Source: Haloarcula laminariae (lineage in GTDB: Archaea > Halobacteriota > Halobacteria > Halobacteriales > Haloarculaceae). Taken from it: a stretch of 64,000 bases of DNA. This document shows positions 1 through 64,000 of the stretch, piece by piece; within the stretch, counting starts at the first letter, position 1; every line of letters begins with the position of its first letter. Made by a program: the position numbers and the translations under genes. The stretch lies in contig NZ_JAMZFY010000001.1 of assembly GCF_025457605.1 (NCBI RefSeq), positions 1,240,001 through 1,304,000 on the forward strand, written 5' to 3'. The notes beneath the pieces were generated by a model. It saw only the letters and a list, made by a program, of their open reading frames with translations, had not been told where the DNA came from and searched no databases.

Positions 1-1
1 C

Positions 2-2422
2 GGCGCCGTCGCCGGGTGTAGTAGCGGCGACGAAGAGACCACCGCGACGGGGACGGCCACCGGGACGCCGACCGGCGGGCAGACACAGGACGGCGCCTCG
101 ATGAGCGCGTCCGTCGAGACAGCCGTCGCGGCCGAGTGGAACGCGATGCGGGCCCGCATCTGGGACGCCCACGCGGCGGGGCTCGCGGGTGCGACCGACT
201 CTGGCGCGACCGTCGCCCAGTCGACCTTTGCCCGCTTCGAGAACGCCGGGGGCGAGTACGGGGCCCACGAGATGCTGGAGTCGACGAGCGAGCAGAGCTA
301 CGAGGGCTTCGAGGAGGCGCTCGGGGCGCTGCGCGAGGGGCTCGAAGCGGGCGACATGGAAGCGGCCGGCGAGGCGGCGAACTCGGCGAGCACGCATCTG
401 TCCAACGCCCAGTGGTCCCTGCTGAGCGGGGCGGCCGCGGAGCTGTTCGAACTGCAGTTGCTCGGCGCCACGGCGCAGAACGCCGGCTTCCTGGCGGCGT
501 CGGGCAACCTAGACGCGGCGGGCACCGTCGCGTCGAACGTCGCGAGCCGGTTCGAGTCGTCGCCGGTGTACGACAGCCTCGAATCGGCCGAGGGCGACGC
601 CTACGACCGCTTCGAGAGCGCCCTCTCGTCGGCCAGTTCAGCCGCCGACAGCGGCGACGCGGCGGCGGTCCAGTCGGCCGCCGACGACGCCTTCAGTGCG
701 GCCATCGACGGGAGCTACGCCCTCGCCGGTGACGAAATCGTCGCCGGGACCGGCCACATGGCCACGCTCCAGGCCCGAGGGCGGGACGCCGCCACGGTCG
801 GGTCGATGGGCGGCCCCTCGACCGACTACGCCCACGCGGCCGCGCTGACGATATACCGGGCGCGGGCCTACGACTGCCACTGGCTCGCCGCCCGCGGCGA
901 GAGCGAGCAGGCGGCGACGATGGCCGGCGACATCTTCGCCCACTTCGAGGGCGCGAACGCACACGAAGCGCTCGAATCGGCCGACGAAGCGGCGTACGAG
1001 TCCTTCGAGACCGGGCTGTCGGAGCTCAAGACCGCAATCGAGAACGGGAACAGTTCGGCCGTCGACAGCGCGGTCGAAACCGTCGATTCGAGCCTCGTGA
1101 CTGGCGTCGAGGCGCTGGCCGGCGCCGACGCCCCCCTGCTGGAAGCGGCCTTCTTCCGGGCGCGCTTCGCCGACGCCTACGAGCTGTACCAGTTCGGGGA
1201 GAGCGACGTCGCCGCGACCGTCGCGGAGTCGCTGTTCCAGCGCTTCGAGCAGAACGAACTGGACTTCCACGAGACCGTCGAGGACACCAGCGAACAGCTC
1301 TACACCAGCTTCGAGGAGGAGCACCTCAGCGGCCTCATCGACGCCTTCGAGAACGCGAACGACGGCGACGTCGAGACCCACTACGAGGGCGTCAACTCGA
1401 CGCTGCTCTCGTTCGAGACGGAGGCCGGGACCGCGGCGACGGTCAGCGGGGCCGAGGGGGCCTACATGGCCGCCCGCGGCTCCGACGCCGCGGCGGTCGA
1501 CGCGCTCGGAGAGGACAGCCGCGCACAGGCCATCGCACAGAGCGCGTTCCAGCACTTCGAGGGCGGCGCCGGCGGCTTCCACGAGGCGCTGGAAGACGCC
1601 GACGAGTCGGTGTACGAGTCCTTCGAGACCGAACTCGGGGCAATCGGCACCGCGGCCGGCGACGGCGACGCCGTCTACCCCGCCGCGAAGTCGTTCAACG
1701 CAGAGGCGCTGTCGGCCATCTACGCGGTCGTCGGCGCCGGCGGCGGCACTCAGGGCGCGGCGGCCGCGGTGATGCAGGACGTGTTCGCCCACTTCGAGGC
1801 GGCGCGCGTCCACGAACTCATCGAGGACGCCGACCACAACGCCTACGAGACCTTCGAGGGCGGGCTCGACGCCTACATCACCGCACTGGAGGACGGGGGC
1901 GACGTCGAGGCGGCCGCGGACACGTTCGCCGACGGCGCCCAGTACGCGGAGTTCGCGCTCGTCGACAGCGTCGAATCGCTGCCGCTCGACCTCGACCTCG
2001 CGGGCGGGGCCGGGGGGGCGAGCGAGGGCGGCGAGAGTGGCGGCGAGTCCGACCTGACGGGCGGCCCGAACGTCGCCGACGGGAGCCCGAGCGACGCCGA
2101 CCACGTCGTCGACATGAACGCGGTCGCCTTCGAGCCCGCCGACCTCACCGTCTCGCAGGGCGACACCGTCGCCTGGGTCCACAGCGCCGGGGAGCCTCAC
2201 TCGGTGACCGCTTACGGCGAGGAGATTCCGGACGGGGCGACGTACTGGGCGTCGGGCGGGTTCGATTCCGAGGACGCCGCCCGGAGCGGCTGGGAGAACG
2301 GCGAGGGCGCGGTGCAGTCCGGTCAGTACTACACTCACACCTTCGAGACGACCGGGACCCACCAGTACTGCTGTATCCCCCACGAGGCGGCGGGGATGAC
2401 AGGCAGCGTCACGGTCGAGTAG
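2..2422 (+). CDS. DUF5059-type lipoprotein with C-terminal halocyanin/plastocyanin copper domain (5' end outside window)
   Basis: The reading frame is open from the first bases of the window and begins with GAVAGC followed by Ser/Gly/Thr-rich residues, so the lipobox cysteine is visible and the signal peptide lies outside the window. An internal ATG at 101 is not the start. Six copies of a helical repeat containing F-x-x-F-E and a later Y-x-x-F-E begin near bases 223, 538, 932, 1231, 1543 and 1780, which fits the DUF5059 family. The last 100 residues form a cupredoxin domain with copper ligands in EPHSV and CCIPHEAAGM. The product is probably a membrane-anchored, externally facing copper protein that carries electrons or binds metal. 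What the helical repeats do is not known to me. Confidence 0.85.
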   Translation, partial: GAVAGCSSGDEETTATGTATGTPTGGQTQDGASMSASVETAVAAEWNAMRARIWDAHAAGLAGATDSGATVAQSTFARFENAGGEYGAHEMLESTSEQSYEGFEEALGALREGLEAGDMEAAGEAANSASTHLSNAQWSLLSGAAAELFELQLLGATAQNAGFLAASGNLDAAGTVASNVASRFESSPVYDSLESAEGDAYDRFESALSSASSAADSGDAAAVQSAADDAFSAAIDGSYALAGDEIVAGTGHMATLQARGRDAATVGSMGGPSTDYAHAAALTIYRARAYDCHWLAARGESEQAATMAGDIFAHFEGANAHEALESADEAAYESFETGLSELKTAIENGNSSAVDSAVETVDSSLVTGVEALAGADAPLLEAAFFRARFADAYELYQFGESDVAATVAESLFQRFEQNELDFHETVEDTSEQLYTSFEEEHLSGLIDAFENANDGDVETHYEGVNSTLLSFETEAGTAATVSGAEGAYMAARGSDAAAVDALGEDSRAQAIAQSAFQHFEGGAGGFHEALEDADESVYESFETELGAIGTAAGDGDAVYPAAKSFNAEALSAIYAVVGAGGGTQGAAAAVMQDVFAHFEAARVHELIEDADHNAYETFEGGLDAYITALEDGGDVEAAADTFADGAQYAEFALVDSVESLPLDLDLAGGAGGASEGGESGGESDLTGGPNVADGSPSDADHVVDMNAVAFEPADLTVSQGDTVAWVHSAGEPHSVTAYGEEIPDGATYWASGGFDSEDAARSGWENGEGAVQSGQYYTHTFETTGTHQYCCIPHEAAGMTGSVTVE

Positions 2423-2429
2423 GCGACCG

Positions 2430-3122
2430 TCAGCTCGCGCCGGCCTGGCAGTTCCGGACCTCCTCGACGAACGCCAGGAAGTTGTCGAACAGCCGTTTGG
2501 CCTCGCGGGCGGCCTCGTAGTTGTCGTCCGTAATGTCCGCCAGGACGGACTCGATTCGCTGGTCGGAGAGTTCGTCTTTTCCCCGTGTGACCGACCGGGC
2601 GGTGGCCATGTCGTACTCGGGGTGGAACTGCACCGCGAAGACGCGGTCCTTGCGGAAGCCGTGGATGCCGTAGTCGTTCCTGGCGAAGACGGTTGCGCCG
2701 GGCGGTGCCTCGGCGACGTGGTCGGAGTGGGTCGTGAAGACGGTCAGCCGGTCGTCGAGCCCGTCGAGCAGCCTGTTGTCCCCGTCCTGTTCGACCGTGC
2801 GGTAGCCGATTTCGTACTCGCCCATGCTCCGGACGCGCCCGCCCATGACATCGGCGAGCAGCTGGTGGCCGTAACAGACCCCAAGCGCCGGCAACCCCGC
2901 CTCGACGGCCTCGCCCACCCAGGTCTTCAGCCGGCCGATCCACTCCCGGTCCCAGTACACCGACGCCCACGAGCCGGTCACCACGAACCCGTCGTAGCGG
3001 AAGTCGGGCGGCACCTCGCCGGACGGGCAGTGGAACACGTCCAGGTCCGCATCGAGTTCGCGGCGGAAGTTCTCCCGTGTCTCGTCGGCCGCCTGGGCCG
3101 CGTTCAGCAGCGCGAGACGCAT
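2430..3122 (-). CDS. Class I glutamine amidotransferase domain protein (GMP synthase-like)
   Basis: This 230-residue cytoplasmic protein has the class I amidotransferase triad: nucleophile Cys83 in GVCYGHQ, and His167 and Glu169 in VQFHPEYD. There is no attached synthetase domain, so it is a stand-alone member of the GMP-synthase-like or gamma-glutamyl-hydrolase-like group. Such proteins release ammonia from glutamine or hydrolyse gamma-glutamyl bonds. The substrate cannot be read from the sequence. It converges on the copper lipoprotein gene with a gap of 7 bases and looks monocistronic. A role in glutamine use for corrin amidation is possible because of the cobalamin genes nearby, but nothing links it directly. 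Confidence 0.85.
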   Translation of the reverse strand: MRLALLNAAQAADETRENFRRELDADLDVFHCPSGEVPPDFRYDGFVVTGSWASVYWDREWIGRLKTWVGEAVEAGLPALGVCYGHQLLADVMGGRVRSMGEYEIGYRTVEQDGDNRLLDGLDDRLTVFTTHSDHVAEAPPGATVFARNDYGIHGFRKDRVFAVQFHPEYDMATARSVTRGKDELSDQRIESVLADITDDNYEAAREAKRLFDNFLAFVEEVRNCQAGAS

Positions 3123-3174
3123 GTGACAGCCTTCCGGCCGCCGGCTGAATACCCCACCAGTCGTGTCAAAACTT

Positions 3175-3200
3175 GCCAGACCCCGTCGACAGCGCTACGT
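3175..3200. repeat. Intergenic 25-26 base element similar to one at 13418-13442
   Basis: The segment GCCAGACCCCGT-(C)-GACAGCGC-(T/C)-ACGT occurs here and again at 13418-13442 with one indel and one substitution. Both copies are intergenic and follow a TGTCAAA. Only two copies were noticed by eye. It could be a regulatory site, a remnant of a mobile element, or chance. Confidence 0.3.
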
Positions 3201-3259
3201 GGGTCGACACTGCGGGCCTGTGGCCGCACGTTCGGCCCTACAACAGTTGTCGGCGGCGC

Positions 3260-3631
3260 TCACTCCTCGACCGGGAACGCCTCGTGAAGCACGTCGTGGG
3301 CCTCGCCCAGGCCCGAGAGGACGTCCTCGCCCTGGGCGGTGATGCGGCTCACGGCCCGTTCGGCGTCCCGCACGGCGACGAGTCGGCCGCGCATGTAGTC
3401 GTACTCGTCCGTCTCCTCGTCGGTGCGGGCGATTTCCTCTTCGAGGTCCACCAGCGCGGCGTCGAGGTGGCGCTCTATGGCGGACAGCGTCTCCGCGTTC
3501 GCCAGCGCCTCGATGGGACCGGACAGGTGCCCCTCCAGCTCGGCTTCCGCGTGCTGGCGCGCGTGGTCGTCTTCGGTACCGAGAACGTTCATGAGGCCCA
3601 GTCGGAGGGCCTCGATTTCGTAGCAGCTCAT
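3260..3631 (-). CDS. DUF3209 family protein, cobalamin-locus associated
   Basis: This is a 123-residue, acidic, all-helical protein starting MSCYEIEALRLGLMNVLG. It matches the DUF3209 family, which in haloarchaea is typically encoded directly after cbiX. It lies 24 bases downstream of cbiX on the same strand and is the last gene of the run. No catalytic motif is visible apart from the conserved Cys3 near the N-terminus. Its biochemical role is unknown. Its position suggests a helper in cobalt insertion or in delivery of the tetrapyrrole. Confidence 0.8.
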   Translation of the reverse strand: MSCYEIEALRLGLMNVLGTEDDHARQHAEAELEGHLSGPIEALANAETLSAIERHLDAALVDLEEEIARTDEETDEYDYMRGRLVAVRDAERAVSRITAQGEDVLSGLGEAHDVLHEAFPVEE

Positions 3632-3655
3632 ATGTGTCAGTGTTCCTCGTCGTAC

Positions 3656-4879
3656 TTACAGCGTCTGGTCGACCAGTTCGCTCACGATGCGGTCGCGGTC
3701 CAGGTGGTCGCCGACGATGTCGTCGGCGTCGTCCGCGCCGACGCCGCCGTACCAGACGCCGTCGGGGTAGACCGCGACCATCGGCCCCTCGCCACAGCGG
3801 CCCAGGCAGGACGACCGCGTGATGCGGGCGTCGCAGTGGTCGCTGTCGCGGACGGCCTGGCGCAGGCGCTCCAGGACCGCCGGCGCGCCGTCGGCGGCAC
3901 ACGTCTGGTTGGTACAGACCGCGACGTGTTTCTCGGGTGCGTCGTGGACGTGTGGATCGTCGGCGACATCCTCGCGGTCCTCGTGTTCGGCCTGGTGGGT
4001 CAGCGCCCGCAACATCGCGCGGGCGCCGCCGGTGTCGTCCTCGTAGCCGTCGAGTTCGACCTTGTACTTGCAGGTGTCACAGGACATCTCGACGCTGCCG
4101 GTCCGGGCCTCCTGCCAGCGGTCCCCCAGCACGTCGAGCAGCCGCGGGTCGGTCCCGAGGGGCTCGCCGAAGCCGGCGTCGACGTAGGGGTACTCGTCGT
4201 CGAACTCGCGGGCGCCGTCCTTGATGCGGCCCGTCAGCACGCCGTCGCCGAGCATGTACGGCAAAACGACGACGGCGTCGGGGCGGGTCTTTGCCACGTC
4301 GTGGAGCGTCTCGGAAAGGAGCGGCTCGGTGACGCCGATGAAGGAGGCGTCGACGCGAGAGAACTCACGGCCCTCGTACAGCAGGCGGGCGAGCTTGTGA
4401 ACGTCGGCGTTGGCGTCGGGGTCAGACGAGCCCCGCGCGCAGACGACCACCGCCACGTCGTCGTCCTCCCGGTCGACGCCCAGCTCGGCCTCGACGGCGG
4501 CCGCGCGGTCGTCGAGCAGCGAGAGCAGGGCGGGGTGGACCCCCAGGTGCGCGCCGTTGTTGATGGTGAGCTCCGGGTGCCGTTCCCGGGCCTGCGTGAC
4601 GGCGAGAGGCACGTCGTTTTTGACGTGGCTCGCGGCAAAGAGCGAGAGGTGGACGACCGACACCTGCGAGACGGTCGCCGCCAGCCCCGAGATGGCCTCG
4701 TCGATGGCCGGCTCGGCGAGTTCGAGGAAGGCGGCGTCGACGGGGATGCCGAGCCGGCCTTCGAGGGACGCGGCCAGCTCGCGGACCTGCTCGTTTGACT
4801 TCTCCCGGCGGGAGCCGTGTCCCGCGAGCAGGATAGCCTCGTCGTCGAGGCCCTCGGGGGCGGTGGTGGCTTCGCTCAT
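3656..4879 (-). CDS. cbiX: Sirohydrochlorin cobaltochelatase CbiX fused to a [2Fe-2S] thioredoxin-like ferredoxin domain
   Basis: CbiX inserts Co2+ into sirohydrochlorin at the entry of the oxygen-independent cobalamin pathway. The 407-residue protein starts at the ATG at 4879 (MSEATTAPEG), because the frame upstream of it reads as an antisense-like shadow. Residues 12-260 hold two CbiX half-domains; the chelatase histidine is H21 in AGHGSR. A linker with CDTCKY and His-rich stretches follows. Residues 322-407 form a thioredoxin-fold [2Fe-2S] domain with cysteines C322, C327, C358 and C362. The ferredoxin fusion suggests redox control of metal insertion or electron delivery. The start overlaps the stop of the upstream gene by 4 bases, implying translational coupling. 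Confidence 0.92.
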   Translation of the reverse strand: MSEATTAPEGLDDEAILLAGHGSRREKSNEQVRELAASLEGRLGIPVDAAFLELAEPAIDEAISGLAATVSQVSVVHLSLFAASHVKNDVPLAVTQARERHPELTINNGAHLGVHPALLSLLDDRAAAVEAELGVDREDDDVAVVVCARGSSDPDANADVHKLARLLYEGREFSRVDASFIGVTEPLLSETLHDVAKTRPDAVVVLPYMLGDGVLTGRIKDGAREFDDEYPYVDAGFGEPLGTDPRLLDVLGDRWQEARTGSVEMSCDTCKYKVELDGYEDDTGGARAMLRALTHQAEHEDREDVADDPHVHDAPEKHVAVCTNQTCAADGAPAVLERLRQAVRDSDHCDARITRSSCLGRCGEGPMVAVYPDGVWYGGVGADDADDIVGDHLDRDRIVSELVDQTL

Positions 4880-5535
4880 CTGACTCGCTCGATGCTCCGG
4901 CGGAGCTTGCGGCGACGGCTCGGGGCGAAGAGCCCGGACGATTCGCTGCCCTCGTAGAGCCACTCGCCGACGGCGGGGACGGCGTCGTCGTCGACGCCGA
5001 ACCAGTACCCCGAGGAGGCCTCGCTGGGGTCGTCGTACGGCGCCACGACCGGGACCTCGTCCAGCAGCGACTGGACGGTCCGGAGGAGCTCGCGGCTCTC
5101 GTGGACGAAGGACAGCCCCACCGCGTCGTCGTCGGACTTGAAGCAGACCGTGCCACAGCCCTCGACGAGTCCGCGGAGCAGCTGGCGGTCGTAGTCGGCC
5201 AGGGTGTCCAGCCGGTAGCCCCCGGACTCGCCCTCGAAGGGGAGCCCGAGCGCGCCGCTGGCCCGCTCGCCGAGCGGCCCGACAACCTGGACCGTGTACT
5301 CCTCCTCCCGGCGGGTAATCGAGGTGTCGTGGGCGTAGGGGCGCTCGACGATGCGCTGGTCGGTCCGCTCGGCGCCGGCGATGGTCGCCAGCCGCCGGGC
5401 CGCCGTCTCGTCGGCCGTCCGAACGGTGACGCAGTTCTCGTCGCAGTCGCCGTCGCCAGCCACGCGGCCCCAGAAGTACGCCGTCTCCGGGTGGGCCGCC
5501 AGCATGTCGCCGGGCGGGCCGGTCTCGATGCTCAC
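4876..5535 (-). CDS. Cobalamin-operon protein with two LAGLIDADG-like motifs
   Basis: This 219-residue protein belongs to a family carried inside haloarchaeal cobalamin operons and usually annotated only as a cobalamin biosynthesis protein. Two pseudo-symmetric halves can be seen. Residues 21-29 (FWGRVAGDG) and 120-128 (LRGLVEGCG) resemble LAGLIDADG motifs about 99 residues apart, each followed by beta-strands and a helix such as ETAARRLATI or ESRELLRTVQ. In the second motif the usual acidic residue is Cys127. The tail is basic (RRRKLRRS). This pattern suggests a domesticated homing-endonuclease fold used for DNA binding, comparable in origin to WhiA. That is inference. The gene overlaps both neighbours by 4 bases, so it is firmly part of the operon. 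Confidence 0.7.
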   Translation of the reverse strand: MSIETGPPGDMLAAHPETAYFWGRVAGDGDCDENCVTVRTADETAARRLATIAGAERTDQRIVERPYAHDTSITRREEEYTVQVVGPLGERASGALGLPFEGESGGYRLDTLADYDRQLLRGLVEGCGTVCFKSDDDAVGLSFVHESRELLRTVQSLLDEVPVVAPYDDPSEASSGYWFGVDDDAVPAVGEWLYEGSESSGLFAPSRRRKLRRSIERVR

Positions 5536-5792
5536 GGCTCGGCCTCCCCCAGCGGCTGGCTCCGCGGGGCGTCGGTCCCGGCGTCCTCGACGGTGATGGC
5601 GTCCAGCGGGCAGGCGGCGGCCGCCTGCTCGGCGTCGTCGCGGCGGTCGTCGTCGAAGGTCCCGGCGATGGCGTGGGCGTCGTCAACCTCGATGGCCGCC
5701 AGCCCGTCGGACGCCTCGACGAAGCGGTCGTCCCGGACCAGACAGGCGAAGACGCCGTCGCAGGCCTCGCGGTCGATAGTGACTGTATACAT
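5532..5792 (-). CDS. Small ferredoxin, probably one [3Fe-4S] or [4Fe-4S] cluster
   Basis: This 86-residue protein has C11, C17 and, after a long helix-bearing spacer, C61 followed by Pro (CPLDAI). The CxxxxxC...CP arrangement fits a single-cluster ferredoxin. Only three cysteines are available, which favours [3Fe-4S] or a cluster with a non-Cys ligand. The C-terminal 20 residues are an unstructured tail. It sits between cbiH and the LAGLIDADG-like gene with a 4-base overlap downstream. It could donate electrons to a corrin-pathway reduction, for example with the ferredoxin-fused CbiX or CbiH, but no partner is shown by the sequence. Confidence 0.85.
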   Translation of the reverse strand: MYTVTIDREACDGVFACLVRDDRFVEASDGLAAIEVDDAHAIAGTFDDDRRDDAEQAAAACPLDAITVEDAGTDAPRSQPLGEAEP

Positions 5793-5794
5793 TG

Positions 5795-6754
5795 TCAGTA
5801 ATCGTATTTCGTCTCGTAGCCACGGGGCGTGACCATCCGGTCGTCCCAGACGTAGGTGTCCTCGTTGCCGACCAACAGCGTGGTCGTCATGTCCACGAGG
5901 TCGGTCTCGCCCAGCTCGGGGAGCTCCTGCAGCTCGACGATCTCGACCTGCTCGTCCTCGCGGCCGGCGGCGTGGACGACGCCGACAGGGGTCTCGGGGT
6001 CCCGGTGTTCGAGCAGTATCTCACAGCACTTCTGGTAGTTCTCGCGTCGCTTTCGGCTCCACGGGTTGTAGATGCTGATGGTGAAGCCCTCCTTGGCGGT
6101 CGCGTGGAGCCGCGACTCGATGGTCGGCATGTCCGTGAGGTGGTCCGACAGCGAAATCGAGACCGTATCGTTGACCAGGGGCGCGCCGACCCGCGCGGCA
6201 CAGGACTGGGCCGCGGGGACGCCGGGCACCACGTCGAAGTCGAGCATCGACGCCGTCGCGCCCTTGGACTCAATGATTTCGAGCGCGAGCCCGGCCAGCG
6301 CATAGACGTTCGGGTCGCCGCTCCCGATGATGGCCACGTCGTTGCCCGCGAGGGCCCGGTCGATAGCCTCCTCCGTTCGGGAGACCTCGCCGCACATCGG
6401 CGTGTTGTAGATATCCTCGGCCCCCTCGACGACCTCGTCGGGGAGCAGTTCAACGTAGGTTGTATAACCGACGATGTGCTCGGCATCGAGCAGGGCCGAG
6501 CGCGCTCTCGCGGTCATGCCGTCGGGCTGGCCGGGACCGAGGCCGACGGCGACGAACCGCCCGGGGTCGGCCTCGAAGTCGTCGACGGTCGCGCCGACCT
6601 CCTCCTCGTCGCTGGAGGCCCCACAGGAGCTCCCGGAGGAGTCGGAGTCGCTCGCGCCGCACTTCGAGCCGGTGTCGGCCGCCGCGTCGGTGGTTGTCCC
6701 GTCGGTCGATGCGCCACATTTCGATTCGGTGGACTCGGTGTTGTCGGTGCTCAT
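5795..6754 (-). CDS. cbiH: Cobalt-precorrin-3B C17-methyltransferase paralogue with Cys-containing N-terminal tail
   Basis: This is a 319-residue SAM-dependent tetrapyrrole methyltransferase. Core motifs are VGLGPGQPDG near residue 70, GSGDPNVYALAG, and VPGVPAAQSCAARVGAPLVND, all typical of CbiH/CobJ, which methylates C17 and contracts the ring. An extra 60-residue disordered N-terminus carries three near-identical pieces, KCGAS at 12-16 and 31-35 and SCGAS at 43-47, in an otherwise Ser/Asp/Thr-rich stretch. It lies 3 bases after a second cbiH. Haloarchaea commonly carry two cbiH copies; which one performs ring contraction cannot be decided here. Confidence 0.88.
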   Translation of the reverse strand: MSTDNTESTESKCGASTDGTTTDAAADTGSKCGASDSDSSGSSCGASSDEEEVGATVDDFEADPGRFVAVGLGPGQPDGMTARARSALLDAEHIVGYTTYVELLPDEVVEGAEDIYNTPMCGEVSRTEEAIDRALAGNDVAIIGSGDPNVYALAGLALEIIESKGATASMLDFDVVPGVPAAQSCAARVGAPLVNDTVSISLSDHLTDMPTIESRLHATAKEGFTISIYNPWSRKRRENYQKCCEILLEHRDPETPVGVVHAAGREDEQVEIVELQELPELGETDLVDMTTTLLVGNEDTYVWDDRMVTPRGYETKYDY

Positions 6755-6757
6755 GGT

Positions 6758-7690
6758 TCAGAAATCCTCCACGTCACGCCCGCCCCGCGGGGTGACGAGG
6801 AACTCGCGGTAGTCGTTATCCCAGACCTCGGTCTCGTGGGTGCCGACGACGATGGACGACCCCATCCCGCCGACCTCCTCGCTGTGGTCCGGCAGTTCGC
6901 CCAGCGTGGTGATGGTCTCGACCTCGTCGTCGAGATTCCGGCCGGCGCTGCCCCGTCCGGCGTCGTTGACGATGGCCGCGGGCACGTCGTCGGCCCGCTC
7001 CTCGCGGAGGACCTCAACGGCCCGCTCGTAGTCGCGCCAGCAGTTGTACAGCACGACGACGAAGCCGCTGATGGCCGCCGCGCGGAGCTTCTCCGCTATC
7101 TCGTCCCAGCCGCGCCACTTGTCCGACAGCGAAATCGTACAGAAGTCGTTCGACAGCGGCGCGCCGAGATTCGCGGCCCCGGAGAGGGCGGCTGTCACGC
7201 CGGGAACGATTTCGATGGGCACGTCGTCGGCCTCGTCCGCCTCGGCCATCTTGAACAGCAGGTCGGACTTCCCGTAGACGTTCGGGTCGCCGCCGGAGAC
7301 GTGGGCCACGTCCTCGCCGGCCCGGACCCGCTCGAAGGCCGCCCGGGCGAGTTCGACCTGTTTGCCCATCGACGAGCGGATGAGGGTCTGGCGGCTCCCG
7401 TCGGGCCGCTCCAGGACGGTCCCTTCCTCGTCGGCCACCTCGCTGTCGTCCGAGACATCCTCGATGGCGGCCGATTCCGGCGGGAGCGTCCCGTCTTTGC
7501 GGAGGAACTCCTGGTAGAGGTTCGAGGCGACGACCGTATCTGCGGTCCGGATGACGTCGCTCGCCCGCTGGGTCATGTGATGGGGGAGTCCGGGACCGAT
7601 ACCGACGACGTAGAGCGTACCGTAGTCGTCGGGCCGTTCCGCCGTCCCGTCGGCCGCGGACTCGGCGACACCGCCGTGGTCGCTACTCAT
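6758..7690 (-). CDS. cbiH: Cobalt-precorrin-3B C17-methyltransferase (first copy of two)
   Basis: This 310-residue CbiH/CobJ-type methyltransferase has GIGPGLPHHMTQRA, SGGDPNVYGKSD and VPGVTAALSGAANLGAPL. It is the first enzyme gene of the cbiH-cbiH-ferredoxin-LAGLIDADG-cbiX-DUF3209 transcription unit. Its ATG at 7690 overlaps the end of a 15-codon leader frame (GATGAGTAG), and the predicted transcript starts at that leader's ATG, so translation of cbiH may depend on the leader. The protein lacks the Cys-bearing tail of the neighbouring copy. Confidence 0.88.
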   Translation of the reverse strand: MSSDHGGVAESAADGTAERPDDYGTLYVVGIGPGLPHHMTQRASDVIRTADTVVASNLYQEFLRKDGTLPPESAAIEDVSDDSEVADEEGTVLERPDGSRQTLIRSSMGKQVELARAAFERVRAGEDVAHVSGGDPNVYGKSDLLFKMAEADEADDVPIEIVPGVTAALSGAANLGAPLSNDFCTISLSDKWRGWDEIAEKLRAAAISGFVVVLYNCWRDYERAVEVLREERADDVPAAIVNDAGRGSAGRNLDDEVETITTLGELPDHSEEVGGMGSSIVVGTHETEVWDNDYREFLVTPRGGRDVEDF

Positions 7691-7730
7691 CGGCTACCGC
7701 CACCGCTCCGACAGTCGTACTGTGGGACAT
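7683..7730 (-). CDS. Candidate 15-residue leader peptide upstream of cbiH
   Basis: The frame reads MSHSTTVGAVAVADE and stops at TAG. That stop overlaps the cbiH start codon region (ATG of cbiH at 7690, TAG at 7685-7683). The leader ATG is 23-29 bases downstream of a TTTTATG TATA element at 7759-7753, the spacing of a leaderless haloarchaeal transcript, so its ATG would be at the RNA 5' end. The seen facts are the frame, the overlap and the spacing. Translation and a coupling function are inference. Confidence 0.45.
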   Translation of the reverse strand: MSHSTTVGAVAVADE

Positions 7731-7752
7731 AGCGAATGCAACGTAGCTTTCG

Positions 7753-7772
7753 CATAAAACAATTTTGCTTGT
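7753..7772 (-). promoter_or_regulatory. cbiH-operon promoter: TATA element plus upstream motif shared with cbiT
   Basis: On the minus strand ACAAGCAAAATTG (7772-7760) is followed directly by the TATA-like TTTTATG (7759-7753). The same arrangement, with 12 of 13 motif bases conserved, precedes cbiT at 11289-11270. In both cases the next ATG (7730 and 11246) lies 23-24 bases from the TATA edge, giving leaderless transcripts. The motif overlaps the BRE position and is a candidate operator for a cobalamin regulator. Confidence 0.6.
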
Positions 7773-7840
7773 TTTACTGCAAGCTAGCCTTCTGTGGTGA
7801 CAGAGGAAACTGGTTTCCGGCCGTGACGGGTGGGGTGGGT

Positions 7841-8029
7841 ATGGAAATCGTCGTCGAGGACCCACAGCGCACCGGCGGAATCACGACCTACCAGCCGGCC
7901 CAGTACAGCTACGACGGGGAGACGGAGATGTGGTCGCTCCGGCTCACCGACGGTGGCCGCGAGGTCGAACGGCTGATACCCAGGGAGCGGGTCGTCTACA
8001 TCGAGGACGAACCGGTCACCGACCGATAG
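7841..8029 (+). CDS. Small uncharacterised protein encoded against the cobalamin genes
   Basis: This 62-residue acidic protein, MEIVVEDPQRTGGITTYQP through EDEPVTDR, looks like one small beta-sheet domain (alternating strands such as YSYDGETEMWSLRLTD and VERLIPRERVVYIED). It is the only plus-strand gene between cbiT and DUF3209. It runs into the 3' end of cbiG with a convergent overlap of 14 bases and shares a 110-base divergent region with the cbiH promoter. The ATG at 7841 is preferred because the frame upstream has no protein-like composition. Function is unknown. Its location suggests co-regulation or a deliberate boundary between the two corrin operons. Confidence 0.65.
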   Translation: MEIVVEDPQRTGGITTYQPAQYSYDGETEMWSLRLTDGGREVERLIPRERVVYIEDEPVTDR

Positions 8030-8987
8030 CGACCGTCACCGCTTCGTCGTAGCGGGTCTTCTCGGCCAGCAGGTCGTGCTCGCGGCCGCCGGCGATGGCG
8101 CTGGCCTCGGCGATGCCGGGCCAGCCGATGAGCTCCTTCGAGCGGGAGGGGGTCGGCCCCTCGAACTCCTCCAGAGTCCCCTTCTCGAAGGCGACGACGC
8201 CCAGGTCCCAGGCCTCGGCGGCGGCGAGCATGCCGTCCTCGTCGGCCTTGCGGGTGCCCGTCGCCACGAACTCCACGTCCGAGCGGTCGAGGCCCGCCTC
8301 GTCCAGCGCGGCGTCCCACGCGGCGTGGAACTGCTCGACGTCGGCGCCGGCGACGGAGCCACAGCCCAGGACGACGCCGTCGTCGCCGTTTCGCTTGAGG
8401 ACGCTCACGTCGTCGTCGACCAGGACCGCCTTCGGCCCGTCGAGGCGCTCGACCGGCCCGAGTTCGTCGTCGAGCACGGCGAGGTTCGTCGCGACCGTCG
8501 AGTCGCCGTTGACGACGTGGGCGTCGAGGGCTTTGGCCTGCTTCTCGACGCCCTGCTTGCCCGCGGCCTCGCTCGCGGTCGTCATCGCCGGCACCGCGCC
8601 CATGCTCGCGAGGTCGTCGGCGACCTGGTTCGCGCCGTGGTGGCCGCCGGTGATGGGGATGGCCCAGGTGAGCTCCTCGTCGACGACGCAGATGGCCGGG
8701 TCGTCCCACTTGTCGTCGAGCAGGTGGGCCGTCTTGCGCATCGCGATGCCGCTTGCCATCAGGCCGACGAAGCAGTCGTACTCGCCCCAGTGTTCCTCGA
8801 ACACGTCGCCGTGGTACTCGACGATGTCGATGGACTCGTAGCGGTCGCCGATACCGTCGACGATGTCCTCGGCGGTGTCCATCTTGCGCTCGAAGGCGAC
8901 GATAGCTATATCCTCCGCGACCTCCCCGTCGGAGTCGGGCGCTTTGCAACTGTTCGAACCGGAGTCGGAGTCGCTGTCAGTGCTCAT
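8016..8987 (-). CDS. cbiG: Cobalt-precorrin-5A hydrolase CbiG
   Basis: CbiG opens the delta-lactone of cobalt-precorrin-5A and releases acetaldehyde. The 323-residue protein shows the N-terminal domain with a glycine-rich ASGIAMRKTAHLL, the hallmark GGHHGAN near residue 115, and a C-terminal domain with VLGCGSVAG and ATGTRKADEDG. The first 20 residues are a Ser/Asp-rich tail containing one Cys (NSCKAPDSD), similar in style to the tail of the cbiH paralogue. It ends the cbiT-cbiL-cbiF-cbiG unit; its start codon shares one base with the cbiF stop. Confidence 0.9.
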   Translation of the reverse strand: MSTDSDSDSGSNSCKAPDSDGEVAEDIAIVAFERKMDTAEDIVDGIGDRYESIDIVEYHGDVFEEHWGEYDCFVGLMASGIAMRKTAHLLDDKWDDPAICVVDEELTWAIPITGGHHGANQVADDLASMGAVPAMTTASEAAGKQGVEKQAKALDAHVVNGDSTVATNLAVLDDELGPVERLDGPKAVLVDDDVSVLKRNGDDGVVLGCGSVAGADVEQFHAAWDAALDEAGLDRSDVEFVATGTRKADEDGMLAAAEAWDLGVVAFEKGTLEEFEGPTPSRSKELIGWPGIAEASAIAGGREHDLLAEKTRYDEAVTVAIGR

Positions 8988-9871
8988 TAATCGTCTGCCT
9001 CCTGCGATGTGTCGTCCCCGCTACCACCACTGGCCCACTCGCCATACAGGAACGAGCGCTCGTAGTCCTCCCCGCCCACCGCATCGCCGATGATGACCAT
9101 CGCCGAGGCCCGATACCCCGCGTCCTCGACTTTCGCACCGATGGTCTCGATGGTCCCCTCGATGACCTCCTCGTCGGGCCAGGAGGCGTGGTACACCGCC
9201 GCGACGGGCGTCTCGGGGTCGTGGCCGTCCGCGACGAGGCGCTCCATCGTCTCGCTGACGGCGTGGGTCCCGAGGTAGATACACGTCGTCACGTCGCCCA
9301 TCCCGACGAAGTCGGAGATGTGGTCCTCCTCCTCGGTCAGCGTCTTGCCCTGCGGGCGGGTGAAGGCGACGTGGTTGGCGACCTCGTTCAGCGTCAGCTG
9401 GGTCCGCATCGTCGCGCTGGCGGCGAAGGCGCTGGTGACGCCGGGAACGATGTAGGTCGGGACGCCCTCGTGTTCCAGAGCGTCCATCTGTTCCAGCGCG
9501 GCGCCGTAGATAGCTGGGTCGCCGCTGTGGAGCCGGACGACGGTGTCGCCGGCCTCGTAGGCGTCCCGCATCAGTGGAATCAGCTCCTCCAGGTCCTTCC
9601 CGATGGAGGAGACGGTCTCGGCGTCGGCGCAGTACTCCTCCAGCAGTTCGCTGTTGACCAGCGAGCCGGCGTGGACCACGAGGTCGGCGTCGGCCAGCAG
9701 GTCGCGGCCCGCGACCGTCAGGAGCCGGGGGTCGCCCGGGCCGGCACCCACGAAGGGGATGCCCTCCTGCTCGTCGCCCGCGCTGTGGTCGTAGACGCGG
9801 TCGTCGCGGTCGGTCGCGACGGCGTCGATAGCGTCCTGCGGGTCGGTCTCCTGGGTGCGCTCGTCGGTCAT
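8987..9871 (-). CDS. cbiF: Cobalt-precorrin-4 C11-methyltransferase CbiF
   Basis: This 294-residue SAM-dependent methyltransferase adds the C11 methyl group to cobalt-precorrin-4. Motifs include VGAGPGDPRLLTVAG near residue 41, LHSGDPAIYGAALEQM, VPGVTSAFAASATM and FTRPQGKT. The last motif and the GDPRLLT start separate CbiF/CobM from the other family members. A 35-residue acidic extension precedes the catalytic domain. The gene overlaps cbiL by 4 bases and cbiG by 1 base. Confidence 0.92.
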   Translation of the reverse strand: MTDERTQETDPQDAIDAVATDRDDRVYDHSAGDEQEGIPFVGAGPGDPRLLTVAGRDLLADADLVVHAGSLVNSELLEEYCADAETVSSIGKDLEELIPLMRDAYEAGDTVVRLHSGDPAIYGAALEQMDALEHEGVPTYIVPGVTSAFAASATMRTQLTLNEVANHVAFTRPQGKTLTEEEDHISDFVGMGDVTTCIYLGTHAVSETMERLVADGHDPETPVAAVYHASWPDEEVIEGTIETIGAKVEDAGYRASAMVIIGDAVGGEDYERSFLYGEWASGGSGDDTSQEADD

Positions 9872-10653
9872 TCTCGCACCTCGTCGCCACAGAGGGCGGC
9901 CTCGGAGCGCTCCTGTCGGGCGATGCTCGCCGCCCCGCCGTCGGAGATGACCCCCGCGCTATCGACCCCTTCGAGGAAGGCGTCGGTGGCCTGCTCGACC
10001 CGGGCGTCTGGCTTCTCGGCGTAGGCCAGCGTGTAGTAGTCCCGCTCGCCTATCTCGGCGGGGTCGTCGGTCACTACGGTCTCGCCCTGCTCCATGAACA
10101 GCCGTCGGCCGTAGGTCACGTCGTAGCCCGCCTCGACCAGCCCCGCGTGGGTCGCGGGCGCGTCGGTCACCTTGAACAGAATCATCCGGTCGGGCCCCGT
10201 CGGCGCGACGCCGCCGTCGGCCTCCCGCAGCGCCAGGCTCGACCCCGCGGTGACCTCGACGCCCAGCGCCGTCGCGAATGCCGTCACCGCGCTCACGCCG
10301 GGGACGACCTCCAGGTCGACCTCGGGGTGGAACGCGGCCAGCGTCCGCCGGAGGTGACCGAAGGTCGAGTAGACGTTCGGGTCCCCCAGCGTGACGAACG
10401 CGGCGTCGCCCTCGCGGGCCCGCGGGGCGATTTCGGCCGCGGCCTCTTTCCAGGCCGAGCGCAGTTTCTCCTCGTCGCGCGTCATCGGGAAGTCGAGGTC
10501 GCCGATGCGCTCCTCGGGGACGTGTTTGGTCGCGACAGTCCGCGAGAGCCGACCCGGCGAGTAGACCACGTCGGCGTTTTCGAGGGCGCGCTTGCCCCGA
10601 ACCGTCACTAGGTCCGCCTGGCCGGGCCCGAGGCCGACGCCGTAGAGAGTCAT
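9868..10653 (-). CDS. cbiL: Cobalt-factor II C20-methyltransferase CbiL
   Basis: This 261-residue protein is the first SAM-dependent methyltransferase after cobalt insertion and acts at C20. It begins MTLYGVGLGPGQADLVTVRG and contains VTLGDPNVYSTFGHLRR and VPGVSAVTAFATALG. TLGDP with STF is typical for CbiL/CobI. It overlaps cbiT upstream and cbiF downstream by 4 bases each, so the four genes are read as one translationally coupled operon. Confidence 0.92.
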   Translation of the reverse strand: MTLYGVGLGPGQADLVTVRGKRALENADVVYSPGRLSRTVATKHVPEERIGDLDFPMTRDEEKLRSAWKEAAAEIAPRAREGDAAFVTLGDPNVYSTFGHLRRTLAAFHPEVDLEVVPGVSAVTAFATALGVEVTAGSSLALREADGGVAPTGPDRMILFKVTDAPATHAGLVEAGYDVTYGRRLFMEQGETVVTDDPAEIGERDYYTLAYAEKPDARVEQATDAFLEGVDSAGVISDGGAASIARQERSEAALCGDEVRE

Positions 10654-11246
10654 CGGTCGCCCCCCTGTGACTCGGCCGGCCTCCCGCCGTCGGCCGCGAC
10701 CGCCTCGCTCGCACTGCCGACGAGCATGTAGACGGGGTTCTCCGAATCGAAGCTCGTCGCCCCGGCCAGCTCGTAACCGTGGCTCACCTGGAACTGGAGG
10801 ACCTCCTCCAGCAGGTCCCGGTCACGGAAGGCCTGGGTCGCCGCGCCGGCGACCTCCAGCCGGGAGACGTTCATCACGACGCGGTCGATACCGGTCTCGG
10901 CGGCGTGGTCGAGGACGGCCTCGTAGTTGCGGCTGCCGCCCAGGAAGAGCGCGTCGGCGTCGGCCGGGAGCCCCTCGGGCGCCTCGGCCTCCCGCAGGGT
11001 AACGTCGGCCTCGGTGTCGTTCGCGGCCAGGTTCTTCTCCGTCACTTCGAGCCGCTCCGGTTTCCGTTCGAGCGCGGTGACCTCGCCCGCGCGTCGGGCC
11101 GCCTCGACGGTGACGGCGCCGGTACAGGAGCCGACCTCGACGAAGTGGTCCGACGGGCCGAGCGCGAGCTTGCTCGCGAGGACCGCCCGGACCTCCGGCT
11201 TCGTCGGCCCGGCTTTCGCGTCGTGGGGCAACGAGACGTGTGCCAT
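10650..11246 (-). CDS. cbiT: Cobalt-precorrin-6B C15-methyltransferase (decarboxylating) CbiT
   Basis: CbiT methylates C15 and decarboxylates the acetate side chain at C12. The 198-residue protein is a class I Rossmann methyltransferase with SAM motif VEVGSCTGAVTVEAARR near residues 41-57 and a later LFLGGSRNYE. The ATG at 11246 (MAHVSLPHD) is chosen over an in-frame alternative 33 bases upstream because it lies 24 bases from the TATA element and would start a leaderless mRNA. It heads the cbiT-cbiL-cbiF-cbiG operon. CbiE, often paired with CbiT, is not in the window. Confidence 0.9.
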   Translation of the reverse strand: MAHVSLPHDAKAGPTKPEVRAVLASKLALGPSDHFVEVGSCTGAVTVEAARRAGEVTALERKPERLEVTEKNLAANDTEADVTLREAEAPEGLPADADALFLGGSRNYEAVLDHAAETGIDRVVMNVSRLEVAGAATQAFRDRDLLEEVLQFQVSHGYELAGATSFDSENPVYMLVGSASEAVAADGGRPAESQGGDR

Positions 11247-11269
11247 GCGCAGTATAAACTCACGTGGGG

Positions 11270-11289
11270 CATAAATCAATTGTGCTTGT
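11270..11289 (-). promoter_or_regulatory. cbiT-operon promoter and putative cobalamin operator
   Basis: Minus-strand ACAAGCACAATTG (11289-11277) precedes the TATA-like ATTTATG (11276-11270). It repeats the architecture seen at the cbiH promoter. The core CAA-N6-TTG is an inverted repeat. The divergently encoded winged-helix regulator starting at 11395 is a reasonable candidate to bind it. Confidence 0.6.
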
Positions 11290-11394
11290 ACTACACCAAC
11301 CCTCGTTGTCTTATCGGCGATTTCTCCCCGATTTCGGCCAAGCCAGCCTTCGATAACGAAAAGCTACTTTAGCTCGTAGACCCGAGAGAGCCGT

Positions 11395-12207
11395 ATGGGA
11401 CAGCGTTCGGACGGGAGCGAGGAGTTCGGCGTCCTCCGGAGCAAGCGGACCGCGACACGGTACCAGATACTGGTCGAGGTCGCGGAGCGCCAGCCGGCGG
11501 TCAGCCAGCAGGAGATAGCGGACGCCATCGGTATCACCTCCCAGGCCGTCAGCGACTACCTCCGCGGGCTCGCCGACGAGGGCCACGTCACCAAACACGG
11601 CCGCGGTCGCTACGAGGTGACGAAGGAGGGCGTCGACTGGCTCATCTCCCAGACCGACGCGCTGCGGAGCTTCGTGAGCCACGTCTCCGAGGACATCATC
11701 GGGCAGGTCGACATCGAGACGGTGCTGGCCACGAGCGACATCGAGGAGGGGGAGACGGTGTCGGTGACGATGCGCGACGGCGTGTTGCGGGCCATCGCGG
11801 GCGACGCCGGGAACGCGACCGCGGTCGCGGTGACCGACGCCGACGCCGGTGGGGACCTGGGCATCACCAACGTCGAGGGCGTCGTCGAGTACGACCTCGG
11901 CGACGTGACCGCGGTGTCGATTCCCCGGGTGCAAAACGACGGGAGCGCGGCCGTCGACGCCGACCGCATCGCGCAGTTGGCGAGCGACCACGACCTCGTC
12001 GCCGTCGCCGGCGTCGAGGCGCTGGCCGCCGCCCGGGCCGCCGACGTGCCGGTCGACATCCGCTACGGGAGCGTCGCCGCCGTCGAGGAGGCCGCCACGA
12101 AGGGCCAGGACGTGCTCCTGCTGTCGAGCGCCGACCGGCTCTCGACCCACACCGACGCCCTGGCCGGGGCCAACATCGGCTACGAAGTGCTCGACGCCGC
12201 CGAGTAA
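11395..12207 (+). CDS. Winged-helix transcriptional regulator with large C-terminal sensor-like domain
   Basis: Residues 20-85 of this 270-residue protein form a winged helix: ATRYQILVEVAERQ, recognition helix QQEIADAIGITSQAVSDYLRGL, then a wing HGRGRYEVT. The rest (90-270) is an alpha/beta domain of a haloarchaeal type with Asp/Ala-rich strands and no recognisable ligand motif. It is transcribed away from cbiT with 148 bases between the start codons. A CTACTTTA element about 26 bases before the ATG fits a leaderless start. Context points to a regulator of the cobalamin operons; this is inference. Confidence 0.75.
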   Translation: MGQRSDGSEEFGVLRSKRTATRYQILVEVAERQPAVSQQEIADAIGITSQAVSDYLRGLADEGHVTKHGRGRYEVTKEGVDWLISQTDALRSFVSHVSEDIIGQVDIETVLATSDIEEGETVSVTMRDGVLRAIAGDAGNATAVAVTDADAGGDLGITNVEGVVEYDLGDVTAVSIPRVQNDGSAAVDADRIAQLASDHDLVAVAGVEALAAARAADVPVDIRYGSVAAVEEAATKGQDVLLLSSADRLSTHTDALAGANIGYEVLDAAE

Positions 12208-12308
12208 TCACGCGGCGTTACGCGAAGCATTCTGACCAAAACAGTTGGTCCAGCCGAGGACGAGCCGGACCTACAGGGACCCCGCACGCACCGCTGGCCG
12301 GACGAGCG

Positions 12309-13322
12309 TCAGGGGTCTAACCCCTCTCTCACCGTCTGCTGGACGGCGATGGACGCGATGTTGACGCCGTACTCGCCGGTTCGCCGAAGGCTGTCGAGCA
12401 GGAGGCCGACGACGTAGGCCTCGGCGGGGTCCTCGTGGGCGTACAGCTCCCGGTCGAGGGCCGATATCTCCTCGTCGAGAGCGTCGTACCGGTCGAGCGC
12501 CGAGTGGGCGGCCTCGATACCGGCGTCGCTCAGGATGACGTCTGCGGCCGTGTCGACCACCTTCCTGGCGTCGGCGCCGATGTCGTCGAGCCGGTCGGCG
12601 AACGCGCCGGGGACGGCTGCGTCAGGGTCGGAAACGAACTGTGCTATCTTGACCGCGTGGTCGGCGACCCGCTCGAACTGCCGGCTGGCGTAGTAGTACT
12701 CGAACAGTTCGGCGCGGCTGTAAGCCAGCTTCTCCACCTCGTGGAGGTTCGTCAGCGCGCGCCGGAAGTGACGGGTCACCATCGCGAACAGCTTGTCCGC
12801 CTCGCTGTCGCGCCTGACGACCCGGTCGGCGAGGTCGGCGTCGTCTTCGAGGACCGCGTCCACGGCGTCGCGATGCATCGCGAGCATCAGTAGCCGGAGC
12901 CGGAGCGCCGACTTGCGGACGTCGACGTTCTCGGCGTCGATGAGGTTGGTCAGTTGAATCCGCGAGTCGGAGGCAGAGAGCAGCTCGAACCCCGACAGCT
13001 CGGCGACCGCCTCCTCGACGACCGCCCGGCGGTGGTCGGAGTGTCCCGTCGGGTCCAGGAGCGTCACCGTGTCGAACCCCACGGCGTGCAGGGCCCTGAT
13101 GCGCTGTCGCAACGCCGTGTCCGAGTCCGTCGCCACGTCGACGGTCGTCTCGTGTTCGGTCCCCGCCGGGTTCGCGCTGGCCTCGACCAGCAGGCTCCCG
13201 TCGCCGTTCGCGTGCAGCGAGAGTACGGACCCCGCCTCGATACCGTGTTCCTGTGCCCACTGCTTCGGCAGCGAAACTGTGAACGTCGTCCCCCCGGAAA
13301 GCTGGACTTTCCGTGTTTCCAT
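12309..13322 (-). CDS. PhoU-type phosphate regulator with N-terminal AbrB-like domain
   Basis: The 337-residue protein starts METRKVQLSGGTTFTVSLPKQWAQEHGI, an AbrB/SpoVT swapped-hairpin DNA-binding domain. Two PhoU helical bundles follow (about 115-210 and 215-320), with repeated E/D-x-x-x-R patterns such as YYYASRQFERVADHAVKI. Proteins of this type repress or tune phosphate-uptake genes in haloarchaea. A minus-strand TATA element (TATAAACA) at 13361-13353 lies about 31 bases before the ATG. It is divergent from a second PhoU-like gene and next to the phosphonate locus, suggesting a phosphorus-response region. Confidence 0.88.
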   Translation of the reverse strand: METRKVQLSGGTTFTVSLPKQWAQEHGIEAGSVLSLHANGDGSLLVEASANPAGTEHETTVDVATDSDTALRQRIRALHAVGFDTVTLLDPTGHSDHRRAVVEEAVAELSGFELLSASDSRIQLTNLIDAENVDVRKSALRLRLLMLAMHRDAVDAVLEDDADLADRVVRRDSEADKLFAMVTRHFRRALTNLHEVEKLAYSRAELFEYYYASRQFERVADHAVKIAQFVSDPDAAVPGAFADRLDDIGADARKVVDTAADVILSDAGIEAAHSALDRYDALDEEISALDRELYAHEDPAEAYVVGLLLDSLRRTGEYGVNIASIAVQQTVREGLDP

Positions 13323-13534
13323 GTGTCATGCACGTAGTAGTACAGTACTTATTGTTTATATGAGGGGAACGTCCTGCTACAGACCAGTATATAGCTATTG
13401 TCAAATTACACTCAACGGCCAGACCCCGTGACAGCGCCACGTCGTCCGTGTGTCTCAATAGGGACGGAACGGCTCAATAGGCGTCCGGACAATCTGTGGG
13501 ACACCGCTATACACGACAACATCGAGTTGCGAGT
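13323..13534. promoter_or_regulatory. Divergent promoter region between two PhoU-type genes
   Basis: These 212 bases carry a minus-strand TATA at 13353-13361 and a plus-strand GCTATACA near 13507, about 27 bases before the ATG at 13535. A short dyad AGTACAGTACT lies near 13338-13348. The second copy of the 25-base element also found at 3175 is at 13418-13442. No protein-like frame is seen. Confidence 0.45.
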
Positions 13535-14428
13535 ATGTCCCGACAACCGTGGCAGCGGCCGCTGGCGTCGACACAGCAGGGCCGCGACGCGACGCGAGCG
13601 CAAGTCGTCGAGGCCATCGACCGGACGGCCCCGGAGACGAAAGGGGAACTGGCCGAGACAGTGGGTATCTCCAAACAGTACCTCTCGGAGCTGCTACAGG
13701 AACTCAAGTCCGAGGACATCGTCCGGAAAGGGTACGTCGTCAACGACGCGGCGGTGTACACGGAGACGCCGGGTATCTCCCGGCTACATGGCGAGGAGAT
13801 CGGGGAAGAGGCGGCCGACCGCGGGCCCGCGGTCCTGGCGTTACTGGAGCGGCTGGAAGCCGTCACCACGTCCCAGTACGAGGCCGCGCGCACGGCCTTC
13901 GAGGGCGGCGAGCCGGAGCAGTCGGCCGACACGCTCGAATCGCTTGCCAACGAGCGGTACTCGGCGGTCATCTCGGAGCTGAAGTCGTACACGCTGACCA
14001 CGGACTGGCCGGGGAACCGCGTGGCCGCGGACCTGGCGACGATAGCGACCAACCTGGAAATCGTCGGCGACCGCGCCTGCTTCATCGCGGACGTGGTCGC
14101 CGAGCGGCCCGCCCCCGGGGCGGGGGTCATCACGGACCGGCTGGAGGAGATATTCGCGGCCGGGGACCGCATCAACGACCTCTTCAGCGCCGTCCTGTTC
14201 GACGCCGACACGTCGGCCTATCCGGAGCTGCGCTCCGAGGAGGCGACCGTCCACCGCGACTTAGACGAGCTGTTCGAGCTGGTGACCGCCTACGACATGG
14301 ACCTCTTTGGCTATCTCGTCACGGTGACACGGGCGCTCGAACGGGCCATCTACTACTGGGCCGACGCCGCCGAGCTGGCGGTCCAGTTACAGACGGGGGT
14401 CGGCCCGGACCACGCGTTGACCTGGTGA
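13535..14428 (+). CDS. Winged-helix PhoU-domain protein
   Basis: This is a 297-residue protein. Residues 20-75 form an HTH (ARAQVVEAIDRTAPETKGELAETVGISKQYLSELLQEL). Residues 105-290 form PhoU-like helical bundles with LEIVGDRACFIADVV and AGDRINDLFSAVLF. The ATG at 13535 is favoured because a plus-strand TATA lies about 27 bases upstream and the protein then begins directly before the HTH. An HTH in place of the AbrB domain makes it a second architecture for phosphate signalling next to the first PhoU gene. It probably responds to phosphate state and could control the phn operons that follow. Confidence 0.8.
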   Translation: MSRQPWQRPLASTQQGRDATRAQVVEAIDRTAPETKGELAETVGISKQYLSELLQELKSEDIVRKGYVVNDAAVYTETPGISRLHGEEIGEEAADRGPAVLALLERLEAVTTSQYEAARTAFEGGEPEQSADTLESLANERYSAVISELKSYTLTTDWPGNRVAADLATIATNLEIVGDRACFIADVVAERPAPGAGVITDRLEEIFAAGDRINDLFSAVLFDADTSAYPELRSEEATVHRDLDELFELVTAYDMDLFGYLVTVTRALERAIYYWADAAELAVQLQTGVGPDHALTW

Positions 14429-14559
14429 CGGCGTCGGTCACGTAGCCGAAGAAAAGCCGTATCGTCGGTCAATACGGTCGCGGAAATCAGTCCCACGTTC
14501 TGAGGGTCAGCGGTGAGAATCACTACCGTGAACGCTCACGTACTGTGACAGCCTCGGCT

Positions 14560-15219
14560 TCAGTCGTGCTTTTCGACCGGCGCCGGCGCGTACTCGTCCA
14601 GAAAGGTCTCCAGGTCGCGAAACGCCGGGAGCCGCTCTGCGAGGGTGTCGTGGTCCCAGGTCCACCACTCGGTCGCCTCGATTCGCTCGGCGACCTCGGG
14701 GCTGAACCGGCGTCGAACCGGCGCGGCCGGGACGCCGGCGACCACGGTGTAGGCGGGGATGTCCTCGGTGACGACCGCACCCGCTCCCACGACCGCGCCC
14801 TTGCCGATAGTGACGCCCGGGAGGACGATAGCGCCGTGTCCGAGCCAGACGTCGTGGCCGACCTCGACTGGCTGGTCGGCGCGCCACTCGAAGACGGACT
14901 CGTCGTCGTCGCCCAGTTCGTACCGCTGCGCGCGGTAGGTGAGGTGGTGGGCCGTCGGCCGGTCGATTGGGTGGTTCGTCGGCCCCAGACGGACGTCCGT
15001 CGCCACGCTGGCGAACCGCCCGACCGTCGTGTAGTCGAGCTGGACCCGCTCCATCAGGTACGTGTAGTCACCGATGGCCGACTCGTTGAGCCGAGCCCCC
15101 GCCCGGACCTCCGTCCAGGCCCCGAGCTCGCTCTCGGTGACGCTGACCGGGTCGTGCAGCGTCGGTTCCGGTCCGAGCGTCCGCGACTGGTCCGGCCCGT
15201 ACGAGTCGATGTACACCAT
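14560..15219 (-). CDS. Phosphonate-locus hexapeptide-repeat acyltransferase
   Basis: This 219-residue left-handed beta-helix protein has hexapeptide repeats of the form [LIV]-G-x-x-x, including [20 protein letters not shown] and the cap [17 protein letters not shown]. It belongs with the hexapeptide transferases regularly found in phn gene clusters. It is the last gene of the phnD-phnC-phnE unit; its ATG follows the phnE stop with no gap. The likely role is acetylation of an aminoalkylphosphonate or of a pathway intermediate, but the acceptor is not evident from sequence. Confidence 0.85.
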
Positions 15220-16245
15220 CTACCGGCGCCCCGCGGTGGATTCGAGGATTTTCCCGGGAGCGTTGACGAACGCTTCGATGACCCCCGATTTCTCCACGTC
15301 GTCGCCCTCGCGGAGCGCGGACCGGACCCGCTGGCTGACCAGTTCGACCGACCCCGCCAGCAGGAAGATGAGGATGATGCAGGCCATCATCTCCGTGTAG
15401 TGGAACGTCTGGCGCTGGACGTACAGTTCCAGGCCGAGACCGCCGGCACCGATGATGCCCAGCCCGATCGCCGCCCGGACGTTGTGTTCGAGGTCGAACG
15501 CGATCCAGGCGATGAACTGCCGGAACACCTGGCTCAACATCCCGAACGAGACGATCTGTGAGGAACTCGCGCCGGTCGAGCGAATTCCCTCTATCGGCCC
15601 GTCCTCTATCTCTTCGAGTTCGTCGGTGAACAGCCGGCCGAGATACCCCGTGGTGTCGACCATGATCGCAAGCGCGCCGGTAAAGGGCGTGACACCGGCC
15701 AGCGGAATCAGGATGAGGAACCACACGATCCCCGGGATGGCGCGGATGAGGCTCATCGTCCCGCGGAAGAAGAAGTTGAACGGATAGGGAACGACCCGCT
15801 CGCTGGACATGACACCGAAGAACAGCGCAAGCGGAAGCCCGAGCACTGTCCCGGCGAAGGCGACGGCCATCGTGACGAACATCGCGCCCCAGACGATCTG
15901 TCCGCCCTCTACCGTGAGAATGAGGTTCTCCGCGACGATGAAGTCGGCGTACGCGCCGATGTCGACGAACGGGATGCCGAAGTACGTCGTCGGCGGGAAG
16001 TATTCGAGCAGTGCCTCGTAGAACTGGTCCAGTTGGCCGACCAGCTCGGCGAGACTGAATTCGATGAGGACGAGACTGGCGTAGAACGCCGCGTAGGTGC
16101 CGATCAGACCGATGAGCGTCCAGAGCCGCCGCTTGGTCTTGCGGCGTTTCATGTCCTGGAGCTTCCGTTCGGCCGGCGAGTCGCCGGCGTCGCCGTAGCC
16201 GAAGTACGCCGCAATCGAGTTATCCTCCGACGGGGGCATGCTCAT
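15220..16245 (-). CDS. phnE: Phosphonate ABC transporter permease PhnE
   Basis: This 341-residue inner-membrane permease begins MSMPPSEDNSIAAYFGYGD with an 85-residue hydrophilic N-terminus before the first membrane segment. About six hydrophobic segments follow. The EAA-type cytoplasmic loop reads EEIEDGPIEGIRSTGASSSQIVSFGMLSQ near residues 215-245, as in PhnE. The start at 16245 is set by the 4-base overlap with the phnC stop. It would pair as a homodimer with PhnC and receive substrate from PhnD. Confidence 0.9.
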   Translation of the reverse strand: MSMPPSEDNSIAAYFGYGDAGDSPAERKLQDMKRRKTKRRLWTLIGLIGTYAAFYASLVLIEFSLAELVGQLDQFYEALLEYFPPTTYFGIPFVDIGAYADFIVAENLILTVEGGQIVWGAMFVTMAVAFAGTVLGLPLALFFGVMSSERVVPYPFNFFFRGTMSLIRAIPGIVWFLILIPLAGVTPFTGALAIMVDTTGYLGRLFTDELEEIEDGPIEGIRSTGASSSQIVSFGMLSQVFRQFIAWIAFDLEHNVRAAIGLGIIGAGGLGLELYVQRQTFHYTEMMACIILIFLLAGSVELVSQRVRSALREGDDVEKSGVIEAFVNAPGKILESTAGRR

Positions 16246-17033
16246 ACTTCGATCTCCCCGCTCGGCGTGTCGTCGGGTATCGACTCGACGGCCCCTTCCT
16301 GTTCTGCGAGGCTGACCGTCTCGACGCTCCCGTAGAGGTCGTCGATAAGCTCGGGCGTGAGTTCGCCGCGCTCGACGTCGAACAGTTTCTCCCCCTCGCG
16401 GAGGCCGATGAACCGGTCGCCGAAGTGCGCGGCGACGTTCACCTGGTGGAGGCTCACGAGCGCGGTCACGTCGTGTTCGGTGGCGGCCTTGCGGAGGTAG
16501 CCCATCACCGACTCGGCGCTGGACGGGTCCAGACTCGCGACCGGTTCGTCGGCGAGCAACAGCCTCGGGTCCTGAACGAGCGCCCGCGCGATGCCGACGC
16601 GCTGTTGCTGGCCGCCGGACATTCGCGAGACTTTCTGGTGGCTCTCGTCGAGCAGGCCGACCGTTTCCAGCGCTTCCAGCGCCCGGACCTTGTCCTCCCG
16701 GGACTGCCACTGGAGCATGCTCTTGGCCAGCGAGACGCGGTCCAGCGATCCCGTGAGCGCGTTGAGGTACGCCGAGACGCCCTCGACGAGGTTGTGCTGC
16801 TGGAAAATCATCCCGATGTCCGTCTGCGAGCCGGAGACTGGCTCGCCATCGAGGGTAATCGACCCGCCCGTCGGTTCAGTCAGCCCGTTCACACAGCGCA
16901 ACAGCGTCGACTTGCCCGCGCCGGACTCCCCGAGCAGGACGACGAACTCGTCCTCTATCTCGAAGGAGACACCGTCGAGTGCGGTCACGTCACCGTACTG
17001 TTTCGACAGGTTCTGGACTTTGAGGGAACTCAT
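16242..17033 (-). CDS. phnC: Phosphonate ABC transporter ATP-binding protein PhnC
   Basis: This 263-residue ABC ATPase has Walker A GESGAGKST near residues 36-44, signature MSGGQQQRVGIARAL, Walker B LLLADEP and the H-loop histidine in SLHQVNVA. Helical insert IGMIFQQHNLVEGVS supplies the Q-loop. The ATG at 17033 (MSSLKVQNLSK) begins exactly at the nucleotide-binding fold. It lies 23 bases after phnD. Confidence 0.93.
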   Translation of the reverse strand: MSSLKVQNLSKQYGDVTALDGVSFEIEDEFVVLLGESGAGKSTLLRCVNGLTEPTGGSITLDGEPVSGSQTDIGMIFQQHNLVEGVSAYLNALTGSLDRVSLAKSMLQWQSREDKVRALEALETVGLLDESHQKVSRMSGGQQQRVGIARALVQDPRLLLADEPVASLDPSSAESVMGYLRKAATEHDVTALVSLHQVNVAAHFGDRFIGLREGEKLFDVERGELTPELIDDLYGSVETVSLAEQEGAVESIPDDTPSGEIEV

Positions 17034-17056
17034 TGTGAAATATTGAAGCTGAGTGA

Positions 17057-18061
17057 TTACGCGCCGGGGTCGATACCCACGGCGTTCATCCGCTCGATGA
17101 TCGGCTGGTAGTCGTCGATCGACGTCTCCTGCAGCGTCGTAAAGGGCAGTTCGTCCTCGTTGTAGTCCGTGGGGTAGTGCTGTTCGATTGTGTCTTGGTC
17201 GGAGCTCCGGAGTACCTCGCCGACCTCCGCTTTGATGTCGGATTCCCAGCTCTTGCGGGCGTACATCGGCTGTTTCGGGATCGGGAACGACCACCAGACG
17301 GCCTTGAACTCAGGCGTCTCCGTGCCCATCGTATCGAGGAACGAACTCTTCTCGTCGACGCGGTCGGGAACCTCGTGCCCCTCCGGCAGGTGGGGAATAC
17401 CGTTACCGCCCCAGGTAGTCGCGCCGTCGGCCTGCCCCTCACCGACTCGTTGGAGCGCCTGGTCGTGGTCGGTCCAACTCCCGTCGAAGTCGACGGGGTC
17501 TTCCTTTGGCGCGCCACCGATGTCGAGGCCGGCCTCTTGAAGCGTGTACAGCGCGAAGATAGAGCCGCTGGTCGAGAGGCGGTCGGCGAAGGCCCACGTC
17601 TTCCCCTCGACGTCCGCCGGCCCACTGATGTTCGATTCCGGCGGGACGACCATCATCGAGAAGTAGAACGCCGAGCCGCCGGTCACGGTCGTCCCGAAGA
17701 TGTCCATGAGGTCCGGCTCCGAGAGGACCGTCACGTCGTCCATCCCGATTTCGGCCTGTTCGCTCTTGAGCGCCGGGAGAATCGCCGAGTAGTCCGTCGG
17801 AACCTCCATCTCGAAGGTCGCACCGTCTATCTCGTCGTTGAGGAGGTTCTGGACGGGCTTGTACCGTCGGCGGGCGTCCGCCGGCGTGCCCGGTGTCAGC
17901 AGCATCGTCACGGTGTTCTGATTGTCGCCGCCCCCGCCGAGAACACCGGAACAGCCCGCGAGTCCGGTGACCGCCCCGGCTGCGACGGCGGATTTGGCGA
18001 TGAAGCCGCGTCGGCTCGTTCCTGTCCCCGTTCCCGTAGTCTCAGACTGGCTGTCTGTCAT
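17057..18061 (-). CDS. phnD: Phosphonate-binding lipoprotein PhnD (Tat substrate)
   Basis: The 334-residue precursor has a twin-arginine signal (SRRGFIAKS, Arg17-Arg18) and a lipobox LAGC with lipidated Cys37, followed by a Gly-rich linker. The mature part matches the periplasmic-type phosphonate receptors: TPGTPADARRRYKPVQNLL, VPTDYSAILPALKSEQAEIGMDDV and the GxxFA region WAFADRLSTSGS. The ATG at 18061 is used; a GTG one codon earlier is also possible. A minus-strand GTTATTCC element about 26-33 bases upstream would give a near-leaderless transcript. First gene of phnDCE. Confidence 0.92.
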   Translation of the reverse strand: MTDSQSETTGTGTGTSRRGFIAKSAVAAGAVTGLAGCSGVLGGGGDNQNTVTMLLTPGTPADARRRYKPVQNLLNDEIDGATFEMEVPTDYSAILPALKSEQAEIGMDDVTVLSEPDLMDIFGTTVTGGSAFYFSMMVVPPESNISGPADVEGKTWAFADRLSTSGSIFALYTLQEAGLDIGGAPKEDPVDFDGSWTDHDQALQRVGEGQADGATTWGGNGIPHLPEGHEVPDRVDEKSSFLDTMGTETPEFKAVWWSFPIPKQPMYARKSWESDIKAEVGEVLRSSDQDTIEQHYPTDYNEDELPFTTLQETSIDDYQPIIERMNAVGIDPGA

Positions 18062-18168
18062 CACCTGAAACGTAACAAAGGGTTGGAATAACGGTTATCT
18101 GCGTAGAGTCCGGTCCCTAACCCGTGTCGCGGCGCGGGAACAGTACACAGCCAGCTACTGTCGAGTTA

Positions 18169-18188
18169 GGTACGGACTAGTCCGTACC
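18169..18188. promoter_or_regulatory. 20-bp perfect palindrome in the divergent phnD/phnG promoter region
   Basis: GGTACGGACTAGTCCGTACC is its own reverse complement. It lies 107 bases upstream of phnD and 100 bases upstream of phnG, between the two phosphonate operons. A symmetric site of this size at a divergent promoter is most simply a dimeric-regulator operator. Which regulator binds it is not shown. Confidence 0.6.
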
Positions 18189-18288
18189 CGCTGTGCCGGG
18201 AGCCGGATTGAACATCCGCCGCTGGGGAGCAATAGAGAGTCCCCAGTGAACCCTTATCCGAGTGTTGTGGTTGGGTCCCACTGACTGT

Positions 18289-18732
18289 ATGGTTGACCCA
18301 CACGACCGTTCGGACCGGTTCGAGCTCATCGCGGGCTGCGACGGCGAGACGCTCGCCCGGTTCGCCAACGAGGTACTCGAAGACGACCCGCCGCTGTCCG
18401 TCCAGCAAGACCCCCACCCGCAGCTGCTGATGCAGCAGGTGACCGAGCCGGTCGAGCATCGGCCGTTCAACCTCGGGGAGGTCGTCGTCACGCCGGCCGC
18501 GGTGGAGCTCGACGGCCATCGGGGGTTCGCGATGGTCCCGGGAAAGGCCGAGCGGGCCGCCCTCTCCGGTGCTATCGTCGACGCCGCCGTCGCCGGGGGC
18601 CACCGGCTGAGCGAGTCGATGACGACGGCCCTGGAGCGGGCGGCGGCCGAGCGCGAGGCCGAGCGGGCACAGGCCTGGGCGGAGAGCAAACACACCACCG
18701 TCGACTTCCAGACGATGGAGGACGAGACGTGA
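18289..18732 (+). CDS. phnG: C-P lyase complex subunit PhnG
   Basis: This 147-residue PhnG begins MVDPHDRSDRFELIAGCDGETLARFANEVL, with the conserved GCD and the later RPFNLGEVVVTPAAVEL and GFAMVPGKAERAALSGAIVDA. PhnG joins PhnH, PhnI and PhnJ in the core complex that transfers the phosphonate to ribose at C1 of a nucleoside triphosphate and then cleaves the C-P bond. The start is placed at the ATG at 18289, since the nine residues upstream are not conserved-looking. It overlaps phnH by 4 bases. Confidence 0.9.
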   Translation: MVDPHDRSDRFELIAGCDGETLARFANEVLEDDPPLSVQQDPHPQLLMQQVTEPVEHRPFNLGEVVVTPAAVELDGHRGFAMVPGKAERAALSGAIVDAAVAGGHRLSESMTTALERAAAEREAERAQAWAESKHTTVDFQTMEDET

Positions 18733-19286
18733 GGGCGCTCGGAATCGACCCAGTCCACGGGACGCGGACGGCGTTCCAAGCGCTCCTGTCGGCGATGAGC
18801 CGCCCGGGCACCGTCGAGTCCGCGCCCGAACGGGCGGACCACGCCGTCGCCGCGGCGCTCGTCGACCACGAGGTCGCGTTCGCCACCGACGACGAGCGCC
18901 TGCGCGAGGCGCTCGCGACGGAGGGGCGTCTCGAAGCGAGCGAGCCCGCCACCGCGGACATCGTCCACGCCACCGACCCCGCCTTCGTCGACCTGGCGGA
19001 GTGCAAGCGGGGGTCGCTGGTCGAGCCCAGCGACGGCGCGACGGTCGTCTACCGCGTCGACGCGCTCGCGGACGGCGCGACCGACGGCCTGGCGACTGTC
19101 ACGCTGTCGGGTCCCGGCGTCGACGGGACGGCGTCGCTGTCGGTCGACCTGCCGGCGGTCGAGCTCGAAGCCGTCGCCGAGGCCGGGTCGTCGTTCCCGC
19201 GCGGGGTCGACGCCGTCTTCGCGACCGACGACGCCGTGGCGGCGGTGCCCCGGTCGGCGACGGTCGAGTCCCTGGAGGTGGCCTGA
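18729..19286 (+). CDS. phnH: C-P lyase complex subunit PhnH
   Basis: This 185-residue subunit has the family's N-terminal PVHGTRTAFQALLSAMSRPGTV and later FVDLAECKRGSLVEPSDGATVVYRV, LSGPGVDG and the C-terminal SFPRGVDAVFATDDAVAAVPRS. PhnH is a structural dimer subunit built on the vitamin-B6-dependent fold without cofactor. It is coupled to phnG by a 4-base overlap and to phnI by one shared base. Confidence 0.92.
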   Translation: MRALGIDPVHGTRTAFQALLSAMSRPGTVESAPERADHAVAAALVDHEVAFATDDERLREALATEGRLEASEPATADIVHATDPAFVDLAECKRGSLVEPSDGATVVYRVDALADGATDGLATVTLSGPGVDGTASLSVDLPAVELEAVAEAGSSFPRGVDAVFATDDAVAAVPRSATVESLEVA

Positions 19287-20440
19287 TGGGGTACGTCGCC
19301 GTCACCGCCGGCGAGGAGATAATCGAGCGGGCCGAGGAGCTGTTCGAGAAACAGCGCGTCGAAGGCGAGGGGGAAGATATCGGCCTCGACCAGGTCGCGG
19401 GCCAGCTCGGCCGGCTCACCGCGCAGGCGATGAGCGAAGGCGGGCTGTACGCCCCGCGGCTCGCCGCCCTCGCGGTCAAGCAGGCACAGGGCGACACCGT
19501 CGAGGCGGCGTTCCTGCTGCGGGCCTACCGCTCGACGCTGGAGCGGTTCGACGAGACCGTCCCTGTCGAACCGTCGGAGATGGTCGCGAGCCGCCGGGTC
19601 TCCCCGGCCTACAAGGACGTGCCCGGGGGCCAGATTCTCGGCCCGACGAAGGACTACACCCAGCGGCTGCTGGACTTCGACCTCATCGAGGGCGAGCCCG
19701 AGGACCCGACTGCGGGGTGGGACACCGAGGACGCGGGCGACCCCGAGCGGCTGACGAACGTGATGGAGCTGTTGCGCGACGAGGGGCTGGTCGCCGAACC
19801 CGACGCGCCCGATGTCGACGAACCGACCGACACCACCCGCGAGCCGGTGAGCCACCCGCCCGACCGCGACGCCGTCCTGCAGGAACTCGCCCGCGGCGAG
19901 ACCGGCGCGGTCACCGCGCTGGGCTACTCGGCGCTGCGGGGGTACGGCCAGGTCCACCCGACGCTGGGCGAGGTCCGCGTCGGCCGGCTCCCGGTGCGCA
20001 TCGAGCATCCGTTCACCGGCGACGAGGTGACCGTCTGTCACACCGAGGTCAGCGAGTCCGAGGCAATCGTCCCCGTCTACGCCAAGCGCGACGACCCGCA
20101 GTTCGCCTTCGGCTACGGGCTGACCTTCGGTCGCAACGAGCGCAAGGCCATCGGCATGACCATCCTCGACGCCTCTATCCAGCTGGAGGGGGCGGCGGAG
20201 GCCGCCGAAGACGCCGAGTTCGTGCTGGACGTCGTCGACGGGATGGACTCGTTTGGCTTCATAGAACACCTGAAGCTCCCCCACTACGTCACCTTCCAGT
20301 CCACGCTCGACCGCATCCGCGCCATCCGGGAGCGCGAAGGGCTGGACACTGGCCCCGACGCCGACGCGTCGACGGACGCGCCGGACCGGCCGGCCGGGGA
20401 CGGGGAGCCGCCGGCCGCGGAGGTGAGCGACGATGACTGA
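19286..20440 (+). CDS. phnI: C-P lyase complex subunit PhnI
   Basis: This 384-residue protein starts MGYVAVTAGEEIIERAEELF, which is diagnostic for PhnI. It also contains DQVAGQLGRLTAQAMSEGGLY, RRVSPAYKDVPGGQILGPTKDY and IEHPFTGDEVTVCHTEVSESE. PhnI carries the nucleosidase activity that displaces adenine by phosphonate with help of PhnG, H and L. The ATG at 19286 overlaps the phnH TGA. The C-terminal 45 residues are acidic and disordered, a haloarchaeal addition. Confidence 0.93.
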   Translation: MGYVAVTAGEEIIERAEELFEKQRVEGEGEDIGLDQVAGQLGRLTAQAMSEGGLYAPRLAALAVKQAQGDTVEAAFLLRAYRSTLERFDETVPVEPSEMVASRRVSPAYKDVPGGQILGPTKDYTQRLLDFDLIEGEPEDPTAGWDTEDAGDPERLTNVMELLRDEGLVAEPDAPDVDEPTDTTREPVSHPPDRDAVLQELARGETGAVTALGYSALRGYGQVHPTLGEVRVGRLPVRIEHPFTGDEVTVCHTEVSESEAIVPVYAKRDDPQFAFGYGLTFGRNERKAIGMTILDASIQLEGAAEAAEDAEFVLDVVDGMDSFGFIEHLKLPHYVTFQSTLDRIRAIREREGLDTGPDADASTDAPDRPAGDGEPPAAEVSDDD

Positions 20441-21530
20441 CGACCGGGCGGCCGACGACCGACAGCCGGACGGCGGGACCGCGGTCGCGACCGATTCGGT
20501 GTCGGCGGTCCTGGACTCGCTGGACGGCGAGGGGCTCTCGGGGTACAACTACGCCTACCTGGACGAACACACCAAACGGGAGGTCCGGCGGGCGACGCTG
20601 AAAGCCGTCGCGCTGCCGGGCCACCAGGTGCCCTACGCTTCCCGGCCGATGCCGCTGGCGCGGGGCTGGGGGACCGGCGGGATACAGGCCTCGCTCTCGC
20701 TGCTGGGCCCCGACGATGCGTTCAAGGTCATCGACCAGGGCGCCGACGAGAGCGTCAACGCGGCCAACATCCGCCGGCTGGCCGAGAACACCGCCGACGT
20801 CGAGACGACGACCGACGCGACCGAGGCCGACCTGATACAGACCCGCCACCGCATCCCCGAGGAGGTCCTGACCGACGAGCAGGTGCTCGTCCTGCAGGTG
20901 CCTATCACCGACGCGCTCCGGAAGGTCGACCCCTCGGACGCCGCCAACCGGCGCCGGCACGCCCACCGGAACTACGGGAAGATGTGGGTCCACCTCTACG
21001 AGAACGTCGTCGAGTGGGGCGAGATACAGATCAGCTCTCGCTACCCGACGATGGTCGCCGGCCGCTACCTGATGGACCCGTCGCCCATCCCGCGGTGGGA
21101 CGTGCCGAAACTCGACGACGCGGACAACCTCTTCGTGTTCGCGGCCGGCCGCGAGGCGCGCATCTACGCGGTGCCGCCCCACACCGAGGTCGAGCCGCTG
21201 GCGTTCGAGGACCGCGAGTTCACCGTCGAGCGCTTCGACGGGCAGTCCTGTCACGCCTGCGGGTCGACGGACACGTATCTCGTGGAGGTCTCGGAAGAGG
21301 GGAGCGAGGACGACTCGTTCGAGACCCGCTACGCCTGCAACGACTCGAGCTTCTGTGCGAAACGCCGCGAGAACCCCGACCTGCCGAAGGACCACCACCT
21401 CGACCGCGAGGGGGTCGACTGGGGGCCCGGGACGCCGGACAGCGAAGTCGGGGAGGAGGACGGAGGGAACGAATCGAACGAGCCTGTGCCTGACGGGGGA
21501 GCCGCCGACCCGGGAGGTGACGACCGGTGA
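20433..21530 (+). CDS. phnJ: Alpha-D-ribose 1-methylphosphonate 5-phosphate C-P lyase PhnJ
   Basis: This radical-SAM enzyme cleaves the C-P bond. The 365-residue protein has SGYNYAYLDEHTKREVRRATLKAV, the region QVPYASRPMPLARGWGTGGIQ, and a cysteine set C273, C276, C302 and C308 (CHACG ... ACNDSSFC) that matches the non-canonical cluster and catalytic cysteines of PhnJ. A 25-residue N-terminal and a 35-residue C-terminal acidic tail are added. It overlaps phnI by 8 bases and phnK by 4 bases. Confidence 0.94.
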   Translation: MTDDRAADDRQPDGGTAVATDSVSAVLDSLDGEGLSGYNYAYLDEHTKREVRRATLKAVALPGHQVPYASRPMPLARGWGTGGIQASLSLLGPDDAFKVIDQGADESVNAANIRRLAENTADVETTTDATEADLIQTRHRIPEEVLTDEQVLVLQVPITDALRKVDPSDAANRRRHAHRNYGKMWVHLYENVVEWGEIQISSRYPTMVAGRYLMDPSPIPRWDVPKLDDADNLFVFAAGREARIYAVPPHTEVEPLAFEDREFTVERFDGQSCHACGSTDTYLVEVSEEGSEDDSFETRYACNDSSFCAKRRENPDLPKDHHLDREGVDWGPGTPDSEVGEEDGGNESNEPVPDGGAADPGGDDR

Positions 21531-22357
21531 CGCTGCTCGAAGCCGAGGGCCTGCGGACGGTCTACGGCGAGGGCTGTTCGGAGTGCGTCGAATCGACCGG
21601 CGACGGCGCCGGGACGAACCAGTGTCCACACTGTGGCAGCGTCGTCGCCTGCGCCGAGGCCGACCTCTCGGTGCGACGGGGCGAGGTGCTCGGCATCGTC
21701 GGTGAGTCCGGCTCCGGGAAGTCCAGCCTGGCCGAACTGCTGGCCTTAGAGCGGGACGAGGACGCCAGTACCGCCGGCCGCGTCGACTACGCGGGCCACG
21801 ACGGCAACCTGCTCGACGTGGACTACGAGCGCCGCCACGAGCTTCGGACGGGCGACATCGCCCTGGTCCACCAGCACATCCGGGACGGGCTCAACCCCGA
21901 GTTCTCCGGGGGCGGCAACGTCGCGGAGAAGCTGCTGTCGGCCGGCTGGCGCTCCTTCGAGGACGTCCGGGACCGGGTCGAGGAGCTGTTCGAGGCGACC
22001 GAGATTCCGGTCGGCCGCATGGACGACCCCACCAGCACCTACTCCGGCGGGATGCAGCGGCGCGTCCAGATTGCCCGTGCGCTGGCCAACGACCCCGAAC
22101 TCGTCGTCCTCGACGAACCCACCACGGGGCTCGACGTCAGCGTCCAGGCCCGGGTGCTGGACATGTTCCGGCGGGTCCAGCGCGAAGAGGGCGTCGCCGC
22201 CGTCGTCGTCTCCCACGACCTCGGCGTCGTCCGCCTGCTGGCCGACCGGACGCTGGTGATGCGCCACGGCCGCATCGTCGAGTCGGGGCTCACTGACCGG
22301 GTCATGGAGGACCCGCACCACGAATACACGCAGACGCTAATCAATTCAGTCATATGA
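21527..22357 (+). CDS. phnK: C-P lyase ATP-binding subunit PhnK with N-terminal zinc-binding insertion
   Basis: This 276-residue ABC-type subunit has Walker A GESGSGKSS near residues 59-67, signature YSGGMQRRVQIARAL and Walker B LVVLDEPTTG. Between the first strand and Walker A are CSEC (residues 18-21) and CPHCG (35-39), a probable structural zinc site in a 25-residue insertion that short enterobacterial PhnK lacks. PhnK docks on the PhnGHIJ core through PhnJ. It ends at ATATGACAGT, overlapping phnL by 4 bases. Confidence 0.92.
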   Translation: MTLLEAEGLRTVYGEGCSECVESTGDGAGTNQCPHCGSVVACAEADLSVRRGEVLGIVGESGSGKSSLAELLALERDEDASTAGRVDYAGHDGNLLDVDYERRHELRTGDIALVHQHIRDGLNPEFSGGGNVAEKLLSAGWRSFEDVRDRVEELFEATEIPVGRMDDPTSTYSGGMQRRVQIARALANDPELVVLDEPTTGLDVSVQARVLDMFRRVQREEGVAAVVVSHDLGVVRLLADRTLVMRHGRIVESGLTDRVMEDPHHEYTQTLINSVI

Positions 22358-23157
22358 CAGTACTCACCGTCGACGGGTTATCGAAGACCTTCGACATGCA
22401 CGTGCTCGGCGACACGCGGGTCGTCGGGCTGGACGACGTCTCGTTCGACGTCCGCGAGGGGGAGTTCCTCGCGGTCGTCGGGGAATCCGGCAGCGGCAAG
22501 TCCTCGCTGCTGAAGTGTCTCTACCGGACCTACGACCCGACCGGGGGCCGCATCGTCTACCACCGAAACGCCGGGTCTGAAGACGCGGAAACCGCCGAAG
22601 GCCCGGCCGATGTCGCCGACGCCAACGCCACCGACTCGGTCGATTCTGTCGACCTCGCCGCCTGCGACGACCGCACGATCATCGGGCTGCGGGGTGACGC
22701 AATCGGCTACACCTCGCAGTTCCTCGACGAGATACCGCGCGTGCCGGCCGTCGACGTGGTCGCCCGGCCGCTTCGCGAACAGGGCGTCCCGACCGCGGAC
22801 GCGCGCGAACGTGCCCGCGACCTCCTCTCTCGGCTCAATCTGCCGGAGGAGCTGTGGGAGGCCTATCCGGCGACCTTCTCCGGCGGGGAGCGCCAGCGAG
22901 TGAACCTCGCACAGGCGCTGGCGCCCCGACCGGACCTGCTGTTGCTCGACGAGCCCACGAGCGCGCTCGACCCGGAGACCCGCCAGGCGGCCATCGACCT
23001 CCTCCGGGCGTATCTGGACTCGGACACCACCGTCGTCGGCGTCTTCCACAACACGGCGGTCATCGAGGCCGTCGCCGACCGCGTGGTCGTCCTCGACGAC
23101 GGCCGGGTCGACCGAATCGTTCCGGTCGCCGACTTCGAGGGGGCGGTGGTCGGATGA
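22354..23157 (+). CDS. phnL: C-P lyase ATP-binding subunit PhnL
   Basis: This 267-residue ABC-type protein has Walker A GESGSGKSS near residues 44-52, signature FSGGERQRVNLAQAL and Walker B LLLLDEPTSALD. The PhnL-typical IGLRGDAIGYTSQFLDEIPRVPAVDVVA is present. An acidic insertion of about 30 residues (around 75-105) sits before it. It works with PhnGHI in nucleotide-to-phosphonate ribosyl transfer. Overlaps of 4 bases link it to phnK and phnM. Confidence 0.93.
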   Translation: MTVLTVDGLSKTFDMHVLGDTRVVGLDDVSFDVREGEFLAVVGESGSGKSSLLKCLYRTYDPTGGRIVYHRNAGSEDAETAEGPADVADANATDSVDSVDLAACDDRTIIGLRGDAIGYTSQFLDEIPRVPAVDVVARPLREQGVPTADARERARDLLSRLNLPEELWEAYPATFSGGERQRVNLAQALAPRPDLLLLDEPTSALDPETRQAAIDLLRAYLDSDTTVVGVFHNTAVIEAVADRVVVLDDGRVDRIVPVADFEGAVVG

Positions 23158-24371
23158 CGGAGTCGGTCGCCGATGGGACCGACACCATCGGCACGGGGAA
23201 CGCGCCGGCCGACACCGCCGCCGAGCGCTCGCTCGCGGTGCTCAACGGCCGCGTGATAACGCCCGACAGCGTCGTCGAAGGCGGCGTCCGCATCGAGGGC
23301 GACCGCATCGTCGCCGTGGGCGACGTCGACGGCGACGCCGAGACCGTCATCGACGCCGACGGCCAGTACGTCATGCCGGGGCTAATCGACCTCCACGGCG
23401 ACGACATCGAGAACCACCTCTACCCGCGCTCGGGCGCTCGGGTTTCGACGCCGATGGCGCTGTCCTCGTCCGACCGGGCAAACGTCGCCGCCGGCATCAC
23501 GACGAAGTTCCACGCCATCTCCTTCGAGCTCGACGAGTCACAGAACCGCTCGCCGGAGCTGGCCGGCGAGCTGACCGACGCCATCACCGGCGCCGACAGC
23601 CTGCTCGCCGACCACCGCCTCCACGCCCGCTGTGAGGTCACCCAGGAGGAGTGTGTCGACGCCGTCCTCGAAGTCCTCGCCAACGGCGACGCCGACCTCG
23701 TCTCGGTGATGACCCACATCCCCGGCAAGGGGCAGTTCCGGGACATCGATGCGTTCCGCGAGTACTACGAGGAGTCGGCCAACCACACCGCCGAGGAGGC
23801 CGAGGAGATGATCGCCGAGCGCTGTGACGTGCCGATGTCCACGGTCCGCGACCGCGTCGAGCGCGTCGTCGACCGCGCACACGACGCCGGCGTCGTCACC
23901 GCCTCCCACGACGACGAGGCCCCCGAGGAGGTCGACCGCCTGGCCGACACGGGCGTCGACATCACGGAGTACCCCATCACGCTGGAGACGGCCCGGCGCG
24001 CCGCCGAGCGCGGGCTGACGACGGCGATGGGCGCGCCGAACCTCGTCCGCGGGGAGAGCCAGTGGGGGAACCTCGCCTCCGGCGACGCCATCGACGCCGG
24101 CGTCGTGGACGTGCTGGTCGCCGACTACCACCCGCCGTCGCTGCTGGCGGCGGCGTTCGTCGACACCGGCGAGCCGCTCCCCAAGCGGGTCGCACGGGTC
24201 ACGGCGAACGCCGCCGACGCGGTCGGGTTCGGCGACCGGGGCCGGCTCGCGGCCGGTTGCCGCGCCGACGTCGTCGTCGTCGACAGCGAGCCGACGCCGA
24301 CCGTCACCCGGGCTATCGTCGGTGGGAAGCCGGCCTATCGCGCCGACGGGACAGCAGGAGGCGAGCGATGA
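23154..24371 (+). CDS. phnM: Alpha-D-ribose 1-methylphosphonate 5-triphosphate diphosphatase PhnM
   Basis: PhnM removes pyrophosphate from the ribosyl triphosphate before C-P cleavage. The 405-residue amidohydrolase-fold protein has the metal motif PGLIDLHGDDIENHLYPRSG near residues 77-96, ARCEVTQEE, SVMTHIPGKGQF and SHDDEAPEEVD. The ATG at 23154 overlaps the phnL stop. A 25-residue N-terminal tail precedes the domain. The next gene follows with a 4-base overlap. Confidence 0.93.
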   Translation: MTESVADGTDTIGTGNAPADTAAERSLAVLNGRVITPDSVVEGGVRIEGDRIVAVGDVDGDAETVIDADGQYVMPGLIDLHGDDIENHLYPRSGARVSTPMALSSSDRANVAAGITTKFHAISFELDESQNRSPELAGELTDAITGADSLLADHRLHARCEVTQEECVDAVLEVLANGDADLVSVMTHIPGKGQFRDIDAFREYYEESANHTAEEAEEMIAERCDVPMSTVRDRVERVVDRAHDAGVVTASHDDEAPEEVDRLADTGVDITEYPITLETARRAAERGLTTAMGAPNLVRGESQWGNLASGDAIDAGVVDVLVADYHPPSLLAAAFVDTGEPLPKRVARVTANAADAVGFGDRGRLAAGCRADVVVVDSEPTPTVTRAIVGGKPAYRADGTAGGER

Positions 24372-25177
24372 CCGACGCCGGGCTGGGGGCGGCCATGGAC
24401 ATCCGTTTCGGCGCCAGCGTCCCCGAGTTCCTTGAGTACATCACCGACCTCGGGCTCGACCACGTCGAGCTGAAGCGGGAGTACCTCCAGGGCCACCCGG
24501 AAGCGCCGTCGCCCGAGCGCATGGGCGAGCTGGCCGACGACTACGGCGTCTCGGTCACCTACCACGCGCCGTTCCGGGACTGGAACCTTGGCAGTTTCAA
24601 CGACGCCTCGCGCCGGGCCTCGGCCGCACAGGTGAAAGCGACCATCGACGACGCGGCCACCGCCGGCGCGGGCGCCGTCGTCGTCCACGGGGGGTCGGTC
24701 CCCCGCCGCTACCCGGAGTGGGTCCGCGAGCAGGCCCGCGAGAACGCGCTCCGCTCGCTCGCGGAGTGTGCCGAGTACGCCCAGCTCGTCGGCGTCCCGA
24801 TGTGCCTGGAGAACCAGCCCAGAAACGCCTCGAAGCGGCGGTACACGGAGACGCCCGATGAACTCGCGGCCGTCCTCGCCGAAGTCGACGTCACGCCGGA
24901 GTACTTCGGGGTGACGCTGGACGTGGGCCACGCGAAGGTCAACGGCGTGGACTGGGGCGCGTTCGTCGACCGCTTCGGCGACCGCATCCGCGTCTGTCAC
25001 CTCCACGACAACGACGGCACCGCCGACCAACACGAGCCCCTCGTCGACCACGAGTCGGTCGTCGAGCACGTGCCGGCCGACTACTTCGTCTTCGAGACGA
25101 AGTCCGTTCCCGACGTGGCCCGCTCGGTCGGCGCCGAACCGCTCACCCCCGACACGGAGCTGACGAGCGATGTCTGA
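24368..25177 (+). CDS. TIM-barrel sugar-phosphate isomerase/AP-endonuclease-family protein in the phn operon
   Basis: This 269-residue protein belongs to the AP-endonuclease-2/xylose-isomerase-like TIM-barrel family. Metal-site segments are VTYHAPF, VVVHGGSVPRR, CLENQPRN, LDVGHAKVN and CHLHDNDG. It is coupled to phnM by 4 bases and overlaps the HAD gene by 8 bases, so it belongs to the C-P lyase operon. PhnN and PhnP are missing from the window. A role in opening or isomerising the ribose cyclic phosphate product is possible but is inference from position only. Confidence 0.8.
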   Translation: MTDAGLGAAMDIRFGASVPEFLEYITDLGLDHVELKREYLQGHPEAPSPERMGELADDYGVSVTYHAPFRDWNLGSFNDASRRASAAQVKATIDDAATAGAGAVVVHGGSVPRRYPEWVREQARENALRSLAECAEYAQLVGVPMCLENQPRNASKRRYTETPDELAAVLAEVDVTPEYFGVTLDVGHAKVNGVDWGAFVDRFGDRIRVCHLHDNDGTADQHEPLVDHESVVEHVPADYFVFETKSVPDVARSVGAEPLTPDTELTSDV

Positions 25178-25835
25178 GAGCGACTACGACGCCATCGTCT
25201 TCGACAACGACGGCGTCATCGTCGAACCGACCGACCGGGCCGTCCTCGTTGACGCCGTCGTCGAGAGCCTCGAGGCGTTCGACCTCGACGTCGGCCGGGC
25301 GTTCGCCGAACGGACCGTCGCCAACGACGCCGTCCCGGCCGAGACTGTCAGGGAACACGGCGTCGCGCCGGAGCCGTTCTGGCACCACCGGGAGCTGACC
25401 GCCAGCCTGGCCCAGCAGTCCCACGTCCGCGACGGCGGGAAGCCGGTGTACGACGACGTGGTCGCGCTGGGCGACCTCGACGTCCCGCTCGCGCTCGTCA
25501 GCAACAACCAACACGCCACCGTCGAGTTCCTGCTTGCCTACCACGACCTCGGGGACCTGTTCGTGTCGGCCCGCGGTCGCGCGCCCACGCTGGCCGGCGC
25601 AGCGAAGCGGAAGCCCGAGCCCCATCTCATCGAGCGCGCCCTCGACGCGGTCGGGACCGGCAACGCGCTGTACGTCGGCGATTCGGAGAAGGACATCGTC
25701 GCGGCCCGGCGTGCCGGTATCGACTCGGCGTTTCTCCGCCGGAGCCACGTCGACCACGTCGAGCTGTCCGCCGAGCCGACCTTCGAGGCGGCCGACCTGC
25801 ACGAGCTGTTCGACCGAATCCCGAACGGCCGCTGA
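25170..25835 (+). CDS. HAD-superfamily phosphatase in the phn operon
   Basis: This 221-residue HAD hydrolase of the phosphoglycolate-phosphatase type has the catalytic loop FDNDGVI (nucleophile Asp10, acid Asp12), motif II SNN, motif III Lys in KRKPEP and motif IV VGDSEKD. The cap is a helical C1 insertion. It ends the phn operon. It could dephosphorylate the ribosyl product of C-P lyase, recovering phosphate, in place of the absent PhnN/PhnP route. The substrate cannot be read from the sequence. Confidence 0.82.
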   Translation: MSESDYDAIVFDNDGVIVEPTDRAVLVDAVVESLEAFDLDVGRAFAERTVANDAVPAETVREHGVAPEPFWHHRELTASLAQQSHVRDGGKPVYDDVVALGDLDVPLALVSNNQHATVEFLLAYHDLGDLFVSARGRAPTLAGAAKRKPEPHLIERALDAVGTGNALYVGDSEKDIVAARRAGIDSAFLRRSHVDHVELSAEPTFEAADLHELFDRIPNGR

Positions 25836-25962
25836 GGGCGGCCTCACTGGATGCAGGCGGCGAGTCGGTCCGGCGCCGAGAACTGAGCTCTCGGTGCCGT
25901 TTCCGACCGAGTCCGGACTCTACGGACGATACATTGAGGTGTGGCCGGGTGGGGGTCCGCGT

Positions 25963-26358
25963 ATGCATCGTCGCACACTTCTCGGGACGCTTGCGGCCGG
26001 CTGCGGGTCGGCTCTGGCCGGCTGTGGCGGCTCGGCAGTCACCGGCGAGGTCGTCGCCAACGAGACGCCGCTGTCCCTGACCCACGAGTACGCTGTCCAG
26101 GGGACCCCCTCCGGGACGCGGCTGGTCGTCGACGTGACGGCCGAGAACGACGGGACGGACCGCATCACGACCGAGGGGCGGGTCCCGGAGCTCGCCTGCA
26201 CGTTTCTGGACGACGACGGCGAACAGCTCTACCGGTCGGGCCTTAAGCCCCGGGACCCTATCGGCGTCGGCGCCACGTCGGCGTTCGAGTTTGCGCTCAG
26301 CACCAGCGTGAGCGAGGCCGAACGGTACGAACTCACCGCCACCTGGACCGAGGACTGA
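25963..26358 (+). CDS. Small secreted lipoprotein, function unknown
   Basis: The 131-residue precursor begins MHRRTLLGTLAAG with twin arginines and a lipobox ALAGC at residue 21, so it is probably a Tat-exported, membrane-anchored lipoprotein. The mature part of about 110 residues alternates beta-strands (TRLVVDVTAENDGTDRI, FEFALSTSVSEAERYELTATW) and looks like one Ig-like/FxLYD-style domain. It lies 127 bases after the phn operon and may have its own promoter. No partner is evident. Confidence 0.75.
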   Translation: MHRRTLLGTLAAGCGSALAGCGGSAVTGEVVANETPLSLTHEYAVQGTPSGTRLVVDVTAENDGTDRITTEGRVPELACTFLDDDGEQLYRSGLKPRDPIGVGATSAFEFALSTSVSEAERYELTATWTED

Positions 26359-26430
26359 GCCGGGCCACGCCGGGCCGGCCGGCGGCCACGCGACGCAACG
26401 CCTTTTGAATCCCCGGCCCTGGACCGGGCA

Positions 26431-27027
26431 ATGAGTTCGGACACCCGCTCGAAAGTCGCACGGCTCATCGACGCCTACGACCTCGCGCCCATCGGCGCCG
26501 ACCTGGAGGCCGCGTGGCTGGGGGAGTCGGGCGAGCGACAGAGCCTGCGGGACCTCGCCGACCGGTTCAACCGGGCGCTCCTGCGCTCGGCGGTTCGGGA
26601 CGCCGGCATGGACGTCGTCGACGGAGAAATCCGGAACTACTACCGGCTGCTGACCGCTGAGGACGTGAGCGCTGGCAGGCGGGTCGAGGCCGAGAACCGG
26701 CTCGACGGGTCGGGCCTCGACGTCGACGGGCTAGTCGAGGACTTCGTCACCTACCAGGCGATACGCCACTACCTGACCGAGGTCCGCGGCGCGAGCTACG
26801 AGCGCGACGACCGCGCCGGTGTCGACCGCGAGCGGTCGGTCATCGACCGGCTCCAGAGCCGCGTCGAGCGGGTCGTCCGCGACACCGTCGACCGGCTCGC
26901 CGGCGACGGCCGGCTCGCCGTCGGCGACTACCGCGTGTTCGTCAGCGTGGACGTGCTCTGTGAGGACTGTGGCGGCCAGTACACCGTCGGGGAGTTGCTC
27001 GACCGGGGTCACTGCGACTGCGACTGA
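26431..27027 (+). CDS. Rod-determining factor RdfA family protein (copy 1)
   Basis: This 198-residue protein is of the RdfA family, named for a Haloferax volcanii protein needed for rod-shaped cells. It begins SSDTRSKVARLIDAYDLAPIGADLEAAW, has the conserved helical middle RNYYRLLTAEDVSAGRRVEAENRLD, and ends in a zinc-ribbon-like CEDCGGQYTVGELLDRGHCDCD. A CTTTTGAA element about 26 bases before the ATG fits a leaderless start. Its 3' end overlaps the convergent SMC-related gene by 19 bases. A second RdfA/SMC pair lies at 39.1-41.7 kb. Confidence 0.85.
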   Translation: MSSDTRSKVARLIDAYDLAPIGADLEAAWLGESGERQSLRDLADRFNRALLRSAVRDAGMDVVDGEIRNYYRLLTAEDVSAGRRVEAENRLDGSGLDVDGLVEDFVTYQAIRHYLTEVRGASYERDDRAGVDRERSVIDRLQSRVERVVRDTVDRLAGDGRLAVGDYRVFVSVDVLCEDCGGQYTVGELLDRGHCDCD

Positions 27028-28979
27028 CCGATGTTTCGCACCCGGTCGTAGCTGTCGGGCAGCGCCGCGGCGTCCTCGGGCAGCAGTGCGACGACCAGGT
27101 AGGGCACCTCGTCGCTGAAGTACTCGACCAGGGCGGCGATGCGGTCGGCGTCGATGGCCTCCAGGGAGTCGAGCAGCATGAACGGGACCTGCTCGGCGAC
27201 GTCGTGGACGAGATAGCCGGCCAGCGCGAAGACGAGCCCGGTGACCGCCCGCTCCGACTCCGAGAGGTGGGCCACAGTGTCCTCGTAGACGGTCCCGCCG
27301 ACGGAGCTGCGGACCACGTGGAGCGCGAACTCCGAGCCCTCGATGACCGAGTCGGCGTCGACGGTAGCCACCGAATCGCCCGGGCCGTCGAGCCGTTCGA
27401 GCCAGATGCGCTCGACGTTCTCGTAGTCCAGTATGTCGAGCAGGTCGGCCATGCGGTCGTTGAACGCCGTCGTCGCCTCCGTCTCCAGGGTGTCGATGCG
27501 GGTCCGCAGGTCGATGAGCTCCTGGACGACGGACTCGCGGCGGCTGACAAGCGCCTCGTCGCGGCGAATCTCCGCTTCGGCCTCGGCAATCTCCGCTTCG
27601 ATGTCTTCGAGCGTCGATTCCAGCGATTCGAGCGTAAACTCCAGTTCGTTGGCTTCGCTGTGGAGGTCGAGCAGTTCGTCGACCTCGACCGAGCGCAGCG
27701 CCGCCACCTCGCCTTCGAGTGCCCGGACGCTGTCCGAGAGGTTGTCCCGTTGCTCCCGCAGGTCCGAGAGGGCCTCCTGGCGGCGCTCTATCTCGGCGTC
27801 GACGTCGTCGATTGTGTCGGTGAGCTCCTCGCGTCGGTCCACCATCTCGGTGAGGCGGGTCTGCTCCTCGGCCAGCGTCTCGATTTTGGCCGTCAGTTCG
27901 TCTATCTCCGCGAACGTCTCCTGCCGGTGCTCGCGCAGGGTCTCCAGGGTCGACTCGAAGCGTTCGGGCCGGACCGTCGAGCCGCAGGTCCAGCAGGTCG
28001 TCTTCGACCCGCGATAGAGCTTGTCGGTGATATCGCCGACGCTGTCGGGCGTCCCGCCCAGGGCGGTGGCGACGCGGTCGTGTGCGCCGTCGGCGAACTC
28101 CTCGTTGAGCCCGATGATGGTCTGGAGGCGGGAGGCGTACGTCGAGAGTTCGCGCTTGCGCTCGCGGCGGGCCGAGAGGTCCGATTCCAGCTCCGCGAGC
28201 CGGTCTGCCGGCGCGTCGGGGAGGCCGGCCAGTTCGGCGGCGAGCCGCCCGCGTTCCTCCCGCAGGGCCGAGAGGCTCTCCTGTTCGTCGGAGATGTCGG
28301 CCCGGACCCGCCGGAGCTCCTCGCGGGTCGCCCGCAGCTCGTCGAGTCGGGTCTCGAGGTCGTCCGAGTTCGGCTGTGTCAGCTCGACCGTGAGGTCGCG
28401 CCCGTCGAGGCGGTCCTCGACCTCGGCCAGCTCCTCGCGCGTCGCCGTTATCTCCGACTGCGTTTCGGTGCGTCGCCGTTCCAGTTCCGGGAGCCGCTGT
28501 TTGAGCGAGGCGATGGCGTCCAGCTCCTCGTCGATTTCGGCCTTGCGCTGTTCCGCGTCCTGAATCTCGCGGCGCAGCTCCGACGTGTCCACCGGCCGCA
28601 TGATGATGTCGCGGAGCTCGTCGCCCCGGACGACGGCCCGGCGCGCCTCGTTGTCAGCCAGGAGAAAGGCAAAGAGGTTGGCAAGCGTCGGGTCGGCGAG
28701 CAGCCCGTCGCCGGAGCTGACGACCCCGTCTTCCGTCCGCGTAATCCGACGCGTGTACGTCTCCTCACCGAGCGACAGCGAGACGCGCCCCCGCTTCGCG
28801 TCGCCTTTGACTGTGGTCCAGTCGCTACCGAGCGCGGCCATCATCGCCGTCAGGAACGAGGTCCGGTTGGTCGCGTTCCGACCGGCGAGGACGGTCACGC
28901 CCGGCGACAGGCACACCGTCGCAGACTCGATGCCGCCGATGTTCTCGACGGTCACGGTCGCCTCCCCGTCGGCCGTCAT
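27009..28979 (-). CDS. Archaea-specific SMC-related protein (Sph-like, copy 1)
   Basis: This 656-residue ABC-ATPase coiled-coil protein carries an N-terminal ATPase half with VTVENIGGIESATV and P-loop GRNATNRTS. Long coiled coils run from about 120 to 520. A zinc-hook-like CWTCGS sits in the middle, near residue 335. The C-terminal half has SESERAVTGLVFALAGYLV and Walker B FMLLDSLEAID. It is much shorter than true SMC proteins. The start at 28979 (MTADGEATVTV) is favoured over one 12 bases upstream because it matches the start of the second copy. Its partner is the convergent RdfA gene; a role in cell shape or chromosome organisation is known only for relatives. Confidence 0.88.
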   Translation of the reverse strand: MTADGEATVTVENIGGIESATVCLSPGVTVLAGRNATNRTSFLTAMMAALGSDWTTVKGDAKRGRVSLSLGEETYTRRITRTEDGVVSSGDGLLADPTLANLFAFLLADNEARRAVVRGDELRDIIMRPVDTSELRREIQDAEQRKAEIDEELDAIASLKQRLPELERRRTETQSEITATREELAEVEDRLDGRDLTVELTQPNSDDLETRLDELRATREELRRVRADISDEQESLSALREERGRLAAELAGLPDAPADRLAELESDLSARRERKRELSTYASRLQTIIGLNEEFADGAHDRVATALGGTPDSVGDITDKLYRGSKTTCWTCGSTVRPERFESTLETLREHRQETFAEIDELTAKIETLAEEQTRLTEMVDRREELTDTIDDVDAEIERRQEALSDLREQRDNLSDSVRALEGEVAALRSVEVDELLDLHSEANELEFTLESLESTLEDIEAEIAEAEAEIRRDEALVSRRESVVQELIDLRTRIDTLETEATTAFNDRMADLLDILDYENVERIWLERLDGPGDSVATVDADSVIEGSEFALHVVRSSVGGTVYEDTVAHLSESERAVTGLVFALAGYLVHDVAEQVPFMLLDSLEAIDADRIAALVEYFSDEVPYLVVALLPEDAAALPDSYDRVRNIGQSQSQ

Positions 28980-29234
28980 CGCCGGGTGCATGGCTCTATC
29001 TCCGCCGGTCCCGATGTTAAGCGCTAGGGCGCGGGCGAGCCCGGCATTTCAGTGTTCCGCCGTTCTCAGGACAACAGAATAACAGGCATATGTTTGTTAG
29101 CTATTCGTGAGCGCCCCCATCATTCCGCACACTTTCAATCACCTTAGTCCGCATAACGAGCAAAAACAATCTGTTCCGTGCATAAACGCTAACGTTTATG
29201 GTAGATAGTGGATGTAGCTATTGGTGTCGCAACA
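28980..29234. promoter_or_regulatory. Divergent region upstream of the SMC-related gene and the fructose PTS operon
   Basis: This AT-richer stretch, about 250 bases, holds no protein-like frame. It contains the palindrome at 29181-29200 described separately and several TTTG/CAAA runs near 29085-29100 and 29155-29175. Confidence 0.5.
29181..29200. promoter_or_regulatory. Inverted repeat overlapping the putative ptfC TATA element
   Basis: CATAAACGCTAACGTTTATG has perfect 8-base arms (CATAAACG/CGTTTATG) around CTAA. The right arm contains TTTATG, which can act as the TATA element for ptfC, whose ATG follows 35 bases later. A site laid over the promoter core is expected for a repressor. The regulator gene is not adjacent. 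Confidence 0.55.
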
Positions 29235-30380
29235 ATGTCAGAGAGCAACAAAACCGAACGCATGCTCCGGTCGCACCTGACCTCCGTCAAGGAGGACCTG
29301 ATGACCGGCGTGTCGTTCATGATTCCGTTCGTCACCATCGGTGGTATCTTCCTCGCCCTCGCGTACGCGGTGGGCGATACCGAAGCAGTGTTCTCGAACA
29401 CCGGCTCGGCCGGCTGGTTCCTCGCCCAGGTCGGTACCGCCGGCCTCACAATCATGGTCCCCATCCTGGGGGCCTACATCGCCTACGCCATCGCTGACCG
29501 GCCGGGCCTCGCGCCCGGCTTCCTGCTCTCGTACCTCATCCAGGACGGGGCCGTCGTCGCGGAGGCGGCGAAGGTCATCGGCATCTCCGGCGGCGAGGCC
29601 GGCGCCGGCTACCTCGGCGCCATCGTCGCCGGGCTGCTGGCCGGGTACGTGGCCCGCTGGTTCAAGGGCCTCGACGTGCCGGAGTTCCTCGCCCCCATGA
29701 TGCCCGTGCTCATCATTCCGGTCGCCACGATGGCCGTGCTGACGCCCATCATGCTGTTCGTGCTGGGCGTCCCGGTCGCGCTCGCTAACGCGGGCCTCAC
29801 CGGCTTCCTGGAGGGAATGCAGGGCGGGCAGGCGATTCTCGTCGGAACGATTCTGGGCGGGATGATGGCCTTCGACATGGGCGGTCCGGTCAACAAGGTG
29901 GCCTACGTCTTCTCGACGGGGCTCATCACCGAGGGCATCTACGCGCCGATGGCGGCCGTGATGATCGGCGGGATGGTCCCGCCTATCGGCCTGGCGCTGT
30001 CGAACTTCATCTCCCCGCACAAGTACGCGGCCGAGATGTACGAGAACGCGAAGAGCGGCGTCGTGCTGGGTTTCTCGTTCATCACTGAGGGCGCGATTCC
30101 GTACGCGGCGGCCGACCCGCTGCGTGTCATCCCCGCGGTCGTGGCCGGCAGCGCCGTCGGCGGCGCCGCCTCGATGGCGATGAACGTCACGATGCCCGCG
30201 CCCCACGGCGGCATCTTCGTCATCCCGCTGTCGAACAAGCCGTTCATGTTCCTCGCCTGCATCGTGCTGGGGTCGTTCGTCACGGCGGCCGTCGCACTCG
30301 TACTGAAACCCGACTTCGAGGACCGCGTCGACGCCGGCACCGAGTCCGCGTCGACGGGCGCCTCGCCGAGCGACGACTAA
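29235..30380 (+). CDS. ptfC: Fructose-specific PTS permease EIIC
   Basis: This 381-residue polytopic membrane protein of the fructose EIIC family has about nine to ten hydrophobic segments. Family signatures are GVSFMIPFVTIGGIFLALAYA, PGLAPGFLLSYLIQDG, FDMGGPVNKVAY and FITEGAIPYAAADPLRVIPA. The ATG at 29235 gives the usual polar start MSESNKTERMLRSHLTSVKEDL; a GTG 27 bases upstream is the alternative. It brings in fructose with phosphorylation at C1. First gene of an eight-gene fructose operon; EIIA, EIIB, HPr and EI are separate genes here. Confidence 0.94.
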   Translation: MSESNKTERMLRSHLTSVKEDLMTGVSFMIPFVTIGGIFLALAYAVGDTEAVFSNTGSAGWFLAQVGTAGLTIMVPILGAYIAYAIADRPGLAPGFLLSYLIQDGAVVAEAAKVIGISGGEAGAGYLGAIVAGLLAGYVARWFKGLDVPEFLAPMMPVLIIPVATMAVLTPIMLFVLGVPVALANAGLTGFLEGMQGGQAILVGTILGGMMAFDMGGPVNKVAYVFSTGLITEGIYAPMAAVMIGGMVPPIGLALSNFISPHKYAAEMYENAKSGVVLGFSFITEGAIPYAAADPLRVIPAVVAGSAVGGAASMAMNVTMPAPHGGIFVIPLSNKPFMFLACIVLGSFVTAAVALVLKPDFEDRVDAGTESASTGASPSDD

Positions 30381-30386
30381 CTCACA

Positions 30387-30860
30387 ATGACAGACCAGAT
30401 ACCCGACGACATCGACGAGCTGATTCCGGCGAGCCACATCTCGCTGTCCGAGCCGCCGGCCGAGAAGGAGGCGACCATCGAGTTCCTGCTCGACTTAGTG
30501 GTCGAGTCGGGCCGCGTCGACGACCGACAGGCGGCCCTGGACGCGCTGCTGGCCCGCGAAGAGGAGACGAGCACCGGCGTCGGCATGGGCATCGGTATCC
30601 CCCACGCCAAGACCGAGGCCGTCAATCGCCCGTCGCTCGCCTTCGCCCGCTCTGACGAGGGCATCGACTTCGGTTCGATGGACGGCGAGCCCGCGACGCT
30701 CATCTTCATGATACTCGTCCCCAAGGAGGGCGGCGAGGACCACCTCACCATCCTCAGCTCGCTCTCGCGGGCGCTGATGCACGACGACGTGCGCGAGCGC
30801 TTACACGAGGCCGAAGACGAGAGCGAGGTCCAGGACACGCTCCGGGAGGCCATCGCATGA
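30387..30860 (+). CDS. ptfA: Fructose PTS EIIA component
   Basis: This 157-residue cytoplasmic EIIA of the mannitol/fructose family has the phospho-accepting His73 in GIGIPHAKTEAV, with the following FARSDEGIDFGSMDG and FMILVPKEGGEDHLTILSSLSR. It passes phosphate from HPr to EIIB. It starts 6 bases after ptfC and overlaps ptsH by 4 bases. Confidence 0.94.
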   Translation: MTDQIPDDIDELIPASHISLSEPPAEKEATIEFLLDLVVESGRVDDRQAALDALLAREEETSTGVGMGIGIPHAKTEAVNRPSLAFARSDEGIDFGSMDGEPATLIFMILVPKEGGEDHLTILSSLSRALMHDDVRERLHEAEDESEVQDTLREAIA

Positions 30861-31135
30861 GCCAGGAGCGCACCGTCGAAATCGTCCCGGAAGCGGGCCT
30901 GCACGCCCGCCCGGCGGCGCTGTTCGTCGAGGCGGTCAACGACCACGAGGCCGAGGTCGAGGCCGGTCCCCCCGACGGGGACCTCGTCCCGGCCCAGTCG
31001 ATGATTGCCGTCACCAGCCTCGGCGTCGGTCACGGCGACGAACTCCGACTCGTCGCCGACGGCCCCGACGCCGGCGCGGTCCTCGACGAGCTAGAGCGAA
31101 TACTGACAACCCCCGAGGACGAACTAGAGGCGTAA
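30857..31135 (+). CDS. ptsH: Phosphocarrier protein HPr
   Basis: This 92-residue HPr carries active-site His16 in PEAGLHARPAALFV and a Ser48 in PAQSMIAVTSLGVG at the place of the regulatory serine of Gram-positive HPr. The fold length is standard with a short acidic tail. It lies between EIIA and enzyme I and is read with 4-base overlap after ptfA and a 2-base gap before ptsI. Confidence 0.95.
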   Translation: MSQERTVEIVPEAGLHARPAALFVEAVNDHEAEVEAGPPDGDLVPAQSMIAVTSLGVGHGDELRLVADGPDAGAVLDELERILTTPEDELEA

Positions 31136-31137
31136 CC

Positions 31138-32820
31138 ATGGCATCTCGCACACTCACCGGCACCGGCGCGACGCCCCGCTCGGGACTGGGGACCGTCGTC
31201 TGGTACGACCCCGAAATCACACTCCCCGACGCCGACGAATCGGAGGGCGTCGACGCCGAACGCGACCGCTTCGAGGACGCTGTCGAAACCGCACGCGCCG
31301 AGCTGGAACACGAGCGGGACGCGACGGCCGAGCGGGTGGGCGAGGAGGAGGCCGCTATCTTCGAGGCCCACATCCAGTTCCTGGAGGACCCGACCATCGC
31401 CGACGCGGTCGAGACCAGCATCGAGGACGGGCAACCCGCGGCGCTGGCCGTCGACGACGCCTTCGGCGAGCACATCGAGCAGTTCGAGGGGATGGAGGGG
31501 CGCATGGCCGAGCGCGCCGACGACCTCCGGGACGTGCGCGACCGCCTGCTGCGCCTGCTGACCGGCGGCGAGCGGGTGAACCTGGCCGACCTGCCCGAGG
31601 GCAGCGTCGTGCTGGCCGAGCGGCTCACGCCCAGCGACACCGCCCAGTTAGACCCCGAGACGGTGGCCGGCTTCGCCACGGTCACCGGCGGCCGGACCTC
31701 CCACGCGGCCATCTTCGCCCGGTCGCTGGCGCTGCCGGCCGTCGTCGGCGTGGGCGAGGCGCTGAACGACATCGCGAACGACACCGAAGTCATCGTCGAC
31801 GGCGACGCCGGCGAGGTGCTCGTCGAGCCCGACGACGACGAGCGCGCGGCCGCACGCGCCGACGAGGGCGCGGACGTGGTCGAAGCGATGGTCGAGACCG
31901 GCGACGGCCGCGAGATAGAGGTGGCCGCCAACGTCGGCCGGCCCGAGGAACTGGAGCCGGCCGCCGCCCGCGGCGCGGACGGCGTCGGGCTCTACCGGAC
32001 CGAGTTCCTCTTCCTCGACCGGCAGTCCCCGCCCGAGGAGGACGAGCAGTACGAGGCCGTCAGGGACGCGCTCGACACCTTCCCGGACGGCCGCGTCGTC
32101 GTCCGGACGCTGGACATCGGCGGGGACAAGCAGATACCCTACCTGGACCTCCCCGAGGAGGAGAACCCGTTCCTGGGCGAGCGGGGCATCCGGCGCTCGC
32201 TCGACCCCGACTCGGAGCTGTTCCGCACGCAGCTGCGGGCGCTGCTTCGCGCGGCCGCCGACGGCGCCGGGGAGCTGAACGTGATGTTCCCCCTGGTCGC
32301 GACCGTCGAGGAGCTGGAGGCGAGCATCGAGGCGGTCAACGACGCCGCCAGCGAACTCGACGACCGCGGCGTCGACTACGAGCGGCCCTCGCTGGGCGTG
32401 ATGGTCGAGACGCCAAGCGCCGTCTTCATGGCCGACGAGTTCGCAAAGCGGGTCGACTTCCTCTCCATCGGGACGAACGACCTCACGCAGTACGTGATGG
32501 CCGCCGACCGCGAGAACGAGCGCGTCGGCCACCTCCACGACCCGACCCACCCCGGCGTGGTGCGCGCGATAGCCGACACCGTCGAGCGGGCCCACGCCCA
32601 GGACGCCTGGGTCGGGATGTGCGGGGAGATGGCCGGCAACCCCGACGTGACCGAGCTGCTCGTCGGCCTCGGGCTGGACGAACTCAGCATGAGCGCCGTC
32701 ACCATCCCCGACGTGAAAGCCGCCGTCAGCGAGACCGAGTACAGTGCCGCACGCGAGCGCGCCGAGAGCGCGCTCCGTGTCGCAACGCGCAGTGAGGTTC
32801 ACGAGACAATAGACCAATGA
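31138..32820 (+). CDS. ptsI: PTS enzyme I (PEP:HPr phosphotransferase)
   Basis: This 560-residue enzyme I has phospho-His189 in GGRTSHAAIFARSLALPAVV, the PEP-binding GVGLYRTEFLFLDR, the FSIGTNDLTQY-type loop (FLSIGTNDLTQY) and the C-terminal WVGMCGEMAGNP with the active-site cysteine. Domains run in the usual order: N-terminal HPr-binding helical part about 25-145, phosphohistidine domain about 150-225, and PEP barrel about 255-545. It takes phosphate from PEP to HPr. Confidence 0.95.
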   Translation: MASRTLTGTGATPRSGLGTVVWYDPEITLPDADESEGVDAERDRFEDAVETARAELEHERDATAERVGEEEAAIFEAHIQFLEDPTIADAVETSIEDGQPAALAVDDAFGEHIEQFEGMEGRMAERADDLRDVRDRLLRLLTGGERVNLADLPEGSVVLAERLTPSDTAQLDPETVAGFATVTGGRTSHAAIFARSLALPAVVGVGEALNDIANDTEVIVDGDAGEVLVEPDDDERAAARADEGADVVEAMVETGDGREIEVAANVGRPEELEPAAARGADGVGLYRTEFLFLDRQSPPEEDEQYEAVRDALDTFPDGRVVVRTLDIGGDKQIPYLDLPEEENPFLGERGIRRSLDPDSELFRTQLRALLRAAADGAGELNVMFPLVATVEELEASIEAVNDAASELDDRGVDYERPSLGVMVETPSAVFMADEFAKRVDFLSIGTNDLTQYVMAADRENERVGHLHDPTHPGVVRAIADTVERAHAQDAWVGMCGEMAGNPDVTELLVGLGLDELSMSAVTIPDVKAAVSETEYSAARERAESALRVATRSEVHETIDQ

Positions 32821-33263
32821 AATTCGTCGCCGTCACCGCCTGTCCGACCGGTATCGCACACAGTCAGATGGGCGCCGAAAATCTAGAACAGGAAGCAGAG
32901 AGACGCGGTCACGACATCAAAGTCGAGATCCAGGGCGCGATGGGCGCCGAAAACGAGCTCACGGCCGAGGACATCGCCGAGGCCGACGCCGCCATCATCG
33001 CCGCCGACACGTCGGTAAGCCGGGACCGGTTCGAGGACCTGCCGCTCGTCAAGGGCACCATCAAGGCCGCCGTCAACGACGTCGAGGGGCTCATGGACCA
33101 GGCCGAGGAGGCCGCCGGGGCCGACGCCGACACGGAAGTGACCGTCGAAGCCGACGCGACCGACGACACGGACGACGACCACGACAGCGGCTCGCCGGAC
33201 GTGCGCCGCGGCGGCGACCGCTCGAAGGGCCTCGTCGCCCGGCTGAAGCGACTGCTGAGCTGA
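32817..33263 (+). CDS. ptfB: Fructose PTS EIIB component
   Basis: This 148-residue EIIB has phospho-Cys9 in AVTACPTGIAHSQMGAENLE and the family's DIKVEIQGAMGAENELTAEDI. Residues 1-103 are the EIIB domain. The remaining 45 residues are an acidic tail ending in a basic patch (RSKGLVARLKRLL) that may be an amphipathic helix contacting the membrane or EIIC. Coupled to ptsI by a 4-base overlap. Confidence 0.93.
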   Translation: MKFVAVTACPTGIAHSQMGAENLEQEAERRGHDIKVEIQGAMGAENELTAEDIAEADAAIIAADTSVSRDRFEDLPLVKGTIKAAVNDVEGLMDQAEEAAGADADTEVTVEADATDDTDDDHDSGSPDVRRGGDRSKGLVARLKRLLS

Positions 33264-33345
33264 ACCCGCCGACCCGTTGGCCCGGCCGCCGAGCCGTTGT
33301 CCGAGACACCGACCGCAAACCACGCAGACAACCCAACAGACACAC

Positions 33346-34134
33346 ATGTACGATTTCACCGACTCATCGCTCGTCCGCAACGACAAGACGCTAGTGCTCG
33401 CTCACGACCACGGGCTCGAACACGGCCCGAAGCAGTTCAGCGGCGTCGAGGAGCGCCTCGACCCCCGAGAGGTGTTCGAGATGGCGACCCACGACGCCGT
33501 CACGGCCCTCGCAGTTGGGAAGGGGCTCGCCGAGACCTACTACCCCAGCTACGAGGACGACGTGAACCTGCTGGCGAAGCTCAACGGCAGTTCGGACCTC
33601 TGGATGGGCGACCCCTACTCGCCCCAGAACTGGTCCGTCGATTACGCCGCTGAACTCGGCGCCGACGCCATCGGCTACACCATCTACCCCGGCGTCAACA
33701 AGGAGCCGGAGATGTTCGAGGACTTCCGTCCGGTCCAAGAGGCCGCCCGTGACCACGACCTCCCCATCGCCATGTGGTCGTACCCGCGCGGCCAGGCCGT
33801 CAAGTCACATCGCAGCGAGTCCATCATCGCCTACGCGGCCCGCCTGGGCCTGGAACTGGGGGCGGACTTCACGAAGGTCAAATACCCCCGGAGCAAGGAG
33901 GCGATGGCCCACGCCGTCGAGTCGGCCGCCGACAACCGCGTCCTCCTGTCGGGCGGGTCGAAGACATCCGACCGCGACTTCCTCGAACTCGTCGAGGACT
34001 GCATGGACGTCGGCGTCTCCGGGCTCGCGGTCGGCCGCAACGTCTGGCAGCGCGAGGACCCCTACGCCATCCTCGATAAACTCGAAGGGGTCGTCTTCGA
34101 GGAGGCGACGGCCGACGACGTCCTGGAGGGGTAA
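33346..34134 (+). CDS. fba: Archaeal class I fructose-1,6-bisphosphate aldolase
   Basis: This 262-residue archaeal-type class I aldolase (DhnA/FbaB family) has LAHDHGLEHGP, GYTIYPGVNKE, MWSYPRGQAVKS and the Schiff-base lysine region DFTKVKYPR (K177/K179). The later LSGGSKTSDRDF and VSGLAVGRNVWQR bind phosphate. The start at 33346 is 80 bases after ptfB. It splits fructose-1,6-bisphosphate made by the PTS and 1-phosphofructokinase. Confidence 0.93.
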   Translation: MYDFTDSSLVRNDKTLVLAHDHGLEHGPKQFSGVEERLDPREVFEMATHDAVTALAVGKGLAETYYPSYEDDVNLLAKLNGSSDLWMGDPYSPQNWSVDYAAELGADAIGYTIYPGVNKEPEMFEDFRPVQEAARDHDLPIAMWSYPRGQAVKSHRSESIIAYAARLGLELGADFTKVKYPRSKEAMAHAVESAADNRVLLSGGSKTSDRDFLELVEDCMDVGVSGLAVGRNVWQREDPYAILDKLEGVVFEEATADDVLEG

Positions 34135-34137
34135 CGG

Positions 34138-35511
34138 ATGAGCGCCGCACAGACGGAGCATCACGTCCGGCCCGTCGTCGAGGGGGAACCCCTCGCCGTG
34201 GGCGAAACAGTGGACATCAGAGACAGCGCGACCGGGGACGCCTTCGCCACGGTCGAGGTCGGCGACGAGGGGACCGTGACCGGCGCGCTGGCGGGCGCGG
34301 ATGCCGCCCGGCGGTCCGTCCGGGAGACGGCCGTCGCGGGCCGTGCGGGCTGGTGTGAGCGCATCGCGGCCGACCTCCGCGACCGAAAGCCGGCGCTTGC
34401 GGACGCGCTGGTCCGGGAGTCCGGCGTGCCGGTGACGAGCGCCCGGGCGGAGGTCGCTGCGGCGGCCGAGCAGTTCGACCGGGTCGCCGACACCCTCAGG
34501 TCGCTCACCGGCAAGTACCGCACCTGGACGACCTCGACCCGCGAGGGGGACAACTCGCTGGTGGCGGCGGCCCCGCTGGGGGTCGTCCGCTGCCGACCGA
34601 GCGGCCGCGCGCCGCTCGCGAAGGCGGCGCTGCAGGTGGCCCCCGCGCTCGGTGCCGGCAACGCCGTCGTCCTCACGCCGCCGCCGACGGCCGCCGTGAC
34701 CGTCTCGCTGTTCGCCGAGGCGGTCCGGGCGACGGTCCCGACCGGGGGCGTGGGTTTCGTCCCCACGACGGCCGACGCCGACGCCCCCGAAGCGCGGACG
34801 GCCGACGCGGTCCTCGCCGGGGAGCCCGACGGCGTCACGCGGTTCGAGCAGTGGCTCGGCGGCGGGACGGCGACGCTCGTCTTCCCCGACGCGGACCTCG
34901 ACGCGGCCGCGACCGCGCTCACCGAGGGCGGTCCGAGTGCGGTCGACAGCCGACTCGCCGGCGCGGACTGTGTCATCGCCCACGAATCGGTGCAGGACGC
35001 CCTCGTCGAGCGCATCGACGAGCGCATGGCCGACTGGGTGGCAGGCGACCCCTTCGATGAGTCGACAGTCGTCGGCCCGCTGGCCGACGGCGCCACGGCC
35101 CGGCAGTTCGAGCGGCAGGTCGACGACGCCGTCGCCGCCGGAGCCAGACTGGTCCGCGGCGGCGAGGTCGACGGCCGCGTCTGCCAGCCGACCGTGCTCG
35201 CGGACGTGCCGCGGGAGTCGTCGCTGCGGCGCGAGCCGGTCGCCGGGCCGGTCGTTCCGGTGACGCCGTTCGGGTCGACGGCCACGGCGCTCCGCCTGGT
35301 GACCGAGACCGGGCCGGTCGGTCTCGCACGCGTGTTCACCGACCGCCACAGCCTTGCGATGGACGTGGCCGACGCCGTCGATGCGGGGCTCATCGAGATT
35401 TACGGGTCCGGCGCCGACGACGGGGGGACCCGACGCGTCGGACTCGACGCCGAAGCCGCCAGGGCCGCAATCAGTCGTCTGACGCGAACGAAGCGGGTGC
35501 GAACGCTATGA
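34138..35511 (+). CDS. Aldehyde dehydrogenase family protein lacking the catalytic residues
   Basis: This 457-residue protein keeps the ALDH layout: cofactor-region APLGVVRCRPSGRAPLAKAALQVAPALGAGNAVVL (143-179), LGG at 240-242, VFPDADLD, HESVQDALVERI, and GPVVPVTPFG near the end. Key residues appear changed. The glutamate before LGG aligns with Trp239, the catalytic Cys (GQxCxA) aligns with Leu273, the Asn of PWNFP with Arg157, and the cofactor Lys of VLKP with Thr180. It sits between fba and pfkB, 3 bases after fba and overlapping pfkB by 4. Probably a non-catalytic homologue with a structural or regulatory role. Confidence 0.8.
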   Translation: MSAAQTEHHVRPVVEGEPLAVGETVDIRDSATGDAFATVEVGDEGTVTGALAGADAARRSVRETAVAGRAGWCERIAADLRDRKPALADALVRESGVPVTSARAEVAAAAEQFDRVADTLRSLTGKYRTWTTSTREGDNSLVAAAPLGVVRCRPSGRAPLAKAALQVAPALGAGNAVVLTPPPTAAVTVSLFAEAVRATVPTGGVGFVPTTADADAPEARTADAVLAGEPDGVTRFEQWLGGGTATLVFPDADLDAAATALTEGGPSAVDSRLAGADCVIAHESVQDALVERIDERMADWVAGDPFDESTVVGPLADGATARQFERQVDDAVAAGARLVRGGEVDGRVCQPTVLADVPRESSLRREPVAGPVVPVTPFGSTATALRLVTETGPVGLARVFTDRHSLAMDVADAVDAGLIEIYGSGADDGGTRRVGLDAEAARAAISRLTRTKRVRTL

Positions 35512-36404
35512 TAGCTACTGTCACACTCAACCCGGCCGTCGACCAGACGGTCAGGACCGACCAGCCGCTCACGCCCGACGAGGTCATCCGGGTCGACGAC
35601 GCCCAGTTCGACGCCGGCGGGAAGGGCATCAACGTCTCGAAGTACCTCACCGCGATGGGGACCGAGACGGTCGCGACCGGCGTGCTCGGCGGATTCCTCG
35701 GCCAGTTCGTCACCGAGCGGCTCGCGTCGGACGGCATCGACGCGCGCTTCGTCGACATCGACGGGACGACACGGCTCAACTCGACCGTCCTCGCGACCGA
35801 CGGGGAGTACAAGCTCAACCAGCGCGGCCCGACGGTCTCGGCGGCCGAGGTCGGGGCCATCGTCGAGCGGCTGTCGTCGCTGTCGCCCGAGACGGTCGTC
35901 GTCGCCGGGAGCCTCCCACCGGGACTGGACACCGACGCCATCGACCGGCTCGCCGAGGCCGGCCCCTGGGAGACCGTCGTCGACGTCGACGGGCCGCTGC
36001 TGGCCGAGCTAGACGCCGAATACGCCCTCTGTAAACCGAACGCGCCGGAGCTGGAGGCGGCGACGGGCCTGTCGGTCACCGACGTCGATTCGGCCATCGA
36101 CGCCGCACAGGCGCTTCGAAAACAGGGGTTCGACCGCGTCGTCGCGTCGCTGGGCGCCGACGGGGCCGTCCTCGTGAGCGAGAACGGCGTCGTCCACGAG
36201 CCGGCTATCGACTGCGAGGTCGTCGACACCGTGGGCGCGGGCGACGCGCTGCTCTCCGGGGTCCTGGCGGCCATCGACGCTGGCGCGGACGAGGCGACCG
36301 CCCTGCACACTGGCGTCGTCGCCGCCAGCGCCGCAGTGTCGACGCCGGGAACGGCCATCCCGGAGTTGCCCGAACCGAACGCGAGCGGCGTCGAACCGGT
36401 CTGA
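35508..36404 (+). CDS. pfkB: 1-phosphofructokinase (PfkB family)
   Basis: This 298-residue PfkB-family kinase has the N-terminal sugar site NPAVDQTV and AGGKGINVSKYLTAMG, the middle VVVAGSLPPG, and the C-terminal catalytic DTVGAGDALLSGV with the base Asp near residue 247. It phosphorylates fructose-1-phosphate to fructose-1,6-bisphosphate, closing the path PTS to 1-phosphofructokinase to aldolase inside one operon. It ends 10 bases before the convergent beta-propeller gene. Confidence 0.93.
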   Translation: MIATVTLNPAVDQTVRTDQPLTPDEVIRVDDAQFDAGGKGINVSKYLTAMGTETVATGVLGGFLGQFVTERLASDGIDARFVDIDGTTRLNSTVLATDGEYKLNQRGPTVSAAEVGAIVERLSSLSPETVVVAGSLPPGLDTDAIDRLAEAGPWETVVDVDGPLLAELDAEYALCKPNAPELEAATGLSVTDVDSAIDAAQALRKQGFDRVVASLGADGAVLVSENGVVHEPAIDCEVVDTVGAGDALLSGVLAAIDAGADEATALHTGVVAASAAVSTPGTAIPELPEPNASGVEPV

Positions 36405-36414
36405 GATCCGATTT

Positions 36415-37599
36415 TCAGGGAGCGGTCATCCCGTGGATATCGCTGTCGCCGGCGACGAAGACGACGTTGTCCACCACGGCCGGCGACGCGGCTATCGGGC
36501 CGCCAGCCGGCAGCTCCCACTGGACGGTGCCGTCGCCAGCCGAGAGGATATACAGCTTGTTGTCGTTGCTGCCGACGTAGACGTTGCCGCCGGCGACCGA
36601 CGGCGAAGAGCGCACGGTGTCGCCGGTACCGGTCGACCACTGGTGGGCCCCGTCGCCCGCAGCGAGTGCGGTGACGTCGGTCCCGTCGCCGACGTACACC
36701 GTGTCGCCGTCGACGGCGGGCGAGGTGTGGACCGGCGCGTCCGTCCCGTAGCGCCACCGCTCGGTCCCGTCAGACGTCGACAGGGCGACGACATCGCCCC
36801 CGTCGGTCCCGACGTAGACGGTCCCGTCAGCCACCGCCGGCGAGCCGATGACCGCGCCGCCGAGGTCGGCGGTCCACTGCTCGGTCCCGTCGCCCGCCGC
36901 CAGCGCGGTGACCGTCCCCCCGTCGTCGCCGACGTAGACGGTCCCGTCCGCCACTGCCGGCGTCGTCACTACCGCCCCGCCGGTGTCCGCGGACCACTGC
37001 TCGGTCCCGTCGGTCGCGACGGCGCTGACGGTGCCGCTGTCGCTGCCGACGTAGACGGTCCCGTCCGCGACCGTCGGCGAGGCCCGGACCGGCAGGCGGT
37101 CGACCAGCGGGTTGTCCGAGCCGCCCGCCTCGAAGCGCCACTCCTCGCTGCCGGTCCCGGCCGAGAGGGCGTACAGGTAGCCGTCGAAACTGCCGACGTA
37201 GACGGTCCCGTCCGCCACCGCCGGCGACGAGCGGACCAGGCCGTCGGTTTCGAAGCGCCACTGCCGGGCACCGTCGACGGCTGAGAGGGCGTGGACCGCG
37301 TTGTCGTTGCTCCCGACGTAGACGCTGCCGTCGACGACTGCCGGGGAGCTGAAGACCTGTGCCCCTGTCGAATACCCCCACTGGCTGATGACGTTCGTCG
37401 TCGGACCGGTCTCCTCGGCCGCCACGCCGGTGTTGGCGGCGTTGTGTCCGAACATCGGCCAGTGGCCGATGTCCGCGGGGATGGAGGGGTCGCCGGTCGG
37501 GGTCCGGTTTTCGGAATCGTTGGAACAGCCGGCCAGCGCGGCCGCCCCGGCCGCGCCGAGCGTCGCGAGATACCGTCGCCGCGTCTGTCGCCAGGGCAT
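36415..37599 (-). CDS. PQQ-like beta-propeller repeat lipoprotein
   Basis: The 394-residue precursor has a Tat signal (TRRRYLATLG) and lipobox ALAGC at residue 24, then at least seven copies of a roughly 38-residue blade with the pattern S-S-P-A-V-A-D-G-T-V-Y-V-G-S-x-D-x-x-x-x-A-L. It is an anchored extracellular eight-bladed-type propeller of the PQQ/BamB-like class. PQQ-dependent dehydrogenase active-site residues are not seen, so binding or scaffold function is more likely. The blades are near identical at the DNA level. Confidence 0.85.
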   Translation of the reverse strand: MPWRQTRRRYLATLGAAGAAALAGCSNDSENRTPTGDPSIPADIGHWPMFGHNAANTGVAAEETGPTTNVISQWGYSTGAQVFSSPAVVDGSVYVGSNDNAVHALSAVDGARQWRFETDGLVRSSPAVADGTVYVGSFDGYLYALSAGTGSEEWRFEAGGSDNPLVDRLPVRASPTVADGTVYVGSDSGTVSAVATDGTEQWSADTGGAVVTTPAVADGTVYVGDDGGTVTALAAGDGTEQWTADLGGAVIGSPAVADGTVYVGTDGGDVVALSTSDGTERWRYGTDAPVHTSPAVDGDTVYVGDGTDVTALAAGDGAHQWSTGTGDTVRSSPSVAGGNVYVGSNDNKLYILSAGDGTVQWELPAGGPIAASPAVVDNVVFVAGDSDIHGMTAP

Positions 37600-37881
37600 G
37601 GAGACCTGTTCCGTGGCACCCGAAATAAAGCCATTCGATACACGACGGCCGGACTCACCACGGGAACAGTGCGGAATACACGCCGAAAGTCAGGAATCGA
37701 AACGAAGGCCTCAGAGCCGCCAATAAAAGGTCTCCGTCTACCTGAACCCGCAATATGGTCTGGATTCGAGGCGTAAAATCGGTTGAAACGCGGGCGTTTC
37801 GGTGAACAGTCCTGAATCCGTGCTAGGGGTCTGGCATTTATATGTGGATACGGGGTGATGGAACGGATACGCGACGAACCA

Positions 37882-38127
37882 ATGTCCACGCACGAACCCT
37901 CCACCACCCGACTACCCGCCCGCGCCGCCGACGTCGACGCCCTGGTCGGCAAGGCCCGGACCGCTGTCAGCGGCGCGGCCTTCTGGGCGAGCATCCCGCT
38001 CCCGCTCGTCATCCTCGCCGCCCTGCTCTCGGGCGTCGCCACGGCCGCCCCACTCGTCCTCGTTGCACTCGTCGTCCTGAACGTCTGCTGTGCCGCCATC
38101 GGCCACTCCTACACTCCCACCAGATGA
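37882..38127 (+). CDS. Small membrane protein
   Basis: From MSTHEPSTTRL this is an 81-residue protein with two hydrophobic segments (SIPLPLVILAALLSGVA and APLVLVALVVLNVCCAA). In-frame starts at 37855 (GTG) and 37858 (ATG) are also possible; a TTTATATG element at 37837-37844 lies about 15-20 bases before those and about 40 bases before the ATG chosen. It overlaps the following zinc-ribbon gene by 4 bases, so the two form a small operon. Function unknown. Confidence 0.6.
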   Translation: MSTHEPSTTRLPARAADVDALVGKARTAVSGAAFWASIPLPLVILAALLSGVATAAPLVLVALVVLNVCCAAIGHSYTPTR

Positions 38128-38297
38128 CACTCGAACACAGAACCGAGCAACGTCCCGCCAAGACCCGGCTGTTCTGCCCGGCCTGCGGCCACGAGAGCCC
38201 GCTCGACGGCGACTGGATCGGCGACGACCGGACGGCCAGGCGCCGCCTGCTGTGTCCCAGCTGTGGGGACCCCGTGGTCGACCAGCCACAGGTCTGA
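38124..38297 (+). CDS. Small zinc-ribbon protein
   Basis: This 57-residue protein is almost only a zinc ribbon: CPACGHESPLDGDW then CPSCGDPVVDQPQ, two CxxC knuckles 27 residues apart. Such haloarchaeal micro-proteins are common and mostly uncharacterised. Coupled to the membrane protein upstream by a 4-base overlap. Confidence 0.75.
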   Translation: MTLEHRTEQRPAKTRLFCPACGHESPLDGDWIGDDRTARRRLLCPSCGDPVVDQPQV

Positions 38298-38362
38298 CTC
38301 CACTCCGGGTGGTCGTCCCGACCGCCGGACACGAGAGTCCTCTCCCAACGACCGGCGATAGT

Positions 38363-38378
38363 TTCTATCAGGATAGAA
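38363..38378. terminator. Short inverted repeat between convergent genes
   Basis: TTCTATCAGGATAGAA has 7-base arms around AG. It lies between the ends of the zinc-ribbon gene and the convergent orphan gene at 38412, where a hairpin could mark transcript ends for both strands. No oligo-T run follows. Confidence 0.3.
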
Positions 38379-38411
38379 GGGTAACTCGCGTCGTATCAGT
38401 TACCGTACCAT

Positions 38412-38912
38412 CTAAATCAGATTTCGGACGTACGTGAGCGCGCGCTTCGACCCTTGCCGGACCCGTTCGAACGGCGGCGTCGACGACTGGTACTGGATGG
38501 CGTTTATGTTCCGGAGGACCTCGGCCTCGTTTTCGAGGCCCTGTCGGAGCGCATCCTTCTCGAAGGACATCTGCTGGTACTTGACGTTTCCGCGCTTCTG
38601 TTCCTCCCAGCTGCGGATGCGCGAGACGAACGTGAACCTGTCGTACCCCTCCGACGCGACGATGTGGGTGTGGCGGGACGTGCTCTCGGGCTGGTAGTCG
38701 TCGGCGGATTCGTCGGGCTTGGCCTCGATTATCACGATGTACTCGTCGTTGCCGATACCGAGCAACCGCTCGTTCTGGGCGCCCATGCTCGGCCGTGGCT
38801 CCAGTCCCCGTTTCTCGAACGACGCCACGATGTCGCCGAGCGAGTTCCAGTCGATGATATCGGCGGCAGTTATCTGCTCGGTATTCACACCCACACTTTT
38901 CCGGCCATCCAT
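38412..38912 (-). CDS. Orphan protein resembling the N-terminal part of haloarchaeal Eco57I-type restriction-modification enzymes
   Basis: This 166-residue protein starts MDGRKSVGVNTEQITAADI. The region IIDWNSLGDIVASFEKRGL, then EYIVIIEAKP, SRHTHIVASEGYDRFTFVSRIRSWEEQKRGNVKYQQMSF and ALRQGLENEAEVLRNINAIQYQS, resembles from memory the leading domain of large haloarchaeal Eco57I-like methylase/nuclease proteins. The methylase part is absent and no second piece is seen in the window. It may be a remnant, or a stand-alone DNA- or modification-sensing domain. The longer upstream frame was not used because its residues look non-coding. Confidence 0.6.
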   Translation of the reverse strand: MDGRKSVGVNTEQITAADIIDWNSLGDIVASFEKRGLEPRPSMGAQNERLLGIGNDEYIVIIEAKPDESADDYQPESTSRHTHIVASEGYDRFTFVSRIRSWEEQKRGNVKYQQMSFEKDALRQGLENEAEVLRNINAIQYQSSTPPFERVRQGSKRALTYVRNLI

Positions 38913-39135
38913 TTCAACCTGTGGTCCACCGGTGTAGACACCCGCAGACGCACAAATACGGGGAGTCACCTGCAGGCTGAGACGCCAGCCGAGCGCCGTG
39001 AGTAACGGGCGATGCCACGGTTGCGCTCGGGCCATGCGGGGGCGACTATGGAGGATTGGGCGACAGGTAGTATCAGATTTGCATATTAGTTCGAGTTCCG
39101 ATACGACGGCCCGGCGGTCGGGCGGCCCGCGACAG

Positions 39136-40995
39136 TCAAGGCCGGGCGCCGCCCATCTCGACGCGGTCGTACTCGCCGGTCACCGCCTGAGCGTCCTCCG
39201 GCAGAAGCGCGACGACGAGGTGGTCGGGGAAGTCCGCGAAGTACTCGACCAGCGCGGCGATGCGGTCGGCGTCGATGGCCTCCAGCGAGTCGAGCACCAT
39301 CACCGGCACCGTCTCGTGGACGTCGTGAACGAGATAGCCCGCCAGCGCGACGACGAGGCCGATGACCTCGCGTTCCGACTCCGAGAGGTGGCTCAGGGTG
39401 TCCTCGTAGACGACGTCATCGGCCGTCGCCCGGACCACGTGGAGGGCGAACTCGCTTTCGTCGTCCGCCACCGTGCGCTCGATCCACACCCGCTCGATGT
39501 TCTCGTACCCGAGCGCGGCCCGGACCGTCTCCATGTGGTCGTTGAACGTCTCGACCGCCGACCGTTCGAGCGATTCGACGCGGGTGCGGGCGCGTTCGAG
39601 TTCGCTCTCGCGCTCGTCGAGCCGCGACTCGATGTCCGTCAGTCGTGACTCCGCCTCCCGGACCGTCTCCAGTTCGGCCTCGACGGACGCTATCTGCTCT
39701 TCGAGCTGTCCGCGCTCGTACTCCAGCTCCGACCGGCGGCGGTACTGTTCGAGCAGGTCGCTCCCCCGAAGCCCCTCGGCGCTTTCCTCCAGCTCCTCGA
39801 TGCGGTCGTGCAGCTCCTCGGCCCGGGTCGAAAGCTCCGCGACCGTCCCCTCGCGGTCGGCTATCTCGGCTTCGATGTCGTCCAGTTCGTCCTCCAGCGC
39901 CTCGCGCCGGTCGGTCGCCTCCCGACGGTCTGAGAGGTCTGCGCGCCTGGATTCGAGCGTCGAACGGAGCTCGTTGCGTTCGGCCCGCTTCTCGTCGACG
40001 ACCGCCCGGAGGTCATCGAGCTGGTCGTCTATCGCCCCCCGGCCGACGGTCGTCCCGCAGGTCCAGCACTCGACTGTCTCGGTTGTGCTGTCCTCGACGC
40101 CCGGCAGCTCCCCGTCCCCGGTCACCTGTTCGTTGAACTCCACGATGGAGAGGAGGCTCGATATCGTGGTTTCGAGGTCCCGAACGCGGCGCTGCAGGCG
40201 CTCGATCTCGGCTTCGGCGCGGTCGGGGTCCACGTCCGGGACCGACAGCTCGTCCAGTTCGGCGCGCACCTCGTCGCGTTCCTCGCGCAGCGAGGCGACG
40301 GCGTCCCGCTGTGTCTCCAGCCGGTCCCGGACGCGCTCGTAGCTCCCTCGGACGTCCGTGAGCTCGTCGGCGGCGTCCTCGGCCCGTTCGACGGCCCCGG
40401 CGTCGGTCTCGGCGTCTTCTACGGCCGCCCGGACGGCGTCGAGCTCCTCGGTGGTGTCGGCGAGGGCCTCGCGGTGGTCGGCCAGCTGCCGTTCGAGTGG
40501 CGAGCGGCGTTCGGCCGTTCGCTCGGCCGCCGCCCGGTCCTCCCGGAGTGACTCGATGTCCCGCCGGGTCCGCCGTATGGTCGCCTCCAGTTCGTCCGTG
40601 TCGACGGGCGCCATGATGAACGACCGGAGCGCCTCGGTGTCGCCCCGCGCGACCGCTCTGCGGGCCGGGTTGTCGGCCAGCAGGCAGCCGTACTGGTCGA
40701 CGAGCATCGCCTCGTCGGAATAGGGGTCCCCGCCCACGCGGACGGTCTCGCCGTCCCGCTCGAAGGTCCGGGTGTAGTCGGTGCCGTCGAGTTCCAGCGT
40801 CACCGAGCCCCGGTCGGCGTCGGCTTTCAGCGCCCCCGTAGAGCCGCCCAGCGCGGCGCCGATGGCCCGCAGGAGCGAGGTCCGGTTGGTCGCGTTCCGG
40901 CCGGCGAGAACGGTCACGCCCGGGGACAGGCGCACCGTCGCCGACTCGATACCGCCCAGGTTCTCGACGGTCACTGTCGTCTCTCTGTCCGTCAT
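39136..40995 (-). CDS. Archaea-specific SMC-related protein (Sph-like, copy 2)
   Basis: This 619-residue SMC-like ATPase is organised as in copy 1: VTVENLGGIESATVRLSPGVTVLAG with P-loop GRNATNRTS, long coiled coils, hook-like CWTCGTTV near residue 310, then SESEREVIGLVVALAGYLV and Walker B VMVLDSLEAID. It lies 43 bases downstream of an RdfA gene on the same strand, so this pair is an operon, unlike the convergent first pair. The ATPase ends are closely similar between the copies, while the coiled coils differ. Confidence 0.88.
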   Translation of the reverse strand: MTDRETTVTVENLGGIESATVRLSPGVTVLAGRNATNRTSLLRAIGAALGGSTGALKADADRGSVTLELDGTDYTRTFERDGETVRVGGDPYSDEAMLVDQYGCLLADNPARRAVARGDTEALRSFIMAPVDTDELEATIRRTRRDIESLREDRAAAERTAERRSPLERQLADHREALADTTEELDAVRAAVEDAETDAGAVERAEDAADELTDVRGSYERVRDRLETQRDAVASLREERDEVRAELDELSVPDVDPDRAEAEIERLQRRVRDLETTISSLLSIVEFNEQVTGDGELPGVEDSTTETVECWTCGTTVGRGAIDDQLDDLRAVVDEKRAERNELRSTLESRRADLSDRREATDRREALEDELDDIEAEIADREGTVAELSTRAEELHDRIEELEESAEGLRGSDLLEQYRRRSELEYERGQLEEQIASVEAELETVREAESRLTDIESRLDERESELERARTRVESLERSAVETFNDHMETVRAALGYENIERVWIERTVADDESEFALHVVRATADDVVYEDTLSHLSESEREVIGLVVALAGYLVHDVHETVPVMVLDSLEAIDADRIAALVEYFADFPDHLVVALLPEDAQAVTGEYDRVEMGGARP

Positions 40996-41038
40996 CGTTC
41001 ACCGTGTCCGCTGTGTTGGGAGTTCACTGTCGATGGCC

Positions 41039-41656
41039 TCACTGGGTCTGGGCGTCCGTCTCGCAGTCACAGCCGCCCCGGTCGAGGAACCGCTCGACGG
41101 GGTAGCTCCCCCCGCAGTCCGCACAGGAGACGCGGACGACGGTGGTCACGTCGACGGAGCCACAGTGGAACCCGTCGGTGCCGTCCAGTCGCTCGATGGT
41201 CCGGCCGACGATACCCTGGCTCCGGGAGCGGGCCCACTCGATGGTCCCCTCGGCGTCGTCGACGGACAGCGAGCGCTCCCGGGCGGTGTCGACGCCGAGA
41301 CACTCCCGGAAGTGGCTGCGGACCGTCTGGTAGGAGACGAAGTCGCGGTCGAGTTCGGCCGGGTCGACGCCGACGCGCGACAGCCAGGCCTCCGTCTCCG
41401 TCCGCACGCCCGCGCTGACGTCCTCGCCGGTGAGGTTCCGGTAGATGGAGGCGGCGTCCCGGAGCACGTCGGTGTCGGCCCCCTCCAGGGCCGCCTGGAG
41501 GACCGCCTCGTTCACGACGGTCTCCAGACGGCGGAGGCTGGCGCCGTCCGCCCGGCGCTCGCGCAACCGCTCGTCGAGGCCGTCGAGTCCGTACTTTCCG
41601 GCCGTTCGACCGAGCTTGCACGAGCAGGCCCCCGAGACGCGGTCGCCGTCGCTCAT
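41039..41656 (-). CDS. Rod-determining factor RdfA family protein (copy 2)
   Basis: This 205-residue RdfA-type protein has an N-terminal CSCKLGRTAGKYGLDGLDERL with a Cys pair that copy 1 lacks, the conserved IYRNLTGEDVSAGVRTE and VSYQTVRSHFRE, and a C-terminal ribbon CADCGGSYPVERFLDRGGCDCE. The ATG at 41656 starts the recognised domain; one at 41695 would add an arginine-rich MSRRVRPRRRARP and cannot be excluded, since a minus-strand CATAAGTA near 41731 puts the transcript start upstream of both. Confidence 0.82.
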   Translation of the reverse strand: MSDGDRVSGACSCKLGRTAGKYGLDGLDERLRERRADGASLRRLETVVNEAVLQAALEGADTDVLRDAASIYRNLTGEDVSAGVRTETEAWLSRVGVDPAELDRDFVSYQTVRSHFRECLGVDTARERSLSVDDAEGTIEWARSRSQGIVGRTIERLDGTDGFHCGSVDVTTVVRVSCADCGGSYPVERFLDRGGCDCETDAQTQ

Positions 41657-41945
41657 CGGTCGAGCGCGGCGGCGCGGTCGTACGCGTCGGGACATCCTAT
41701 CACACCACCACGTTGCCTCTAGTCCCTACTTATGCGTTGTGTCGTTCCCAGGTGCGTACGACTGCGGTCCCCATCCGGCGATAGGACCGGCTTACTCGCC
41801 GGCGACCGACAGCACGACCGGTTTTCGAGCGCGCAGAACATCGCGCGCTGTCGCGTTCTTCGTAACATCGATACTGGTGTTAAATTTATCGTGTGCGAGG
41901 AACCGCCGGCATAACGCCCTTGAACCTGGTGGCGGTAGATAGTGT

Positions 41946-42305
41946 ATGTCGAACGACAGTTCCGACGCGGAGACCGAGGAGTCACGGGAGCAGGGCGTCG
42001 AATTCGGGGAGCTGAACGCGGCGCTGGAGCAGGTAGAGTATCCGACGACACAGGAGCAGCTCTTGGCGGAGCACGGCGAGGAGACCCTGGACCTGGCCGA
42101 CGGCGAGGTGACGCTCGCGAGCGTGCTCGCCGAGCAGGAGTCCGCCGAGGAGACGGACACCATTGAGTACGACTCCCCCGAGGCGGTCCGGCAGGCCGTT
42201 CTCAACATGGTCGGGGACCGCGCCGTCGGCCGGACCGACTACAGCGACCGCGGGGGGTCGCTCCCGGACGAGGACGGCGAGGCGGAGAGCGACCAGTCGC
42301 TGTAA
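41946..42305 (+). CDS. DUF5789 family protein
   Basis: This 119-residue very acidic protein matches the DUF5789 pattern: FGELNAALEQVEYPTTQEQLLAEHGEETLDLADGEVTL followed by YDSPEAVRQAVLNMVGDRAVGR. The family is common in haloarchaea and has no assigned function that I know of. A TTAAATTTATCG element about 60 bases upstream could be its promoter. It converges on a small membrane-protein gene. Confidence 0.85.
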   Translation: MSNDSSDAETEESREQGVEFGELNAALEQVEYPTTQEQLLAEHGEETLDLADGEVTLASVLAEQESAEETDTIEYDSPEAVRQAVLNMVGDRAVGRTDYSDRGGSLPDEDGEAESDQSL

Positions 42306-42313
42306 GCGCCACC

Positions 42314-42502
42314 TCAGACCGGTCCTCCGCCGGCGAGTCCGGGCCCGGCGGTCGGTCCCAGATAGAGGAGCGAGGTCGGGTCCGGGAGATACCCCAGAAC
42401 GACAGCGAGGAGGTACAGGAGCGCGACGAGCGCGAGCAGGAGGATGAGACCGATGAGGTACCAGTACGTGTCCTCGACGGTCGCTACGGGTGGGGCCGCC
42501 AT
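42314..42502 (-). CDS. Small membrane protein
   Basis: This 62-residue protein has one long hydrophobic helix (YWYLIGLILLLALVALLYLL, extended into AVVLGYL) flanked by Pro/Gly-rich ends. No function is evident. It lies 8 bases after the end of the DUF5789 gene, in opposite orientation. Confidence 0.6.
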   Translation of the reverse strand: MAAPPVATVEDTYWYLIGLILLLALVALLYLLAVVLGYLPDPTSLLYLGPTAGPGLAGGGPV

Positions 42503-42609
42503 ACCGACACGTCGACCGGTCGGCCGAAAAGTATGTGCCAGTGATATTTCATCGGCGGGGAATAAGTGTCACTGATAATACTTTTCGGTGCCCGGCGCGT
42601 ACATCGGAC

Positions 42610-42873
42610 ATGGCCGACGAACCCGTCCGTTCGGACGCCGGCACACAGCGGGACTGGGCCGACATGGAGACGCTTCTGGACGTGATGGTGAATCTCATCC
42701 CGATGGGGATTTTGCTGTTCTTCGTCGGGCTGTACACCGTGTTTCAGCCCTGGGAGTGGGACCCGGTGATGTTCGTGCTCATGCACTTTCTGACCCTGTT
42801 CCCGTTTCTCCTGTTGGCGCTGCTGACGTACGTCTCGGCGCAGGCCATCGCGGGCGCCGAAGCAGGGGAGTGA
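42610..42873 (+). CDS. Small two-helix membrane protein, DUF6684-like
   Basis: This 87-residue protein starts MADEPVRSDAGTQRDWADMETLLDVMVN and has two membrane segments (LIPMGILLFFVGLYTVF and MHFLTLFPFLLLALLTYVSA). It resembles the haloarchaeal DUF6684 family, often near respiratory genes. No such genes are adjacent here. The ATG at 42610 was chosen because upstream codons do not look coding. Confidence 0.7.
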   Translation: MADEPVRSDAGTQRDWADMETLLDVMVNLIPMGILLFFVGLYTVFQPWEWDPVMFVLMHFLTLFPFLLLALLTYVSAQAIAGAEAGE

Positions 42874-42876
42874 CCG

Positions 42877-43203
42877 TCAGGCCGACTTGCCGGCGGCGGC
42901 CACTTCCCGGCGTTCGGGGGAGACACGCTTCGTCGCCGCGTCGTACGCCAACAGTCCCAGGTCGTCCAGCATCGGGAGATGGACGTGATGGAGGCGACAG
43001 CGGAGGGCCGCCGGGCACCCGACGGACTCGTCGCCGGTCCGTTCCGCCTCCCGTTCGAGGTGGACCGCGATGTCTTCGAGTGTCGTATCGACGCCGCCGG
43101 TCGCCGTGTCCAGCGACTCGATAACGAGCCGTCGCTGTCCGTCTGCGAGCAGGCGATGGCGTGTCGGTTCGTCGAGGTCGGAGAGGCTGTGGTGGGAGTT
43201 CAT
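42877..43203 (-). CDS. DUF7344-type winged-helix protein
   Basis: This 108-residue predicted winged-helix protein of the ArsR-like haloarchaeal kind has DEPTRHRLLADGQRRLVIESLD, TTLEDIAVHLERE, then AALRCRLHHVHLPMLDDLGLLAYDAATKRVSP, where the LHHVHLPMLDDLGLL segment is typical of DUF7344. It probably binds DNA. Its 3' end is 3 bases from that of the convergent membrane-protein gene. Confidence 0.78.
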   Translation of the reverse strand: MNSHHSLSDLDEPTRHRLLADGQRRLVIESLDTATGGVDTTLEDIAVHLEREAERTGDESVGCPAALRCRLHHVHLPMLDDLGLLAYDAATKRVSPERREVAAAGKSA

Positions 43204-43418
43204 GTGTTCGGTTCCGGGGCGTCCGGTATCTCCACAAGTGCCAGGACAGAGTAATGTACTCGGCCTAAACGGCTAGGGCCGGCGGCCACCCGTTCGGTCC
43301 CCGAGAGGGGCGGCCCCGTCGTACAGCGGGCTGAAAGCGCCCAGGCGGCGTCGCCGGCCACGCACTGGACAGTTCCCGACAACGGAAGGTTCAAGCGCGC
43401 GCCGACCTGACAATCAGT

Positions 43419-45365
43419 ATGGATTTCCAGGGAGTGTCCACGCAGCTGCAGGAGACGCTGGCGGTGTTCGACCGGCCCGGAGCGGGGACACCGCTGACGA
43501 CGAGCGAGGTGGCGAGCGAGCTGTCGGTGTCGCGGCGAAGCACGTACGAGCGTCTCACGCGGCTGTCGGAGCGGGGGCTGTTGAAGACGAAGAAAGTGGG
43601 GGCCAAAGGCCGCATCTGGTGGCGGGACAGCGAGCCGACGGCCGACCTCGAACGGCGCGTCCGTCAGCAGGAGGTCGTGGCGGAGCTGGGACAGTACGCG
43701 CTCGCGGACCACGACATCGAGTCGGTCCTGCAGCTGGCCTGTGAAGGCGTCACCGAGACCCTGGGGACCGACTACTGCAAGGTCCTGGACCTGGCCGAGG
43801 ACGGCGAGTCGTTGCTGCTTCGGACCGGCGTCGGCTGGCGGGACGGCATCGCCGGTTCCGCCACGGTGTCGGCGACCGACGACGACTCACAGGCGGCCCA
43901 CACACTGGCCACCGACGAACCGATTGTCGTCGACGACCTACAGACCGAGCGCCGGTTCAGCGGCCCCGACCTGCTGAGAAGCCACAACGTCACAAGCGGC
44001 ATCAGCGTCATCATCGGGACCGCCGAGGAGCCGTGGGGAATCCTCGGCACCCACGACACCGAGCGGCGGTCCTTCGGCGCCTACGACGTGAACTTCGTCC
44101 AGTCGGTCGCGAACATCCTGGCGTCGGCGATAACCAGGCGCGAAGGCGAGGCGGCGCTGGTCAGTCAGCGCAAGCAACTCGCCGCGCTGACCAACCTCCA
44201 GTCGGTCGTCCGCGTGACCACGGACGCCGTCATCGACCAGTCGACCCGGAGCGAAATCGAGTCAGTCGTCTGTGAGCACCTGGCCGCGAGCGACTCCTAC
44301 GAGTTCGCCTGGATCGGCGACGTCGACCACCGGTCACAGAGGGTCCGGCTCAGAGCCGAGGCCGGCGTCGACGACTACCTCGACGGGACCACTATCTCGG
44401 TCGACCCGGACGACGAACGGAGTGACGGGCCCACGGGACGGGCGTTTCTGACCGGCGAGACGCAGACCTCCGACCACATCCGGACGGACCCGGACTACGA
44501 GCCGTGGCGCGACCACGCCGACGAGTACGGCTACCAGTCCTCGGCCGCCATTCCCATCGTCCACGAGGGGGCCGTCTACGGCGTCCTGAACGTCTACGCC
44601 GACCGACCGGCGGGCATCACCGGTCGCGAAAAGACCGTCATCACACAGCTCGGCGAAATCGTCGGCCACGCCATCGCGGCCGCCGAGCGCAAGCGTGCGC
44701 TGTTGAGCGATACGGTGACCGAACTGGGCTTTCACCTGGGGGATATCGGCGCTCTCCTCGGCGTCGACGACGGCAGCGGGACGGTGACCGTCGATGATAC
44801 GATTCCGGTTTCCGACGGCGAGTATCTGCTGTACGGGACGGTGACCCGGGACGCCGCCGAGCTGATTACGGCCGTCGGCGACCGGCTGGACCACTGGACG
44901 GGGGCCGAGATACACGACTGGGACAGCGAGGGACGGGCCAGCTTCGAGGCGCGGCTCCGGGACCCGCCGGTGCTTACGGCCCTGGCGAACGCCGGCGGCG
45001 GTATCGTGGAGGCCGGAGTCGAGGACGGGCGGGCCCACATGACGCTCCAGCTCCCGCCGGGCGGGGACGTACGGAGCGTCATCGAGACGGTCCAGACGGT
45101 GTATCCCGGCGCCGAGATGCTGACCCGGCGCCAGACCACGCGGGAGCGGATACAGACGACGACGCTCGAAATCGGCGCGGAACTGACCGACCGACAGTCG
45201 GCCGTCCTCAGAGCCGCCTACCGCGCGGGCTTTTTCGAGTGGCCCCGCCCGGTGTCCGGCGAGGACGTCGCCCACTCGCTCGGCATCTCACCGCCGACCT
45301 TCCACCAGCATCTCCGGAAAGCGGAGAAAAACGTCTTCGACACGCTGGTCCCGGCGCTCCTGTGA
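43419..45365 (+). CDS. Bacterio-opsin-activator-type transcriptional regulator with two GAF domains
   Basis: This is a 648-residue protein. Residues 10-70 form a winged helix (PLTTSEVASELSVSRRSTYERLTRLSERGLLKTKK). Two GAF domains follow (about 78-235 and 245-425). A Bat-associated domain covers about 430-580, and a C-terminal HTH_10 domain about 585-645 (LTDRQSAVLRAAYRAGFFEWPR ... SGEDVAHSLGISPPTFHQHLRKAEKNV). No PAS or kinase domain is present. It senses an unknown small molecule or redox signal and controls transcription. It is directly upstream of the glutamine-rich gene cluster and is the best candidate for its regulator. Confidence 0.88.
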   Translation: MDFQGVSTQLQETLAVFDRPGAGTPLTTSEVASELSVSRRSTYERLTRLSERGLLKTKKVGAKGRIWWRDSEPTADLERRVRQQEVVAELGQYALADHDIESVLQLACEGVTETLGTDYCKVLDLAEDGESLLLRTGVGWRDGIAGSATVSATDDDSQAAHTLATDEPIVVDDLQTERRFSGPDLLRSHNVTSGISVIIGTAEEPWGILGTHDTERRSFGAYDVNFVQSVANILASAITRREGEAALVSQRKQLAALTNLQSVVRVTTDAVIDQSTRSEIESVVCEHLAASDSYEFAWIGDVDHRSQRVRLRAEAGVDDYLDGTTISVDPDDERSDGPTGRAFLTGETQTSDHIRTDPDYEPWRDHADEYGYQSSAAIPIVHEGAVYGVLNVYADRPAGITGREKTVITQLGEIVGHAIAAAERKRALLSDTVTELGFHLGDIGALLGVDDGSGTVTVDDTIPVSDGEYLLYGTVTRDAAELITAVGDRLDHWTGAEIHDWDSEGRASFEARLRDPPVLTALANAGGGIVEAGVEDGRAHMTLQLPPGGDVRSVIETVQTVYPGAEMLTRRQTTRERIQTTTLEIGAELTDRQSAVLRAAYRAGFFEWPRPVSGEDVAHSLGISPPTFHQHLRKAEKNVFDTLVPALL

Positions 45366-45661
45366 CTGACGCGGACGGTCAGTGTCGGGAGTACCGTCCG
45401 GGCCTCGGTCTCGAACGCCGTTTTCCGGACAGCACCCTAAATCCCGAAACCGACGAGTAGCGCTGTCTTGCACCGGGTAGTGGGCGTATACGGGTCTGAA
45501 CTGTCGCAACGGGTTTATCAAGGCCAGTCATTGCGTCGGACGGGAGCAGCGGCGGGGTGCCGACGGGTACCGTCACCAGGCCCACAGCGTCGGATAGCCC
45601 GACGGTCAGGTCACCGGGCGGGCGCCGTCGGGGTGTCACCGCCGTCCCCCACTACCGAACT

Positions 45662-46486
45662 ATGAACTACCAAGGAAATCAGCAGCAAGGGCAGCAGCAG
45701 CACGACCAGCAGCACACCGAGCGGTCCGGCCAGCAGAGCCAGGGTCTCACAGAGGAGCAGGGCCTCGGACAGAGCGGTATCTTCGGGCACGAGTCGACAC
45801 AGCGGCTGACAAGCCAGTTCCAGCCACACAGCCAGGGGAGCGGCCGCCAGCAGTCCCAGGGGATGCAACACCAGCAGGGACAGCAACATCAACAGAACCA
45901 GCAGCGCCAGCAGCCACAGCAGATGGGTCACCAGGGCCAGCAGCACCAGGGACAGCAGCCATACCAGCAGTCCCGACAGCCCCAGGGCCAGCAGAGCCAC
46001 CAGCATCAGCAGCCACAGCAGCATCAGCAGAACCAGCAGCGCCAGCAGCCACAGCAGATGGGTCACCAGGGCCAGCAGCACCAACAGCAACCACAGGGAC
46101 AACAGAGCCAACAGCAGCCACAGCAGCAGTTCCAACAGCCCCAGGGCCAGCAGAGCCACCAGCATCAGGGCCACCAGAGTCAACAGCACCAGCGGTCCCG
46201 ACAGCCACAGCAGCAGTCCCGACAGCCCCAGGGCCAGCAGAGCCAGCAGCCATACCAGCAGTCCCAGCAGCCGCAGGGACAACAGCGCCAGCAGCACCAG
46301 CAGTCCCGGCAGTTCCAGCAGCCACAGGGCCAGCAGAGCCAACAGCAGTCCCGACAGCCCCAGGGCCAGCAGAGCCAGCAGCCGTCCCAGCAGAGCAACC
46401 TCCAACACACCAGCCAACAGCCGTCCCAGCAGAGCGGCCTCCAGCTCCGGCAACGGTCCCAGAAACAGCAGTCCGAGGAATACTGA
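45662..46486 (+). CDS. Glutamine-rich, basic low-complexity protein
   Basis: This 274-residue protein is roughly half glutamine, with His, Ser, Arg, Pro and Gly making up most of the rest. Recurring units are PQGQQSQQ, QQSRQPQGQQ and QPQQMGHQGQQHQ. Acidic residues are nearly absent after residue 45, so it is net basic, opposite to the haloarchaeal proteome. A 56-base segment at 45893-45948 recurs exactly at 46028-46083, showing internal duplication. The first 60 residues (TERSGQQSQGLTEEQGLG, FGHESTQRLTSQF) are less simple. No fold or enzyme motif is seen. Composition suggests a disordered, prion-like or condensate-forming protein. Function unknown; clean stop and start argue it is expressed. 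Confidence 0.7.
   Translation: MNYQGNQQQGQQQHDQQHTERSGQQSQGLTEEQGLGQSGIFGHESTQRLTSQFQPHSQGSGRQQSQGMQHQQGQQHQQNQQRQQPQQMGHQGQQHQGQQPYQQSRQPQGQQSHQHQQPQQHQQNQQRQQPQQMGHQGQQHQQQPQGQQSQQQPQQQFQQPQGQQSHQHQGHQSQQHQRSRQPQQQSRQPQGQQSQQPYQQSQQPQGQQRQQHQQSRQFQQPQGQQSQQQSRQPQGQQSQQPSQQSNLQHTSQQPSQQSGLQLRQRSQKQQSEEY
45893..46083 (+). repeat. Exact 56-base direct duplication in the glutamine-rich gene
   Basis: Bases 45893-45948 and 46028-46083 are identical by eye, offset by 135 bases (45 codons), so the duplication keeps frame. Shorter CAG/CAA-rich repeats continue through the gene. This points to growth by slippage or unequal exchange. Confidence 0.75.
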
Positions 46487-46798
46487 ACGGTCTCACGCCG
46501 CATAGCCATCGAGCGCGCCGCCGTGTGTGACAGGGTCGCCGCTGTCTGAGCGTGCCCTGCCGCCGGCGCCACAACACCCGCGCGACACCCGGAGCGCGGC
46601 CCCGCTTTTCGCTGTCGACAGTGACCTCGACCAGTGTCGAGAGTAGACTACGAACGTCCGCGCTCGCCACGGGTAGCCGTTGACGGGAGATGTAGGGCGG
46701 CCTACGCTCCGCTAAAGTCGGGTTTCGAGTCGGTAATACGCCGATTACCGGCTATATCTGTCCGTGGAATTAAAGGCCAGAAGCCCGAACTGTCACTG
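46487..46798. other. 312-base intergenic region
   Basis: No convincing gene is seen. A GAATTAAAGG stretch about 30 bases before the ATG at 46799 may be the promoter of the repeat protein. The rest is G+C-rich without obvious repeats. Confidence 0.4.
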
Positions 46799-48118
46799 AT
46801 GTCACAAGATAGAGACCCGAACACGGAGAGCCAGGTAACGACAGACGCCGACACGATTCGGTCGTGGGCCGGGACACACACCATGGTCCCGGTCCGCCGG
46901 GACGCCGGGGACGACCCGCGGCTCGAAGTTGTCTCGGAGGACGAGATGCACGCGGACCACCAGGAGATAGACTGGACGGAGTTCGAAGGTGAGCTACGGG
47001 ACCAGGGGATGGTCGTAGTCCGGAGCGGCGAGTCGACCGATGACATCGACGTCGTCGACCGGTCGACGGTCATCAGCCGCGCAACCGTCGGGAGCGAGGC
47101 GGTCGAGGAGGCGCTGATGGAGGGCGAGACCGTCGAGAGCGAGATAACCGAGCGGCGTGTCGTCGAACACGTCGTCGTCGAGGAGGCCACTGTCGAAAGC
47201 GAGATAGTCGGCCGCGAGACCGTCCAGAGCGATATCGTCGCCGTGGACCTGCTGGCGACGGACGTAAAACAGTGCTCGGTGACGCGCGCCGAACCCCCCG
47301 AGGAGTCGACGACGGACCTGAGCTGGTTCCAGCCGGGGACCAATCTGGACGACCCGTACGACGTCGAGATAGACGTCGACGAGGAGTGGTCGGTCACGCG
47401 CGAGGTCGTCGAGCGCATCACCATCGAGAGTCAGGTCGTCGACACGGACGTCGAGGGGACCGAGACCGTCGAGAGCGACACGATGCGCGAGACCGTCGAC
47501 ATCGCGGGGGTCACGGAGACGGTGCTGCAGGGGGAACTCGTCGAGTCGCCGGAGACGGCGGCGGCCGCCGTCGAACGCGGCCACGTCGAGAGCCAGTTCC
47601 GCGAGGACGACATCATCGAGACGAACCTGCTCCGTCGCCAGACAATCGACGAGGAGATGACCGTCAGCAAGATGATAACGGGACAGGTCTCCGACGCGGA
47701 GACCGTCAGCGCCGACGCGGTCTCCCACACCGTCGTCGACAGCGAAATCGTCGAACAGTCGGAGTACGGCGTCGACCTCGCTGGCGCGACCGACGCGTCG
47801 ACGGGGGCCACCGTGGGGGCCGGCGGCGCGGCGACCGCCGACACCGAGATGCCCGACGACGCGGACATCAGGGTCATGCCCATGGAGGAAGACGAGGGCA
47901 AGAACGTCGTCAACCCCGACGGCGAGGAAGTCGGAATGGTCGTCGACGTCGACGACGGCCAGATGTACGTCGACCCGCACCCGTCGATAACCGACCGCAT
48001 CAGGACCGCGCTGGGCTGGAGCGACCACGACGACGACAGCTACCTGCTGGGTACCGACCACATCGACTACATCGACGACGACCAGGTCGTCCTGCGGATG
48101 GAACGCGAGGGGGAGTAG
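46799..48118 (+). CDS. Period-10 repeat protein with C-terminal PRC-barrel-like domain
   Basis: This 439-residue acidic protein has an N-terminal domain (1-80, SWAGTHTMVPVRRDAGDDPR). A long region about 80-325 follows, built on a near-10-residue period with the pattern E-T-V-E-S-E-I, for example MEGETVESEI, VEEATVESEI and VGRETVQSDI, interrupted once around residues 160-200. Residues about 365-439 (GKNVVNPDGEEVGMVVDVDDGQMYVDPHPSITDRI ... DHIDYIDDDQVVLRM) look like a PRC-barrel. The periodic part probably forms a beta-solenoid. PRC-barrels usually mediate assembly. It lies between the glutamine-rich gene and a HalOD1 gene. Confidence 0.7.
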   Translation: MSQDRDPNTESQVTTDADTIRSWAGTHTMVPVRRDAGDDPRLEVVSEDEMHADHQEIDWTEFEGELRDQGMVVVRSGESTDDIDVVDRSTVISRATVGSEAVEEALMEGETVESEITERRVVEHVVVEEATVESEIVGRETVQSDIVAVDLLATDVKQCSVTRAEPPEESTTDLSWFQPGTNLDDPYDVEIDVDEEWSVTREVVERITIESQVVDTDVEGTETVESDTMRETVDIAGVTETVLQGELVESPETAAAAVERGHVESQFREDDIIETNLLRRQTIDEEMTVSKMITGQVSDAETVSADAVSHTVVDSEIVEQSEYGVDLAGATDASTGATVGAGGAATADTEMPDDADIRVMPMEEDEGKNVVNPDGEEVGMVVDVDDGQMYVDPHPSITDRIRTALGWSDHDDDSYLLGTDHIDYIDDDQVVLRMEREGE

Positions 48119-48330
48119 CCCGTCGCTATCGATTCCGGGGACCGCGGCCTTCGACAGCGACGACCAGCCGCGGACGGTTCGAACCGCGATAGGGTCGTGC
48201 TACCCGGTCACAGCGCCGGAACCGCCGGCCAGTAGCCCGGAGTAATCCGGGAGTCGCCCCGCGTTTTCCACCGCCGTGGACCGATGCCAATCGGGGAGAA
48301 AGCTTTTGTTACCCGACAGGCAACGGAAGG

Positions 48331-48681
48331 GTGTCACAATCAATGTATCGTAACGAGACACACGCGAATCACTCGCCCCGACACCAGGGGGCCGGGACGT
48401 ACTTCGTCAAGCACGACTTCGACGGGTCGGCCGAACTGACGACCACGCTCGCACACGCGCTGTCGGACATCAGCGGCGTCGACGTGACGGATGCGGGTTT
48501 CACGCTGTACGACTACATCGACCCCGACGCGCTCGACCGGCTGTTCAAACCCGGGGCCGGCGGCGCCCAGCGCGTCAACGGGACACTCACGCTGACGGTC
48601 TGGGACCACCAGGTGACGATACACAGCGACGGACAGATAGCTATCGTCCCACCACAGCAGACGCCCCAGCCGACGCGGTGA
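48331..48681 (+). CDS. HalOD1 output-domain protein
   Basis: This 116-residue protein matches the HalOD1 haloarchaeal output domain: AGTYFVKHDFDGSAELTTTLAHALSDISGVDVTDAGFTLYDYIDPDALDRLF then VNGTLTLTVWDHQVTIHSDGQIAI. It is a single domain with a Pro/Gln tail (PPQQTPQPTR). Start is either the GTG at 48331, about 25 bases after a CTTTTGTT promoter element, or the ATG at 48343. HalOD1 domains often occur with signal-transduction proteins. Confidence 0.82.
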   Translation: MSQSMYRNETHANHSPRHQGAGTYFVKHDFDGSAELTTTLAHALSDISGVDVTDAGFTLYDYIDPDALDRLFKPGAGGAQRVNGTLTLTVWDHQVTIHSDGQIAIVPPQQTPQPTR

Positions 48682-48955
48682 AAGCAGCGTAAGCGGGTTT
48701 TTCCCGTCTCCACCTGTCCTCGGCAACTGACGGACGCACCGACCGACTCCCGGTATCGGATGCCCCATCGTGAGAGAGAGTAACGCTTACCCGCTGAACA
48801 GTGCCGCCGGTTTATTACTGACACCGCCATCCGGTCTGATGCACACGAACAACGCGTAGCGCGTGCCGGATACCGCCTCGAACAGCCCGGTTACGGTCTG
48901 TCGCGCTTCGGGGGCGGCCCGACGTGTGTACTGTGCGGACGACCCATCACCAACC

Positions 48956-49774
48956 ATGAGCCAATCCGATATGCAACAGACGGTCGAGCTGATGAGCAAC
49001 GCGATTCAAATGCAGCAAAACGCTCTCGACATCGGGCAGGAGGCCCTGGACCAGGCCGTCGAGATACCGCTGAAACAGTCTATCGAACTCCAGCGGAGCG
49101 CGGGGAAGCTGTTTCTCAACGGGCTGGAGATGAGTAGCTGGATCGGTAACCGGAGTACCGAGCTGACCCGTGAGGCGATGGACACCTACTTCCGGACGGT
49201 CGATAACGCCGCCGAGAACGCCGCGCAGATGACCGAGCAGGGCATAGAGCAGGCCACCCGCATGACGGACCAGGGCCTCCAGCAGGCCGGCAACGTGGGC
49301 CAACAGCAGCTCCAGGCCCAGCAGGCGCAGTTCCAGCCCGGCAACGCCTTCGGCGGCCAGCAGCGCGCTGGCGAACCACAGCCGGGGGCTGAACAGCCCG
49401 CATACGACGGGCGGAGCCAGCCGCCACAGCAGTCGATGGGTCAGCAACGCGGGCAACAGCAGCCCCCGGCCCGGCAGCCGCCAGCCAACCCACAGGCACA
49501 GCGGCCGCCGCAAGGGAGGGAGACGGCCCAACCCACCAGGCAGTGGATTCAGCGGCCGCCTGTCCAGTCCCAGCAGCCGGTCCAGTCACAGCAGCCCGTC
49601 CAGTCCCAACAGCCCGCCCCGGAGTACCAACAGCGACAGCCCCAGCAGCCACAGAAGCAATCCCAACAACAGCAGCCTCAACAGCCCCAGCAGTCCGAGC
49701 GCCAGCTTGCGGTGGCGGGCGGCGTGCCCGAGGAGGAGTCGAGCAGCACAGAGGCCCCCGTCGACAGCAATTAA
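48956..49774 (+). CDS. Phasin-like helical protein with Q/P-rich disordered tail
   Basis: This 272-residue protein's residues 1-120 form amphipathic helices resembling phasins and other granule-coating proteins (QNALDIGQEALDQAVEIPLKQSIELQ, EAMDTYFRTVDNAAENAAQ). From about 120 onward the sequence is Gln/Pro/Ala-rich with repeated QSQQPVQSQQPVQ and PQQPQQSE. The ATG at 48956 begins MSQSDMQQTVELMSNAIQMQQ. No PHA synthase is in the window. It may coat a granule or scaffold a condensate with the other Q-rich proteins nearby. Confidence 0.7.
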   Translation: MSQSDMQQTVELMSNAIQMQQNALDIGQEALDQAVEIPLKQSIELQRSAGKLFLNGLEMSSWIGNRSTELTREAMDTYFRTVDNAAENAAQMTEQGIEQATRMTDQGLQQAGNVGQQQLQAQQAQFQPGNAFGGQQRAGEPQPGAEQPAYDGRSQPPQQSMGQQRGQQQPPARQPPANPQAQRPPQGRETAQPTRQWIQRPPVQSQQPVQSQQPVQSQQPAPEYQQRQPQQPQKQSQQQQPQQPQQSERQLAVAGGVPEEESSSTEAPVDSN

Positions 49775-49887
49775 GGGCCGCCCCATCCGCCGTTTTCAGC
49801 GTTCAGACCCGAGTAATCCGGTGGTACCGCGGCTAGCTCGGTCGTACTTATCTGTCGGCCAATCGAAGGATCAGACGGTGTTTCACA

Positions 49888-50232
49888 GTGCAAATCATCT
49901 GTAAAGACGGAACCACGATACAGTGTGCCGACTTCAAGGCCATCGATTCCGGCGTCCTGTTCTTCCAGGAGGACATGGCGCGAGCGGGCGAGTCTGAGGA
50001 GGAATCAGAAGCGGACGAATCGGACGAAGGGGCCGACGGCTTCGTGCCGATCACCGAGCTACACTTCGTGTTGCCCGACGAGATGGTCCAGCAGGCTCCC
50101 CAGCCGACCGGGGTGCCGGAACAGGGCCGCGCCGGCGGGGCGGGGCACGGAGCGCCGACGCAGCAAAGCGGCCACACACAGCAACAGCAGACCCAGCAGT
50201 TCCCCCGCGGACCGGGCCAGTCCGGCCGGTAG
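49888..50232 (+). CDS. Small protein with acidic middle and Q-rich tail
   Basis: This 114-residue protein starts at a GTG (49888). The first 35 and 60-80 residues look folded (QIICKDGTTIQCADFKAIDSGVLFFQ, then FVPITELHFVLPD), separated by an acidic stretch EESEADESDEGADG. The last 35 residues are Gln/Gly-rich (THSGHTQQQQTQQ-like, ending GPGQSGR). The small beta domain recalls short haloarchaeal proteins with strands around CDxF. It closes the row of Q-tailed proteins. Confidence 0.65.
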   Translation: MQIICKDGTTIQCADFKAIDSGVLFFQEDMARAGESEEESEADESDEGADGFVPITELHFVLPDEMVQQAPQPTGVPEQGRAGGAGHGAPTQQSGHTQQQQTQQFPRGPGQSGR

Positions 50233-50521
50233 ACCGGGGCTGCTCGCGCACCGGTAAGCGACGAGGGTGACGGCCGGAACTGTCGTCGGCTGGCGCTTCG
50301 GCGGGCGACAGGCGCTGTCGTCGCCTTCGAGGAACGGGTAGGTGACGCAGACACCGCTCCTCACGAGCCGTTTTGTCGCCGCGCTCTCGGCCTTTCGCGA
50401 TGGATACCACCGAGTCGGCGACCCGGACAGCACCGTTTCTTCACGACGATATCGCTGTTATGCAGTCGAGAATCGGCAGTCCGAAGCGTCGGCGGTATCG
50501 GACGGTTTCCGCTGGGGAGAG

Positions 50522-51160
50522 CTACCGGGATACCGTTTCGTACGCCGGGGGGCGGGACGGGAGCCGAAGCCACGGGTGCGTGGGCAGGTAGACCGCCTGC
50601 GGTCGCGGATACCCGGTCGGGTTCGCGACGAAGACGGGCCGTGATGTCGAGCGCGCTTCGGGCCCCCGACCGGGAACAGCCGGTGACTCCGTCCCCGCCG
50701 TCGTATCGCCCGGTACGGCCGTCCGGGATTCGGCGTCTGTCTCGCCAGGGGAGTCGGACGCGGACGGCGGGCTATCGGTCTCCCGGTCCACGTCCGCCGG
50801 TTCGGTTTCCTGTTCGTTCGCTTCGTCCGTGGGGTCACTCTCTTCGTCCATCTGTTCGGATTCCGGGCCTCGGGTTCCTGTCGTCGGTGTCGATTCGTCC
50901 TCGCTGGCCGATTGCCCGCCCGCCTCGGGGGCCGAGCTGTCGGGTTCTGACTCCCTGCCGGTCGGCGCGGGGTCGCTCCCGGCGTCCTCGGCCGACCGGT
51001 CAGCCGGCTCGTCGGGTCGGTCCCGCTCGCTCTCCGGCGAATCCGACGTCCCGTCCGGCCGCTCGTCTTTGGGGAGGAACTTCCCGGTTTCCGGGTCCCG
51101 TGGCGGCCGCTCGGTGCCCTCGTCGTCTCCCCGTTGTGTGTCAGAGTCGTCCGATGTCAT
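50522..51160 (-). CDS. Acidic, intrinsically disordered protein
   Basis: From MTSDDSDTQRGDDEGTERPP this 212-residue frame is dominated by Asp, Glu, Ser, Pro and Thr up to about residue 165, then turns Pro/Arg-rich (RGPEARSTSRPVFVANPTGYPRPQ). The start RDPETGKFLPKD resembles tails of small haloarchaeal DNA-associated proteins. No domain is recognised. The change in composition near the end could be a frameshift or true tail. Existence as a gene is moderately supported by the acidic composition. Confidence 0.5.
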   Translation of the reverse strand: MTSDDSDTQRGDDEGTERPPRDPETGKFLPKDERPDGTSDSPESERDRPDEPADRSAEDAGSDPAPTGRESEPDSSAPEAGGQSASEDESTPTTGTRGPESEQMDEESDPTDEANEQETEPADVDRETDSPPSASDSPGETDAESRTAVPGDTTAGTESPAVPGRGPEARSTSRPVFVANPTGYPRPQAVYLPTHPWLRLPSRPPAYETVSR

Positions 51161-51317
51161 GCTGTTTGCCCGCCGGGCCAGTGGTAATAGCTACTGACGG
51201 AGCAGTATAAAGGCGCACGACGCTTCGACTGTTTTCGAGGGGCTACCGTGAGTAACGCGGGCTTTTCCGAACACCGGCCGTGTCGGACGCCGCCGCGCGT
51301 CGAGCGTCCACGGGCCA

Positions 51318-52061
51318 TCAGAGGTAGCCGCCGTCCCACTCGTCGGCCAGGTGGACGTTGCCACAGTCCCCACACTCCAGTCGGTCGAGGCCGTCGGCGG
51401 TCACGTCGGTACTCCCGCACTGCGAGCAGAAGTAGCCGTGGGCCGACTCCCGGTCCTCGGTGACGAACGTGCGGAAAAACGGCGCCTCACGGCCGGGAAT
51501 CGGTTCCTCGCGGTCGAGCGGGCGGTCCTCGCCGTCGGCGTCGACCGTCTCGGGAACCGGGACGGCCGGCTCGTTGAGCTCCTCGTTCCGGTCGCCCTCG
51601 GCGTAGACCGTCAGCCCGAACTCGTGTCCGCCGACTTCGAGCGAATCGCGGCCCTGTTCGGCGAGGCCGAACTGCTCGCAGAACCCCCCGCCCTCGACGG
51701 CGGCGTCGAGGACCTCCCAGGTGAGGGGTCGGTCGCCGTGCTCCGAACGTAGTCGCTCGATAAGCGCCGTCGCGATACCCTGCCCGCGGGCTTCCGGGTC
51801 GACGTGGAGCCAGCGGATGCGCCCGTCCGCCGTGCCGTCGAGGAACCCCGACAGAATCGTCTCGTCGTCGACCTCCGCCTCGGCTGCGAGGAACCAGCCG
51901 TCCGATTCGGACAGCCGGTCCTCAAGCGCCTCCGACGAGAACGCTTGCTCGATTATCGTCGCTATCTCCTCGGGGCTGAGCGCGAACGAAGAGTTGAACG
52001 AACTCTCCGCGATGCGCTCGATACGCTCGCTGTCGGACGGTGTCGCCTCTCGGATATCCAT
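51318..52061 (-). CDS. GNAT-family N-acetyltransferase with C-terminal zinc ribbon
   Basis: This is a 247-residue protein. Residues 1-155 are a GNAT domain (MDIREATPSDSERIERIAE, acetyl-CoA loop ARGQGIATALIERL). Residues 210-247 are a zinc ribbon CSQCGSTDVTADGLDRLECGDCGN. GNAT enzymes move an acetyl group from acetyl-CoA to an amine; the acceptor is unknown. The ribbon may recruit it to protein or nucleic acid. It lies just outside the ORB array of the replication origin. Confidence 0.85.
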   Translation of the reverse strand: MDIREATPSDSERIERIAESSFNSSFALSPEEIATIIEQAFSSEALEDRLSESDGWFLAAEAEVDDETILSGFLDGTADGRIRWLHVDPEARGQGIATALIERLRSEHGDRPLTWEVLDAAVEGGGFCEQFGLAEQGRDSLEVGGHEFGLTVYAEGDRNEELNEPAVPVPETVDADGEDRPLDREEPIPGREAPFFRTFVTEDRESAHGYFCSQCGSTDVTADGLDRLECGDCGNVHLADEWDGGYL

Positions 52062-52229
52062 AGCGGTTATTGACAGTCCGTAAACAAAAGTAACCGTCCA
52101 AAACTCGCCCCCACGGCCGTCGCGTTCGCGGCGACGCTGCCGCGACGACGGACCGACAGACGTGTGCGAAGCGTTCGGTCGAGGTTACCGCCGGTTCGGC
52201 GACGGAACAGCAACTCCCCCGGAACGAGC

Positions 52230-52653
52230 TAACAACGGAACCGGTGGGGTTCATCTCCCCGGAGTCGGCTAACAGCGGAAGCGATGGTGTCGTGAGAGCG
52301 GCGCTAACAGCGGAACCAGTGGGGGTGTCGGTTCGCGGTAACAACGGGTCCGGCGGGCGTATGGGCCTGCAGGAACAGCGGAGCCGCGGGAATAGCAGTC
52401 CGTGGTAACAGCGGAACCGGTGGGGTAGACTTTCCGGACCACCCGATCGCTGACCTCACCGACGCCGTCCGAGGCTAACAGCGGAACCAGTGGGGTGAGA
52501 GCGGCGAGCGGGCAATAACAGCGGAACCAGTGGGGTAACCCCGCCCGATAAGTGACCTTACTCACTGACGGAGGGGGAAAGGTATCGTTACTCGATTCCT
52601 GAGCGACGACGAAAGCGAGGCATTCGACCCGCTAACAGCGGAACCGGTGGGGT
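52230..52653 (+). repeat. Array of ORB-like repeats downstream of orc1/cdc6
   Basis: Copies of AACAGCGGAACC(A/G)GTGGGGT, usually preceded by T, occur in one orientation at 52230-52250, 52305-52326, 52406-52426, 52476-52496, 52516-52536 and 52633-52653; weaker copies are at 52270-52290, 52339-52360 and 52373-52392. The last intact copy touches the stop codon of the orc1/cdc6 gene. The same sequence flanks the origin upstream of that gene. The whole interval 52062-52652 contains no gene. Such a downstream ORB-rich block was described for one Haloarcula hispanica origin as negatively controlling initiation by titrating the initiator. Confidence 0.9.
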
Positions 52654-53840
52654 CAGGGGGTCGCGTCGAGTATCTCGGAGAGCCCCGTCTTCACCGAGGA
52701 GACGGACTGTTCCAGCTCGTGTTCCTTGTACTTCCCGCCGCCCTTGCCGCGGTTGAACTCCGTCGATGAGATGATTCCCAACTGGTCCAGTTCGCCCAGA
52801 TAATCGCGCACGGACCGCAGCGAGACCGGGTCCATGCCGTTCTCGTTTGCCACCTGCTGGTAGGCCGCCAGGATGTCCTTCGTGCGGGCCGGCGTCTCGT
52901 TTCGTTCCGCGAGCAGCGTCAGCGCATACAGAACGAGCTGTCCGTGGTCGGAGTAGTTCCTGATACCCTCGACCACCTGGTCGGTCTGGAGTCGCTGTCG
53001 GGCCTCGCGAACGTGTGCCTCGGTGACGAGGTCGTCGTTGTACTCCCGGGCGAGGTCACCGGCTTCGAGCAGGAGGTCCAGCGCCTGACGCGCGTCCCCG
53101 GAGTCCTTGGCACCGTAGGCGGCACACATCTGGACGACGCCGTCGTCGAGGACGCCCGACTTGAACGCGACCGAGTCCCGTTGCTGGAGAACGAGCTGTA
53201 GCTCCTGGGCGTCGTACGCCGAGAAGGAGACCTCCTTCTCACAGAGGCTCGAGCGGACCTTCGAGGAGAGCTGGTTCCTGAAGTCGAGGTCGTTGGAGAT
53301 ACCGATGACACCGAGTTTCGCGTCGGTCACGTCGCCGTTCGACCGCGCCCGCGGGAGCTTATACAGGAGCGAGTCGTCCTGGATGTGGTCGACCTCGTCT
53401 AAGACGATGAGGACCGTGCCGCCGACCTCGTTGAGCTCCTCGAAGAGGAACTGGTAGACCGAAGCCTGCGGGTATCCGGTGTTCGATATCTGCTTTGCGG
53501 GGTCGCGGAGCTCGTTGACGAGGGCGACGGCGGCCTGGTAACTCGAGTTGAGCCCGTCGCAGTTTATCTCGATAGTGTGGAGGTCGAGTTCGGGGACGTC
53601 CGCCGCGTCGCGTTTGAGCGCGTTGAGGAGATATCGGGTCGCGGCCGTCTTTCCGACGCCGCTCTTGCCGTAGAGGAAGATGTTTGACGGGCTTTCGTTG
53701 TTGATGACCGGTTGCAACGCGGCGTGATACCGCTGGAGCTCGTTGTCGCGGCCCACGAGTTCTTCCGGCGTCCACTCCTCCAGCAGCGCCTCACGCTTCT
53801 CGAAAATCGACGACGTCGGCGTAAACGAGAGGTCACTCAT
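52653..53840 (-). CDS. cdc6: Orc1/Cdc6 family replication initiator
   Basis: This 395-residue AAA+ initiator has Walker A GKSGVGKT (58-65), Walker B IVLDEVD (146-151) and sensor-1 region KLGVIGISNDLDF. An arginine-bearing lid ARQALDLLLEAGDLA follows, and the C-terminal winged helix (about 300-395) contains NGMDPVSLRSVRDYLGELDQLGII. It binds origin recognition boxes and loads MCM helicase. ORB-like repeats lie on both sides of the gene, so it is almost surely the cognate initiator. Its promoter (TATATAAAA at 53922-53914) sits next to an ORB, suggesting autoregulation. Confidence 0.95.
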   Translation of the reverse strand: MSDLSFTPTSSIFEKREALLEEWTPEELVGRDNELQRYHAALQPVINNESPSNIFLYGKSGVGKTAATRYLLNALKRDAADVPELDLHTIEINCDGLNSSYQAAVALVNELRDPAKQISNTGYPQASVYQFLFEELNEVGGTVLIVLDEVDHIQDDSLLYKLPRARSNGDVTDAKLGVIGISNDLDFRNQLSSKVRSSLCEKEVSFSAYDAQELQLVLQQRDSVAFKSGVLDDGVVQMCAAYGAKDSGDARQALDLLLEAGDLAREYNDDLVTEAHVREARQRLQTDQVVEGIRNYSDHGQLVLYALTLLAERNETPARTKDILAAYQQVANENGMDPVSLRSVRDYLGELDQLGIISSTEFNRGKGGGKYKEHELEQSVSSVKTGLSEILDATP

Positions 53841-53876
53841 TCGAGTCAGTGTGTGAGAGGGAGGGACTTAACCTTT

Positions 53877-53908
53877 GCTTCCGCTGCTTCCGTTGCTTCC
53901 GCTGTTGC
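53877..53908. repeat. Short tandem repeats in the orc1/cdc6 leader
   Basis: Three imperfect 9-base units GCTTCCGCT, GCTTCCGTT and GCTTCCGCT run in tandem and end GTTGC. They resemble the right half of the ORB (TTCCGCTGTT) and lie between the TATA element and the start codon, near the expected transcript start. Confidence 0.5.
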
Positions 53909-53913
53909 TAGTC

Positions 53914-53922
53914 TTTTATATA
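53914..53922 (-). promoter_or_regulatory. TATA element of orc1/cdc6
   Basis: The minus strand reads TATATAAAA. A transcript would begin near 53890, giving about 50 bases of leader before the ATG at 53840. An ORB starts 7 bases upstream of the element. Confidence 0.65.
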
Positions 53923-53928
53923 GCTCCG

Positions 53929-53949
53929 ACTCCACCGGTTCCGCTGTTA
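53929..53949 (-). repeat. Origin recognition box 1
   Basis: Minus-strand TAACAGCGGAACCGGTGGAG matches the downstream array except at the G-string end. It lies next to the orc1/cdc6 promoter. Confidence 0.8.
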
Positions 53950-53992
53950 TCCGGAGACGCTTCTGACCAGGATGTCGGCCGGACGGACACCC

Positions 53993-54013
53993 ACCCCACT
54001 GGTTCCGCTGTTA
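53993..54013 (-). repeat. Origin recognition box 2
   Basis: Minus-strand AACAGCGGAACCAGTGGGGT is a full match to the consensus. It marks the left edge of the putative unwinding region. Confidence 0.85.
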
Positions 54014-54187
54014 GCGATGCGAAGGCAAGCGGGTTGAACGCAGTGAGGTGACCTATTATCGGAAAAAGGCCGAAGGAACGGTGACGTTACCAGTACGAGT
54101 TGGAGTAAGTTTCTAGAGCTAGTGAATAACGTTAAATACCTTCCCTGTAAAACATACCCGTACACCGTTCTTCACAGAATGACAAAG

Positions 54188-54207
54188 CACCCCCTCCCAT
54201 GGGGGTG
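54188..54207. repeat. G-rich inverted repeat inside the origin
   Basis: Arms CACCCCC (54188-54194) and GGGGGTG (54201-54207) are perfect complements around TCCCAT. It lies between the AT-rich stretch and the right-hand ORB. A G-rich inverted repeat between inverted ORBs was reported to enhance another haloarchaeal origin. Confidence 0.7.
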
Positions 54208-54226
54208 GTGCCGTTCTTCTCTCCGC

Positions 54227-54247
54227 TAACAGCGGAACCAGTGGGGT
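54227..54247 (+). repeat. Origin recognition box 3
   Basis: Plus-strand AACAGCGGAACCAGTGGGGT is a full match to the consensus, facing boxes 1 and 2 across the AT-rich region. Confidence 0.85.
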
Positions 54248-54351
54248 GGGTGTGTCCCCTTTCAATCGTGTGACTCCGACCTCTTGTCCGGTCCCGAAAC
54301 ACCTCCCGATGGTGGCTCCTCTGGTCCTCGCCCGGCACGCAGAACGCTCGT

Positions 54352-54729
54352 TTACAATACGCGAAAGAGGATGATCGCGAAGCTGACGAACACGCCGATG
54401 CCGACGAAGACGTAGATCCGGTCCGATTCGGTCTCGAGTCCCCGTGACAGCTCGTGGACGATGATTCCCAGGGAGAGGAAAAACAACACTATCACCGATA
54501 GCATCAGAAAGCGGTAAGCGAGTGTGATCTGGAGGCCGAGAAAGCCACCGAGGAACAGGAGCATCGCGGCTATCATCGCCGTGAGCAGTCCCAGTATCCC
54601 CATCCCACCGACGAACACCCGATACCGCCGGTCGTCCTCGTTAGTTACGGAGTTGATCGCGAAGTTCGTAATCAGAACGATAACCGGGAACACGACGGCA
54701 GCCATCTGTATCTGTGTCGTATCAATCAT
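54352..54729 (-). CDS. Four-helix membrane protein
   Basis: This 125-residue protein has four predicted membrane segments (QMAAVVFPVIVLITNFAI, GMGILGLLTAMIAAMLLFLGG, FLMLSVIVLFFLSLGIIVH and IYVFVGIGVFVSFAIILF) with short charged loops. It has no recognised family. It starts MIDTTQIQ and is transcribed towards the origin. Confidence 0.65.
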   Translation of the reverse strand: MIDTTQIQMAAVVFPVIVLITNFAINSVTNEDDRRYRVFVGGMGILGLLTAMIAAMLLFLGGFLGLQITLAYRFLMLSVIVLFFLSLGIIVHELSRGLETESDRIYVFVGIGVFVSFAIILFRVL

Positions 54730-54949
54730 TGGACTGAACCACCACGCTGTTCGAATCTCCTCGTCTCTCTGTGATATCCCTAGTCGTTTCAGATGTGCCG
54801 CCGTCGCTCGTCACGTACGTACCACCGTCCCGAACTGGTCCGGTCGGCCTCGGACTGTCTCATCTCTGTCTCCTCCGCTCACGCGTGGTATCCCGGCGGA
54901 GAGCAGGGCTTGGCGAAGGACTAAGTAACCGACCCTCCATTCCCACGTC

Positions 54950-55291
54950 ATGAGCGAGAGTTCGGGGACCGACGACACGACGCTCGACTCGGTCGGTTTC
55001 GACATGGACATCGGTAACGGGCGAACCGAAATCCGGGTCACGGGCGACCGCGACACGGCGGTCATCGTCCGGTCGGAGTCGGGGGAGAAGATATACCTCC
55101 CGCCGGAGGACTTTGACCGCGAACCCGACGGTAGCGCCTACGATAGCCCCTACGAGCCCCGAAGCGGCGCCCAGGAGAGCCCGTACTCGACCCATCCCGA
55201 CGCCTCGTCCGTCACCGGAATGGAACCGACGGCAGGCGGCTACTTCATCGTCCATCCGGAGCCGGTAACCGACGTTCGCTTTCTCCGCTAG
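54950..55291 (+). CDS. Small uncharacterised haloarchaeal protein
   Basis: This 113-residue acidic protein has a beta-rich start (SVGFDMDIGNGRTEIRVTGDRDTAVIVRSESGEKIYLPPEDF), a Ser/Tyr/Pro-rich linker with repeated SPY (DSPYEPRSG, ESPYSTHP), and a final strand pair GYFIVHPEPVTDVRFL. It looks like a small two-piece beta domain. No function can be named. It lies between the origin and the alpha-glucan genes. Confidence 0.7.
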   Translation: MSESSGTDDTTLDSVGFDMDIGNGRTEIRVTGDRDTAVIVRSESGEKIYLPPEDFDREPDGSAYDSPYEPRSGAQESPYSTHPDASSVTGMEPTAGGYFIVHPEPVTDVRFLR

Positions 55292-55331
55292 TCTCTCTCG
55301 CCGGCGCCGATAGCCGGCCGACCGGTCGGCA

Positions 55332-56381
55332 CTACTCGGTTATTTCCTTGTAGAACGCCACGTGTTCGTCGGCGACGTCCTCCCAGGTCCGCTCCTCGTA
55401 CTCGATGGGCGTATCGAGGGAGAGCGCGTGCTCGATGCCGTCGGCGATGGAGTCGGAGTCGGGTTCGACTTCGATTACACAGTCGTCCGGAAGCAGTTCC
55501 GCGGCGCCGCTCTCGCAGGCGACGACGCGGGTCCCGACTGACAGCGACTCGACGATGGTGATACCGAAGGGCTCGGCGAGCGAGGGCGAGACGAACAGGT
55601 CGGCGCTGGCGTAGTAGTCCCCGAGCTCCTCCTGTGCGAGGTACCCGGCGAAGATGACCTCGTCGTCGATGCCGAGCAGTTCGGTGAACCGCCTGAGCTG
55701 GTCGGTCAGGTGGCCGGTCCCGCCCAGTACGAGCGTCAGGTCGTCACGGCGGAGCTTCGAGAGCCCATAGAGGAGGTACGACAGCCCCTTCTGGTCGGTG
55801 TGTCGGCCCACGAAAAAGAGCATCTTCCCGTCGATGCCGAGTTCGGCTTTGATGTCCTTCCCGGTCGGCTCGACGGACGAGAAACCGTTGTAGATGACCC
55901 GTGCGTCGGCGTCGTAGAACTCCCGGATACGGCGTCGGGTAAACTCGCTGACGGCGATGAGGTGGTCCGACCGGTTGGCCACGCGCTGTTCGGTCTGGAC
56001 CTCCCGCTCCGGCGGGTTTACGTTCCGGTCCTGGGAGAGGGAGTGAAAGGAGGTGACCCACTCGATGTCCGTCGTCGAGGCGGCCCGCGTCCCGGGATTG
56101 TATCCGAACCAGTCGTTCGTGTGGATGATGTCGAAGTCGGCGGCGATATCGGCGAAATCGCCCGCCAGCCGACCGATACGCGTGATGATGTCGCCCTGGC
56201 CCGTCGGGACACCGTGGATACCCGGCCTGTCCTCGGGGGCGTACTCGTCCGGTAACACCAGCTCGAACTGTACGTCGTCACGCGGTTCGAGCTGTTCGTA
56301 CAGCTCCCCTACGACCGTATCGAGCCCGCCTGTGATATTCGGTGGAAACCCCCAGCCGAGCATCAAAACTTTCGGTGGCAT
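55332..56381 (-). CDS. GT4-family glycosyltransferase, possible glycogen-type synthase
   Basis: This 349-residue GT-B fold enzyme has an N-terminal GWGFPPNITGGLDTVVGELY, which recalls the KxGGL loop of glycogen and starch synthases, FDIIHTNDWFGYNPG, and a C-terminal donor site SPSLAEPFGITIVESLSVGT with the E-x7-E motif. With malQ and a double GH15 enzyme nearby, alpha-glucan synthesis is plausible. A different sugar transfer, such as glycolipid or exopolysaccharide synthesis, cannot be excluded. Confidence 0.8.
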   Translation of the reverse strand: MPPKVLMLGWGFPPNITGGLDTVVGELYEQLEPRDDVQFELVLPDEYAPEDRPGIHGVPTGQGDIITRIGRLAGDFADIAADFDIIHTNDWFGYNPGTRAASTTDIEWVTSFHSLSQDRNVNPPEREVQTEQRVANRSDHLIAVSEFTRRRIREFYDADARVIYNGFSSVEPTGKDIKAELGIDGKMLFFVGRHTDQKGLSYLLYGLSKLRRDDLTLVLGGTGHLTDQLRRFTELLGIDDEVIFAGYLAQEELGDYYASADLFVSPSLAEPFGITIVESLSVGTRVVACESGAAELLPDDCVIEVEPDSDSIADGIEHALSLDTPIEYEERTWEDVADEHVAFYKEITE

Positions 56382-56607
56382 ATCAGTAACCCGTATTCGT
56401 AAATCACGTCAATGCGGTAAATACGTTTGTGGTGGGCGGAGGGGACGGCATTTCCGCCGTTCCGCCTCCGCTACCGGGAGTCCACACCGGCCGTAACTGC
56501 GGAACGATGTCGGCGGTAATACCCCCCAACAAAGCCGACGCTGTCGGTTAGTCAGTTGGCTCGCAGCCGAGGAGTATCTCTTTGATGCTGGGGCGCCTGG
56601 ACTGTCT

Positions 56608-56979
56608 ATGGCGCGGAACCCATCGCTCGACTCGGAGCTGACGGCGGCCGAAGCGGCGACGCTGGACCGGGTCCACACTGTGACGCGGCTGCTCGACGAA
56701 GCGGTCCGAATCCCCGGGACCGACTTCCGTATCGGTCTGGACCCGCTCTTGAGCATCCTGCCGGTCGCGGGAGACGCCGTCGGCGCGGCCCTCTCGCTGT
56801 ATCCGATAGCGGAGGCCTATCGGCTGGGGACGCCAAAGCGCACGCTCGCCGCGATGCTGGGGCTGGTCACGATAGACGCCGTCGTCGGCTCCGTTCCGGT
56901 CCTCGGGTCGGTGTTCGACGCCTTCTGGAAAGCCAACCGGTGGAACTACCGGCTCCTCGAACGCCACCTCGGCGGCTAG
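56608..56979 (+). CDS. DUF4112 family membrane protein
   Basis: This 123-residue protein matches DUF4112: RIPGTDFRIGLDPLLSILPVAGDAVGAALSLYPI then TPKRTLAAMLGLVTIDAVVGSVPVLGSVFDAFWKANRWNYRLLERHL. Two hydrophobic stretches carry conserved Pro-Gly-Asp turns. The function of the family is unknown. It lies 73 bases before malQ on the same strand. Confidence 0.88.
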   Translation: MARNPSLDSELTAAEAATLDRVHTVTRLLDEAVRIPGTDFRIGLDPLLSILPVAGDAVGAALSLYPIAEAYRLGTPKRTLAAMLGLVTIDAVVGSVPVLGSVFDAFWKANRWNYRLLERHLGG

Positions 56980-57051
56980 ACCGGCCGCGTGCCGCTGTTG
57001 CCTCTTATGCCGGACAATAGCTTGAAATAGCTGTGCTTGGAAGCCGAAGGT

Positions 57052-58542
57052 ATGCGTTTCGAACGACAAAGTGGTGTATTTCTCCATCTCACGTCGCTCC
57101 CCGGCCCCCATGGCGTCGGCGACCTCGGCGCCGGCGCCCGGGAGTTCATCGACTTCCTCGCGGCGGCCGACCAATCGCTGTGGCAGTTCTGTCCCCTGGG
57201 TCCGACCTCGGGCGCCCACGGCAACTCCCCGTATCAGGCGTACTCGGCCTTCGCCGGGAACCCGATTCTGGTCGACCTCCGGGACCTCGCCGACCGCGGT
57301 TATCTCGACGAGGGCGACCTCGACCCGCCGGACGCGGCTTCCCGCCACGAGGTCCGGTACGACCGCATCACCGAGTTCAAGGAGTCGAAACTCCGCTCGG
57401 CCTACGAGCGCTTCGATGCCGACCCGAACGGCGACGACAGGGACGTCTTCGAGGCCTTCTGTGCGGCACAGTCGGAGTGGCTCGACGACTACGCGCTGTT
57501 TATCTCGCTGAAAGCCGAGTTCGACGGTCGACTCTGGACCGAGTGGCCCGAAGAAATCGTCACCCGCGACCCCGACGCGCTTGAGGACCGCCGCGAGCAA
57601 CTCGCCGACGAGATACGGTACCACAAGTTCGTCCAGTGGGTGTTCGACGAGCAGTGGCAGGCCATGGCCGACTACGCCGCGGACCACGGCGTCAAACTGG
57701 TCGGGGACCTTCCCATCTACGTGGCGCTCGACTCGGCGGACGTCTGGTCTGCGCCCGACGTCTTCCGGCTCGACGAGAACAACCAGCCCACCGAGGTCGC
57801 CGGCGTGCCGCCCAACCCGGGCGACGACGGCCAGCGCTGGGGCAACCCCGTCTACGACTGGGACACCTGCAGGGACAACGACTTCGCGTGGTGGCGCCGG
57901 CGGTTCGACCGCCTCTTCGAGCAGGTCGACATCGCACGTATCGACCACTTCAAGGGGTTCGACGAGTTCTGGGCCATCCCCGCCGAGGCCGACAGCCCCG
58001 CCGCCGGGCAGTGGCGCGAGGGGCCGGGTCGGGAGTTCTTCGACCGGATGCGCGACCACCTCGGGGAACTGCCCTTCCTCGTCGAGGACCTGGGCTTTCT
58101 CGACGAGCGCATCGCGTCGCTGCGTGACCACTACGACTTCCCGGGGATGCGCGTCCCGCAGTACGCCGACTGGTGCGAGCAGGGCCACATGTACCAGCCG
58201 ATGCACTACCCCGAGCAGTCGGTGGGGTACACGAGCACGCACGACACCGACACCGTCGTCGGTTACTGGCGCGAACTCGGCGACCGCCAGCGGGACTGTC
58301 TCAAGCACAACCTCGGGGCCGACGGGGAGGGCATCGAGTGGGACATCATCGAGGCCGTCTGGAACTCGAACGCTGTCATCGCGATGACGACGATGCAGGA
58401 CCTCCTGGGGCTCGACAGCGAGGCCCGCTTCAACACCCCGGGCACGGCCACCGGCAACTGGCGCTGGCGGGTCACCACGGACGGGTTCGACGACGACATC
58501 GCTACCGAGCTGATGTTGGTTACCGACCGGACGATTCGGTAA
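57052..58542 (+). CDS. malQ: 4-alpha-glucanotransferase (GH77, MalQ)
   Basis: This 496-residue GH77 enzyme moves maltodextrin segments between glucan chains. The N-terminal RFERQSGVFLHLTSLPGPHGVGDLG, the middle GDLPIYVALDSADVWSAPDVF, nucleophile Asp298 in RIDHFKGFDEFWAIP, acid/base Glu in VEDLGFLDE (near 345) and TGNWRWRV at the end are all typical. The ATG at 57052 starts at the conserved N-terminus; a TTG 15 bases upstream is unlikely. Confidence 0.94.
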   Translation: MRFERQSGVFLHLTSLPGPHGVGDLGAGAREFIDFLAAADQSLWQFCPLGPTSGAHGNSPYQAYSAFAGNPILVDLRDLADRGYLDEGDLDPPDAASRHEVRYDRITEFKESKLRSAYERFDADPNGDDRDVFEAFCAAQSEWLDDYALFISLKAEFDGRLWTEWPEEIVTRDPDALEDRREQLADEIRYHKFVQWVFDEQWQAMADYAADHGVKLVGDLPIYVALDSADVWSAPDVFRLDENNQPTEVAGVPPNPGDDGQRWGNPVYDWDTCRDNDFAWWRRRFDRLFEQVDIARIDHFKGFDEFWAIPAEADSPAAGQWREGPGREFFDRMRDHLGELPFLVEDLGFLDERIASLRDHYDFPGMRVPQYADWCEQGHMYQPMHYPEQSVGYTSTHDTDTVVGYWRELGDRQRDCLKHNLGADGEGIEWDIIEAVWNSNAVIAMTTMQDLLGLDSEARFNTPGTATGNWRWRVTTDGFDDDIATELMLVTDRTIR

Positions 58543-58685
58543 CCACCCCCTGCTCTCGGATACCCGGTCGAAGCGCCGCACCCGATGCGAGCCCGTCGCT
58601 GTCGAAGGCAGCCCGAGTCCACTCTATCCCACGTCGAGTGACCGCCGTCGGGTCGCGCGCTCCGCGTAGCGCAGTGCGGGCTCGT

Positions 58686-59093
58686 TCAATACGCGTCGAC
58701 GATGTCGATATCCAGGAGCTCGCGAACCGGGCCCTTGTCGAAATCGTTCCTGTCCGCGGTCGCCAACGTCGCCTGGTGCTGGCGTGCCGTTGCGGCGATG
58801 AGGAGGTCGACACCGTCGAGTGAGATACCGGCGTCATCGAGCGAGGTTTCCATGCTGGCCGCCTCCGCCGCGGTGTCGGCATCGAACGGGAGCACGTCGT
58901 CGACGGCCTGGGTCAGCTGGTGGCGCCGGGCGCGCTGTTTTGACTGGCTCTCGTAGTAGCTCAGGAATTCGTAGAGGACCAGCGCCGAGATGCCCCACGG
59001 TTCACTCCGGTGGGCCGAGAGATAGTCGAGAACGGCTTCATCCGGGTCCGGGCGCGCGTACTTTCGGACGATGTTGTTGTCGAGGAGAATCAT
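58686..59093 (-). CDS. vapC: PIN-domain ribonuclease toxin (VapC-like)
   Basis: This 135-residue PIN-domain protein has acidic residues Asp5 (LLDNNIV), Glu42 (VLYEFL), Asp96 (VDLLIAATA) and Asp114/Asp117 (ATADRNDFDK), the set needed for metal-dependent RNA cleavage. It overlaps the upstream antitoxin gene by 4 bases, the usual order. It would act on tRNA or rRNA when the antitoxin is lost. Confidence 0.88.
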   Translation of the reverse strand: MILLDNNIVRKYARPDPDEAVLDYLSAHRSEPWGISALVLYEFLSYYESQSKQRARRHQLTQAVDDVLPFDADTAAEAASMETSLDDAGISLDGVDLLIAATARQHQATLATADRNDFDKGPVRELLDIDIVDAY

Positions 59094-59317
59094 TCCACGC
59101 CCGATGGCCGGGATTCGAACGACTCGTTGAGCTCCTCGCGTCTCTGTTTCATGTGCTCCTCGACGCCCTCCTCGGCGAATCCGGCCATCTCACGCACGTC
59201 CTCCTCAGTCCGGGTGATTGCGAGCCGGTCGAGCAGTTCGTCGAACGTCTCCCCTTCGCGCTTCACCGCTTCGAGTTTGGCTTTCGTCTCCTCGGAGATG
59301 CGAATTGACGAACTCAT
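59090..59317 (-). CDS. vapB: VapB-type antitoxin
   Basis: This 75-residue protein begins MSSSIRISEETKAKLEAVKREGETFDELLDRLA, a ribbon-helix-helix pattern used to bind its own promoter. A charged C-terminal part follows (FAEEGVEEHMKQRREELNE) to wrap the toxin. The ATG at 59317 is chosen because the RHH strand starts there. First gene of the pair. Confidence 0.85.
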   Translation of the reverse strand: MSSSIRISEETKAKLEAVKREGETFDELLDRLAITRTEEDVREMAGFAEEGVEEHMKQRREELNESFESRPSGVE

Positions 59318-59401
59318 ATCGAATACAATGTATTCGAGCGGGTTAGTGATTGCGCCGACACGGGTCAAAAACCGGACCGCCGGCGCTCGCTCCGTCGCCG
59401 A

Positions 59402-62400
59402 CTACAGGCTCATCCGCCAGACGGTCGTGCCGGCCGATTCCAGGTCGGCCTTGTCGGCGGCGGCGACGATTATCTGGTTCTCGCCCGGTTGGACGGCGAG
59501 TGACTCCTCGAACTTGCCGTCGTCGATGTCGAGGATGACGCTCTCGACGGGCGTCTTGATGACGACTTTCACCCCCGTCGTCTCGCCGGAGACGACGAGG
59601 TCGTTGCCGCGGAACTGGGTGTCCACGCGCAGGGCCGGGCTGCGGTCCGGTTCGTTGAGGGCCTGTTCCCGATAGCGCTCGTGGACGAACTCGGGGGTCT
59701 CCACGGGCGTCCCCGCGCTGACGCTGTGGGCCAGCCGGATGTACTGGGCCATCGCCCAGGCCAGCGGGGTCGCCCCGCCGGTCCCCTGGCCGAACTCCCA
59801 GTTGTAGTCGGTCTCGTGTTCGCGGTCCCACACCTGTTCGGGCAACATCCGCCCGGAGTTCGCGAACTGCTCCATGGCCCGCAGCGCGGTCTCGGGCTCG
59901 ATGGTCGGCTCGTCGAGGTGCAGGTCGTACTCGCCGCGCTCCCCGGTCAGCAGGGGCCAGAGCCGGCCCTTGCCCTTGTGCTCGACGGACCACGGCGCGC
60001 CGGGGTCGTCCCGGCCCCGCTCGCCGTAGCCGTCGCCGTTGTAGCGGTAGAAGCCGGGCGCGTCCTCGACGTCGACGCGGATGGTGTCGTCGACCTCGGT
60101 GACGCTGTTTACCATCGTCTCGTCGTCCGCCGGCTTGATGCCGAGCCGAACGAGGTCGAGGAAGCCGCCGTCGATGATGTTGCGTTCGTCCAGCGTCGGG
60201 CCGTCGTTGGCCAGCGTCCGGAGGTGGCCGGCCTCGGGGTTCCCGTCCCGGGTCACGCGCACGTAGTAGGGCGTGTGCTGGTGTTGCTCGGTCCCGGTCT
60301 CGGTGGCGGTCCAGTCCTCGACGTTGTTGGCCCAGTGGTCGGCCAGCGCCAGCCAGACGAGAGCGTCGGCCTCCTCGCCTTCGTTCAGGGCGAGTTTGGC
60401 CGCACAGGCCAGCCCGGATATCTCCGCGGCGATAGAGGACGGCGAGAAGCCCGCCTCCTCCTCCCAGCGTTCCTGTGAGGACTCGGGCCCGTTGCGGGCG
60501 ACGTAGTTGGCCGAGCGCCGGAGGTTCTCGTAGCCGTAGCTCACGTCGTCGAAGTCGATACCGGCCTCCGCGAGGTGGTAGGCCATCACCTGCGGGAACG
60601 AGATGTTGTCCATCTGCTCGCCGCCCCAGCGTGTCGTCCCGTTGACGTAGGTGTTCTGCGGGATGAAGCCGGCCTCGTCCTGCTGGAACTCGTAGATGTA
60701 CTCCAGTTGCTTGGCCGCGATGTCGAGCGCCCCGACGGTGTCGAAGGCGGTAAAGACCTGGTAGAGGTCACGGGACCAGACGAAGTTGTAGCCGTAGTTC
60801 TTGGGCTCGCCGGCGTAGACCGCGTCGCCCCACGGCACCGACGGCGACGCGATGGAGGCGCCGTGGTAGGTCTTGTCCTCGACCGCCATCAGCGTCATGA
60901 TGGCACTGCGGTACTGGTTGGCCAGGTCCGGCTCGTCGCGGACCGCGTCCGGCAGCTCCTTGTCCGCGAGGTAGTCGGCCCAGCTCTCCGCGTAGGCCCC
61001 TCTGACGGTCTCGTAGCCGCGGTCGAGGGCCCCGTCGGCCTCACCGAGCGCGGCGGCGGTGTCGGCCCGCCGGGCGAACCCGAGCGCCACCGTCTCCCGG
61101 GCGGTCTCCCCGGTGCCCAGCCGACCGATGAGCACGATGTTCTCGCCGTCGACTGACTCTATCGGCTCGGGCAGCTCCCCTTTCGTGTAGAGGGCGTTCA
61201 ACCGCTCGCTGCCCGCGGCGCCGACCGTCGCCCAGTCGAACCGGCCCTGGGCGGCCATCGCCAGCGCGACCGAGAGGGCGTTGCCGTTCTCGTCGACCAG
61301 CAACTCGTTGTCGGTCTCGGCCGTGTAGGCCTCGGGGTTGCGGGCGGCGAGGTGGAAGTTCCCCGCCTCGCCGTACCGGAGCCCGCGGTCGGCGCTGTTC
61401 GTACTCGTCAGCGAGACGTTCGCGGCGGAGAAGACGTCGTAGCTGTGGCCGTCGTCGGCGGTGAACTCCACGCTCGCGAGGATGGCGTCGTGTTCGGGGT
61501 CGGCGGCGTAGTCGACGGTCAGCTCCCAGGCGTGGCCCTGGCCGTCGCCGGTCTCCCTGAAGGTGTGCCGGAAGAGCAGCGCCTCGTCGTCGACGGGTTC
61601 GACCCGCCGCTCGATGGTGTCGGTGTTGCGCCGGTCCTCCTTGTGGGTCCGGACCGCGTAGTCCGACTCGTCGTTACACCGGATGATGAAATCGAGCGTC
61701 CGGAGGTTCAGGAGGTCGACCTGCGGGAACCGCGCCTCGGTCAGCGCGCCCTCCGTGAGGGTGAACCAGACGCGCGAGGGGTCCGTCTCCTTGTGGTCGG
61801 CGACGGTCCCGACGCCGAACTTCTCGCCGGTCGTCCAGGTCGGCATCTCGTCGGGCGCCTCGGTCGTAGAGGCGGTCGTCGGCAGGGCGTTGAGGTCGTC
61901 GAGGAGGGCGGTGGCGTGGAGCCGGATGGCGTGGGACCACCCGAGCGGCGTCGCGCTGTCGAGCTCGCCCGAGTCGAAGGCCTGTTCGGCCAGATAGCCG
62001 GCCTCGGAGGCCATCGGTCCGTCGTCGGCGATGAGCTCGTAGAGGTTGCTGCTCCGGTTGAGGTAGGCGTCGCCGTTCCCGCCGCGCTCGTTGAGCATGA
62101 CGCCGACCTGTGCGGCCGAGACCACCCCGATACCGGTCGTGACGGACCATATCTTCTCGCCGTCCTGTTCCTGCATCCGCCAGCGGTCCCCCTCGTAGCG
62201 GACGAGCCCCGCGACCTGGCTGTGGGGCGGGTTCCGGAACAGGGTATCGAGCGTCGTGCTGACGTGGTCGGCCAGCCGCTCGACCCGCTCGTCGCTCAGG
62301 TGGACGTCGTCGATGGCGTCGTACTGGCGGAAGGCGTCCGTGAGCTTCAGCGCCGCGGCGTCGATGCGGTGGTCGACCTCGCCGTCGGTCAGTCGCATCA

Positions 62401-63937
62401 CGTACACCCCCATCTCCTCGTCCCAGAGCGCTTCGAGACCGTCCATGACGCGCTCGGCCCCGTGGATGCTGCGCTCCGTTATCTGGTTGGTCATGGGCGC
62501 CCGCGCGACCGCCGCGAAGGCCTCGACGTACGCCGCGGCGGTGTGGGCGAACTGCCCGACGGAGTCCTCCCAGACGTTCTGACACTCCGAGGGGAGCCCG
62601 TTGTCGGCCACGTCCCGGGAGAGCGCGTCGACCGCCTCCACGATGGTGTCCCTTATCTGGACGGTCAGCGAGTCGTCGAGCCGCCCGTGCCGGGTGCGAA
62701 GCAGCGTCGCCAGGAAGGCGGTGACGGTGGCGGTCTGGTCTGCCTGATACTCGGGGGAGTCGGCGTTGCGCTCGACGTTGGCGTTCGCCCAGCCCGGGGC
62801 GAGCGAGCCGTCGGTCGCCCACACGCGGTGGGGCCAGGTGCCGTCGGCGAGCTGGCGCTCACAGAGGAACTCCGCGCTCTCCGCCAGGAGGTCATCGGTC
62901 TCGATGCCGAGCCGGTCGCCGGCCTCGAGTAAGTGCCGGGAGACGGAGGCGTCGTCGCGGAACCAGACGTAGCCGTAGCCGCCGGAGTTCTCGTAGAACG
63001 GGTCGAACTCCGGGGCGGCGATGCGCCCGCCCGACGGCGAGGCGAGCAGGTCCATCACCCGGAGGTCCGTCCGAACGCTCTCGGTCCGGGGCAGCGACTC
63101 CGGCACCTCGATGCGGGTCCGGTCGCGGGCGGACTGTCGCAGCTCCGACCCCGTCGTGTGGGTCTCCGCACAGACGCTGATGTCGGCCATGGCCTGTTCG
63201 CGGCTGACCTCCGAGTGGTCCGAGAGCTGCGTGATGAGCGTCGTGCTGTTGGACCGGCCGGTCCGTTCGAGCGGGGCGGTCACGAGGAAGTCGCCGGTCA
63301 GCCGGGTCTGGTCGCGCCGTTCGGTGCCGCGTCGTCGCGGGAAGTAGATGGCCTCGTCGCCGAGTATCTCGCCCAGGCGCTCGGGGCGCTGGCCCAGGAC
63401 CTCGTCGAGCCCCGTCGACGCGGTGACGTAGTCGTGCTCCTTGCGGTGGAACACCTCCAGTACGGGGGAGCCGTCCGGCCCGCCGTCTTCGTGGATGAGG
63501 GAACCGACGCCGGTGTCTTTCCCCTCCGGCGCCATCGTCACGAACGCGACGAGCTTCGCCCCCTGGGGAACGGTCCCGCGGACCTCGACGTGGGTCGCGT
63601 GTGCGCGACCGAGCGTCAGGTCGTACTGGTGGACGGTGAAGCTACCGGCGTCGTACTCGGTCTCGACCAGACGGGTGTCGCGGTAGTAGTGTTGCCTGAT
63701 GGTCTCCAGGTCGCTGAACCACCGCGTCTCGTCCCCGACCTGGATGCCAAGCTGGGAGCGGTCGATGCCGTACAGACCGGACAGTGAGTCGGAGTAGTCC
63801 CGCAACGAACCGTGTGCCCCGATGTGCACCAGGCGATCCCCATGTCCCGAGAACGAGCCAGAGATGGTCTTGCTCTCCTCGGGGAAGCGCTCGCCACGAG
63901 CCTTCTTGTACTCGTTGAGCGCTGTCGTAAGTCGCAT
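59402..63937 (-). CDS. Double GH15 glucoamylase/glucodextranase-like protein
   Basis: This 1,511-residue protein has two GH15 units. Unit 1 (about 1-690) has a beta-sandwich, then an alpha/alpha barrel with YVWFRDDASVSRHLLEAG near 321 and NGLPSECQNVWED near 448. Unit 2 has a glucodextranase-like N-domain from about 705, then a barrel with YNFVWSRDLYQVFTAFDTVG near 1049, AAEISGLACAAKL near 1170 and MLPEQVWDRE near 1362. A final beta domain spans about 1410-1511. It should release glucose from alpha-glucans; no signal peptide is seen, so it acts in the cell. A TTTATT element about 27 bases before the ATG at 63937 supports this start. Confidence 0.9.
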   Translation of the reverse strand: MRLTTALNEYKKARGERFPEESKTISGSFSGHGDRLVHIGAHGSLRDYSDSLSGLYGIDRSQLGIQVGDETRWFSDLETIRQHYYRDTRLVETEYDAGSFTVHQYDLTLGRAHATHVEVRGTVPQGAKLVAFVTMAPEGKDTGVGSLIHEDGGPDGSPVLEVFHRKEHDYVTASTGLDEVLGQRPERLGEILGDEAIYFPRRRGTERRDQTRLTGDFLVTAPLERTGRSNSTTLITQLSDHSEVSREQAMADISVCAETHTTGSELRQSARDRTRIEVPESLPRTESVRTDLRVMDLLASPSGGRIAAPEFDPFYENSGGYGYVWFRDDASVSRHLLEAGDRLGIETDDLLAESAEFLCERQLADGTWPHRVWATDGSLAPGWANANVERNADSPEYQADQTATVTAFLATLLRTRHGRLDDSLTVQIRDTIVEAVDALSRDVADNGLPSECQNVWEDSVGQFAHTAAAYVEAFAAVARAPMTNQITERSIHGAERVMDGLEALWDEEMGVYVMRLTDGEVDHRIDAAALKLTDAFRQYDAIDDVHLSDERVERLADHVSTTLDTLFRNPPHSQVAGLVRYEGDRWRMQEQDGEKIWSVTTGIGVVSAAQVGVMLNERGGNGDAYLNRSSNLYELIADDGPMASEAGYLAEQAFDSGELDSATPLGWSHAIRLHATALLDDLNALPTTASTTEAPDEMPTWTTGEKFGVGTVADHKETDPSRVWFTLTEGALTEARFPQVDLLNLRTLDFIIRCNDESDYAVRTHKEDRRNTDTIERRVEPVDDEALLFRHTFRETGDGQGHAWELTVDYAADPEHDAILASVEFTADDGHSYDVFSAANVSLTSTNSADRGLRYGEAGNFHLAARNPEAYTAETDNELLVDENGNALSVALAMAAQGRFDWATVGAAGSERLNALYTKGELPEPIESVDGENIVLIGRLGTGETARETVALGFARRADTAAALGEADGALDRGYETVRGAYAESWADYLADKELPDAVRDEPDLANQYRSAIMTLMAVEDKTYHGASIASPSVPWGDAVYAGEPKNYGYNFVWSRDLYQVFTAFDTVGALDIAAKQLEYIYEFQQDEAGFIPQNTYVNGTTRWGGEQMDNISFPQVMAYHLAEAGIDFDDVSYGYENLRRSANYVARNGPESSQERWEEEAGFSPSSIAAEISGLACAAKLALNEGEEADALVWLALADHWANNVEDWTATETGTEQHQHTPYYVRVTRDGNPEAGHLRTLANDGPTLDERNIIDGGFLDLVRLGIKPADDETMVNSVTEVDDTIRVDVEDAPGFYRYNGDGYGERGRDDPGAPWSVEHKGKGRLWPLLTGERGEYDLHLDEPTIEPETALRAMEQFANSGRMLPEQVWDREHETDYNWEFGQGTGGATPLAWAMAQYIRLAHSVSAGTPVETPEFVHERYREQALNEPDRSPALRVDTQFRGNDLVVSGETTGVKVVIKTPVESVILDIDDGKFEESLAVQPGENQIIVAAADKADLESAGTTVWRMSL

Positions 63938-63957
63938 GGCTATCACAAGACAACGCT

Positions 63958-63966
63958 CTCAATAAA
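63958..63966 (-). promoter_or_regulatory. TATA element of the GH15 gene
   Basis: The minus strand reads GGTTTATTG here. It is 21-29 bases upstream of the ATG at 63937, which fits a leaderless transcript. Confidence 0.5.
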
Positions 63967-64000
63967 CCCCTGTGGTTTCACGTAATGTTGCAGGCCGGCC

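Follow-up and report, generated by a model that had tools for sequence, protein, structure and literature searches.

LAGLIDADG enzymes use the eighth position of each motif to supply a metal-binding acid, and to our knowledge only a few proteins of this fold have been domesticated: WhiA, HO and the maturases. Cobalamin synthesis in haloarchaea was covered in a 2021 curation of Haloferax proteins, which described two consecutive gaps in the pathway (EC 2.1.1.195 and 1.3.1.106) and four cobalamin-cluster genes without an assigned function, including HVO_B0055 beside cbiX (HVO_B0054); a gap-filling role was suggested for these four genes, with HVO_B0055 and HVO_B0056 among the candidates (PMC8305020). 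In Bacillus megaterium, the histidine-rich tail of CbiX has been proposed to store and deliver metal (PMC7689651). Here, we identify the product of an HVO_B0055-type gene in Haloarcula laminariae, which we call LAG, as a LAGLIDADG-fold protein that has lost nuclease function and been recruited into the cobalamin pathway. The gene lies in a 64,000-nucleotide stretch of DNA (the window) and occupies the same slot as HVO_B0055 of Haloferax volcanii, flanked by cbiX on one side and, on the other, by the gene that precedes cbiH2; its position and the gene order suggest that the two are orthologues. The gene itself is already known, as one with "function unassigned". Its fold and domestication are absent from the main text of PMC8305020, and our search of the open literature, outside which most subscription journals lie, found no published account of either.

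The cluster in the window runs cbiT-cbiL-cbiF-cbiG-cbiH1-cbiH2-ferredoxin-LAG-cbiX-DUF3209 (Table 1). LAG reads from a GTG start at 5535 to a stop codon at 4876-4878, and the boundaries given by an earlier sequence-only reading of this DNA are correct; we add that the gene lies on the minus strand. That reading had also called the gene tightly coupled to cbiX and ferredoxin, and the junctions agree: LAG overlaps the ferredoxin stop codon (GTGA) and the cbiX start codon (ATGA), so its translation is probably coupled to that of its neighbors.

Table 1. Features of the cobalamin cluster in the window
Feature	Position	Strand	Basis or remark
DUF3209 protein	3260-3631	-	Fold match TTHB059 (2EHW)
cbiX, bilobal sirohydrochlorin cobaltochelatase with C-terminal 2Fe-2S thioredoxin-like domain	3656-4879	-	ATGA overlap with LAG stop
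LAG, 219-aa two-repeat LAGLIDADG-fold protein of cobalamin cluster (HVO_B0055-type)	4876-5535	-	ORF, Pfam PF14528 (sub-threshold), AF2, Foldseek
Cys131 codon of LAG, invariant	5143-5145	-	Predicted concave-surface orientation, from strand alternation
LAGLIDADG motif 2, LRGLVEGCG, LAG residues 120-128	5152-5178	-	Catalytic position is Cys127
His69 codon of LAG, invariant, repeat 1 beta3-beta4 hairpin	5329-5331	-	Alignment
LAGLIDADG motif 1, FWGRVAGDG, LAG residues 21-29	5449-5475	-	Acid D28 variable across homologues
4Fe-4S single-cluster ferredoxin (PF13459)	5532-5792	-	GTGA overlap with LAG start
cbiH2, tetrapyrrole methylase	5795-6754	-	Name from PMC8305020
cbiH1, tetrapyrrole methylase	6758-7690	-	Name from PMC8305020
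Cobalamin-cluster operator before cbiH1, ACAAGCAAAATTGTTTT	7756-7772	-	
cbiG	8016-8987	-	
cbiF	8987-9871	-	Name from synteny
cbiL	9868-10653	-	Name from synteny
cbiT, methyltransferase	10650-11279	-	Annotated cbiT in syntenic Halorussus plasmid
Cobalamin-cluster operator before cbiT, ACAAGCACAATTGATTT	11273-11289	-	
MarR-like regulator with C-terminal DUF7839, divergent	11395-12207	+	Adjoins cbiT operator in many, not all, genomes

The sequence-only reading rested its LAGLIDADG assignment on two motifs whose starts lie 99 residues apart and on the strand-helix order that follows each; both are confirmed, the predicted secondary structure running alpha-beta-beta-alpha-beta-beta-alpha twice. Pfam LAGLIDADG_3 (PF14528) matches residues 115-162 of LAG with E=0.0012 and 19.5 bits, short of its curated cut-off of 22.5 bits, and matches 35 of 55 LAG homologues at E<=1 (best 2.7e-5), a count made by E-value and not by comparing each match with the 22.5-bit cut-off. 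An NCBIfam search with LAG returned no match, and searches of PDB sequences with the LAG sequence and profile gave chance matches only, so the link to the fold stands on Pfam, profile-profile and structure comparison. Fold comparison of a predicted structure, the check that reading had proposed, gives a uniform answer. An AlphaFold2 model built from an alignment of the 55 haloarchaeal homologues (pLDDT 92.9, pTM 0.90) contains two such repeats packed through their LAGLIDADG helices, and 44 of 44 Foldseek matches in the PDB at E<=0.001 are LAGLIDADG proteins, including the TliVMA and PI-SceI inteins, I-Tsp061I, I-DmoI, I-SceI, I-OnuI variants, the bI3 maturase and WhiA. Among viral structures, most of the named matches are endonucleases or proteins that carry inteins.

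Weak matches of the LAG profile outside the family are haloarchaeal proteins whose sequences read as intein-containing GyrB, PolD large subunit and RpoA'', and profile-profile alignment (hhalign) of the LAG family with haloarchaeal intein endonuclease domains gives a probability of 92% (E=5e-7), versus 0.2% for a control with CbiX. Because the intein endonuclease profile matches the family, an archaeal intein-type homing endonuclease is, as far as sequence profiles can tell, the likeliest ancestor of LAG. The haloarchaeal GyrB, PolD and RpoA'' inteins share the duplicated fold and two motifs with LAG, as do I-DmoI, I-Tsp061I and PI-SceI. Unlike archaeal intein-type endonucleases, LAG has no protein-splicing domain and no paired catalytic acids, and it holds a fixed place in a metabolic operon. 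WhiA (DUF199; fold matches 3hyi and 8dy9) resembles LAG in being a non-nuclease LAGLIDADG protein under host selection, but is bacterial and ends in a helix-turn-helix (HTH) domain, whereas the LAG family lacks an HTH and is confined to haloarchaea in the searches we ran. Pfam finds no HTH in LAG, and the predicted structure ends in one long helix after repeat 2.

The catalytic positions of LAG have decayed. Position 127, the eighth of motif 2, was noted earlier as a cysteine in place of a catalytic acid, and this extends to the family: among the 55 homologues it is cysteine in 53, serine in one and threonine in one, and never acidic. At position 28 of motif 1 the residue is D in 26 homologues, S in 20, A in five, N in two and G in two, so that the acid is retained in 26 of 55 and lost in 29. 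Conservation of the motif positions thus extends to the glycines and E125 (G23, G122, E125 and G128 are invariant, and G29 is kept in 54 of 55) but not to the catalytic positions, D28 and C127. The gene is under purifying selection, with a median dN/dS of ~0.09 across Haloarcula and two near relatives, and it shows no sign of mobility, being free-standing, syntenic and single copy in nearly every genome. LAG could still be an active, free-standing homing endonuclease that merely sits in the cobalamin cluster, as its fold and motifs would allow. Set against this are the motif 2 catalytic position, without an acid in 55 of 55 homologues, the dN/dS of 0.09, and the occurrence of LAG as a single copy at a fixed locus and its absence from genomes without CbiG; we give this idea practically no chance, and the catalytic positions effectively refute it. 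LAG is, judged by its residues, a dead nuclease, and we regard its LAGLIDADG fold and its loss of nuclease function as close to certain.

Of 194 genomes drawn evenly from across the class, 106 encode CbiG. Raw LAG matches occur in 103 genomes, one of them spurious: we rejected genome G078 as a carrier, since its match is interrupted by a stop codon in frame and the profile does not hit that region. With it removed, LAG is found in 102 of the 106 genomes with CbiG and in none of the 88 without (Fisher p ~4e-49, with G078 counted as a hit and phylogeny ignored). The order cbiH2-ferredoxin-LAG-cbiX-DUF3209 is kept in nearly all LAG loci of 16-18 kb. Outside Halobacteriales, a search of 295 genomes of the phylum gave only weak intein-like matches, and LAG is absent from Thermus plasmids that carry a 2Fe-2S CbiX and DUF3209, where the cluster also lacks the ferredoxin. 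In aerobic haloarchaea, the cobalt-early B12 cluster has LAG as a fixed member in single copy, and we hold its recruitment into the cobalamin pathway with high confidence. The earlier description of LAG as domesticated is upheld on several counts: its fold, its lost catalytic acids, purifying selection, a fixed locus and co-occurrence with the pathway. In the draft genome G184 (L059:8585-9143) the LAG reading frame is broken by a frameshift or stop, reflecting either a sequencing error or a pseudogene, and a Haloarcula rara plasmid (NZ_CP119786.1; L002, L003) carries the cobalamin cluster in two near-identical copies.

Four genomes encode CbiG without LAG (G001, G007, G129 and G052). The first three also lack the cluster ferredoxin, DUF3209, the CbiX 2Fe-2S domain and haem-copper oxidase subunit I, and are probably anaerobes, as judged by haem-copper oxidase. 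The oxidase subunit is missing from only four of the 194 genomes, and the chance that all three CbiG-encoding genomes without it would fall among the four without LAG is 2e-5, uncorrected for kinship, two of them sharing a genus. G052 keeps the oxidase, ferredoxin, long CbiX and DUF3209, and its LAG slot is filled by an additional, short CbiX whose tail is rich in histidine (L111:12703-13644). A histidine-tailed CbiX is found in all four genomes, with tails of 21-27% histidine, while 50 of 50 CbiX proteins examined from genomes with LAG have the 2Fe-2S domain and a histidine-poor tail (3-6%); this mutual exclusion represents about three independent lineages. In a FastTree phylogeny of CbiF, CbiG, CbiH2 and CbiL, rooted on Thermus, the oxidase-less genomes branch outside the LAG-bearing clade and G052 falls within it, which implies one gain and one loss of LAG, under a root that is uncertain because the Thermus outgroup branch is very long. 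The CbiX-L of B. megaterium, with its histidine-rich tail and 4Fe-4S cluster, is unrelated to LAG in sequence and fold; its relevance is that a histidine-tailed CbiX occurs where LAG is missing.

DUF3209, the last gene of the cluster, shows a distribution of its own. It occurs in 103 of the 194 genomes, is missing from the three CbiG-encoding genomes without haem-copper oxidase and is present in all other genomes with CbiG and in aerobic Thermus, near a 2Fe-2S CbiX where checked. Its fold is that of TTHB059 (window protein and L145:13472-13834), and its invariant residues are Cys3, Glu5, Glu7, His27, His55, His112 and His116. DUF3209 may be an adaptation that lets the cobalt-early pathway run under aerobic conditions.

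LAG might instead be an enzyme that closes the pathway's gaps, as a non-homologous replacement for CbiJ (cobalt-precorrin-6A reductase) or CbiD (cobalt-precorrin-5B C1-methyltransferase), perhaps with the ferredoxin as its electron donor. We found neither CbiD nor CbiJ in any of the 194 genomes, the published candidate list includes HVO_B0055 and HVO_B0056, and LAG has invariant polar residues that suggest a functional site. The idea is weakened because CbiD and CbiJ are also missing from the four genomes without LAG, which retain the remaining cbi genes and show no obvious substitute for either enzyme in their clusters. LAG has no Pfam match to CbiD (PF01888) or CbiJ (PF02571), its fold has no recognizable cofactor site, and CbiH1, which is also present in clusters without LAG, is a simpler candidate for the methylation. 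We consider a gap-filling role unlikely.

A second alternative, favored by the prior expectation of nucleic-acid binding because all LAGLIDADG proteins that we know of act on nucleic acid, is that LAG is a WhiA-like transcriptional regulator of the cbiT and cbiH1 promoters. WhiA sets a precedent and ranks among the top fold matches, the C-terminal helix of LAG is basic (+3.5 on average), LAG would be encoded inside the operon it controls, and the cluster's one strongly conserved operator, which is palindrome-like, lies at the cbiT and cbiH1 promoters. Searching the entire genome for this motif, ACAANCRNAATTGNTTT, at up to one mismatch gives exactly two copies, where chance predicts none in the window. 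Nearly every locus carries it ahead of cbiT, exactly or with one mismatch, the loci of all four genomes without LAG among them, and because it persists there its reader is either another factor or LAG together with another factor. The MarR/DUF7839 protein, encoded divergently beside the operator in many genomes, is the obvious candidate where present and a better one than LAG, which lacks an HTH domain. The LAG family is also comparatively acidic, at -0.10 charge per residue versus -0.02 to -0.06 in three haloarchaeal intein endonucleases, a weak argument against DNA binding since only these three were compared. The sequence-only reading had offered a DNA-binding regulator as one option; retention of the operator in four of four genomes without LAG and the acidity of the family leave it unsupported, and we judge it improbable. 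Haloarchaea that have CbiG conserve this operator, and further, degenerate copies often lie upstream of it. LAG may alternatively bind RNA or have another regulatory role, for example acting on cbi mRNA in the manner of a maturase. The LAG fold is close to that of the bI3 maturase, but LAG is acidic and no intron context was seen, and we rate this lower still, as a slim prospect.

The other option raised earlier, reuse of the fold for corrin or cobalt chemistry, is the one that comparative evidence favors. We tentatively propose that LAG is an accessory, not acting on DNA, to cobalt insertion by CbiX and ferredoxin, and, with similar reserve, that its LAGLIDADG fold binds a cobalt or tetrapyrrole ligand in place of DNA or RNA, making it a metal or corrin accessory of aerobic B12 synthesis. 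Besides the motif residues, His69, Cys131, Gly140, Ser142, Ser175, Phe179, Tyr194, Arg207 and Lys210 are invariant in the alignment of 55 homologues. Strand alternation suggests that Cys131 and Ser142 are on the concave side, which in homing enzymes faces DNA, and that His69 sits in a hairpin at its edge. In our model, a single event close to the root of the cluster's aerobic haloarchaeal form would have brought in LAG together with the ferredoxin, and LAG would no longer read DNA. Its concave beta surface would bind a negatively charged tetrapyrrole or a cobalt species through invariant His69, Cys131, Ser142 and Ser175 and a conserved Lys/Arg133, joined by Arg207 and Lys210 of the C-terminal helix. 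LAG would thereby assist the adjacent CbiX and ferredoxin by cobalt delivery, reduction or retention at the sirohydrochlorin cobaltochelatase step, a job that CbiX with a histidine-rich tail may do in genomes without LAG.

Several points are suggestive of such a role for LAG at cobalt insertion. LAG alternates with histidine-tailed CbiX, pointing to cobalt supply or insertion, although this exclusion comes from about three lineages; the CbiX tail of B. megaterium is a proposed metal store; and the most divergent LAG homologue (G021; 33% identity), which is unlinked from the cobalamin cluster, has as its neighbors a pair of cation-efflux (CDF) genes and one rhodanese gene (L063:6945-9954), a context seen in one genome. 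Against it, the former endonuclease metal positions are unconserved in LAG, and any metal site is putative.

LAG sits in a core metabolic operon of about half of haloarchaeal genomes. As a gene with no assigned function in a pathway with two gaps, its assignment bears on how the cobalt-early ("anaerobic") corrin pathway is run in air. If our proposal is correct, LAG would represent a homing-endonuclease scaffold converted to a metal or corrin accessory.

Follow-up and report, generated by a model that had tools for sequence, protein, structure and literature searches.

Glutamine-rich tails on unrelated proteins of a haloarchaeal gene island suggest a shared intracellular assembly

Introduction

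Why do several otherwise unrelated proteins, encoded side by side in a haloarchaeon, carry glutamine-rich segments? Such low-complexity segments are best known in eukaryotes. Haloarchaeal proteins are acidic and function in molar salt. Condensation based on charge should be weak under such conditions, which would make polar Q-rich tails a plausible route to self-association. One proteome survey describes Q-rich occupancy as uniquely high among the top-ranking eukaryotic proteomes, relative to archaea and bacteria (PMC11132505). We analyzed a cluster of such genes in a 64,000-nucleotide stretch of Haloarcula laminariae DNA (the window), and searched for its genes across haloarchaea. A sequence-only reading had proposed that the encoded proteins meet through shared tails in one assembly; we found no description of this gene set in the open-access literature.

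Results

The cluster at 45662-50232 is as first read: all five open reading frames are intact and on the plus strand, the coordinates are exact, and the gene ahead of them is indeed a GAF/Bat-type regulator by its Pfam domains (Table 1). This GAF-GAF-BAT-HTH_10 protein is likely the transcriptional regulator of the set, and the loose cluster containing it has members in 16/21 clustered loci. The neighboring GNAT/DUF5816 cluster is represented in 12/21, including one locus that is not an island locus (L087).

Table 1. Genes of the glutamine-rich cluster and its surroundings, in window coordinates.
Feature	Coordinates	Strand	Family or motif
ASRP (archaea-specific SMC-related protein), paired with RdfA	39136..40995	-	NF045487
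RdfA (rod-determining factor A family)	41039..41656	-	PF21811
GAF-GAF-BAT-HTH_10 regulator	43419..45365	+	Pfam
QrP, all-glutamine protein, 274 aa, 49% Q; proposed scaffold	45662..46486	+	
Period-5/10 beta-repeat protein, 439 aa, C-terminal PRC-barrel-like domain, no Q tail	46799..48118	+	
HalOD1 protein, 112 aa	48343..48681	+	PF18545
Phasin-like helical domain (residues ~1-110) with Q/P-rich tail (residues 111-272)	48956..49774	+	
Small protein, conserved N-terminal domain (MQIICKDGT...) with Q-rich tail	49888..50232	+	
Acidic disordered protein	50522..51160	-	RDPxTGxF motif
GNAT acetyltransferase with DUF5816, conserved neighbor	51318..52061	-	

QrP is, as described, about half glutamine. The phasin-like protein (272 aa) is 25% Q overall, 32% Q in its tail and 55% Q in its best 40-aa window, and the small protein (114 aa) is 14% Q overall with a best window of 30%. 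Shared tails on unrelated domains are thus present in three of the five window proteins and lacking in the period-10 and HalOD1 proteins. The tails had also been called basic and out of place in an acidic proteome. The second point holds: D+E make up 1.8-7.6% of the Q segments by family, where families were assigned by a crude regular expression (later family counts come from profile searches), versus 16.7% for the 851 remaining called genes (23 of these are Q-rich too). The tails are, however, near neutral rather than strongly basic, with net charges (K+R minus D+E) of 0 for the phasin-like tail and +2 for the small-protein tail; QrP carries +8 plus 19 His. An unfoldedness index is weak evidence here, being negative for the tails and for folded acidic parts alike.

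The Q-codon pattern is concentrated in the cluster beyond chance: 24/65 matches to CARCARNNNCARCAR in the genome (3.69 Mb) fall on the plus strand of this 4.5 kb. The reversed pattern gives 73 and 73 matches in the genome and is an unfair control, because GAC, a common Asp codon in haloarchaea, is part of it. Among the 41 matches outside the island, we inspected those in 11 stretches and L135-L138. Outside the cluster, a single place has three overlapping matches, and it lies at the end of a protein that by eye looks prefoldin-like; one pair sits in a membrane-anchored protein. The Q-rich places inspected in this genome are the prefoldin-like protein (L135), pha-locus proteins (L165) and three further frames with at least 22% Q per 40 residues, two of which are probably antisense. 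A pattern search for five consecutive Q codons gave two matches, neither inside the island.

The period-10 repeat is real: residues 89-330 show self-identity maxima at lags 5, 10 and 15 (z 3.8-4.0). The protein is only 3% Q. It has full-length relatives of 74-79% identity in the three closest genomes and matches no Pfam family at E 10 or below. Residues ~360-437 align with the PRC-barrel structure MTH1859 (Z 6.6, rmsd 2.2, 58 aligned), A. fulgidus PRC1/PRC2 (Z 6.0, rmsd 4.0, 62 aligned) and CdpB1/CdpB2 (Z 5.0, rmsd 3.9, 61 aligned), although Z values below 8 in such comparisons can reflect a common arrangement only. The repeat region was modeled as long beta strands at low confidence, and a structure search with it gave no trustworthy match. 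We rejected this protein as an island marker: matches, chiefly to its C-terminal part, occur in 96/142 genomes, and in Halorussus ruber (L160) a 36% identical relative stands without Q-tailed neighbors. For the HalOD1 protein, said to have a Pro/Gln tail, the domain is sound (PF18545, 71.7 bits, cut-off 26.3) and the tail amounts to about ten residues; the gene has a possible alternative GTG start at 48331. It shares the HalOD1 domain with DdfA but falls below the DdfA cut-off (NF053557, 48.4 bits against 70), and it is paired with the phasin-like gene, lying directly upstream on the same strand in 16/20 genomes that have the latter.

The shared-assembly proposal had been tied in advance to the genes being neighbors in related genomes. 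We ran this comparison, and it did not refute the proposal: the genes adjoin in other genera, and there Dps, Csp1-like and CBS domains, likewise unrelated, have tails of the same type. The phasin-like gene occurs in 20 genomes of 8 genera, is Q-tailed in 19 (not in G122), and shares its contig with another Q-tailed family in 19/20. Fuller islands add a Q-tailed Dps, a Csp1-like copper protein and CBS pairs. At least three of six families lie on one contig in 17/23 genomes, all 23 having been selected for a phasin-like or Csp1-like match. Sixteen of these 17 islands span 3.9-25.7 kb, and in G064 the genes flank a contig end on both sides. A divergent island (L219) is present in one genome of another family. 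Matched neighborhoods from 18 of 33 matched genomes entered our island tabulation, with G141 tabulated for its Csp1-like gene only and the ordinary pha locus of G074 (L087) excluded. The other 14 gave weak matches (E 2e-7 to 1e-3), and the two inspected, L084 (G109) and L086 (G023), showed no island. Three Q-tailed Csp1-like copies (G063, G083, G141) have no phasin-like gene in the inspected stretch. In the window genome we found no tailed Dps, Csp1-like or CBS protein (CBS was sought by the Q-codon pattern alone), while the scaffold, phasin-like protein and small protein are retained; by gene content, the window holds a reduced copy of a larger conserved haloarchaeal island. The named island copies are on plasmids, though mostly plasmid records were searched; a plasmid of Haloarcula rara SHR3 has the full island. 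One plasmid record annotates the phasin-like, all-Q and Csp1-like genes as hypothetical but gives the CBS and HalOD1 genes domain names.

A phmmer-type search of 28 genomes with the all-Q protein retrieved only itself. Because composition correction probably discards matches of this kind, the result does not speak for absence elsewhere; a direct search for Q-rich frames gave QrP-like frames in 15/23 genomes. The small protein was found in 10/23. The QrP of relatives and the acidic disordered protein, which has a counterpart in G022, have the RDPxTGxF motif in common; it occurs in 8/1455 called genes (6 distinct), every one of the QrP or acidic disordered family, and this count, like that of 82/912, includes some genes twice because loci overlap.

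We next consider the additional tailed proteins, counting a protein as tailed when its tail is at least 12% Q, in the best copy per genome at island loci. Tails were present on Csp1-like proteins in 19/19 genomes, Dps in 11/11, CBS proteins in 12/14 and the small protein in 10/10; the two untailed CBS entries, G077 and G080, reflect called starts downstream of the Q-rich stretch (RefSeq has the same later start in G080). All 10 island Dps copies are tailed, versus none of 20 examined non-island copies (26 were found, and six had no locus); the Q of 0.12 for the island copy at L197 comes from wrong delimitation, and its N-terminal end is Q-rich in sequence. Likewise, 0/15 examined non-island Csp1-like copies are tailed, a count from which L154 and L156 were left out as having no called copy. 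The untailed Dps and Csp1-like comparators belong to other subfamilies (~28-42% identical), so the effects of tail and subfamily cannot be told apart in these comparisons. By its NF006975 score (146.8 bits in G027, cut-off 114), the tailed Dps belongs to the bacterial-type Dps mini-ferritins. A solved bacterial Dps matches it at E 4.9e-26, and in the alignment the G027 protein retains H, H, D and E at what we take to be the ferroxidase ligand positions. It differs from bacterial-type Dps in its Q-rich extensions, N-terminal and often C-terminal too, and is distinct from the untailed DpsA-type copies of the same genomes. The core of the Csp1-like protein matches TIGR04401 and a solved Csp3 (E 2.5e-7), but the G027 protein scores 43 bits against a TIGR04401 cut-off of 100, hence only Csp1-like. 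Its core has nine cysteines (counted by eye), and Csp3 has about 18. Unlike Csp1/Csp3 storage proteins, it has Q-rich tails.

The phasin-like domain is a remote relative of haloarchaeal PhaP, judging from profile comparison: this N-terminal domain matches an alignment of haloarchaeal PhaP (hhalign probability 98.1%, E 9.6e-14, 79 columns, 20% identity), and a class-wide profile search with it also retrieves pha-locus phasins. Its profile found no match better than E 0.21 among solved structures, and its AF2 model is poor (pLDDT 53.8), too weak for a structure search. In Haloferax mediterranei, PhaP is described as the chief structural protein of PHBV granules (PMC10948481). Unlike PhaP, whose locus is phaR-phaP-phaE-phaC, the phasin-like gene lies outside the pha locus, a location that is customary for the family but does not strictly define it. 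The window genome has its own pha locus on another contig (G000:C2:282-285 kb) with an ordinary 183-aa phasin, and we therefore use the name phasin-like rather than PhaP. Its Q-rich tail is 79-288 residues long (counted after residue 110), and the pha-locus phasin has none. Pseudomonas PhaF, described as a largely disordered tetramer that links the granule to another partner (PMC5658603), similarly joins a phasin domain to a low-complexity tail. The PhaF tail is strongly positive, made of AAKP repeats and DNA-binding, whereas the phasin-like tail is Q/P-rich and near neutral, with the same kind of tail found on other proteins. Presence of PHA synthase was uninformative about a PHA-granule role, as the enzyme is encoded in 127/146 genomes, including all 23 island genomes.

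Tail composition co-varies across unrelated families within a genome (0.283 versus 0.000 +- 0.036; 0/5000 shuffles), and folded cores show no such co-variation (0.011; 1673/5000). The signal persists with one genome per genus (0.173; 13/5000) and is weak when Q is also removed (0.071; 338/5000). Relative to the window copy, dN/dS of the phasin-like protein is 0.07-0.09 in the head and 0.34-0.40 in the tail. QrP gives 0.21-0.36, and QrP and tails together span 0.11-0.40, values made uncertain by low-complexity alignment.

Discussion

The same kind of tail on unrelated proteins suggests that these proteins gather through their tails into one intracellular body. Given the conserved neighbors, the untailed paralogs and the tail co-variation, this reading is better supported than first thought, and we give an even chance to the reduced island of the window encoding one tail-held protein assembly. 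Our best guess is a phasin-anchored body held together by Q tails, at which fuller islands gather iron- and copper-handling proteins. For the condensation, location and function of the island proteins we infer the following. As oligomers, Dps shells, phasin coiled coils and CBS dimers would each display many tails, which could bind one another and the all-Q scaffold, giving rise to a condensate or a granule coat. The phasin-like domain may anchor the assembly to a hydrophobic surface, perhaps a polyhydroxyalkanoate granule, and the cargo of fuller islands would handle iron and copper, protecting the cell under stress. As the window genome is without metal-handling members, metal cargo cannot be the whole role here.

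Alternatively, each tail may only hydrate and solubilize its own protein during low-salt shock or desiccation, with the genes grouped by co-induction. The nearly uncharged tails with few hydrophobic residues fit such shields, as does the resemblance of Dps, the Csp1-like protein, CBS and an FAD/Rieske enzyme to a general stress set. We consider this unlikely, because it leaves unexplained both the co-variation of tails between families and QrP, a protein made of tail alone.

It is more doubtful still that the island belongs to an RdfA/ASRP(Sph3)/HalOD1 system in which a Q-rich scaffold would serve cell shape or the poles and store nothing. Haloferax volcanii RdfA, Sph3 and the HalOD1 protein DdfA are described as neighbors and shape determinants (PMC10869688). 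The window encodes RdfA (182.8 bits, cut-off 27) and ASRP (591 bits, cut-off 300). Full RdfA lies at most 17.5 kb from the island in 11/20 genomes (distances by hand; 1-6 RdfA matches each), and short RdfA-like fragments, two below the cut-off, lie within the island in G095, G103 and G106. ASRP is also recognized by NCBIfam in G018, and its blastp relatives adjoin RdfA in G022, G027, G028, G074, G077 and G080. The pairing of HalOD1 and phasin-like genes and the CdpB1/CdpB2 matches of the period-10 protein point the same way. Against this, no RdfA is near the island in G089, G090, G114, G066 and G122 (G107 is too fragmented), and the HalOD1 protein is under the DdfA cut-off. We know of no shape role for the Dps, Csp1-like and CBS members. 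Functionless CAG expansion, spread among neighboring genes by recombination, would account for Q codons that are mostly CAG and for the named plasmid copies (from searches mostly of plasmid records), but is very improbable given the CAG/CAA mixture in nearly all, the dN/dS values, a QQQQ kept in the small-protein tail of 9/9 aligned sequences, and the persistence of tails across 7 genera for the phasin-like protein and 9 for the Csp1-like protein.

Returning to the tail-held assembly, a bolder and tentative version, possible but doubtful as a whole, is a haloarchaeal membraneless organelle with an address code, in which a lineage-tuned, low-charge, Q-rich tail would mark delivered proteins (an iron shell, a copper store, a CBS sensor and a phasin-like coat) for an all-Q matrix. 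If the assembly exists, it would be a multi-component, tail-addressed archaeal compartment, and the coexistence of tailed and untailed Dps and Csp1-like proteins in the same genomes would offer a ready genetic test. Such a compartment would also bring together, as a single system, PHA-type granule coats, the handling of iron and copper, and possibly factors of cell shape.

Gene set of the window

Five genes had been proposed, by the sequence-only reading, to lie on one strand behind a regulator and to encode proteins that meet through shared glutamine-rich tails. All five are present and intact on a single strand at exactly 45662-50232, and the regulator ahead of them is confirmed as GAF-GAF-BAT-HTH_10. 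Glutamine-rich composition or tails (low-complexity segments outside the folded core or head) held for the all-glutamine protein (QrP), the phasin-like protein and the small protein, and failed for the period-10 and HalOD1 proteins. The phasin-like tail has 162 residues, 32% Q and a net charge of 0. The Q-codon pattern CARCARNNNCARCAR has 65 matches in the 3.69-Mb genome, 24 of them inside the 4.5-kb gene set. Structure prediction, of modest confidence, gives the period-10 protein long beta strands together with a PRC-barrel-like domain at its C-terminus; that domain weakly matches archaeal PRC proteins, CdpB1/CdpB2 among them.

The phasin-like head aligns with the haloarchaeal pha-locus phasin (hhalign 98.1%, E 9.6e-14, 79 columns). 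Elsewhere the genome carries an ordinary pha locus that includes a phasin of its own, so the phasin-like protein is a second phasin-type protein of this organism. PhaP is described as the main granule protein of Haloferax mediterranei (PMC10948481), and Pseudomonas PhaF, as described in PMC5658603, is a precedent for a phasin whose low-complexity tail ties the granule to something else.

An acidic disordered protein near the gene set carries an RDPxTGxF motif common to the QrP of relatives. Among 1455 called genes, 8 (6 distinct) have this motif, every one encoding QrP or a member of the acidic disordered neighbor family. A PIN-domain protein with a VapB-type antitoxin, also in the window, is an ordinary toxin-antitoxin pair.

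Features of the window and of plasmids of relatives
Feature	Position or contig	Strand	Description
RdfA/ASRP (Sph3-type) pair	26431-28991		
RdfA/ASRP (Sph3-type) pair	39136-41656		
DUF5789 protein	41946-42305	+	
QrP	45662-46486	+	274 residues, 49% Q
Period-10 protein	46799-48118	+	no real Q tail
HalOD1 protein	48343-48681	+	no real Q tail
Phasin-like protein	48956-49774	+	helical head of ~110 residues plus tail
Small protein	49888-50232	+	conserved head plus 48-residue tail, 27% Q
Acidic disordered protein	50522-51160	-	RDPxTGxF motif
Orc1/Cdc6-type gene	52653-53840	-	named by eye
PIN-domain protein, VapB-type antitoxin	58686-59317	-	toxin-antitoxin pair
Haloarcula rara (same genus), plasmid unnamed1	G022:C2		
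Haloarcula marina plasmid	G018:C2		
Halorientalis sp. IM1011, plasmid pHOS100	G080:C3		
pHOS100 all-Q frame and CBS annotation anomalies	record positions 94910-95833 and 86012-86947		

The island in relatives

We searched the phasin-like protein against 146 genomes of the window's family, 33 of which matched, and, for the strong matches and a few weak ones, called and clustered genes in surrounding neighborhoods no longer than 20 kb. The conserved synteny that the sequence-only reading had called for is there: the same gene set recurs in relatives, with extra members. These are a bacterial-type Dps, a Csp1-like four-helix protein, a CBS pair, a DUF7130 rubredoxin-like protein, an FAD/Rieske oxidoreductase and small PRC-like proteins (PRC-like by eye). 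The Csp1-like protein and the Dps match solved structures of Csp3 and bacterial Dps, respectively, in sequence. At least 25% Q in a 40-residue window was found in 82 of 912 called genes (41 partly overlapping loci), most of them in six families: QrP, phasin-like, small protein, CBS, Dps and Csp1-like. The exceptions are phasin-type proteins (L084, L086 and the ordinary pha locus L087), PhaR (L087) and a prefoldin-like protein (L135).

Profile searches of all frames and called genes covered 23 genomes picked for a phasin-like or Csp1-like match. The phasin-like gene occurs in 20 genomes of 8 genera, with a Q-rich tail in 19 (absent in G122); a second Q-tailed family shares its contig in 19/20, and in the fragmented draft G107 the two lie on different contigs. 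Taking the best copy per genome at island loci, Csp1-like (19/19 genomes), Dps (11/11), small protein (10/10) and CBS (12/14) are Q-tailed, and QrP-like frames occur in 15 of the 23 genomes (two profile-search sets combined). In 17/23 genomes, three or more of the six families share a contig, spanning 3.9-25.7 kb in 16 and lying at both sides of a contig end in the seventeenth, G064. In three genomes (G063, G083, G141), a Q-tailed Csp1-like protein is encoded and the fetched stretch contains no phasin-like gene. In 16/20 genomes, the phasin-like gene is immediately preceded by a HalOD1 gene in the same orientation.

Close copies of the Orc1/Cdc6-type gene beside the island occupy the corresponding position in G027 and on the Haloarcula rara plasmid, which points to a possible plasmid origin of this segment of the window. 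The window's DUF5789 gene has an annotated counterpart in the pHOS100 island, and genes resembling it, by a look at the sequence, occur in L161 and L219.

A class-wide search with the phasin-like domain matched 152 of 391 genomes, and 15 neighborhoods were fetched, 14 of them outside the 23 genomes. Judged by eye, seven are ordinary pha loci, and six lack Q-tailed neighbors of the phasin-like gene among the genes listed. One, L219, from another family, is a divergent island with, by eye, FAD-oxidoreductase-like, DUF5789-like, GNAT-like and HalOD1-like genes, a small protein with a Q-rich start, a phasin-like protein with 22% Q and another protein with 17% Q. At L220 (G190, another family), the phasin-like gene at 9133 (-) encodes a Q-tailed protein with 26% Q, and no other Q-tailed gene was seen by eye among those listed in the fetched 20 kb.

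Tail specificity and co-variation

Q-rich extensions are present in 10/10 examined island Dps copies and in 0/20 examined non-island copies out of 26 found; these 20 include that of the window genome. Island Csp1-like ends are 18-43% Q; 15 distinct non-island copies have N-ends of 8-23 residues and short C-ends with only 0-12% Q. In these cells, then, Q tails do not come with these folds as a rule; the comparison does not separate tail from subfamily because the untailed copies belong to other subfamilies.

We compared tail amino-acid composition between families after subtracting each family's mean. Tails of unrelated families within a genome are alike (mean cosine 0.283, 136 pairs; shuffled tails 0.000 ± 0.036, observed value reached in 0/5000), and the proteins' folded parts show no such likeness (0.011, reached in 1673/5000). 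With one genome per genus, tails gave 0.173 (13/5000) and cores 0.017 (1780/5000); when representatives were drawn at random 30 times, tails averaged 0.188 with a minimum of 0.076, and on average a fraction of 0.02 of the shuffles came up to the observed value. Excluding Q left 0.150 across all genomes (0/5000) and 0.071 with one per genus (338/5000). The co-variation is real and is in part shared Q richness. It is the expected outcome if tails must match each other; shared repeat turnover could give the same result. Estimates of dN/dS, subject to uncertain low-complexity alignment, were 0.21-0.36 for QrP, 0.11-0.21 for the small-protein tail, and 0.29-0.40 for the phasin-like tail versus 0.04-0.09 for its head.

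Association with RdfA

The window encodes RdfA (PF21811) and an archaea-specific SMC-related protein (ASRP) 4-6.5 kb upstream of QrP; its two RdfA/ASRP pairs are ~10 kb apart. Of the 20 genomes with the phasin-like gene, each carrying 1-6 RdfA matches, 11 have a full RdfA no more than 17.5 kb from the island (distances by hand). By estimate rather than calculation, this association looks well above chance for so few copies, though some genomes lack it and those compared are related. Short RdfA-like fragments lie inside the island in three further genomes, G095, G103 and G106, two of the three below cut-off. For Haloferax volcanii, PMC10869688 describes rdfA, sph3 and ddfA, a HalOD1 gene, as adjoining and as controlling rod and disk shape. 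HalOD1 is common to ddfA and the island gene, but the island protein scores under the DdfA cut-off.

A proposed tail-held body

The phasin-like, all-Q and Csp1-like genes of pHOS100 (L234) carry hypothetical labels in its annotation. RefSeq also divides the all-Q frame, one piece as a truncated CDS and the other as an antisense CDS, and places the start of the CBS gene downstream of that gene's Q-rich stretch. These hypothetical labels and the split frame are possibly why the gene set has been overlooked. As far as we searched the open-access literature, the parts are known and the gene system is new; novelty is claimed for the gene system, and the body in the cell is proposed from sequence.

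Shared tails, island linkage and co-variation are established, and from them we infer every later step. The likeliest mechanism, to which we give an even chance, is that the proteins are held together by their tails. Each oligomeric head would present several tails, QrP would serve as matrix, and the phasin-like head would bind a hydrophobic surface, possibly a PHA granule. The window's genome yielded no tailed Dps, Csp1-like or CBS protein. Fuller islands would load the body with iron- and copper-handling proteins, and the window's genome would have the shell alone.
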